From positions 1 through 28,503 of the IMG/VR virus record IMGVR_UViG_3300017739_000074: a stretch of 28,503 nt of DNA; one strand, given 5' to 3'. Below, in pieces: positions 1 to 28,503 of this stretch. Every line of letters starts with the position of its first letter. Position 1 is the first letter of the stretch. This DNA comes from a virus. Below the pieces are notes generated by a model. That model saw only the letters and a program-made list of their open reading frames with translations, was not told the DNA's origin and did no database searches. Both the position numbers and the translations under genes were made by a program.

Positions 1-621
1 GGAATCCCACAGTCCGCTGCCATCACCTGTGTCAAGCCATCGGGCACTGTGTCTCAACTCGTAGACGCCGCTAGTGGTATCCACGCACGGCACAACGATT
101 ATTACATTCGTACAGTGCGCGGCGACAACAAAGACCCTCTGACGCAGTTCCTCAAGGAGCAGGGCGTCTACAGCGAAGCGTGTGTGATGAAGCCGGAATC
201 GACAACTGTCTTCTCATTTGCCATGAAGTCGCCGGAGGGTGCCGTCACACGGACACAGATGACAGCGATAGATCAGCTTGAATTGTGGAAGACGTACGCC
301 GTTCACTGGTGTGAACACAAGCCGTCTGTGACCATCACAGTCAAGGAAGACGAGTGGATGGACGTGGGTGCGTGGGTGTATGAGAACTTCGACGTAGCAT
401 CGGGTGTGTCCTTCCTGCCGCATTCGGATCACACATATCAGCAAGCACCCTACCAAGACATCGAAGTCGATGATTACTTGGAGTGGCAGCATGAGCGGGG
501 CAGTTTAACTATTGACTGGACTGCGCTATCAGAGTATGAGAAGGAAGATAACACATCCGGATCACGTGAACTGGCGTGTACTGCGGGCGTGTGTGAAGTC
601 GTCGATCTCAATGCTGCCTAA
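1..621 (+). CDS. nrdJ: Adenosylcobalamin-dependent ribonucleotide reductase (class II), C-terminal part
   Basis: The reading frame is open from base 1, so the gene begins left of the window; 206 residues are visible. Class II reductase converts ribonucleotides to deoxynucleotides using coenzyme B12, feeding phage DNA synthesis. The visible part starts with GIPQSAAITCVKPSGTVSQL, the conserved loop near the end of the ten-stranded reductase barrel, followed by ASGIHARH and HWCEHKPSVTI, all typical of the monomeric Lactobacillus-type enzyme. It ends with ELACTAGVCEVVD, a CX4C pair matching the redox-active C-terminal cysteines that re-reduce the active site. A GTG at 49 is only an internal valine. 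The next gene begins inside its stop codon (TAATG). The family call is strong; the N-terminal radical and effector sites cannot be judged here. Confidence 0.93.
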   Translation, partial: GIPQSAAITCVKPSGTVSQLVDAASGIHARHNDYYIRTVRGDNKDPLTQFLKEQGVYSEACVMKPESTTVFSFAMKSPEGAVTRTQMTAIDQLELWKTYAVHWCEHKPSVTITVKEDEWMDVGAWVYENFDVASGVSFLPHSDHTYQQAPYQDIEVDDYLEWQHERGSLTIDWTALSEYEKEDNTSGSRELACTAGVCEVVDLNAA

Positions 622-761
622 TGGAGCGGCTGTCAATACTACTAGACAAGATATTCGGGTGGTTCTTTGAAGTGAAGGAACCTCCCAAGTATCTGTCAGG
701 AAAGATGGAGAATACGGATGAAGGAAAAGAAAAAGCCACCCCTCGTGTGGAAGAGAGGTGA
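621..761 (+). CDS. Small hypothetical protein (46 aa)
   Basis: The ATG shares its A with the reductase TAA stop (TAATG), so translation is probably coupled. The protein begins MERLSILLDKIFGWFFEVKE, a short amphipathic and aromatic N-terminal segment, followed by a charged tail rich in Glu and Lys ending EER. No strong ribosome binding site is seen upstream, which fits coupling but also leaves open that the frame is fortuitous. Its last 44 bases overlap the next frame at 718. No family is recognised. A membrane-peripheral role for the hydrophobic N-terminus would be a guess. Confidence 0.45.
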   Translation: MERLSILLDKIFGWFFEVKEPPKYLSGKMENTDEGKEKATPRVEER

Positions 762-849
762 CGGATGGGTTCAGTATCACCCCCATCCGCACCATCCCTG
801 TTACAAAGAATGGAGAGAGAAAGTTGATCGAAGTAAAGATAACGGATAG
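718..849 (+). CDS. Small hypothetical protein, Trp/His-rich (43 aa)
   Basis: The frame starts at ATG 718, with GGAG about 8 nt upstream, and stops at TAG 847-849. It begins MKEKKKPPLVWKRGDGWVQY, then carries a His/Pro cluster (HPHPHH) and a further Trp-Arg-Glu-Lys segment. The four leading lysines and regularly spaced Trp residues look like a real small phage protein rather than a random frame, but no family is recognised. It overlaps the previous gene by 44 nt and the nuclease gene by 26 nt if that gene starts at TTG 824. Accepting this gene argues against the longer GTG 758 start of the nuclease, which would put three frames on the same DNA. Confidence 0.5.
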   Translation: MKEKKKPPLVWKRGDGWVQYHPHPHHPCYKEWREKVDRSKDNG

Positions 850-1333
850 AATGCTTCTTGCTGGCCGTAAGAAGGCCACTGAGATGGGTCTCCTGCATAA
901 CTCCATACTTAGGGGCGGAGGAAGCATAGCGGGCTTCCTTGGTGAGCAAATCGTACTCGACGTGATGGGTGGTAAGTGGGATAATTCTTACGATTACGAC
1001 ATCGTACTAGGAGATGGACGTAAGGTGGAGGTAAAAACAAAACAGACCTCTGCTGTTCCGTTGCCTCACTACTCGTGCAGCATAAGCAATTTCAATACTC
1101 GACAGAAGTGTGATATCTACGCTTTTACACGAGTGCTAAAAGATTTCTCAAAGGGATGGTTCCTTGGGTATATGCCGAAGCAAGAATACTTCGACAAGTC
1201 CAAGTTTATGAAGAAGGGGGACTTCGATCCAGACAACGGATACGAGGTAAGAGCAGACTGCTACAACCTTTACATAGAGGACTTGCAAAATGTTCAAGAC
1301 ATTGGTTCTGATATGCTCCTTGAGCGTACCTAA
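824..1333 (+). CDS. Phage PD-(D/E)XK-type nuclease-like protein
   Basis: This 169-aa protein has the restriction-endonuclease-like core pattern. E41 lies in the helix segment SIAGFLGEQ, D59 in YDYDIVLGDG, and E69-V-K71 forms the ExK strand, so the likely metal-binding set is E41/D59/E69/K71. Similar stand-alone proteins of about this size are widespread in phages and usually begin I-E-V-K/T-D, as this one does after its first codon. I therefore chose TTG 824, which has GGAGAGAG 8 nt upstream, over the in-frame GTG at 758 that adds 22 unconserved residues. The role is inferred: cleavage or processing of DNA (host DNA degradation, recombination or repair). The substrate is unknown. It lies between the reductase and small exported genes in a presumably early operon. 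Confidence 0.72.
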   Translation: MIEVKITDRMLLAGRKKATEMGLLHNSILRGGGSIAGFLGEQIVLDVMGGKWDNSYDYDIVLGDGRKVEVKTKQTSAVPLPHYSCSISNFNTRQKCDIYAFTRVLKDFSKGWFLGYMPKQEYFDKSKFMKKGDFDPDNGYEVRADCYNLYIEDLQNVQDIGSDMLLERT

Positions 1334-1493
1334 TATGTGCATGAAGTTTGAAGACACTGAGAGTTTGCGGGCAACTGAGGAACAGTGTAAGATGCGGGCA
1401 GGGGAGATGCTACAGAGTTTATCTAGTGTGTCTCTCCCCATACCGCCACCATACAGTGCAGGATTTAGATGCGAAATAGGGGAAGAAACATGA
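1290..1493 (+). CDS. Small exported Cys-containing protein (67 aa)
   Basis: ATG 1290 lies inside the nuclease gene (44-nt overlap) with GAGG 9 nt upstream. The N-terminus MFKTLVLICSL is short and hydrophobic with one Lys, like a minimal signal peptide. The remainder is polar, with Cys17, Cys33 and Cys61 and a Pro-rich stretch (PIPPPYS) before the C-terminal FRCE. Small phage proteins with this layout (signal-like start, EEQC helix, PPP, C-terminal Tyr/Phe-x-Cys) occur repeatedly in marine phages, but I know no function for them. Export to the periplasm and a disulfide are inferences. A shorter start at ATG 1335 would lose the hydrophobic segment and has no good ribosome binding site. The stop overlaps the next start as ATGA. 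Confidence 0.65.
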   Translation: MFKTLVLICSLSVPNMCMKFEDTESLRATEEQCKMRAGEMLQSLSSVSLPIPPPYSAGFRCEIGEET

Positions 1494-1699
1494 AAGCCAC
1501 GCTATTTTCGTTTAACGTATATCTTCGACAAGATGGTAAAGTTGAACTTGCAAAGGACATGGTGCGCCCAGAAGACTTTCAAAAAGAAATGGACGCAGGG
1601 GTGCCCGAATTCGATGGGGCACACTCTATAGCGTCCATGTTGCGTTACTTTAGTTCAGTAACAGATGAGATGATGGAAAAGTCGGGCGGGTATATCTAG
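1490..1699 (+). CDS. Hypothetical protein (69 aa), last gene of the + strand block
   Basis: I chose ATG 1490, preceded by GGGGAAG and overlapping the previous stop (ATGA), over an in-frame ATG at 1469 lying deeper in the upstream gene. The protein begins MKATLFSFNVYLRQDGKVEL, which looks like a two-strand beta hairpin, followed by an acidic/amphipathic helix and a GYI end. No family is recognised. Its TAG stop lies in CTAG 1696-1699, which is also the stop codon of the convergent gene on the other strand, so there is no intergenic terminator. Coding is supported by spacing, ribosome binding site and composition. Confidence 0.65.
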   Translation: MKATLFSFNVYLRQDGKVELAKDMVRPEDFQKEMDAGVPEFDGAHSIASMLRYFSSVTDEMMEKSGGYI

Positions 1700-2088
1700 T
1701 CCGGCAATTCCTGATTTAATGTCCTGCGTAACTGGCTGCGGTTTTTTGCAACGTATCTGTAAAACTCAGACACGTTTTTTACAGCACCGCTATCCAGCAT
1801 TCTTTCATATATTTCTTGCATTCTACGATAAGCGTTTTCGTCGAACAGAGAGCCTTTCTCAGCTTCGCCACCTTTTTGAAAACCTTTTACTCCTCGACCC
1901 TTTAGAATATCAGCCTGTGTGACTTTTCCATCACCCGTAAGGTCAGGAAATGCTTCGCCGCCCTTCTTCATAGCCCTTCTGCGGGGCTTTTTCTTTTTGG
2001 TAGCCATGCCGCCGTACATCATCGGCTTACGCTTTGACATGCCACCATACATCATAGCCTTGCGCGGGCCGTTGTTGTACTGCTTCAT
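1696..2088 (-). CDS. Basic protein with an EF-hand/dockerin-like calcium loop
   Basis: The 130-aa protein has a perfect AAGGAG 6 nt before its ATG. The N-terminal 40 residues are strongly basic and repetitive, with MMYGGM twice (residues 12-17 and 23-28) and KKKKPRRR at 31-38. Residues 49-60 read DLTGDGKVTQAD, matching the DxxxDGxxxxxD calcium-binding loop of EF-hands and dockerin half-repeats (D49, T51, D53, D60). It is bracketed by KKGGEA and QKGGEA. A helical C-terminal part follows (residues 82-125). Only one loop is present, so it is not a full dockerin. Similar proteins sit at the end of structural operons in marine phages. A virion or virion-assembly role is inferred from position only. 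It is the last gene of the - strand operon. Confidence 0.78.
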   Translation of the reverse strand: MKQYNNGPRKAMMYGGMSKRKPMMYGGMATKKKKPRRRAMKKGGEAFPDLTGDGKVTQADILKGRGVKGFQKGGEAEKGSLFDENAYRRMQEIYERMLDSGAVKNVSEFYRYVAKNRSQLRRTLNQELPD

Positions 2089-2101
2089 CAGTTACTCCTT
2101 G

Positions 2102-5100
2102 TTAATTGCCGCCTATGGGGTAGAACTCTGAACCCAGACGACCCTGATACATGGGGAAGAGTGCAGGATTGTCCACGCTGGGGAATCCTTCAATCATAGT
2201 GTAGCCCTGTTCGCCTCTGAATTTTTCTGATGCAAAAGGGTCTTCGCGAGAAAGAGTATCGCTAAACTTGACATAGACTAGAGCGAGTTTGTCAAACAAG
2301 ATTTTGTCCTTGTCAGGGGGCAGAGGCTTGCCGGATTCCAGCATGTCGATAAACAACTCACCTATATCGGGATCAGTGAGGGCCGCTTGCATCAGGCTAA
2401 ACCCGCGAATACGGAACCTCTGGATGAGGGCTTCTGTACCCACGTATTGAGGTCCAATGACATCGCGGTTGATCGCGTAGAACCGTGATATGTAGCTGTT
2501 GATAGAAAACGCCCGTGGCACACCCGATAGGGACGACCCTCCCAGAGGAGAATTAGATCGCTCCGACATCAAGTTAAAGAACTTTACAGCAGTCTTGTAC
2601 CTCGCAGAACCCAGAGCCTTTTCTACGGAACTTGCTACTGCCCTTTGATTGGGTCCAGATAGACCCAGCATTTGTGACATAGCGTCCATATTCATGTCGT
2701 AGGTATTCATCATTGTAGATGGATCACGGGGATTTACTTCCATCAATCCTGTGGGTTTAAACACGTTGTCCTCAATGGCTTCAATAGCGAGGTCAGCGAA
2801 TATAACATCTAACTCGTCATCGGTAAATGTTCTGCCGCTGGCATTCGGTGTCTCTTTCAGGATGCGACGAAGTTCTGCAATACCCTGCGGCCCACTGTTG
2901 GTGATCTCCGTAAACAAGCTGCCAGCAGGAACGCTTCTGCCAGTGTAGGACTCTAGCGCAGATATGACTTCTTTAATGTCGCTTTCGTACCTAGTCTGAA
3001 CGCTTCTCCACTCGTTCCTTTGTCTAGTTAAGGCGTTGCTAACAGCGTCTTCTGCTTCTTTACGAATTGTGATGGGTACTGTTTCAGTTCCGTATTCTCT
3101 GACATCATCCACGATACTACCAATGTCGGGGAACAAAGATACTTTGTTGCCATCTTTATCGATGCCCGTGAATGTATCTCGTATCTTTAAGAGAACCTCA
3201 TCCTGTTGATTGAAATTCAACACCCCTTCTTCAGTGCTGTCAAGCAGCCACTGTGCAACGGATAAACGCAAAGAGTTAACCGCTGCATCCCCTGTAGGAG
3301 TTCCTACCATTACCTCTTTAGAACTATTGGGTCCGAAGTGGCGTTCTCCCATTCCCCGCCGCCAGCTTTTAAATTTGCCAGCAATGTCGTAGCTTTCAGA
3401 GCCTACTTTGTTCCAGTCAAACCACTGAGCATCTATCTGAATACCTAGAGGGTAATCGGGGTCTGCAACAGCAGCATCACGCTTTCCCCATCCCATCCAG
3501 CGTTTCATATTCGGATCGTCATACCAGATGGCCTTGTGATCCATCCACCCTCTCTTGCCCTGAGTAACTACGTCACTAACAGGCACAAATGCCCCGTCTG
3601 CATCATATACGAATAGCTGACCTACGTTGACAGGAACACCATCCGGATCGTCTACTATGAACTGATCATACATGCTGGCAGTACGTGCATCCGGAGAACC
3701 CGTTATGCGACGATTGATGTTAGCATACTCACTTGCTGCTGCAGTGTTGTTTAGCCTACCAGCACGGGCACCCATTTCAGATATAACGGAGTCGAGACGC
3801 CGAAGCTGAGAATACGAAAGCCTTACTGTGGGGACAGAAACCCCCTGTTGAAGACCCAGATGTCTCTGGTACATAGCTGCTACTACTGACGGCGCAGACT
3901 TTGTAAACATCTGAAGACCTGCGAGTTGCGCTGCAAAGGAAGGATCGTCCTTCGCTAAGTCTACCGTGTTTGCAATTACTTCGTCTAGGTCCATGCCCTC
4001 ATCTAGACGGGACGCGAACCATGTGCGCGATACGAAGTCTAGATCGCGTATGACGTTAGAACCAACAGTTTTGCTTATGCTTTTTCCTGCTGCCATATCT
4101 GTGAGGGGAATGCCCGTCTCTATACTAGCAGCAGAAATCAGATCGTCTAGGATAACGGTACCGTCAACGTACGCTTCTGAGCCTACAAACTGTTCGTTTG
4201 AAGTGAAGAATTGTTTACGATCAAGGATACGGAACGGGGCAGCGGCTATTTCTTCGTCTGCACCCCTCTTTATTTCCGTTGTAAGCTGATGCACTTTGTC
4301 ACCCGAATCAAAGCGAGGAACATCCGCAGCCTCTATCTTTACGTTTCTGCCTTTTACTTTGGCCCCGCCTTCTGGAAGTGTCTCTGCGACAGCCGCGCCA
4401 GTAGCAGCTATCGCGTCATCTACAGTTGATTGTCCGGGATTACCTATCAGACTAAGGGCAGCATTTGCGCGGGAGTTTGCTCGTGTCATTCCACCGTCGC
4501 GAATCTCACTAATCACCTCAACTACAGTGGATAGAGGTGCGCCCGCGCCGTATGGACCGGGGATGCGGAGATCAGCTATACCGATATTCAACTCTAGGAG
4601 TGCGTTGTACGACTCTTCAAAGGATTGCAACTCGCCCCTCTGTAGGTCCGTGAGAGAGAGTGCCTTCTCCGTACCGTCCATAATCATTTCGTTGAATTTT
4701 GCACCTGCGTTTACTGCAATAGACTGGAAGTCTAGTGTGCGCTGCTCTACGCTTTTCTCCAGAAACTTTATGCTCTCTTGCATACTGGCCTGTAGTTCTG
4801 CTGAAGCACTTCCTTTCGGATATTCTCCAGCCTGTGTCATGGCGTTAAAAGCACCGCGCATCTGCGTGAGAAGCAGGGTTTCTTCCTTGTGCAACTCAAT
4901 CAAATTCATGAGTTTCGGACTCATACGGCGCAGATCATTAGGCTTGACCTGCCGCACCATCGGCTCTAGACCGTGGATACCCGCTACTCCGATCAGCATC
5001 GCGACAGAAGACTTGACGAGTACAGGATCAATACCGCCCTCATCCATTGCGTTGTTTTGCAAGTCGATGATGTACTGCGCCTTCAGGATCAGTTTTTCTG

Positions 5101-7219
5101 CTTGTACAGGATCAGCGGTATTTAGGGCGGCTGCAAACTCTTCAATCTGCTCTACGTTCTTAGTTTGCACGTCTCTGTTGAGTTTCTTTATCCATTGAAT
5201 ACCGGCAGGTACATTTCTCATACCACGGAAAGCTACGGACAGGATTGCTCCCACACCCTCCCCAAGTGCGGGATCACCGCCAATAGCTTGTGAGAAACCG
5301 CTTCCGGCGGCTGCTCCAATGACCATGAAGTTTTCTGAACCCACCATTTCTCTGTACAGAGGGTCAACGTCCCCTGCTGCAAGTTCCGCTAGGGCTTCGT
5401 TCTTTTCCAAGTCTAGGCGTTTCTCCAGCTTATCCAGACGTGCTGTTTGAGATGGGGATGGTACACCATTAGGGTTTGCTTTGATGGAGTCTGTCAGAGC
5501 AGATATCTGCGATTCTGTTTTTGTCTGTCGTGCTTTGATCTCAACGTATGCTGTGCGAAACTCAGGCTTTACGTTTGCAATCTCGTCCATAGTCCTGCCA
5601 GCGTTGATGCGACTGACCAGACCGACTCTGCCCCATCCGTAAGGCTTGTTGAACAAGAAGCCGTTTACAATATTATTCTGGGAGAATGCCAGCATTCCGC
5701 GACTAACAACGGATGCCTTGTTTTCGTTGATAAACTCTTCAAGAAACTCCGCACTATCTACGTCGTTACGGCCCTTTTTCTTTTCTGATTCGTAGTACAG
5801 CTTGAATGCGTTAAAGTCAGCGGCGGACAGGCTGCTCTTTGCTTTACGAATGAGACCACCCGGCATGATAATTTCTGCACCCTGAGACAGGACATTCGGA
5901 ATAAGACCGAATTGATACCTTGCTAGGTATTGTGCGGCAGGGTAGGAGATTCCTACGCCGTTGTCCGCAAGACGCAGCATGTAGTTCTCTGCGTAGTCAG
6001 GAATTATTGCATCATAAATTTCGTTACGTCCTGCACCACTGAATACAGAGGGGAGAGTTTCGTCGGTAACGTAAGGGATGATGGGATCATCTCCGAACGG
6101 ACCAGTTTTTCCTGATATGTAGGAGATTCCAAGACCGTACAACGCTGAGTTAGCAATGACGTTAATAGTATTAGCGGCAGTCTGTATGCCCTCACCAAAC
6201 AGGTATCCCCACGGAGCAAGCATAGTGTACTTCAGTCCCGCTCGTCCGTACTCGCTCAAAATTTTGTCGTAACCGAACGCACTAGTGGATAGCTGATAGT
6301 CAATTACTCCAAGACGCACCCTGTCACTTTTTAGTTCCGGATATGTTTCGGACTGCTCAATCATTGCGAGATTGAACGCTTTGATTGCCTCAATCTTCAT
6401 CTGATCCATCTCAGCGTAGTTTGCAAGACTTACAGTGAAGCTGTTAAAGCCATTCAGTCGCTGTGCTGTAGTCGGTGGGATAAGTCCGGCAAAAGGTTGC
6501 AGACGAAGACGCCGATCCTCAAAGTCTTCGGGCAGTGTCTGACGGGCAATCAGCGCCCGCTTCCACGGAATTTGACGTACCGCATCATCCGCACCCTCTT
6601 GAGTTTTGAAGAGGGCATCCGCACCCTCTACGTTCATTTGTCTGATCCTATCCTCAAGAGCGTCTGATCTCCACGGGACTTTTGTTCCGTCGGAAAGCAC
6701 AATACCATTAAAGCTGTTCAGCAAGCCTACAGTGGCAGGATTACTGAAATCCATAACCTCACGAACGTCTGTCAATTCGTTCATCTTGAGTGTGTCAATA
6801 TCTAGGTTGGGCTTCAGAATAGGACTGCCGCTCACCGGTCCCGTGACATCTGTTTTAACATCCATGCCAAAGGTAAACGCCTTCGGTAGAATGGGCAGAC
6901 CAAAATCGTCGTACACTACACCTACGTCGCCTTTGATAGACTCAGGAGGTTTCGTAAATCCAGAGGTAGACAGGTATTCTTCTGTGAACGTAGTCTTAGG
7001 AACAAACTCAGTAGTGCCCCCTGTTGTGGGGTCTCCCTGCCGAATAGTGGCAGGTCCATCAGAAGCGGGCGCATACAACGCAGCCCCTAACCCCAAGCTG
7101 GGATTGTTACGAAGAGACGACTGCATTCTCTGAAGAAAAGTTTCGCTACCTATGCTTGTCGGCGGCTGCTGTTGCTGATCGTCTTGCGTCGTATTATCTG
7201 GTACTGTTGGACCGGCCAT
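2102..7219 (-). CDS. Giant internal virion/DNA-ejection protein candidate (1705 aa)
   Basis: This is the longest gene in the window, preceded by TTGAGG at the end of the upstream gene. Its place, last but one in the structural operon and next to another giant, matches the T7 gp15/gp16-type internal core proteins of podoviruses that are ejected into the cell with the DNA. Visible features are a Gln/Pro-rich low-complexity start (residues 10-22) and a long hydrophobic/aromatic segment at about 331-370. A charged coiled-coil stretch lies at about 556-615, followed by an Ala/Gly-rich, possibly membrane-active stretch at about 629-666. The C-terminus is short and aromatic. I see no lytic transglycosylase motif (ES...GAxGLMQ), which T7 gp16 carries. 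The function is inferred from size and synteny; direct homology is not claimed. Confidence 0.72.
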   Translation of the reverse strand: MAGPTVPDNTTQDDQQQQPPTSIGSETFLQRMQSSLRNNPSLGLGAALYAPASDGPATIRQGDPTTGGTTEFVPKTTFTEEYLSTSGFTKPPESIKGDVGVVYDDFGLPILPKAFTFGMDVKTDVTGPVSGSPILKPNLDIDTLKMNELTDVREVMDFSNPATVGLLNSFNGIVLSDGTKVPWRSDALEDRIRQMNVEGADALFKTQEGADDAVRQIPWKRALIARQTLPEDFEDRRLRLQPFAGLIPPTTAQRLNGFNSFTVSLANYAEMDQMKIEAIKAFNLAMIEQSETYPELKSDRVRLGVIDYQLSTSAFGYDKILSEYGRAGLKYTMLAPWGYLFGEGIQTAANTINVIANSALYGLGISYISGKTGPFGDDPIIPYVTDETLPSVFSGAGRNEIYDAIIPDYAENYMLRLADNGVGISYPAAQYLARYQFGLIPNVLSQGAEIIMPGGLIRKAKSSLSAADFNAFKLYYESEKKKGRNDVDSAEFLEEFINENKASVVSRGMLAFSQNNIVNGFLFNKPYGWGRVGLVSRINAGRTMDEIANVKPEFRTAYVEIKARQTKTESQISALTDSIKANPNGVPSPSQTARLDKLEKRLDLEKNEALAELAAGDVDPLYREMVGSENFMVIGAAAGSGFSQAIGGDPALGEGVGAILSVAFRGMRNVPAGIQWIKKLNRDVQTKNVEQIEEFAAALNTADPVQAEKLILKAQYIIDLQNNAMDEGGIDPVLVKSSVAMLIGVAGIHGLEPMVRQVKPNDLRRMSPKLMNLIELHKEETLLLTQMRGAFNAMTQAGEYPKGSASAELQASMQESIKFLEKSVEQRTLDFQSIAVNAGAKFNEMIMDGTEKALSLTDLQRGELQSFEESYNALLELNIGIADLRIPGPYGAGAPLSTVVEVISEIRDGGMTRANSRANAALSLIGNPGQSTVDDAIAATGAAVAETLPEGGAKVKGRNVKIEAADVPRFDSGDKVHQLTTEIKRGADEEIAAAPFRILDRKQFFTSNEQFVGSEAYVDGTVILDDLISAASIETGIPLTDMAAGKSISKTVGSNVIRDLDFVSRTWFASRLDEGMDLDEVIANTVDLAKDDPSFAAQLAGLQMFTKSAPSVVAAMYQRHLGLQQGVSVPTVRLSYSQLRRLDSVISEMGARAGRLNNTAAASEYANINRRITGSPDARTASMYDQFIVDDPDGVPVNVGQLFVYDADGAFVPVSDVVTQGKRGWMDHKAIWYDDPNMKRWMGWGKRDAAVADPDYPLGIQIDAQWFDWNKVGSESYDIAGKFKSWRRGMGERHFGPNSSKEVMVGTPTGDAAVNSLRLSVAQWLLDSTEEGVLNFNQQDEVLLKIRDTFTGIDKDGNKVSLFPDIGSIVDDVREYGTETVPITIRKEAEDAVSNALTRQRNEWRSVQTRYESDIKEVISALESYTGRSVPAGSLFTEITNSGPQGIAELRRILKETPNASGRTFTDDELDVIFADLAIEAIEDNVFKPTGLMEVNPRDPSTMMNTYDMNMDAMSQMLGLSGPNQRAVASSVEKALGSARYKTAVKFFNLMSERSNSPLGGSSLSGVPRAFSINSYISRFYAINRDVIGPQYVGTEALIQRFRIRGFSLMQAALTDPDIGELFIDMLESGKPLPPDKDKILFDKLALVYVKFSDTLSREDPFASEKFRGEQGYTMIEGFPSVDNPALFPMYQGRLGSEFYPIGGN

Positions 7220-7231
7220 AAAATACTATCC

Positions 7232-10200
7232 TCAAGTTGTCGGGTTCATACGGCGTTCGTAGTCTGCCCAGTCGGGGTCTTGTCTTGCTTCATCGATAGT
7301 CAAGTATATATTACCGGTGAAGACGCTGAAGCTGTTAAGGATATTTTTCTCCTCTTGACTTCCGGGTTGAATTTCACCCAAGTTTGTACTGATACCCGTT
7401 GACCTGTCTCTTGCACCCTGCTGACGCAACATAGCGGCTGTCTCTGTTATGATATCATACACCGTTGGCCGGAACGCATCTCCCGCCCTGCCTTCCATAG
7501 CTTCGTACTGAACAGCAGCGTACACATCTGCTACGTTATTGCTGGCATACGCACCGTCGATGATCTTGATACGAGTCATCATTCTACGTGCCTCGCGAAT
7601 AGTCGTAAGTTCCGCATCTGGTGTGGAGAGTGTGTCGAAGTTAAACGCACTCAAGATGTTCTGAACGTCTTGGTCAGAAATGGTACGACCACCTGTGCCG
7701 CCCTGAATAGCTGCAGCAATCTGGTACGCAAGAATGAACTTGTAGTATTGGCGGGTGGCAAGAAGCCTTCTTGAAATCTTTGTGCCGTCCCCTGCATCAA
7801 CCATCTCGTCTGCTGATGCAGACATGTCACTGATGATCCTGTTGAACAGGGCAGCGTTGGCTGCTCTTGCGGTTCGTGCTTCCTCAATGGCGCTGTTTCT
7901 TTCGCCTTCGCCCATGTTACGAAAACGATCTGTGTTTGCAAGCTGATCTGGCGCAGTAACGAATTGACCGGTGCTTGCAAAACTAGCACGAGCGGCACCC
8001 ATGATAGAGTTTTGACTCTGATCTATTTCTGTAAAGGTTTCTCCCCTGAGAGTTCTGGCAAAGTTACCAGAAAGAACTTGAGACGCTGTTTCTAAGAGGT
8101 AGAGACCACCGTCAACGCCAAGCACCCACCTTGCGACAGCAGTGTTCACTTCTAGAGGTACTCTTTTGCCTTGAGCGTTCATTGTAAAGAACGTGGACTC
8201 CATGTTAAGAGCCGACAGTTCCGCATCTTGTGCTGCATTTGCCCGTGCTGCTTTGGCCTGTTTCACGTCGTTGTATGAAGCCCCAAACTTTTTCGACAGA
8301 ACAGCCTCTACCGTAGTACCGGACACAGGATATATTTTCTTAATCAGGTTCATGCCGATTCTTGGATCGTCTTTCGTCATCGCCATAAACACGTTTGCGA
8401 TAGCTTCTTCGGTTTGTGTTCCTATGCTGCCGGAATCAACCATAGCGAAGGCATCCGGCGTCACCATTCTTTTGAGCGCGTCGTAGTATGTGCCTCTGTA
8501 TGTATCGCCCTTTTTGAGATTTTGTGCTGGGAAATTTTTGTTGACTGTAAACTCAATGGGCACGTTAAACAGCGTGTCCAAAGCAAGCAGTGTATCCTGC
8601 TGATCTACAGGAAGAGGAACTTTATTGCCCTCTTTCATCACGGGGAGACCTAACTCGTCCTGCTGTGTACGGATAAGAGATGCGACCTCTCCCTCCGTAA
8701 ACCCGCGATTAATCAGCGCCTGAACAACATCTTTAAATCTAGGTGAGCCGTCATCGTTGCGGGGAATTTCAACGCCCGCAATAACACGCATTTTGGTAGT
8801 CCCACCTCCGTCTGTTGGCATCTCGACAATATCTTCGACAACCAGCTTGTCACCTTGTCCAGCAAGTTGCCGCTTTCGTATGATAACTTGCCCGACTACT
8901 TCCTGTATTTTTTCGCGCAGCCCCAAGAATGGGTACTGATCTATGACGGGGAAGTTGCCAGCAGCCCATGTGTCTACAAAGTTTTCAGGAAGAACTGTGG
9001 GTGCGTTTTCTGGCTTTTGCTTCTGTGCCATATCCACGTATGTATTGACCATGTTTTGAGCAAGAACATTTAGCCACTGATCTGCCTGTTCAGGCTTAGC
9101 TTCCATCAACTTCTCAAACACATCCGGATTTTTCACTATCTCTTTTATTCCGAAGTTGGCTGCGTTCCTTGCTGAGTAGTCATCAATAGGTATACTAAAG
9201 GTGATACTATCGTCACCATCTGCAGAAATCGTCGAAAACTTGAGATTGTCTGCTATCTTATTTGCTGCTCCAGAGCCGGAGCCGGAGCCGGAGCCAGAGT
9301 CTTTGTCACTAGGCTTCAGGAACTTGCCCTGCTGTACGCCATTTTTGAACATGGCTGTTTTGTATTCGCCGTTTACGTAAGCTGTCATCTGCGTCGGACT
9401 AAGGTCTTTGACAGCAACTTCTTGAGGACCGTACTTATTAGGTCCAATTTCAACACTGGGTATAAGCACCCGCTCTTCGGCACTGTCGTCATCCTCTTCC
9501 GCCTTGTACCAGCTAGGCTGTTTAAATGTCTCCGTCTGCTTGCCATTCTTGTAAAGGGCACGGAGGTACTTGCCCTGCTGATATTTAGCAAACTCTGCAT
9601 TGCTAAGTTCTTCGACGTTGACGATCCTGTTAGGGCCTATCTGAACCATTTCTGTCATTACGTCTTCGTTATCTGCGGTTGCCTGTTGACTTTTCAGAGA
9701 GTATGGCTTGTCGCTGACTAGCTTGCCATCCCTGAATGTGCCGACAAGCACACCGCCTTCGGTAGCAGCTTTCTGCACGGGAAGAGGAGCGTCGGCAAAA
9801 GGTATATACCTACCGTTTTGCAAAATTCTTATTTCATCTACACCGTATTCCGGATCATCTTTTGATTCGGGCACAGCAATCAGTTTTGTCGTGCCGTCTT
9901 TATTAATTTCGTACAAGTCTCCGCCAGTGTCTATCTGCGTTTTACGAAGAGTAGCAAATCCACCGGGACCATTTTTAATTTCAGACTGTTCGCCGGACGG
10001 TGAAATGTGCATGTACTGAGTGCTTGTATCATTTTCACTTACTAAGCCCTGTAGGTCCATGTACTTTTCATCCAGAGCGTACGAACCGTCGTCCTTAGTC
10101 CATCCCACGATAGGAAGATTAGAGACATCAAACTTTTTAGGGTCGGGTCGAGACTCTGCCATCTGCAAAAATCTGCTAGCAGTACGCGAGTCATTCTCAG

Positions 10201-10645
10201 GGGATGTAGGATCAAGAGGCATAAATCTGTTGGCAGAAGCAAACGAGCCGAAGGGTGCAGGTTGTGTTTCCTGATTCTGATTGAACGGCATTCTACTACG
10301 GAGAGTCGTAACACGATCCGCTGTGCCCAACATATTAGTTGCTGGGTCCATATACACAGGCTTAGATGTAAAATTAGGCTTTATTTCTTGGACTTGATTT
10401 GTTCCTGTCTGTCTGCCGTCAATCTTGTAACCCTTTGCAAACATTGCAGGAAGAGCAGGACTGTTGTTGGGAATTCCGTCTGCTCTTGTGCCATCAGGGT
10501 AAACGCCGTAATACGTAATAGCATTAGCCGCTTGTTGCTCTGCTCGTTTTGCAACAGCAGCCTCCTGACCAGCTTCCGCTCGTCGGTTAGCCGCGTACAT
10601 AGCACCCGCTGCGTACATCAAACCTGTCAATACATTAATAGCCAT
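7232..10645 (-). CDS. Large internal virion protein candidate with triple internal repeat (1137 aa)
   Basis: The ATG directly follows the upstream TAA, with GAGGGAGG about 7 nt before it. The first 40 residues start with a hydrophobic, Ala-rich segment (MAINVLTGLMYAAGAMYAAN) and then become charged and helical. Residues 270-445 hold three degenerate modules, each ending in a pattern like LYKNGKQTETFKQP, MFKNGVQQGKFLKP or TFRDGKLVSDKP. A Gly-Ser linker (449-459) then separates this half from the alpha-helical second half. The position next to the 1705-aa gene and after the tail genes suggests an ejection or internal virion protein, comparable in order (not demonstrated in sequence) to T7 gp15. 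No enzymatic motif is visible. The C-terminus ends in an acidic and Trp-containing segment. Confidence 0.72.
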   Translation of the reverse strand: MAINVLTGLMYAAGAMYAANRRAEAGQEAAVAKRAEQQAANAITYYGVYPDGTRADGIPNNSPALPAMFAKGYKIDGRQTGTNQVQEIKPNFTSKPVYMDPATNMLGTADRVTTLRSRMPFNQNQETQPAPFGSFASANRFMPLDPTSPENDSRTASRFLQMAESRPDPKKFDVSNLPIVGWTKDDGSYALDEKYMDLQGLVSENDTSTQYMHISPSGEQSEIKNGPGGFATLRKTQIDTGGDLYEINKDGTTKLIAVPESKDDPEYGVDEIRILQNGRYIPFADAPLPVQKAATEGGVLVGTFRDGKLVSDKPYSLKSQQATADNEDVMTEMVQIGPNRIVNVEELSNAEFAKYQQGKYLRALYKNGKQTETFKQPSWYKAEEDDDSAEERVLIPSVEIGPNKYGPQEVAVKDLSPTQMTAYVNGEYKTAMFKNGVQQGKFLKPSDKDSGSGSGSGSGAANKIADNLKFSTISADGDDSITFSIPIDDYSARNAANFGIKEIVKNPDVFEKLMEAKPEQADQWLNVLAQNMVNTYVDMAQKQKPENAPTVLPENFVDTWAAGNFPVIDQYPFLGLREKIQEVVGQVIIRKRQLAGQGDKLVVEDIVEMPTDGGGTTKMRVIAGVEIPRNDDGSPRFKDVVQALINRGFTEGEVASLIRTQQDELGLPVMKEGNKVPLPVDQQDTLLALDTLFNVPIEFTVNKNFPAQNLKKGDTYRGTYYDALKRMVTPDAFAMVDSGSIGTQTEEAIANVFMAMTKDDPRIGMNLIKKIYPVSGTTVEAVLSKKFGASYNDVKQAKAARANAAQDAELSALNMESTFFTMNAQGKRVPLEVNTAVARWVLGVDGGLYLLETASQVLSGNFARTLRGETFTEIDQSQNSIMGAARASFASTGQFVTAPDQLANTDRFRNMGEGERNSAIEEARTARAANAALFNRIISDMSASADEMVDAGDGTKISRRLLATRQYYKFILAYQIAAAIQGGTGGRTISDQDVQNILSAFNFDTLSTPDAELTTIREARRMMTRIKIIDGAYASNNVADVYAAVQYEAMEGRAGDAFRPTVYDIITETAAMLRQQGARDRSTGISTNLGEIQPGSQEEKNILNSFSVFTGNIYLTIDEARQDPDWADYERRMNPTT
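9311..9838 (-). repeat. Three degenerate modules within the 1137-aa protein
   Basis: Residues about 270-315, 335-376 and 399-445 each end with a (A/V)(L/M/T)(Y/F)(K/R)(N/D)G(K/V)...K-P pattern: LYKNGKQTETFKQP, MFKNGVQQGKFLKP and TFRDGKLVSDKP. The last two also share an IGPN start. Confidence 0.62.
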
Positions 10646-11197
10646 TTACAACGCCTCCCTCTCAGGCACGTCTAAAAAATTATCAGGGGGAGGGGGCGCA
10701 GGACGTGCCATACTCTGCTTGCGTGATTCCACATCTTCCATGCGACGACGACGATTGATCTCTTCATTCATGGCTTTGTGCATAACAGGATTTCTTTGTT
10801 GCAGAATTTTAAAGAAGGTATCGTCGGATACCTCATCCTCGTCTGGGGCGTCCTCGTTCAGGAATACTACAGGGGTTATTTCATTTTCGTCTGCAATACC
10901 CATGAGGTATATCCCCAGAGCGGGTTTTATCAACTCTGCTACATCTGGAGTAAACGAACCTTCCATAAATCCCTTGAAAGCAATCTGAGATACGATTTCT
11001 TCGACGCTGATACCCGCCAGCATCATCTTCAACAGACCATCCTGTGTACCGGGACGATCTAGCTGTCCCGTGATAAAGTCGATAGCGTCATCCGGATTTG
11101 CAAATTCTGCTGGTCTATCCCACGGCCAACGTCCCGGATCATTCGTAAGAGAATGACCGGGTGGTGCAGCTAGAGGGGTGATCTTGTCCATTGCCAT
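10646..11197 (-). CDS. Conserved phage hypothetical protein (183 aa)
   Basis: The protein opens with a Pro-rich stretch (PLAAPPGHSLTNDPGRWPWD) and then a helical domain carrying many acidic residues (DEDEVSDD at about 122-129). It ends with a basic helix (NRRRR near residue 150) and a PAPPPPD tail. The PGHSL..PG.WPW start recurs in marine phage proteins found near internal virion proteins, but no function is known to me. It is soluble with no signal or membrane segment. The start could be either ATG at 11197 or the second ATG at 11191; no strong ribosome binding site decides. Tight spacing places it in the same transcript as the internal virion genes, so a structural or assembly role is inferred. 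Confidence 0.68.
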   Translation of the reverse strand: MAMDKITPLAAPPGHSLTNDPGRWPWDRPAEFANPDDAIDFITGQLDRPGTQDGLLKMMLAGISVEEIVSQIAFKGFMEGSFTPDVAELIKPALGIYLMGIADENEITPVVFLNEDAPDEDEVSDDTFFKILQQRNPVMHKAMNEEINRRRRMEDVESRKQSMARPAPPPPDNFLDVPEREAL

Positions 11198-11210
11198 GTC
11201 TGTCTCTACC

Positions 11211-11654
11211 CTATGCTATGCCTTTAACTTTTACTTTTCCTACAGCAGCCTTGCCTAAGTTGATATTCGGAGATACCTTTCTAGGTGTAGGTATGCCTAC
11301 GGTAGGTATGGAAGATAGTCGGGTTTGCACGTTACCTCTTTGAGACAGTTGTGCAACTCTACCACTATTTCCCAGTGGAATTGTGGGAGCCTTCCCCGGC
11401 GCGGCCATTTGACCTGCTGCCGTCGATACCGGACTAACAGGAGATACGGAGGGCATATCGCTGAAGTCTAGGGGTTTCTCTAGTGTAGCGCCGAAAAAGG
11501 ATGATGCAACATCACCGACATCCTTAGATGTCATATCAAAAGTGCCTAGAAAGTCCTTAAATCCCTGCGGTGCGTAAGCTTCAAAAGCTTTTGAAACACC
11601 CTTGCTTATTAGAGTTGATCCTGCTACGGCTAATCCCACCTGAAAAAAATTCAT
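11211..11654 (-). CDS. Small virion-associated hypothetical protein (147 aa)
   Basis: The N-terminus MNFFQVGLAVAGSTLISKG is hydrophobic and Gly/Ala-rich, resembling the N-termini of several proteins in this cluster (for example the 1137-aa protein). The middle is Pro/Ser/Val-rich, with SPVSPVS near residues 70-76. The C-terminal 40 residues are basic and low complexity (KVKVKGIA at the end). No catalytic motif is seen. The gene sits 4 nt after the stop of the Gln/Asn-rich virion protein. A role as an internal or neck-associated virion component, perhaps membrane-interacting through its N-terminus, is inferred from neighbours. Confidence 0.62.
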   Translation of the reverse strand: MNFFQVGLAVAGSTLISKGVSKAFEAYAPQGFKDFLGTFDMTSKDVGDVASSFFGATLEKPLDFSDMPSVSPVSPVSTAAGQMAAPGKAPTIPLGNSGRVAQLSQRGNVQTRLSSIPTVGIPTPRKVSPNINLGKAAVGKVKVKGIA

Positions 11655-11658
11655 CTCA

Positions 11659-13005
11659 TTAACTCACTGGTCTGAATATGTTGTCTATAGTCTTGATGAT
11701 AAGAAAGTCTTCAAACTTTTCATCGTACATAGACTCATTCGCCGCTATTGACATGGATTGCATGGCAGCATTATGGGCACGAGCAAGGTTATTCTCTGAG
11801 ATTTGCAAGTTCCACGATGCCTGATCACGGTATGCTTGCCACAAATTAGCCAGTGCTTGTTGATTTACTCCCAGAACATTCATGACATTCTGCTGATTAG
11901 CAGCATTTTGCGCGGCAGTGTTAGACGTGTTTACGTTTCTCCTCCACTGTGCGTTACTCTGTGCTATCTGTGCAGTCATATTAGAGTTGAATTGCTCTCT
12001 TGCTGTTGTCATCTGAGAGTTAAATTGAGCCATAGAATTCTGCTGGGATACATTGTACTGCTCGACTGCCGCTTTTCTGTTTAGCGTTGCCGATTCTATC
12101 TGCGTACCTAGTTCAGCAAAGAACATGTCTACTTGCGCTTGAGTCTTAGCGTTAAGTTGAGCAGCAGCGTTCGCTTGTGCGGAATCCGACAGCATAGCCT
12201 GAAGCTTGCCTTGGTAATTTATAGTAGCGGATTGCTGCTCATTTGTCAAGTTTTGAACGTCTATAGTCAGAAACGATTTAGCATTGTTTGCAAGTGCTTG
12301 CTGACGAGCGTTAAGATTTGCTGTGTCCATCTGCGCGGATGCAGCAGCGTTCTGCAACACAGCCTGTTGTTGATTAGAAAGATTTTGTAGCTGGATAGTC
12401 GCGTACTTTTGCGCGTCCTGTGATGCTACTTGTATGCCGGACTCCATCATAGCTTGCGTGACAGCAGCCGCAGCTATAGAGGACGATCCTAGATTGCGCT
12501 GTTGCATTACAGCAGATACACGACGCACTGCGGGAGCAGCCCACGCAGGAAGCGGCTTGCCCTCTTCCAGACTCGCAAACAACTCTCCTAGCTGATATCG
12601 TGTAGTAGCCCGTGGATCAAGTTCCTGTGTTGCAGCTTCCGCAACGCTTTCCGGAGACAGTTGCCCTTGGGCTGCTTCCATTATAGCACCCGACGATACT
12701 TGACCTTTGGCAGCAACGGAGTCAGACACCTCTTCCGCTTTTACTGCTTCTACTTTAGGTGCATCTGTTTTTTCAGGAGCAGCCTGATCAAACTTATCGG
12801 CGTCAATAGCAGCAGCGCCTTCTGTTGCTGTCATTTCTGGGAGACGGCCAATATTCTCGTCTACGATTTCTCCCGGTTCAACTTTTATGTCTGTAGGCGT
12901 TACGGTCTGATCGTCAGGCAGAGTTGTGGTCTTGGCTCTTTCCGCTTGCTCTTCGATCAAAGCCTTTTCAAGGTCTTCGCCTGTTTTACCTGTTAGTTCC
13001 GCCAT
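11659..13005 (-). CDS. Ala/Gln/Asn-rich internal virion protein candidate (448 aa)
   Basis: I chose ATG 13005 (MAELTGKTGEDLEKAL), preceded by AGGT, rather than an upstream in-frame ATG that overlaps the previous gene. The first ~110 residues are acidic and Thr/Ala/Val-rich. From about residue 165 the protein is a long helical, Ala/Gln/Asn-rich region with repeated patterns such as QNLSNQQQ, QNLTNEQQ and NARQQALANNAKSFL, probably an extended coiled-coil or helical bundle. This type is common in marine podovirus-like genomes just before the giant ejection proteins. It is comparable in place to T7 gp14, but no homology is claimed. Little Cys, no transmembrane segment and no enzyme motif are visible. 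Confidence 0.7.
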   Translation of the reverse strand: MAELTGKTGEDLEKALIEEQAERAKTTTLPDDQTVTPTDIKVEPGEIVDENIGRLPEMTATEGAAAIDADKFDQAAPEKTDAPKVEAVKAEEVSDSVAAKGQVSSGAIMEAAQGQLSPESVAEAATQELDPRATTRYQLGELFASLEEGKPLPAWAAPAVRRVSAVMQQRNLGSSSIAAAAVTQAMMESGIQVASQDAQKYATIQLQNLSNQQQAVLQNAAASAQMDTANLNARQQALANNAKSFLTIDVQNLTNEQQSATINYQGKLQAMLSDSAQANAAAQLNAKTQAQVDMFFAELGTQIESATLNRKAAVEQYNVSQQNSMAQFNSQMTTAREQFNSNMTAQIAQSNAQWRRNVNTSNTAAQNAANQQNVMNVLGVNQQALANLWQAYRDQASWNLQISENNLARAHNAAMQSMSIAANESMYDEKFEDFLIIKTIDNIFRPVS

Positions 13006-13006
13006 G

Positions 13007-13207
13007 TTACCTGATTCCCATAAATACAGACACAACCATAGCTACCACTAAAACAGTGCTTCCCATGATCATCGCCTCAAGACGCCACATACGCTTGTCC
13101 AAGCTGTCAAGTCTCTCTTGAACAGCCGTATAGCGTAGAGCGCACTCTTTTTCGTGTGCCTCAAGTTCCATCTGTGTCTTGAGTACGGGTTCCACAGTCA
13201 TCTTCAT
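13007..13207 (-). CDS. Small membrane protein with coiled coil and C-terminal TM (66 aa)
   Basis: The first ~45 residues form a charged amphipathic helix with heptad-like spacing (HEKECALRYTAVQERLDSLD). A single strongly hydrophobic segment follows (MIMGSTVLVVAMVVSVFMGI) and runs to the C-terminus. This tail-anchored layout resembles the XhlA/holin-accessory class and small phage membrane proteins often placed outside the main lysis cassette. The start could be ATG 13207 or ATG 13201; the latter has AGG at better spacing. Whether it takes part in lysis or in ejection is unknown. Its place among tail and ejection genes makes either possible. Confidence 0.68.
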   Translation of the reverse strand: MKMTVEPVLKTQMELEAHEKECALRYTAVQERLDSLDKRMWRLEAMIMGSTVLVVAMVVSVFMGIR

Positions 13208-13209
13208 GC

Positions 13210-13575
13210 CTATGACTTAGGATTGTCCGTCTTGATCTGCGCTACCTTAGTCTGCCACGCATCAAGTCCATTCTCTGTAATGTATTCAATCTGCTGGTAA
13301 ACGTCCCCATAAGCTTCAGCACGTGCCTTGAGCCATGCAGGACGATCATCATTAGTGGAGGGGTTGGTATCCAGCGCGGCTGTGCGAGTTGCCCCTGCGG
13401 ACAAGAATGAAGGCGCTGTTCCTCCCGTCTTTAAGTAGGGGGGAGCCATGTTAAATACGGCTTGATCAAACTCTGCCTCTGTCATATTCTCATCAAGTTC
13501 AATGAAGGACCAGCTTTCGTCTGACCAAGTAATTTTAGCTACCCCGTTTGATATTTCTGAAACGCTATACTGCAT
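13210..13575 (-). CDS. Tail-fibre-associated small protein, assembly-chaperone-like (121 aa)
   Basis: A strong AAGGAGAAGG precedes the ATG, which overlaps the upstream gene by 11 nt. The N-terminal half contains beta-prone, Trp-rich sequence (ITWSDESWSFIELDE). The C-terminal half has the pattern AYGDVYQQIEYITENGLDAW followed by a Lys-rich end (QIKTDNPKS). This Y-x4-Q-x-E...G-x-x-x-W...IK..P-K pattern is common to small proteins encoded next to phage tail fibres and thought to assist fibre assembly or sit in the tail. The location two genes after the adhesin fits. The assignment rests on motif recall and context, not on a search. Confidence 0.55.
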   Translation of the reverse strand: MQYSVSEISNGVAKITWSDESWSFIELDENMTEAEFDQAVFNMAPPYLKTGGTAPSFLSAGATRTAALDTNPSTNDDRPAWLKARAEAYGDVYQQIEYITENGLDAWQTKVAQIKTDNPKS

Positions 13576-14281
13576 CTTTCAGTTCCTTCTCCTTTTTTAG
13601 GAAATCACCCCTAAACATAGTAGTGGTGTATTCGTGTTTCTCAGACCACTCTTCGCGAGTGCAAATTTCTACTTCTATGCTGGGTTTTCCGTTAGGCCAG
13701 TACAAGTACGCAAGAGGAGTGCCACGAGAAATGTGCATGTAGCCATCCTTGCCAAACGACTTCTCCGGATCAAGCATGTAGTTAACTCCCAGTATGGTAT
13801 ATAGCTTGGGGTGCATAGTCCAAACCCCGGTCATAGCCGTCATAGGAATCCGATTGTCTTGATGATACATGGGATCAAAGAACAAACATTCTGTGCTTTC
13901 TTCGGGAATCAATACCGCTTGAAAATCAAGCTTGATACTCATGTACTTACCCCACTCCGGGGCCATCTGAACTTCAAAATTGAATCCGCTAATCTTATTA
14001 AACGGAGACACATCTTCGCCAGTGCCTTGCGCCATCTTCCATCCTACCCCCTTTTGCGGATCGTAATGGATAGATATGTCCATAGGGGCGCGAACTAAGT
14101 GGGCATTCTTGAATAGATGCACAAATGCGGGACATTCTCTCGCCGTTTTAATATGATCTTGTATTGAAACATCTCTAGCCACTTTTAGATTCTTGTACCA
14201 ATCCGGATACGCTGGAGTAATCCACTGATCGTATGTTTCTGCAAAGTAAGTTTGAGGCGTTACAATTTTTACGGTTGTCAT
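13565..14281 (-). CDS. Conserved hypothetical protein of the tail-fibre cluster (238 aa)
   Basis: The ATG overlaps the adhesin stop (ATGA), so translation is coupled. The protein is mixed alpha/beta and rich in Trp, Tyr, Met and Pro. Examples are AYPDWYKNLKVAR near residue 30, the strand-like segments PMDISIHYDP and YMSIKLDFQAVLIP, and a run around 138-152 with MYHQDNRIPMTAM. No signal, transmembrane segment or known catalytic signature is evident. The context between the Gly-rich adhesin and a chaperone-like protein suggests a role in fibre maturation, attachment or host-surface binding, but I do not recognise the family. The protein is compact and soluble-looking. High gene confidence, low functional confidence. 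Confidence 0.72.
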   Translation of the reverse strand: MTTVKIVTPQTYFAETYDQWITPAYPDWYKNLKVARDVSIQDHIKTARECPAFVHLFKNAHLVRAPMDISIHYDPQKGVGWKMAQGTGEDVSPFNKISGFNFEVQMAPEWGKYMSIKLDFQAVLIPEESTECLFFDPMYHQDNRIPMTAMTGVWTMHPKLYTILGVNYMLDPEKSFGKDGYMHISRGTPLAYLYWPNGKPSIEVEICTREEWSEKHEYTTTMFRGDFLKKEKELKDAV

Positions 14282-15501
14282 CCAGTGTTCCCTGTTACTG
14301 TGCCGTTGTTGGTGTAGCTGCTTAGAGTGCTAAATCCTCGTATGGACAAACCCGCTGCTGCTCCGCTGCTGGCACCACTGCCACTACTGCCGCCGCTGCC
14401 GTTGCTGTGGTTGCCGTTTCCGCCTGTAGAACCCGTGCTTCCAGTTGCTCCGCTAGAACCCGCCGCACCGTAAGCACCGCCAGTGCCGCCAGTACCTCCC
14501 GTACCGCCTGTGCCACCGGAACCAGCATTTGTACCGCCGCCGGAACCACCGGAACCACTAGAACCGCCGGAACCGCTTGCAGCAGATTGGCTGTATCCTT
14601 GACCTGCGCCGCCACCGCCACCGCTGCCGCCGCTGCCACCAGCACCGCCGTTGAAGTAGTTGTATCCAGTGAGACTTTCTTCTCTCTTAATCATGTACCA
14701 AGTATACCCGGAATGTGACGCCCAAGCACCACCTTTTGTATACCGATAGCTTCCAATAGTTATTTGGCTGCTATGATTGTTGGTTGCAATCGTATTACTA
14801 TAATTCGATCCACAGGTAAAGTACCAACTCAACGAAGGACCAACGTAGTATAAGGCGGGGTTACATCCTGAATGAGTATTACCCGCATATCCTTGCCAGC
14901 CAAGGTATCCGCTATCATTTCCGTAGTAACTGTACGACGTTGACCCTTGACCACCAGTACCGCCAGTACCGCCAGCGCCACCAGCACCACCACCACCGCC
15001 GCCGGAACGAATTGTTCCATTGTTAACAAGGGTGCATGCAACATCTATCTGAAGGGCATCGCCACCCGCGCTACCAGCAGCACCACCAGCACCTGTCAGT
15101 GTGCCGTTGTTGGTAATCGTCAATCCACCGGCTAACCCGCTGTCTATCTGCAGTGCTTCTTGACCTGTGCTGGTTGCACCTAATTCGACGCCGTTGTTGA
15201 TGACGATCTCTTTAGGGTAGTCAACCGCGTAGTCGTCACCGAAGACTGAAGACGCATCTTGATTCGTTGCGCCGCTGTCATAAGTTTTGCGAAAGCCTTT
15301 TGCTTGAGAGTAGAAATCAGCAACTTGTATTTCGCCACTTGCCGGTACGTTTGCAGCCAAGTTAGTAGCGCCATTGTTTCCTGCTTTTGCACGAACCAGT
15401 GAGCCGCCCCGGTACAAGTCAGAAAATTTCACTTGTCCGGAACCGCCAAATTCGTCCCGCATCTGCGAGAATTTTAGTTCGCCACTACCCGTTAGAGCCA
15501 T
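14278..15501 (-). CDS. Gly-rich tail adhesin candidate (407 aa)
   Basis: AAGGAG lies 7 nt before the ATG, and the gene overlaps the S74 fibre end by 17 nt. The N-terminus carries two KFS motifs (GELKFSQMRDEF and GQVKFSDLY), a pattern seen at the start of several phage baseplate/fibre proteins. Three NNGT strands (about 131, 160 and 398) suggest beta-helix turns. Between them lie two Gly-rich tracts (166-186 and 285-383; GGTGGTGG and GSGGSSGSGG types) separated by an aromatic, Cys/Trp/Tyr-rich insert (187-284). Tracts like this form polyglycine-II helices in known T-even-type adhesins. The role, binding the host receptor at the fibre tip, is inferred from architecture and from the neighbouring fibre gene. 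Confidence 0.72.
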   Translation of the reverse strand: MALTGSGELKFSQMRDEFGGSGQVKFSDLYRGGSLVRAKAGNNGATNLAANVPASGEIQVADFYSQAKGFRKTYDSGATNQDASSVFGDDYAVDYPKEIVINNGVELGATSTGQEALQIDSGLAGGLTITNNGTLTGAGGAAGSAGGDALQIDVACTLVNNGTIRSGGGGGGAGGAGGTGGTGGQGSTSYSYYGNDSGYLGWQGYAGNTHSGCNPALYYVGPSLSWYFTCGSNYSNTIATNNHSSQITIGSYRYTKGGAWASHSGYTWYMIKREESLTGYNYFNGGAGGSGGSGGGGGAGQGYSQSAASGSGGSSGSGGSGGGTNAGSGGTGGTGGTGGTGGAYGAAGSSGATGSTGSTGGNGNHSNGSGGSSGSGASSGAAAGLSIRGFSTLSSYTNNGTVTGNTG

Positions 15502-17104
15502 TTTCCAACTCCTTTACCCGTGCCGACAGTTCTTTTACAGCTTCGATAAGAAGAGCGTGAAGCTGATCGTAAGCAACTACGTCGTACTCTGTTTCCTCAT
15601 CTCCTGTCTTCAAGGGAAGGGTGGTTTGACTGACAGCAGAAGGTAACACCTGTGCCACTTCAGTAGACATAACACCAGCAGATGCTCCGCCGTGCTTGTA
15701 GTCAAAGGTGTAACCAGTAAGCTGCTCTACCTTTGCGACTGCATCAGTGACTTGTTCCACGTTTTCCTTGAGTCGTGGATCAGAAGCAACAGTCGTGGAG
15801 AAGGCAACAACGTCGCCCTCAACGTGCAAGTCGCCGTCGCTTTCAAGACGCATGTCATTCGCACCGTTGACGTAGAAGTCCATCTGCGTGTTATTCGTCC
15901 ACGCGATATAGTCTGTGCTGTCAAGGCCAATGTTGCCGCTGGCATACATCGTGCCAGTTACTGCGATACCGCCAGTCCCTTTACCGGACAGACCCAGATC
16001 GATATTAGTGTCACCACCTGTAGCAGCTATAGACGGAGCGTTGCCTGTAGCGGCGTTAGTAACGTCAATCTGATTTACTGCAGACGAAGTAGTTTGGAAG
16101 ATGATTTGCTCATTCCCGTTTTCGTCACCAATAAAGTGTGCATCATCAATCAGAATGTTTTGCGAGTTTGTATCTAAGTTTCCGCCAAGCTGCGGGCTTG
16201 TGTCAGTAACTATGTTGATCGCAGTAAGATCAACTGTTGCAAAACTTAGTGTGCCACTGCCGTTTGTCTGCAAGAACTGGCTTGCACTGCCATCAGCCGT
16301 AGGATGAGACAGCCCGTCAATGACTACTGCACCCGACCCTTTGGGGGTCAGTGTCAAGCCAATGTTGGTATCGTCACCTGTAGCTGAAATAGACGGGGCG
16401 TTACCCGTTGCAGCGTTGGTAATATCGATCTGATTGACTGCAGATGAAGTGGTCTGAAAGATAATCTGCTCGTTGCCATTTTCATCGCCAATGAAATGCG
16501 CGTCGTCGATCAAAATGTTGTGTGAGTTTGTATCTAAGTTGCCAGCCAACTGCGGTGTGCTATCGTTAGACAAGTCAGTGTCAACTGTAGCATATGAAAG
16601 AACACCCGACCCATTAGTCTGCAGAAATTGTCCGTTACTTCCGTTTGATGACGGAAGCTGAAATGTGACGTTGCCACTGTAAGCAGAGTGTGGCGGCGAT
16701 TGAATTGTGACTTTGTGTGCGTTGCTCACTTCGCAGTAAAGATCGATTGCAGGAACTGCGCTCGACCCGGAACGTACTTCAATCTTTGCATCCTTGATAG
16801 TCGTGCCCGCAGAAGAGCCATCGCCACCTGCGTTCATCTGCCCGACTTGGAATGTTCCCGAATCTTGCAACTTGGCAGGAGTAACAGCATCATCTGCCAG
16901 CTTGGCTGTGGTGACGTTTGCGTCAGCTATGCCAGCAGTAGCAATCTGCGGTCCCTCTCCCGTCGTGCCATCGTGCGAGTGCCCAGACGAGCCATTAAAT
17001 GCAGACTGGACAGCATCAAACTCGCCGTCAAGATCGGATGCGTTGATTACGTTTCCGTCTGCGATATTGTTACCAGTATCGTTTCTGGTGTAACCTGTAC
17101 CCAT
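15485..17104 (-). CDS. Tail fibre with C-terminal S74 intramolecular chaperone (539 aa)
   Basis: GGAGGAGA precedes the ATG by 6 nt. The N-terminus (MGTGYTRNDTGNNIADGNVI) is the fibre-attachment type typical of marine phages. The middle is beta-rich with a long internal duplication (residues 182-257 and 302-377) and FLQTNGSG at 160 and 277. The C-terminal ~100 residues are a peptidase S74/ICA chaperone. SDPRLK at 441-446 gives the Ser441-Lys446 dyad that cleaves the chaperone off after trimerisation, followed by the usual YDQLHALLIEAVKEL coiled coil. Cleavage just before Ser441 is expected. It forms the trimeric adsorption fibre and precedes the Gly-rich adhesin, with which it overlaps. Confidence 0.9.
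   Translation of the reverse strand: MGTGYTRNDTGNNIADGNVINASDLDGEFDAVQSAFNGSSGHSHDGTTGEGPQIATAGIADANVTTAKLADDAVTPAKLQDSGTFQVGQMNAGGDGSSAGTTIKDAKIEVRSGSSAVPAIDLYCEVSNAHKVTIQSPPHSAYSGNVTFQLPSSNGSNGQFLQTNGSGVLSYATVDTDLSNDSTPQLAGNLDTNSHNILIDDAHFIGDENGNEQIIFQTTSSAVNQIDITNAATGNAPSISATGDDTNIGLTLTPKGSGAVVIDGLSHPTADGSASQFLQTNGSGTLSFATVDLTAINIVTDTSPQLGGNLDTNSQNILIDDAHFIGDENGNEQIIFQTTSSAVNQIDVTNAATGNAPSIAATGGDTNIDLGLSGKGTGGIAVTGTMYASGNIGLDSTDYIAWTNNTQMDFYVNGANDMRLESDGDLHVEGDVVAFSTTVASDPRLKENVEQVTDAVAKVEQLTGYTFDYKHGGASAGVMSTEVAQVLPSAVSQTTLPLKTGDEETEYDVVAYDQLHALLIEAVKELSARVKELENGSNG
15974..16201 (-). repeat. Internal duplication in tail fibre, copy 2
   Basis: Second copy of a ~76-residue module of the tail fibre (residues 302-377, starting TSPQLGGNLDTNSQNILIDD). 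It lies exactly 120 residues (360 nt) after the first copy. The protein is nearly identical over its core, while the DNA has many third-position changes. Confidence 0.88.
16334..16561 (-). repeat. Internal duplication in tail fibre, copy 1
   Basis: First copy of the module (residues 182-257, starting STPQLAGNLDTNSHNILIDD). It shares the segments AHFIGDENGNEQ and IIFQTTSSAVNQID with copy 2. Confidence 0.88.
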
Positions 17105-17107
17105 TTT

Positions 17108-18631
17108 TTATCTCCTCCCGTAGGTCGCAAATTCCAAAGTTGCAGCGTCTACGGTAAATACTGCATCTGTGGTGGTTCCTGTCGTTTCGTATACGAGAGA
17201 AACCGAAGTTCCGGAACCAACAGTCTGTACATCAAATACAGTGTTCGGCTTACTCCCGAAAGTAGATGTTCCGAATGTACCGGAACCGTATGTAATTACT
17301 GTGCCCGCCTCGTTAGACAGCGTAGTGCCTTCGGGCTGAACAGATTCGGGCTGATCAAAGTCGTACTTCAGTGAGAACTTCAAATCCAGTACGCCGTTAA
17401 CATCCACATACGTCGTGCCTTTGTATATGGTCTTACGCACATTAGGATCACTCAGTGGAACAAACGGAGTGGCAAACGTCGCCACAATGTTAGACCCCGA
17501 AAAAGTGTTCCCCTGTTCCATCTGATATACGAACCCATCACTACCCCCGAAGTAGATTTCTTCTGCGGACCCGCTGTACTCCGACGTTACGCAGAATACT
17601 TTGAACCCTCTAAGTTCGTTAAAGGCCACATTGTCCTGCAACTGTGTGGCGACTATTCCCTTAGAAGCGTCGTTTGTTGACGCCGATCTAAATCCGAAAA
17701 TTCTGTATTGACTCTTCTCTCTAACTACTGTACTAGCAAACGCGGTGCTATTAGATACAAGGTCAAGAATCTCCGCCTGTATAGTCTTCGACACAGCAGC
17801 AAGACTAAAGTCTCCAATCTTGTCAGTGGCAGAAAACAGTCTCAGTCCATCCGGACCCAAGAACATGATATCGCCGCCTATTTCCTGTACAGTGTCTTCA
17901 GCTACCGCGCCTAAGTCGCGGGACACAGGGACCAGTTGGAAGTCTGCTTGGCTAGACCCTGCCAGCCTGTGAATGGTTGTTTCTCCGAATATAATAAGCT
18001 GATCTCTAAAGACAATAAGATCAGTCACAGTATCTGCTACGTTTATTATACCACCACCACTTGCCGGTGTAAAGTCATCATCCTCGTAGGGTGCCGAAAA
18101 AACTACGTTTTCTCCGTTGGCTAAAAAGATGTGGTTCTTAAAATTGACTGCATGTGATGCGCCCGACGTATCCGCTGGAAGGCTAGAAAGCTGCGAAAAG
18201 ACTGATCCAGTGAACCTAAAGGGCTTACCAGTGCCATCGACTGCAAGCAGCTTCTCTGTGCCGTCGAAGTTGTACTTTAAAAAACGTACCCTGCCACTAC
18301 CGCCAAGGGTTATACCTGCGCTGCTGTAGGCGGCGTTGTCACTGATAGATGTCCACCCACTCCCCGTTGACCGAAACAGATCGTTGCCACGGGCTGCGTA
18401 GACGTGGTTGCCGTACTTAATAAGTCCGCGAATATTGTTACTATTGCTGACAGCAGCGGTATCAAACTTGGCGTATCCTTCTACTCTGCGATACCCGCCA
18501 AATACCGACGGCTCGTAATTAACCAGTACACGTGCTGATCCCGGAGCCTGTATACCCTGCTGATAGGGTGACAGGTTACTGATTAGACCTCCCTTAAACT
18601 CAAAGGGGTATGTCTGCCAACGATCTGGCAT
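17108..18631 (-). CDS. Tail hub/nozzle protein, P22 gp10-like (stabilisation protein)
   Basis: The 507-aa protein begins MPDRWQTYPFEFKGGLISNL. It has a repeating beta-sheet pattern with blade-like segments such as IRGLIKYGNHVYAARGNDLF, NHIFLANGENVVFSAPYEDD, DLIVFRDQLIIFGETTIHRL and GDIMFLGPDGLRLFSATD. This fits a beta-propeller-like tail hub as in the podovirus gp10/gp12 class that closes the tail below the adaptor ring. Length is close to P22 gp10 (about 470 aa). The gene starts inside the stop of the adaptor gene (TAATG), the order found in P22- and T7-like phages. The assignment combines fold pattern, size and synteny. Confidence 0.75.
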   Translation of the reverse strand: MPDRWQTYPFEFKGGLISNLSPYQQGIQAPGSARVLVNYEPSVFGGYRRVEGYAKFDTAAVSNSNNIRGLIKYGNHVYAARGNDLFRSTGSGWTSISDNAAYSSAGITLGGSGRVRFLKYNFDGTEKLLAVDGTGKPFRFTGSVFSQLSSLPADTSGASHAVNFKNHIFLANGENVVFSAPYEDDDFTPASGGGIINVADTVTDLIVFRDQLIIFGETTIHRLAGSSQADFQLVPVSRDLGAVAEDTVQEIGGDIMFLGPDGLRLFSATDKIGDFSLAAVSKTIQAEILDLVSNSTAFASTVVREKSQYRIFGFRSASTNDASKGIVATQLQDNVAFNELRGFKVFCVTSEYSGSAEEIYFGGSDGFVYQMEQGNTFSGSNIVATFATPFVPLSDPNVRKTIYKGTTYVDVNGVLDLKFSLKYDFDQPESVQPEGTTLSNEAGTVITYGSGTFGTSTFGSKPNTVFDVQTVGSGTSVSLVYETTGTTTDAVFTVDAATLEFATYGRR

Positions 18632-19311
18632 TACACCGCCCGTGCGTAGATGTTTTCATTTACGAGTAGCGTACGCATTTGTTTTACTCCGTCGTCAAAC
18701 TTCCTAAGTGAAAGCTGCGCCGATTCTAAGTTGTCTCTGAACATGTAGGCGTGATACATGGCCCCGTCCACGATAACGTGTTTAAACCTGAAAGGAATAG
18801 TGGGAACATCATCGTGTAAAGATAAGTCTGCAGGAAACATAAAAAATTCGTACTCAATGGTATATGCCTTATCCGGCATGGGTGCGACTATTATATCTCC
18901 ATCCTGAGATCGTACGACAAACTCCGGAACAGTACCTTTAGTGGCATCGGTCTCAAACTCTTGGTCGATAAACTTTGACAGGTATTCTGAGTAACTAAGT
19001 ACACCCAGCTTACGGCCTTCTCCTAGAGACAATGATTCGTTACGTTGAATCCTGACAGTATCCAAGTCTGCGTACTTTGCTTCATCAGGCAGAGGATATC
19101 TCATCTGACCCGCAGTAAGAGTAAGTTCGTCTGTGTTGTGATTGAACTGCCAGTTGAAGTGCTTCTGATTAACGTCACGAACTGCAGCGTTGATGCTGTC
19201 TTTGATCTGAGAATAGAATCCCGTCGATGTTGCAAAAGTAGTAGATGAAAGTTCTGTCTCGTTCAACCGACGACACACCTCGTTGACCAATGCTAAGTAA
19301 TCGTAAGCCAT
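18631..19311 (-). CDS. Head-tail adaptor (gp4/gp11-type tail tube protein)
   Basis: The 226-aa protein starts MAYDYLALVNEVCRRLNETE. An N-terminal helical part has SQIKDSINAAVRDVNQKHFN (about residues 31-50). A beta segment follows with LTLTAGQMRYPLPDEAKYAD and a segment SYSEYLSKF near residue 107. The latter part has FRFKHVIVDGAMYHAYMFRD and RKFDDGVKQMRTLL helices. This organisation, with helices docking under the portal plus a tail-facing beta domain, is typical of podovirus adaptor proteins (T7 gp11, P22 gp4 class; about 170-230 aa). It sits directly before the hub gene, as expected. Assignment from pattern and synteny; confidence in a connector role is good. Confidence 0.75.
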   Translation of the reverse strand: MAYDYLALVNEVCRRLNETELSSTTFATSTGFYSQIKDSINAAVRDVNQKHFNWQFNHNTDELTLTAGQMRYPLPDEAKYADLDTVRIQRNESLSLGEGRKLGVLSYSEYLSKFIDQEFETDATKGTVPEFVVRSQDGDIIVAPMPDKAYTIEYEFFMFPADLSLHDDVPTIPFRFKHVIVDGAMYHAYMFRDNLESAQLSLRKFDDGVKQMRTLLVNENIYARAV

Positions 19312-19631
19312 TATCTACTCTCTATAACCCGCAGTCGAATCTCTTGTTCTAACTGCGTTTGATCGCTGGCCGTGACGGCGCATGTGATTTTGTAGGTAGT
19401 GAAAGCAGTACCACTACCTAACACGATAGTGGCAACTGTGGTGGTGTTTGTAGCACTTACGCGCTGCAGTCCGTTGACTATTTCCGCATCAGTCCACGTC
19501 TCTAGGTTACCATCGGCATCGCGCACTTTCCAAGTGACACTAGATATGGTGTTCAGTCCCAGTGCGTTCTCCCAATCAACAGAATAGTCTAACTGTTCGT
19601 CCGGGTCTTTATCGGGCCATTTCAAAGCCAT
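19311..19631 (-). CDS. Small Ig-like beta virion protein (106 aa)
   Basis: The start is MALKWPDKDPDEQLDYSVDW, a Trp/Asp-rich opening seen in small marine phage virion proteins just before the adaptor gene. The rest is an alternating beta pattern (NTISSVTWKVRDADG, TTTVATIVLGSG, TTYKITCAVTASD, EIRLRVIES) consistent with a single immunoglobulin-like fold. Such domains decorate capsids or tails. Both ends overlap neighbours by 1 nt at stop-start junctions (19631 and 19311), so it is translationally coupled to the repeat protein before it and the adaptor after it. No catalytic function is expected. The precise location in the virion is unknown. Confidence 0.65.
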   Translation of the reverse strand: MALKWPDKDPDEQLDYSVDWENALGLNTISSVTWKVRDADGNLETWTDAEIVNGLQRVSATNTTTVATIVLGSGTAFTTYKITCAVTASDQTQLEQEIRLRVIESR

Positions 19632-20503
19632 TACGCAGCCTTCCTTCTTTGTGCAGCCTTCTCGCTTGGGATTATCTTCAAGGTGCGCTGCCTACTGTAG
19701 TTCGCTGCAACAAATGCAGTTACCACGCCGCTAGTCGTGATTGTCCCAAGAGAAGCAGTGCTTGGCGCACTAGCTAATTTTTCGACAACATGAACTACGA
19801 ATGCGCCACCGACACTAGCTGTAGCGAACACACTTGGAATTGGGTTTTCAGCAAGGTCTTCAGTTATTTGTGGCTCAACAGTGCCTATCTGACCTGTAGC
19901 AGCTACACTACCAAGATCAAAGTATGTGATAACAAAGCCAACAACTGCAGATACTGCGCCTGTGCCCTGTACCCCGTCTATAATGAACGGTACGGTTATT
20001 ACAGAACCAACGCCGCCAGTTGCAGATACGCCAGTTACATTGTTACCAGTACCGACACTGACTGATCCGACTCCGCCGGTAGCCACCAGTGAAGGCATCT
20101 GAAGCTGTGACGTGACTTGACCGTATATAGCCGTGCCGTAAACACCCGTACCGTATAGGGCATCGTTGATACCGAAGAATGCCGTAGCGGATATGTCACC
20201 GATAGAGCCTGTTGCGGATACACCAGTTAGTTGTTTTCCTGCTGACACATTTAGTGAGCCTAGCGCTGTCGTTCCCGCGACAGACCCCAGTGCCTCTACT
20301 GTATCATTGGCAAAAGTCGCAGCCCCAATAGCACCCGTCGCGCTAACACTTCCGATAGTAACTGTAATTACTGCATCAGCAGCAGTTACAGCACCCGTGG
20401 CACTAACGCCTGTAGGAATTACGATGGGTGTGGTGCGACCATACGAGGCCGAACCATACGCACCGGAACCATAGATAGCGTCGTTAGTGCCGAAAAAGGA
20501 CAT
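19631..20503 (-). CDS. Repeat-rich virion protein with VSATG repeats (290 aa)
   Basis: The protein is built of short repeats of the type (G/S)V(S/A)ATG(A/G/S/Q)(V/I)G, at roughly residues 32, 52, 94, 139, 158, 200 and, degenerately, 178, 225 and 247. A longer motif occurs twice: FFGTNDAIYGSGAYGSASYG (3-22) and FFGINDALYGTGVYGTAIYG (109-128). The composition is almost free of charged residues until a basic tail (SEKAAQRRKAA). This looks like an extended beta-solenoid or fibrous virion protein. AGGGATAGG precedes the ATG. It sits among small beta proteins upstream of the adaptor, so a tail or capsid-surface location is likely. No family name is recognised. Confidence 0.68.
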   Translation of the reverse strand: MSFFGTNDAIYGSGAYGSASYGRTTPIVIPTGVSATGAVTAADAVITVTIGSVSATGAIGAATFANDTVEALGSVAGTTALGSLNVSAGKQLTGVSATGSIGDISATAFFGINDALYGTGVYGTAIYGQVTSQLQMPSLVATGGVGSVSVGTGNNVTGVSATGGVGSVITVPFIIDGVQGTGAVSAVVGFVITYFDLGSVAATGQIGTVEPQITEDLAENPIPSVFATASVGGAFVVHVVEKLASAPSTASLGTITTSGVVTAFVAANYSRQRTLKIIPSEKAAQRRKAA

Positions 20504-20513
20504 AGCCTATCCC

Positions 20514-20951
20514 TTACGCAATGCGGACAACGGCGTTAGATGCGTCAGCAGTAGGGAATTGAATTGTTAGATCACCTGCAGTCGCCTGTACGTTGCCACC
20601 AAAATCAATCACACAGATTGCTTTGTTAGACGCAGATGAATTGTAGATGATGCAGCCAGCAGCAGTGGTTGTTACATTACTAAATACTTCGTCAGTAAAG
20701 TCCAAGAACGCTGTAGTGCCGCTAGTAGCGATAGCAGCGCCGTCAAGGTTCTGTCCGCCAGCGCTGTAGTTGGTGCCGCTAGCTTCGTCAGAATTACCAG
20801 TCACGTCAGAGTAATTAGTAGTTGCAGCACCGTATGTGCCACTCATTCCGTTTTTAATAAGAGCCAGCTTAATTGTGTGTGTGTCGAGATCGTGTACGCC
20901 GCCCAAAAGTTCGCCCTTAAACGAAGTACACATTGCAGTTGTGATTGCCAT
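20514..20951 (-). CDS. Conserved virion-associated beta protein (145 aa)
   Basis: AGGGAGA precedes the ATG. The protein starts MAITTAMCTSFKGELLGGVH, followed by DTHTIKLALIKN, NYSAGGQNLDGAAI, a TTAFLDFTDEVFSN segment and a CIIYNSSASNKAICVIDFGG strand pair. It ends TIQFPTADASNAVVRIA. This FKxELLxGxH...ALY/ALIKN...GTGYSAGG...FPTADASNAIIRI layout is widespread in phage structural clusters (cyanophage and marine phage genomes), where it is annotated as hypothetical or structural. It is beta-rich, soluble and probably a virion surface component. Recognition is from memory of the family pattern. Confidence 0.72.
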   Translation of the reverse strand: MAITTAMCTSFKGELLGGVHDLDTHTIKLALIKNGMSGTYGAATTNYSDVTGNSDEASGTNYSAGGQNLDGAAIATSGTTAFLDFTDEVFSNVTTTAAGCIIYNSSASNKAICVIDFGGNVQATAGDLTIQFPTADASNAVVRIA

Positions 20952-20974
20952 TTGGATTCTCCCTATTAGGCAGT

Positions 20975-21328
20975 TTAACGATTAGGATCGTAGTATTCTT
21001 CTACGGATATCGTTGTTAGTAGCGTGTTTGCGGTAGTAGCCGTTACGTAAACGATATTCCCCGCTTGAAGATACAGAGGTGCATTGTCGTTAATTAACGC
21101 CTCTGAAGAGTTGGCCGCGATTGCACGGGCCTCAAAAATATTTGTAGTCGTTGATCCGTCATTCCATTGCACAAGAATATTACGTGCTGACGAGTCTGAA
21201 TTACCTACGATAAGTGCCCGGACAATCGAAGTGTGATTTGCCGGGACAGTATAGAGTGTAACTTGACCTGTGCCAGTAAGGTCGGATGCTTTTGTTACTA
21301 GCTTAGAAGCTGTATTTGTAATCGGCAT
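20975..21328 (-). CDS. Small beta-rich virion protein (117 aa)
   Basis: The ATG overlaps the previous stop (TGATG) and no strong ribosome binding site is visible, so translation is probably coupled. The sequence has alternating beta strands (GQVTLYTVPANHTSIVRALI, ARNILVQWNDGS, LYLQAGNIVYVTATTAN) and ends SVEEYYDPNR. The pattern of a TVPAN(H)TxxVxxLxVxN segment followed by an LxAGDxxxV-like segment is common in small phage and gene-transfer-agent-like virion proteins. A capsid or tail decoration role is inferred. No membrane segment or catalytic residues are visible. Confidence 0.65.
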   Translation of the reverse strand: MPITNTASKLVTKASDLTGTGQVTLYTVPANHTSIVRALIVGNSDSSARNILVQWNDGSTTTNIFEARAIAANSSEALINDNAPLYLQAGNIVYVTATTANTLLTTISVEEYYDPNR

Positions 21329-21588
21329 CAGCGTGTCTTTCGATATGCGCGAGTCTTCTTCGCTATCTTCTTGGGCTGCTTGGCCACTTGCTTACCGGCG
21401 CGAGTAGCTTTCCGCTTGGCTTTCGTGGTGGCTGCGTACTCCGCCGACGATAGTGCCTTAATGGCACGAGACGGTAGATACCGCTCCCCGGTTGCTTTCG
21501 GACCTTGGGTGGACGGTTTGCCACTTTTAGTCCTCCACTTTTGCTTAGTCCACGCTTTCAAAGAGCGTTGGCTCTTCTTCAGTGCCAT
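21328..21588 (-). CDS. Basic small phage protein (86 aa), DUF5872-like pattern
   Basis: Two adjacent ATGs occur; the second (21588) lies 7 nt after GGAG and gives MALKKSQRSLKAWTKQKWRT. The protein is about one third Lys/Arg. Conserved landmarks are SLKAWTKQKWRTKSGK, ATGERYLPSRAIK, SSAEYAATTKAK and a QPKKIAKKT tail. I recall this pattern as a widespread phage small-protein family (DUF5872-like), of unknown function, present in many marine phages. A nucleic-acid-binding role is plausible from charge alone. It overlaps the upstream gene by 44 nt in another frame. Start choice is based on spacing. Confidence 0.75.
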   Translation of the reverse strand: MALKKSQRSLKAWTKQKWRTKSGKPSTQGPKATGERYLPSRAIKALSSAEYAATTKAKRKATRAGKQVAKQPKKIAKKTRAYRKTR

Positions 21589-21796
21589 CATTCATCTCCA
21601 TTGTTAGCGTAGCCAGTGCGGCTAATTTATCTTGGGCGTCTCCCCACTTTTTAAGCGCTGTATCCATCTCTTCCAGCAGACCCGGATGTTCACCCACGCC
21701 AACAGCATTTTTAAGGTAAATTGCGAATACAAACTCTGCATCAGCCATCTCCGCTGTATATTTATGTTTTAGTGCTTCGATAGCAAGCTTCTGCAT
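21545..21796 (-). CDS. Small acidic helical protein (83 aa), first gene after an internal promoter
   Basis: AGAGGGATGTAAG precedes the ATG. The protein is largely helical (MQKLAIEALKHKYTAEMADA; EEMDTALKKWGDAQDKLAAL) with an acidic end (NDGTEEEPTLFESVD). KYxAEMADAEFxxxxYL...GVGEHP is a recurrent pattern among small phage proteins in structural clusters. The function is unknown. It is the first gene downstream of the extended -10 promoter candidate at 21819-21847 and is separated from the preceding gene by a 58-nt gap, unusual in this tightly packed region. Its last 44 nt also encode the N-terminus of the basic 86-aa protein. Confidence 0.7.
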   Translation of the reverse strand: MQKLAIEALKHKYTAEMADAEFVFAIYLKNAVGVGEHPGLLEEMDTALKKWGDAQDKLAALATLTMEMNDGTEEEPTLFESVD

Positions 21797-21818
21797 CTTA
21801 CATCCCTCTAAATACTTT

Positions 21819-21847
21819 ATTTTATCACAAATACACTAACTATGCAA
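21819..21847 (-). promoter_or_regulatory. Sigma70-type promoter with extended -10
   Basis: On the minus strand TTGCAT (21847-21842) and TAAAAT (21824-21819) are separated by exactly 17 nt, and TGA directly precedes the -10 (TGn extended -10). It lies in a 58-nt gap, one of the few gaps in the operon, and points at the small helical protein and the tail genes. Confidence 0.6.
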
Positions 21848-21854
21848 GCAAAAT

Positions 21855-22565
21855 CTACTTCTTCTGTGACTTGCGGATTGCTTCAAAGGTATCCTGTATG
21901 CTGGGCGGACGTTTGGAGTTAGGCATGTACTTGCACTGAAACTCTCTAGGGAACCATTCATTCTTGTCTAAAAACAGTGTGTCTACTGTATTTCGTGGAC
22001 CGTGATAGACGCACACACGCTTGTCATCTATGATAGTACACGCTTTCAGACGACAAATCACATGGCTAGGCTGGCTTGGCAAAGACCCCGCGTTCGCAAC
22101 TTGTCCCTTCATAAATACAACGAAGGCGTAAAGGGCGGCAGCACCAGCAGTAACTAACATTATCCACGCTACAATCTCTACAAACTTCTGTCTTCGTTCG
22201 CGTTGTTTGTAAAGTGTTTCCTTACGCTGTTTACGAATTTGAACCTCTGTTGCTACAAGTGCGTCCCACTTCGACTTGCCCATCGTCAAAGAAATCCATT
22301 GTTGCAGTTCGTATCGTTGCTGTTTTGCTTTTTCTTTGTTTGCGAAAGCAGTAAGAGCCTGCTGTTCCACGCTCTGTCCGGCAAACAACTTCTTAAATAT
22401 CGGGGGGTTTTTAGCCTCTCGCTCTGCTTGATCTAGGTCGGACATAGCCCCCATCCAACGAGACAGATCACCAGCCATCTGTTCGATATCACGGCCTACA
22501 GCAAAACCCTTTTTGATTGCTGTAAAAGCTGCCGAAGCAGTTGCCATTGCGGAGATGGGGTCCAT
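21855..22565 (-). CDS. Single-TM protein with Cys-containing outer domain (236 aa)
   Basis: ATG 22565 overlaps the previous TGA (TGATG) with AAGGTG upstream. The N-terminal ~125 residues are helical and charged (MDPISAMATASAAFTAIKKG, then ENPPIFKKLF-like and KEKAKQQRYELQQWISLTMG). One membrane segment follows (about 130-152, IVAWIMLVTAGAAALYAFVV). The C-terminal ~80 residues hold four Cys (CRLKACTIID, VCVYHG, FQCKYM) and are probably periplasmic. The MDPIS..A....A...IK.....GR.I start and ENPP motif recur in marine phage proteins close to lysis genes. A spanin- or holin-like role, or a membrane role during ejection, is possible but unproven. Confidence 0.72.
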   Translation of the reverse strand: MDPISAMATASAAFTAIKKGFAVGRDIEQMAGDLSRWMGAMSDLDQAEREAKNPPIFKKLFAGQSVEQQALTAFANKEKAKQQRYELQQWISLTMGKSKWDALVATEVQIRKQRKETLYKQRERRQKFVEIVAWIMLVTAGAAALYAFVVFMKGQVANAGSLPSQPSHVICRLKACTIIDDKRVCVYHGPRNTVDTLFLDKNEWFPREFQCKYMPNSKRPPSIQDTFEAIRKSQKK

Positions 22566-22753
22566 CAATACACCTTTGTATCTTTGTCAATCAGTTTAGG
22601 TAAACAGTAGGAAGTTATTTTTTCTCCCTGCTTGTGTAGAGTTTGTGCGTACCACACGCAGTCATTAAGGTCAGCGAAGTAAAGATCGTTACTGACTAAT
22701 CGCTTGTCTTCTCCCGTGCCTAAGAAAACAAACAGGAGAAAGACGTGTTTCAT
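22565..22753 (-). CDS. Small exported two-Cys protein (62 aa)
   Basis: AAGGA lies about 6 nt before the ATG. The start MKHVFLLFVFLGTGEDKRLV is a very short hydrophobic signal-like segment. The rest has the pattern LYFADLNDCVWYAQTLHKQG then SYCLPKLIDKDTKVY, with two Cys that could pair in the periplasm. This F.D..DC...AQ.L......YC.P layout recurs in tiny phage proteins encoded near membrane or lysis genes. It resembles in design, not in sequence, the exported 67-aa protein at 1290-1493. The stop is coupled to the next gene. Function unknown. Confidence 0.68.
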   Translation of the reverse strand: MKHVFLLFVFLGTGEDKRLVSNDLYFADLNDCVWYAQTLHKQGEKITSYCLPKLIDKDTKVY

Positions 22754-22754
22754 T

Positions 22755-23117
22755 TTAGTCCTTGTATCCGCCGCCCTTGCGTTTGTACTCAGCCGCCATC
22801 ATTTGCGCTTTTCTCGCACTCCATTGTCCCGGACGCCCGCCTTTTCCGCCAGCCTTGATACGATTAAATATGCGCTTTCTCATTCCGGGCTTAGTGTAGT
22901 TGCCAGCTTCATTAACTCGACTTTTGCCCTTCGCTTTAGACTTCGACGATTTGCTAGCTTTTCTAACCCGGCCACCCTTCTTGAGTTCTTGTGTTTCCTC
23001 GACGCCTTTAATCTTTCCGGCGTTAGCTGTTGCGTAAAAGACTTGCTCACCCTTGTTGCCCCCGTAAGTACGTTGCATATTGTTCATAATCTTACGTCCT
23101 TTTTCTGTCAGAGGCAT
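22755..23117 (-). CDS. Basic two-module small protein (120 aa)
   Basis: I chose ATG 23117 with GGGAGAG upstream rather than longer in-frame starts, because MPLTEKGRKIMNNMQRTYGG is the usual beginning of this kind of phage protein. Residues 1-40 form module one (ending GKIKGVE). A Lys/Ser/Arg low-complexity linker (46-68) follows. Module two (69-120) has NYTKPGMRKRIFNRIKAGGK, PGQWSARKAQMMAAEYK and a GGGYKD end. Each module recurs as a separate small protein in other phages, so this appears to be a fusion. It is very basic overall; nucleic-acid binding is plausible but no function is known. It overlaps the upstream 57-aa gene by 26 nt. Confidence 0.74.
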   Translation of the reverse strand: MPLTEKGRKIMNNMQRTYGGNKGEQVFYATANAGKIKGVEETQELKKGGRVRKASKSSKSKAKGKSRVNEAGNYTKPGMRKRIFNRIKAGGKGGRPGQWSARKAQMMAAEYKRKGGGYKD

Positions 23118-23265
23118 CTTTCTCTCCCGTGTATTTAGCTTCGCCTTCTTCATAGTAGTATCCGCCCGACGTGTCGCCTTCATAGTAGTAATGGCGTTCG
23201 ATAGGCTGCTGTTTCAAAGAGTGTTCTGATGCGGGCATAGCTTTGCGGGGGGGAATGTAGCGCAT
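23092..23265 (-). CDS. Tyr-rich small protein (57 aa)
   Basis: ATG 23265 overlaps the previous TAA (TAATG). The frame encodes MRYIPPRKAMPASEHSLKQQ followed by two short repeats, HYYYEG and GYYYEEG, encoded by a direct DNA repeat (TACTACTATGAAG). It then ends with a charged tail. It fills the space between two well-supported genes, and the coupled start plus biased composition support it. Function and family are unknown. The Tyr triplets could mediate protein contacts. Confidence 0.58.
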   Translation of the reverse strand: MRYIPPRKAMPASEHSLKQQPIERHYYYEGDTSGGYYYEEGEAKYTGEKDASDRKRT

Positions 23266-23558
23266 TAGATGTTCTTAAACCTCTTTGTAATGTCGCGCTT
23301 CGTAGCTGTACCCGGAGTCACGTACAGACCTCCGCCTCCGCCGCTACCTCTAGTGGTTCTTGCAGTGCTTTTACCATCTGCGCCTGACTCAGACAGTTTC
23401 GCCATACCCATAGCAGCAAAGCCTGTTCCTGCGAGTGCTGTTGCTGTTGCTGCTTTAAGAGTAGCGTTGGAAGTACGCATAGCCTGTTCTTCAGACGCAG
23501 ATACGCTACCCTGCTTTTCCTTACTGTCTTGTGCTGATCTTCCTCTAGCCTCGCTCAT
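23265..23558 (-). CDS. Hypothetical protein with Ala/Gly-rich segment (97 aa)
   Basis: The ATG overlaps the lysozyme stop (TGATG) with GGGAGAG upstream. The N-terminal 28 residues are charged (MSEARGRSAQDSKEKQ). A moderately hydrophobic Ala/Thr/Gly segment follows (residues 33-52, TLKAATATALAGTGFAAMGM) and might contact membrane or pack as a helix. Next come a GSGGGGG linker and the tail YVTPGTATKRDITKRFKNI. No known family is recognised. Its position directly after lysozyme could suggest a lysis link, but nothing in the sequence demands it. Confidence 0.6.
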   Translation of the reverse strand: MSEARGRSAQDSKEKQGSVSASEEQAMRTSNATLKAATATALAGTGFAAMGMAKLSESGADGKSTARTTRGSGGGGGLYVTPGTATKRDITKRFKNI

Positions 23559-24043
23559 CAGAACTCTCCCTTTTCCATCGCTACAGAAAGCTTAATCGCC
23601 CGCGATTTTACTTGTTTTGCCCAACGCGAATCGAGCATCTCTCGTGCGGCGGCGTCGAACTTGCTCTCCTGTATCGCATTCCACATGCGCTTGAATTTAC
23701 AGAGACGGGGTACGCCCATGTTAAAAGCCATATCCATCAAGATCAGTTGCCGTACCGAATCTAATTCGTGAACAATGGGCTTCACCCGACACAGTTCTTC
23801 TTCAACAATCTTGATGTCATTCAGTGCGAGATATCGTGCATCGGCCTCTGTGATGCCATGCTCGTATACGACAGCCATAGATGGAATGTCCATGTGGTCA
23901 AGTTCTTCTTTACTGATGCCGCGATCCTTGAGGTTGCGTCCGATACCGATTGTGTCAATACCCAGCGTGTCTTGATAAACAGTGAGGACCATGCCCTCGT
24001 GCTGAATAACCTTATCTAGAAAGTGAGATGTGTTATACTTCAT
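23558..24043 (-). CDS. Endolysin, T4-type lysozyme (muramidase)
   Basis: ATG 24043 has AAGGA 7 nt upstream. The 161-aa protein matches T4 lysozyme in length (164 aa) and active site. E16 lies in VIQHEG, D25 in YQDTLG and T31 in IDTIGIGRNL, with the same spacing as E11-D20-T26 in T4. The C-terminal lobe has MAFNMGVPRLCKFKRMWNAI and AAREMLDSRWAKQVKSRA, the usual helices of the family (W...Q...RA). It cleaves the glycan of peptidoglycan during lysis. There is no signal peptide, so release requires the holin encoded just upstream. It is the core of the lysis cassette 23558-24643. Confidence 0.93.
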   Translation of the reverse strand: MKYNTSHFLDKVIQHEGMVLTVYQDTLGIDTIGIGRNLKDRGISKEELDHMDIPSMAVVYEHGITEADARYLALNDIKIVEEELCRVKPIVHELDSVRQLILMDMAFNMGVPRLCKFKRMWNAIQESKFDAAAREMLDSRWAKQVKSRAIKLSVAMEKGEF

Positions 24044-24257
24044 TACGATGTCCTTTGTTCTCGCCGCCCATCCAGATGCCAAACGCACCTGTCATCGCGC
24101 CCATCACAACGCTTACAAATGCGGACTGTGCTGCTGTCGGGGCGTCCAAGTTCATAAACCACTCTGCACAACGCCAACTCATCAGAGTCATCACAAGCAT
24201 CATAAAGCGGGGCAGTAGCTTCCATTTTGAGATGCGTTCAAATGTTACGTCAGCCAC
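24033..24257 (-). CDS. Small two-TM membrane protein of the lysis cassette (74 aa)
   Basis: No ATG exists in the right place. GTG 24257 lies two nt after the stop of the upstream holin-like gene, with GGAAAG in the end of that gene. The protein reads MADVTFERISKWKLLPRFMM with a first hydrophobic helix (LPRFMMLVMTLMSW), then AEWFMNLD and a second helix (AAQSAFVSVVMGAMTGAFGI) ending in a charged tail. Similar two-helix proteins with RxxxWKxLPRxMM sit next to holin and lysozyme in marine phages. It could be an antiholin, second holin or accessory. The end overlaps the lysozyme start by 11 nt. Confidence 0.75.
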   Translation of the reverse strand: MADVTFERISKWKLLPRFMMLVMTLMSWRCAEWFMNLDAPTAAQSAFVSVVMGAMTGAFGIWMGGENKGHRNEV

Positions 24258-24259
24258 GC

Positions 24260-24643
24260 CTATTTCTTTCCGAAGAACTTCGTCGCGCTTCGTACGCCAA
24301 AGCTTGCAGCAACAATAACGCCCAAGCTGTACTGGTACCATTCAGGCATTTGCTCCAGTTGTTGAAATCCGTGTGCGACGACATCTTCCATTCCGGGGAT
24401 GAAGGCGAGTATAAGTGGCACTGAAAACAAAATAACCAGCCACTCGTCTTTCCACGAGTTCTGGCTACCCTTGATTGCTTCCAAGTCCCAGTCTATTTCA
24501 CCTGTTGCTTTCTTTTCCATGATGACCGCTTCGGCTTTTGCCTTTGCGACCTTCGCACCTGTTTCAGCTTTTGTCTTTTCAACTTTGCCTTCTAGCCATG
24601 TGCTAGCTAGTTGAGAAATCGGACCTATCAGTAGGTTTAACAT
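24260..24643 (-). CDS. Holin-like protein, GTA-holin (3TM) type
   Basis: I chose ATG 24643 with GAGGTGG upstream over an in-frame GTG at 24649. The 127-aa protein begins MLNLLIGPISQLASTWLEGK, a moderately hydrophobic helix. It continues with a Lys/Glu/Ala-rich linker (EKTKAETGAKVAKAKAEAV). It then shows SWKDEWLVILFSVPLILAFI (membrane segment 2) and EWYQYSLGVIVAASFGVRSA (membrane segment 3) with a Lys-Lys tail. This layout and the W(K)DEW motif fit the 3TM holin family associated with gene-transfer-agent release (pfam11351 as I recall). It forms the membrane lesion that lets the lysozyme reach peptidoglycan. It directly precedes the small TM protein and lysozyme. Confidence 0.75.
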   Translation of the reverse strand: MLNLLIGPISQLASTWLEGKVEKTKAETGAKVAKAKAEAVIMEKKATGEIDWDLEAIKGSQNSWKDEWLVILFSVPLILAFIPGMEDVVAHGFQQLEQMPEWYQYSLGVIVAASFGVRSATKFFGKK

Positions 24644-24921
24644 TTCCACCTCTTCCGTGCTTGGCGAAGACGACTATTCGGATTCTTCGCTGCCTTCGGG
24701 AACTTCTTCATCTGTCCTGCAGAGCGGGCACAGAACGACTTGCGACGTTTTGCTGCCTTGCTTCCGGGCTTCACTTTGCCCGTCACTGCAGTCTTGAGTT
24801 TGCTACCGGGGTTCTTTTTGCGGTATGCAGCCACCCCAGCCTTAGTCATGCCCGCCCCTGCTTTCGTAGGCCGAAAGTTCTTTTTGTTGCGGGCGGGCAT
24901 TTTGTCTTGTTTGCGGGCCAT
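24637..24921 (-). CDS. Basic small phage protein (94 aa), DUF6321-like pattern
   Basis: ATG 24921 overlaps the preceding TGA (TGATG) with GGAAG upstream. Apart from a short start (MARKQDKMPARNKKNFRPTK), the protein follows a pattern widely found in phages: AGAGMTKAGVAAYRKKNPGS, KLKTAVTGKVKPGSKAAKRR, KSFCARSAGQMKKFPKAAKN, then SRLRQARKRWKC. It has two Cys and a large positive charge. I recall this as a DUF6321-like family with no known function. The fixed FCAR and RWKC motifs might bind a metal or nucleic acid, but that is only a thought. It is in the cluster of small basic genes after the head genes. Confidence 0.78.
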   Translation of the reverse strand: MARKQDKMPARNKKNFRPTKAGAGMTKAGVAAYRKKNPGSKLKTAVTGKVKPGSKAAKRRKSFCARSAGQMKKFPKAAKNPNSRLRQARKRWKC

Positions 24922-25070
24922 CACTTCTTCCTTGCGGTCTGCGCGGCACGACGGAAGTTAGCCTTACTAGGTGCGCCTTTGCTACCAGCCGTACGCATCT
25001 TCTCTCCGCTACCGGCTTTGATGCGGCTTTTTTTGGCTGCTATATTTGCGTATAGTCCACGACGTGCCAT
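24921..25070 (-). CDS. Very small basic phage protein (49 aa)
   Basis: The frame 25070-24921 encodes MARRGLYANIAAKKSRIKAG, then SGEKMRTAGSKGAPSKANFR and RAAQTARKK. The RRGLYANI..K..RI.AGSGEKMR..G.KGAPT pattern is a recurring tiny phage protein found in cyanophages and marine phages; function unknown. It is almost one third Lys/Arg. It lies between two other basic small genes, with its stop coupled to the next start. Despite its length, the conserved pattern makes it a confident gene. The function is plausibly nucleic-acid-related. Confidence 0.78.
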   Translation of the reverse strand: MARRGLYANIAAKKSRIKAGSGEKMRTAGSKGAPSKANFRRAAQTARKK

Positions 25071-25074
25071 CCGA

Positions 25075-25299
25075 CTACGCCTTTACAAGCTTATAGCCTT
25101 TTGCTTTTGCAGCAGCACGAATTTGTGCAAGAGTCATCGTGGGCTTCTTGCCACCGCGTGATGCACCCTTTGATTTTGTCTTGCCGCCTTTTGCGTAGCC
25201 CTTTGACTTCATAGCCGTGCGACCACCTTTAGCCATGCCCTTCGACTTCATGCGTCCGCCACGAGCCATGCCTTTACTCTTCATCATCATCTTCTTCAT
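25075..25299 (-). CDS. KSKG/GG repeat basic protein (74 aa)
   Basis: ATG 25299 has GGAGA 6 nt upstream and lies inside the end of the previous gene. The N-terminal 51 residues hold four copies of KSKGxAxGG(R/K) at 7-16, 18-27, 31-40 and 42-51. The C-terminal ~20 residues (TMTLAQIRAAAKAKGYKLVK) form a small helical motif like the SAP-type or helix-extension ends of other basic phage proteins. Over 40% of residues are Lys, Arg or Gly. DNA/RNA condensation or packaging is a reasonable inference. Longer in-frame starts lack a ribosome binding site. The repeats are also nearly repeated in DNA. Confidence 0.78.
   Translation of the reverse strand: MKKMMMKSKGMARGGRMKSKGMAKGGRTAMKSKGYAKGGKTKSKGASRGGKKPTMTLAQIRAAAKAKGYKLVKA
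25147..25281 (-). repeat. Four tandem KSKGxAxGG coding repeats
   Basis: Codons 7-51 of the basic protein: KSKGMARGGR, KSKGMAKGGR, KSKGYAKGGK and KSKGASRGGK, each about 30-33 nt. Confidence 0.8.
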
Positions 25300-25963
25300 A
25301 ATCGCTCTCCGCGTAAAGGTTATCAAATACCCTAGATGTATCACTTACATAGTTAGGGTCTTGTTTAGAGTGGTGTACCCACTGACTAGGTGCAAAGTCC
25401 GGCGGACCATCACCTGTTACAAACCAAGCAGGGTTTGTGACCCGTACCCGATTATTAGGAAGGGCTACTATATTGCCCGTGTATTCTCCTGCGTCTAATA
25501 ATTCAAGCACGTGACTTTGTTTGTGCTGTGCAGGATCGTCGGCTACTTCTGTTCCGGTGTAGTCAACGGTGAAGTAATACTTTGCGGGGTAGAACTCCCC
25601 GTCAATCTTTGCAAGCCACGGACTTGGTGTGGCTCTGTCGAGGACGTATACTGAGTGGTGATGTGACTGACAGTCCCACGGCTGTGCCAAATAAGTAGGA
25701 AGAGGTTTCGGCCAGTCATCTAAGGGTGTATCCCCGACTAGGGCGGTGAGAGGCATACGCGCCCACATTGCTCCGCCGTGTACATTATCTTCTTCTTCAC
25801 ATCCCGTAAACAACACTTGAAAAGACATTGTTCTCATCGGTAGTGTTGTTACGCCAATCACCATAGCGTGTAAAAATTCACCATGATATCTGTCGTGATT
25901 GGTTGTGTATTCTCTGCGTACCCACGCTTTAAAATAGGGCACATTGCTAGTGATGTAATTCAT
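25274..25963 (-). CDS. Conserved phage hypothetical protein (229 aa) downstream of an internal promoter
   Basis: ATG 25963 has GGAGA 7 nt upstream; a longer start at 26011 would fall within the promoter -10, so it is rejected. The protein starts MNYITSNVPYFKAWVRREYT and contains HGEFLHAMVIG, HGGAMWARMPLTALVGDTPL, PLPTYLAQPWDCQSHHHSVY, PWLAKIDGEFYPAKYYFTVD, DDPAQHKQSHVL and GNIVALPNNRVRVTNPAW. It ends in an acidic tail (DYEEDDDEE). I recall this family as broadly present in marine phages immediately after the capsid genes; its function is unknown. It is rich in His, Trp and Cys, so metal binding or an enzyme is possible. It is the first gene after the candidate promoter. Confidence 0.78.
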   Translation of the reverse strand: MNYITSNVPYFKAWVRREYTTNHDRYHGEFLHAMVIGVTTLPMRTMSFQVLFTGCEEEDNVHGGAMWARMPLTALVGDTPLDDWPKPLPTYLAQPWDCQSHHHSVYVLDRATPSPWLAKIDGEFYPAKYYFTVDYTGTEVADDPAQHKQSHVLELLDAGEYTGNIVALPNNRVRVTNPAWFVTGDGPPDFAPSQWVHHSKQDPNYVSDTSRVFDNLYAESDYEEDDDEE

Positions 25964-26008
25964 TAGGGAATCTCCGTTTGAAGGATTTATCCCGGCAGGG
26001 GATTCCTG

Positions 26009-26037
26009 CATATATCACGTATAAAAAGAGATGTCAA
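26009..26037 (-). promoter_or_regulatory. Strong sigma70-type promoter after head genes
   Basis: On the minus strand TTGACA (26037-26032) is a perfect -35. It is 17 nt from TATATG (26014-26009), and TGA precedes the -10 (extended -10). It lies in a 103-nt gap, right after a G/C hairpin, and would drive the 229-aa gene and the downstream basic, lysis and tail genes. Confidence 0.68.
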
Positions 26038-26054
26038 GGGGGCATGTGGCCCCC
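26023..26054 (-). terminator. Possible weak terminator hairpin after decoration gene
   Basis: The minus strand shows GGGGGC-CACAT-GCCCCC (6-bp stem, 5-nt loop; 26054-26038). A T-rich stretch with TTTTT at 26027-26023 begins 10 nt further on. The U-tract is offset, so it may be only an attenuator, or unrelated to termination. It overlaps the -35 of the promoter. Confidence 0.35.
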
Positions 26055-26066
26055 CCGACAAGTTTG

Positions 26067-26489
26067 TTAGGCGAACGATGCCGCCGTCTCTGCAGTACCC
26101 ATCTCTGCAATCACTGCGAACACACGTACCTTACCGTCGAAGGTTGCCGTGTTGGCAATCAGATCGATGGTATCGGCAGCGGTGTACAGTTTTGCAGTAC
26201 CGGCTGCATTGTTGATCTCGTGGCCGGTAGCAGTACCGTCAAGAGCAGCAACGTAGAGATCGTCGTCTGCGTCATCACCAAGGTCAAGGACCGGAGAACC
26301 GGTCGATGCTACGGTAAGGACTTCCACACCCGCCATGAGGACAAGAGTGTTTGCCTTCATTTCGAAAACCTCAACGGAGTCCGAAGTGGTGAGGCTGGTA
26401 GACGAGAAGTCAAGAACGACTTCTACGATCTGCGGCTTGATGCCAAGAGGGACGCCTGCGACAGCGCCAGTTACAGTGTAAGTAGCCAT
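26067..26489 (-). CDS. Probable head decoration/structural protein (140 aa)
   Basis: AGGGAGG precedes the ATG by about 8 nt. The protein is beta-rich: MATYTVTGAVAGVPLGIKPQ, IVEVVLDFSSTSLTTSDSVE, MKANTLVLMAGVEVL, DDADDDLYVAALDG and ATFDGKVRVFAVIAEMGTAE. Acidic and low in Lys, it suits a virion surface protein. It directly follows the major capsid gene, as decoration or head-completion proteins usually do. The pattern (IKPQ...F...SDxxEVF..KAxTLVLxAGVEVLT) recurs in marine phages, annotated structural. A hairpin and promoter follow its stop. Confidence 0.7.
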   Translation of the reverse strand: MATYTVTGAVAGVPLGIKPQIVEVVLDFSSTSLTTSDSVEVFEMKANTLVLMAGVEVLTVASTGSPVLDLGDDADDDLYVAALDGTATGHEINNAAGTAKLYTAADTIDLIANTATFDGKVRVFAVIAEMGTAETAASFA

Positions 26490-26504
26490 TACTAAGCCTC
26501 CCTA

Positions 26505-27443
26505 TTAGTCAGTCTTGATGACACCCTGAACGATGGCTTCTGGGCGAATGACCTTACGGCCAAACACGTGGAGACCACGAACGATGTCACTAAAGGTTTC
26601 AGTTGAACGTACAACTTCAGTCTTCGCGATATGCGAAGCAGTTGCAGTTGAGGACATATGACCGCCCATGACAACAAAGTCATTGGTAGTGTCCTGAGCA
26701 GTGATCGTCACAACGTCAGTTCCTGAGTTGTTCAGGGCAGTGGACTTGTAACAGTTAAAGCCAGCAATGTTGCCAGCCATTACAAGACCGTTGCGAAGCG
26801 GCGTGGTGCCGTCGCCAGTTACCTGAACTTCTGCGAACTTGGCACCAGCCTTGAACGCATTCTCGTAGAAGATCGGAGGTGCTACAAACCAGCGGTTCTC
26901 TTCTGGAACAGACTGATCGTCGAGGATACGAGCCATTGTCATCAGCAAGTTTACAGCAGCATCTTCGTTACCACTACCAGTGATATCGATAGGTGCGCCA
27001 GCAGTACCGACAGAAGTGCCAGTGTTACCAGCGTTGTCTGCCATGTTCTGCAGGATGTTGGCGTCGTACTTGCGCTTCAGCGAGTATGCACCCGAAGAAG
27101 TGGCAAGAGCCTCAAAGTTAACGTGAGACTGACGCTCTTCAATGTCGTCAATCTTAAATGCAAAAGCGTTTGCCTGATCGACAACCATAGTTGTCTGATC
27201 GTCAGCAAGGTCTTGCGGGTTTACTACTGATCCACGAGCATACGAAGAAACCGTGATTGTCGGTTCCTTGATGATGCGAACAGTATCGCCAAAGTTCTCA
27301 ATTTCGCCAGCGTAGTCGGTATTCGTAATATCTTCTGCAACCGAAGCGCGACGGAAGAATTTGAGGACTTTCTGGCTGAAAATTTCCGGTGTAAAGTTAC
27401 CGGAAGGCAGGTTGTTATGACCTGACGCGCTATTAAAAGCCAT
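26505..27443 (-). CDS. Major capsid protein
   Basis: AGGAAGGA precedes the ATG. The 312-aa protein starts MAFNSASGHNNLPSGNFTPE, with FSQKVLKFFRRASVAEDITN and YAGEIENFGDTVRIIKEPTI. This is the N-arm and E-loop region of a HK97-fold capsid protein: ...DTV.I...P..TV..Y..G... Further on come AFAFKIDDIEERQSHVNFEA, RYDANILQ-type P-domain helices, and a segment RWFVAPPIFYENAFKAG. The C-terminal A-domain has AGFNCYKSTALNNS and VRGLHVFGRKVIRPEAIVQG. It lies between scaffold and decoration genes, as expected. It is close in size to T7 and marine podovirus capsids. Confidence 0.88.
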   Translation of the reverse strand: MAFNSASGHNNLPSGNFTPEIFSQKVLKFFRRASVAEDITNTDYAGEIENFGDTVRIIKEPTITVSSYARGSVVNPQDLADDQTTMVVDQANAFAFKIDDIEERQSHVNFEALATSSGAYSLKRKYDANILQNMADNAGNTGTSVGTAGAPIDITGSGNEDAAVNLLMTMARILDDQSVPEENRWFVAPPIFYENAFKAGAKFAEVQVTGDGTTPLRNGLVMAGNIAGFNCYKSTALNNSGTDVVTITAQDTTNDFVVMGGHMSSTATASHIAKTEVVRSTETFSDIVRGLHVFGRKVIRPEAIVQGVIKTD

Positions 27444-27473
27444 TAGTTCATCCTTCCTATTTGGAGGTTAGTG

Positions 27474-28352
27474 TTAATTGTTGTAGTCAATTCGGCCTTC
27501 TTGACGAGCCTTGTCGAGTTCACTTTCGTGTTTTTCAAACTCCCAAGGTTTCATCTTGCCGATTTCAGAGGCTTTCCAGATTCGATCATCTCCTCTTGCT
27601 TCACCGGTAATGTCACGTGCCTTTGGAGAATTTACAGCCGCTGCAGCAGACTCGTTCTTCTTGGCGCGTTTCTTGCCTGTGATCCCAGCATCTACCTTGT
27701 AAAGGTCAAGAACACGGGATGCCCAGCGGGCGTCACTATTGTTCTTTAGAATGCCGTCAGAGATATTTTCGGGTTGTTCTTCAAGCCACTTGAGAAAACG
27801 CTCATCCGTACGCAACTCATTAAAGTCTGGATGATTGTTTGTAAGTTCTTGGTATGCCGCTTGAACCCTAGTATTCTGTTCTTTCTCACGGATTGTTTCT
27901 AGTTCTTTTTCAAGTTCTCCGGCTCGTTCACCGGCTTTCATCGTTGCAATAGTCTCGACGACATCATACACGTCGGGATATTGCTCTTTAAATGTTTCCA
28001 GTTCTTCAGGAGACTTGGGCAGAGAAATATTTTTCTGGCGAGTAGCTTGTGTAAGGGTCGCCGTCATTTCCTCTTCTTTTGCCTTGAACTCAGATATCTT
28101 TGCGTCGTAGTGTTTCTTTAGATCGTCATAACGCTTCTTGTAATCGTGATCTGTTTTTTCAGCACCTTCTGCAAAGTTAGGTTCGGATTTCTCATCCGAC
28201 GCTGCTTCTTCCGCGTGTTGTTCTACAGTTTCATCCTCTTCGTCTTGATATACCTCCTCACGGTAGGCACCTTTGTAGAGAGTTTCGCTGTTGATTGTTC
28301 CGAAAGAATCGTTGGGTTTATTGGCACGATGGCCACGAACTTTTTTTGCCAT
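27474..28352 (-). CDS. Capsid scaffold protein
   Basis: GTGAGG lies before the ATG. The 292-aa protein is mostly charged and helical. It has a basic N-terminus (MAKKVRGHRANKPNDSFGTI) and an acidic stretch (EEVYQDEEDETVEQ). A long coiled-coil region follows (about 70-105, DYKKRYDDLKKHYDAKISEF; 145-170, GELEKELETIREKEQNTR). The C-terminal part includes KWLEEQPENISDGI and WKASEIGKMKPWEFEKHESE. This is the usual design of an assembly scaffold that guides capsid polymerisation and leaves before packaging. Its place between the probable portal and the major capsid gene is diagnostic. No protease motif is seen. Confidence 0.85.
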   Translation of the reverse strand: MAKKVRGHRANKPNDSFGTINSETLYKGAYREEVYQDEEDETVEQHAEEAASDEKSEPNFAEGAEKTDHDYKKRYDDLKKHYDAKISEFKAKEEEMTATLTQATRQKNISLPKSPEELETFKEQYPDVYDVVETIATMKAGERAGELEKELETIREKEQNTRVQAAYQELTNNHPDFNELRTDERFLKWLEEQPENISDGILKNNSDARWASRVLDLYKVDAGITGKKRAKKNESAAAAVNSPKARDITGEARGDDRIWKASEIGKMKPWEFEKHESELDKARQEGRIDYNN

Positions 28353-28437
28353 TTTATTTACCTCACATGCGGGGCCACTTGGCTGTGGGTAGCCGCTCCG
28401 GTTGTGTCAGGGCCGCAGTAGCGGGTAGCTGACGAAT
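28353..28437. other. GC-rich 85-nt gap between portal and scaffold genes
   Basis: The gap holds the scaffold ribosome binding site near its left end. Its rest is GC-rich and contains the 7-mer GGGTAGC twice on the + strand (28387-28393 and 28423-28429), 36 nt apart. Both the portal frame after its TAA and another minus frame (to TAA 28358-28360) stay open across it. No promoter-like pair is seen. Confidence 0.5.
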
Positions 28438-28503
28438 TTAGTAAATGTATCGGGTATCTTCCGCGTCCATAAGTTCGATAGGACGGTAATACTCTTGTGT
28501 GGA
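28438..28503 (-). CDS. C-terminus of an upstream gene, probably portal (partial)
   Basis: The minus frame is open from the window edge to TAA (28440-28438) and encodes STQEYYRPIELMDAEDTRYI plus a final Tyr. Only 21 residues are visible, so no domain can be identified. A gene directly upstream of the scaffold in podovirus-like operons is normally the portal (head-tail connector). The short acidic/aromatic tail is compatible with that. Assignment is by synteny only. Confidence 0.45.
   Translation of the reverse strand, partial: STQEYYRPIELMDAEDTRYIY

Follow-up and report, generated by a model that had tools for sequence, protein, structure and literature searches.

A predicted terminator stem that also carries the -35 box of a putative downstream promoter in the late operon of an HMO-2011-type phage

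Introduction

Why should a gap of 103 nt, holding both a hairpin and a promoter-like sequence, stand between the head genes of a phage and the remainder of its late operon? The gap lies in a 28.5 kb stretch of viral DNA, called the window here and meaning the whole of the DNA analysed. A first-pass annotation, made from the letters alone, had proposed that the hairpin and the promoter divide the operon at this point, raising the output of head proteins and restarting transcription with host RNA polymerase.

Comparison with relatives partly supports this interpretation as a whole and adds to it: the promoter's -35 box is itself one arm of the stem, on the 3' side, the promoter is tied to a lysozyme block, and a second promoter is located further down the operon. 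In a large group of marine phages, the sequence that would end transcription behind the shell-protein genes seems to double in part as the start signal of the next genes, in an arrangement that is strongly conserved. We interpret the element as a composite terminator-promoter in which the DNA of the terminator would also supply the -35 box of the lysis-block promoter, and we put the probability of this reading at roughly 0.75.

The proteins of the window match those of HMO-2011-type podoviruses of marine alphaproteobacteria, and its coat, scaffold-like, adaptor and stabilisation-type genes occur in the same order as in HMO-2011-type phages. The window covers part of the late operon of such a podovirus; the replication module falls beyond the window record. 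SAR116, Roseobacter-group and SAR11 bacteria are the hosts of the nearest isolates, and the host of the window phage is presumably an alphaproteobacterium. HMO-2011-type phages have been described as dominant and widespread in the ocean. The words promoter and terminator are absent from the main text of the main comparative paper on these phages (PMC9038755).

Gene context of the gap

The genes that bear on the argument are the following.

26505..27443, minus strand: major capsid (coat) gene, the upstream head gene (phrog_267 major head protein, E = 1.8e-59)
26067..26489, minus strand: putative capsid cement or decoration gene, the last head gene before the gap (AlphaFold model with pLDDT 84 and fold matches)
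25274..25963, minus strand: g1, the first gene of the inserted block (phrog_3704)
23558..24043, minus strand: phage lysozyme (endolysin) gene in the block (Pfam PF00959, E = 1.1e-9)
18631..19311, minus strand: tail adaptor-like gene (phrog_10775 tail protein), whose homolog lies directly after the head genes in block-less relatives

The gap had been placed immediately after the capsid and decoration genes. The product of 26067..26489 gave no PHROG or Pfam match, and its function was approached through an AlphaFold model; the alignment behind this model contained neither the HMO-2011 row nor one row that was not the exact locus protein. The best PDB fold matches of the model were the GP4 capsid (8h89_J), the KHP30 capsid (7dn2_1) and the Pam1 capsid (7eel_H), and the trimeric cement protein of KHP40 (7dou_4) came fifth. 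Since the predicted fold matches capsid-associated proteins, the label “end of the head genes” appears justified, in agreement with the placement of the gap.

The length of 103 nt was borne out as well, as the true start of g1 is the ATG at 25963, which is preceded by a Shine-Dalgarno sequence (GGAG) and opens a conserved N-terminus (MNYITSN). A longer open reading frame from 26011 was rejected as the gene start: it begins inside the -10 box and is an artefact, given the conserved start and the GGAG at 25963. The family of g1, phrog_3704, carries the label “ferredoxin”; no Pfam family backs this label for the g1 protein.

The block consists of small genes, among them the lysozyme gene, that are inserted between the head and tail genes, and the adaptor-like gene follows about 6.7 kb after the gap. 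The description of the rest of the operon as nearly gapless holds for most of its length, but there are two other gaps, at 23184-23264 and 21797-21854, and the latter contains a conserved promoter.

A predicted terminator shares its bases with a candidate promoter

Read on the minus strand, the gap begins with the TAA stop codon of 26067-26489 and continues with CAAACT, TGTCGGGGGGGCCACATGCCCCCTTGACA (26060-26032), the 17-nt spacer TCTCTTTTTATACGTGA and TATATG (26014-26009). Its elements are as follows.

26032..26060, minus strand: predicted terminator stem-loop TGTCGGGGGGGCCACATGCCCCCTTGACA, with 12 pairs; nearly all relatives have a hairpin in this position
26032..26037, minus strand: -35 box TTGACA, doubling as the outer stem arm on the 3' side; TTGAC is nearly invariant in relatives
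26021..26031, minus strand: T-rich stretch TCTCTTTTTAT, the U-tract and first part of the promoter spacer; six of the eight bases after the stem are T
26016..26017, minus strand: TG of the extended -10 (TGn); TG is found in 41 of the 45 promoter-bearing relatives
26009..26014, minus strand: -10 box TATATG, 17 nt from the -35 box; TATAAG in most relatives

The minus-strand hairpin followed by TTGACA, 17 nt and TGnTATATG was thus confirmed in the sequence. The hairpin had been said to abut TTGACA; the hairpin itself is present, but the hexamer does not adjoin it and lies instead inside the 12-pair stem. In the RNAfold structure TGTCGG pairs with TTGACA, with two G-U pairs included, and TTGACA is therefore predicted to form the outer 3' arm of the terminator stem.

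With 12 pairs, eight of them G-C, and a loop of 5, the window hairpin has the G+C-rich stem and short loop of an intrinsic terminator. A scan of 20 kb returned 29 terminator-like sites, and this hairpin had the highest rank; RNAfold of 126 nt gave -41 kcal/mol (z = -3.9). The window also has the U-tract of an intrinsic terminator, which about a quarter of the relatives lack; U-tracts in relatives average 3.4-4.3 T in 8 bases, and 12 of 45 promoters have three or fewer T in the first nine bases of the spacer.

Because about a quarter of the promoters are without a good U-tract, the hairpin may stabilise rather than terminate in those relatives. One possibility for the element in general is that the hairpin mainly stabilises the 3' end of the head mRNA, as a barrier to RNA decay or as a processing end, with little termination, while the promoter just adds lysis-block transcripts. 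A stem that persists although U-tracts are mediocre overall, and although about a quarter of the promoter-bearing relatives have none, is consistent with this; however, it is unlikely given that six of the eight bases after the stem are T in the window and that the outer TGTC/GACA pairs set the base of the stem directly at the T stretch.

The promoter had been described as near consensus. This is correct for TTGACA, the 17-nt spacer and TGn; the -10 box, on the other hand, matches TATAAT at only 4/6 positions, lacks the last T and is weaker than the consensus of the relatives. The window promoter scored 12 (6 for TTGACA, 4 for TATATG and 2 for TG), a value reached or exceeded in 2 of 3,900 shuffles, with score thresholds and motif patterns that were set after the sequences had been viewed. 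Because TATATG matches at only 4/6 positions and the last T is absent, the promoter is missed by a strict sigma70 scan.

The -35 box fits the Sinorhizobium promoter consensus CTTGAC-N17-CTATAT (PMC2873474). Most alphaproteobacterial sigma70 promoters lack a thymine at -7, and CarD has been proposed as a helper (PMC8407463); the -10 box of the window, and usually that of the relatives, also has no thymine at -7 and is accompanied by the TG extension. The element is therefore like an alphaproteobacterial sigma70 promoter (PMC2873474, PMC8407463) in its CTTGAC, 17-nt spacing and -10 box without -7T, and unlike it in the strong TGn extension and the overlap with a terminator stem.

Conservation among relatives

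Relatives were gathered by similarity of the coat or g1 protein, not by the promoter pattern, and deduplication left 195 gaps. A hairpin (at least 6 bp with at least 4 G-C pairs) was found in all 52 block-bearing gaps and in 90 of the 92 gaps with the adaptor gene directly behind the head genes, compared to 4.7% of shuffled gaps. It was present in every isolate inspected (HMO-2011, CRP phages, HTVC phages, and Rhizobium and Sinorhizobium phages). In the isolates HMO-2011, CRP and HTVC the adaptor gene mostly follows directly after the head genes and the gap holds the hairpin without the promoter.

Under a strict 17-nt criterion, TT[GT]A[CT]-17-(-10) occurred in 45/52 block-bearing gaps (1.7% when shuffled), and a further promoter with a spacing of 18 (L070) brings this to 46/52. 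The usual form in the 46 is TTGAC-17-(TGn)TATAAG. The block-bearing L007, L040, L052, L055, L074 and L077 lack the promoter and keep the hairpin. The 92 block-less gaps contained no convincing promoter. Among the 143 gaps outside the 52 block-bearing ones the promoter pattern was matched in 11: seven real-looking cases, on contigs of the same group with no block gene detected downstream, and four weak ones (TTTAC/TTTAT with a poor -10 box) in other phages.

The first-pass annotation had named, as a test, whether the hairpin and the -35/-10 boxes are conserved while flanking bases vary; we observed that both are conserved and that the spacer varies. Mean information was 1.64 bits per column for the -35 box, 1.33 for TGn and 1.40 for the -10 box, as compared to 0.66 for the spacer. 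When a pattern scan was allowed spacings of 16, 17 and 18, the ratio of 17 to 18 was 65:1 in this phage group; on contigs not tagged as belonging to the HMO-2011-type group, the same scan gave 17:18:16 = 15:13:6. A single untagged contig (L201) has a strong hairpin and looks like the same element.

These data bear on the simplest alternative, namely that the hexamers arose by chance in an AT-rich gap. The strict scan would be compatible with it, as it returned 20 sigma70-like sites in the window compared to 20.9 in shuffles, the window promoter not being among those listed. However, the -35 box, the TG, the -10 box and the 17-nt spacing are conserved over dozens of diverged relatives. This comparison refutes a chance match, to which we assign almost no probability.

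A fixed -35 box pairs with a variable 5' arm

Pairing was counted from single minimum-energy folds because a MAFFT alignment of the hairpins mis-registers the 5' arm owing to its G runs. On average 4.0 of the 5 bases of TTGAC were paired with the 5' arm, compared to 2.4 after shuffling of the 5' flank. The 5' arm achieves this in several ways (TGTCGG, TGTCAG, AGTTGA, TCAA, and GTC with unpaired TT opposite TT), many of them involving G-U pairs. As TTGAC is nearly fixed while the 5' arm varies and yet pairs, selection probably acts on both the RNA hairpin and the -35 box. The pattern is as expected, and points to an arrangement where the promoter fixes one arm and the RNA hairpin constrains the other.

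The variety of 5' arms, including those with G-U pairs, is more in keeping with an RNA hairpin than with a DNA palindrome. It could be speculated that the inverted repeat around the -35 box is instead a DNA operator for a regulator, and a second inverted repeat that ends in the -35 box of L010 and L020 would suit this idea. Three observations make it very improbable: the length of the loop and the centre of the repeat differ between relatives, the G-U pairs of the 5' arms would be mismatches in DNA, and phages without the promoter have a hairpin in the same position.

The side group to which L010 and L020 belong (also L009, L016 and L017) is built differently. In these relatives a GGGGCC terminator hairpin stands apart in the gap behind the cement gene, and the -35 box forms the end of the second inverted repeat, GTCAACATC...GGTGTTGAC, and is thereby placed at the foot of a stem.

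The promoter, the lysozyme block and a second promoter

The promoter co-occurs with the lysozyme block, and the hairpin is more widely spread, being found also without the promoter. Mapped on the coat tree, the block needs a single change and the promoter nine. There is one informative independent pair, and an independent-pairs test of the promoter-block link on this tree was therefore uninformative. The coat tree implies one origin with retention and later losses of the promoter; given a single origin on that tree, the association does not count as independent evidence.

The position of the block varies within this phage group. In G006 (L296) the block is at about 867-5545 and the head genes at 12828-15513 of the reversed locus, that is, away from each other. 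The head-adaptor gap of G006 has the hairpin without the promoter.

One of the other gaps of the operon contains a further promoter.

21819..21847, minus strand: predicted second internal promoter TTGCAT-17-TAAAAT (TGn) before the gene 21545-21796, in the gap 21797-21854

Among relatives, 35/39 score at least 9/12 at this site, always with a spacing of 17, while the window copy scores 8; the -10 box of the relatives is mostly TATAAT. No hairpin was noted at this promoter in the relatives compared. Two relatives without the first promoter, L040 and L055, have the second one in front of their homolog of 21545-21796. The absence of -7T at the first promoter, as opposed to TATAAT at the second, predicts that the two differ in their dependence on the host factor CarD.

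It is possible that promoter and terminator work uncoupled, and that their overlap reflects compactness: the lysis block would have brought the promoter, which was then fitted to a terminator already in place. The composite terminator-promoter includes this as a special case, one without a hand-over of polymerase. The wider spread of the terminator as compared to the promoter, the lack of a hairpin at the second promoter and a coat tree compatible with a single gain of the block all favor it. On the other side, the -35 box has stayed in the stem through large divergence with the 5' arm re-adapting, although this indicates dual selection and is compatible with no coupling. We consider the uncoupled arrangement to have slightly less than an even chance.

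Proposed function and comparison with known systems

Under the composite reading, the most likely course of events is that head transcription partly stops and that the lysis block is then transcribed from a fresh start by host RNA polymerase. The RNA hairpin and the T-rich stretch at the end of the head transcript would stop part of the host RNA polymerases, while the DNA of the 3' arm of the hairpin would provide the -35 box for a promoter of host sigma70 type with an extended -10. A new transcript would begin about 30 bp further on and include the lysozyme block and then, by continuation, the tail genes. The expression of head and of lysis/tail genes would thus be set separately. From sequence comparison we infer termination at the hairpin, activity of the promoter and an effect on protein levels; the raised head-protein output and the restart of transcription proposed earlier have the same standing.

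In E. coli in vitro, polymerase can remain on the DNA after intrinsic termination and begin again at a nearby promoter (PMC6978380, PMC11347151). These cases resemble ours in having a sense promoter within tens of bases, and differ in being E. coli in vitro systems with separate elements, whereas here the bases are shared. A polymerase that has just terminated may slide to the adjacent promoter and be reused there, which the distance of tens of bases between stem and promoter would favor. It is doubtful that a relay of this kind was selected, with the -35 box kept in the stem and the terminated polymerase handed on by short-range sliding. If it were, transcription of the lysis block would follow that of the head genes, and the promoter may also be occluded when read-through is heavy.

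The late terminator T-phi of phage T7 is located directly behind the capsid gene and lowers the transcription of what follows. The analogy to T7 made in the first-pass annotation is sound for a post-capsid terminator: here too, as judged by sequence, a hairpin and U-tract come directly behind the capsid genes. It does not extend beyond the terminator, as T7 uses its own RNA polymerase while the promoter here is of the host type, with its -35 box inside the terminator stem.

At the E. coli frd-ampC locus, the transcription signals of neighboring operons share sequence, and the shared terminator is downstream of the promoter as an attenuator. The likeness is in the overlapping terminator and promoter regions of adjacent units; here, in contrast, the -35 box is in the stem and the start site is beyond it. 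Phage morons are autonomous cargo with a promoter of their own. The block is similar, being inserted with its own promoter between conserved morphogenesis genes, but it differs in carrying a lysozyme gene, and no dedicated terminator was identified after it. We found nothing specific on a terminator overlapping a downstream -35 box in the open-access papers to which the search extended, so that this is weak evidence of absence.

The comparison provides a concrete map of candidate start and stop signals for the HMO-2011-type late operon. With two signals on the same bases and the partner arm re-adapting, the element would be a natural template for testing the reuse of terminated polymerase.

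The leader downstream of the promoter

A further feature is located just after the likely start of transcription.

25989..26003, minus strand: predicted leader stem-loop AUCCC-CUGCC-GGGAU

A leader stem-loop of at least 4 pairs was predicted in 63% of relatives compared to 29% of shuffles, and a GG at positions 16-17 after the -10 box is conserved. We also considered whether the module is a dispersed repeat, and rejected this: no genome has more than two matches to CTTGAC-N17-19-TATAA, and GCCGGGRRTAAAYMC, the leader motif, is present as a single copy in nearly every locus that has it. The window and its relatives share a conserved leader here, in which the predicted stem-loop CCC(C)-UGCC-GGG(G) precedes UAAACCC.
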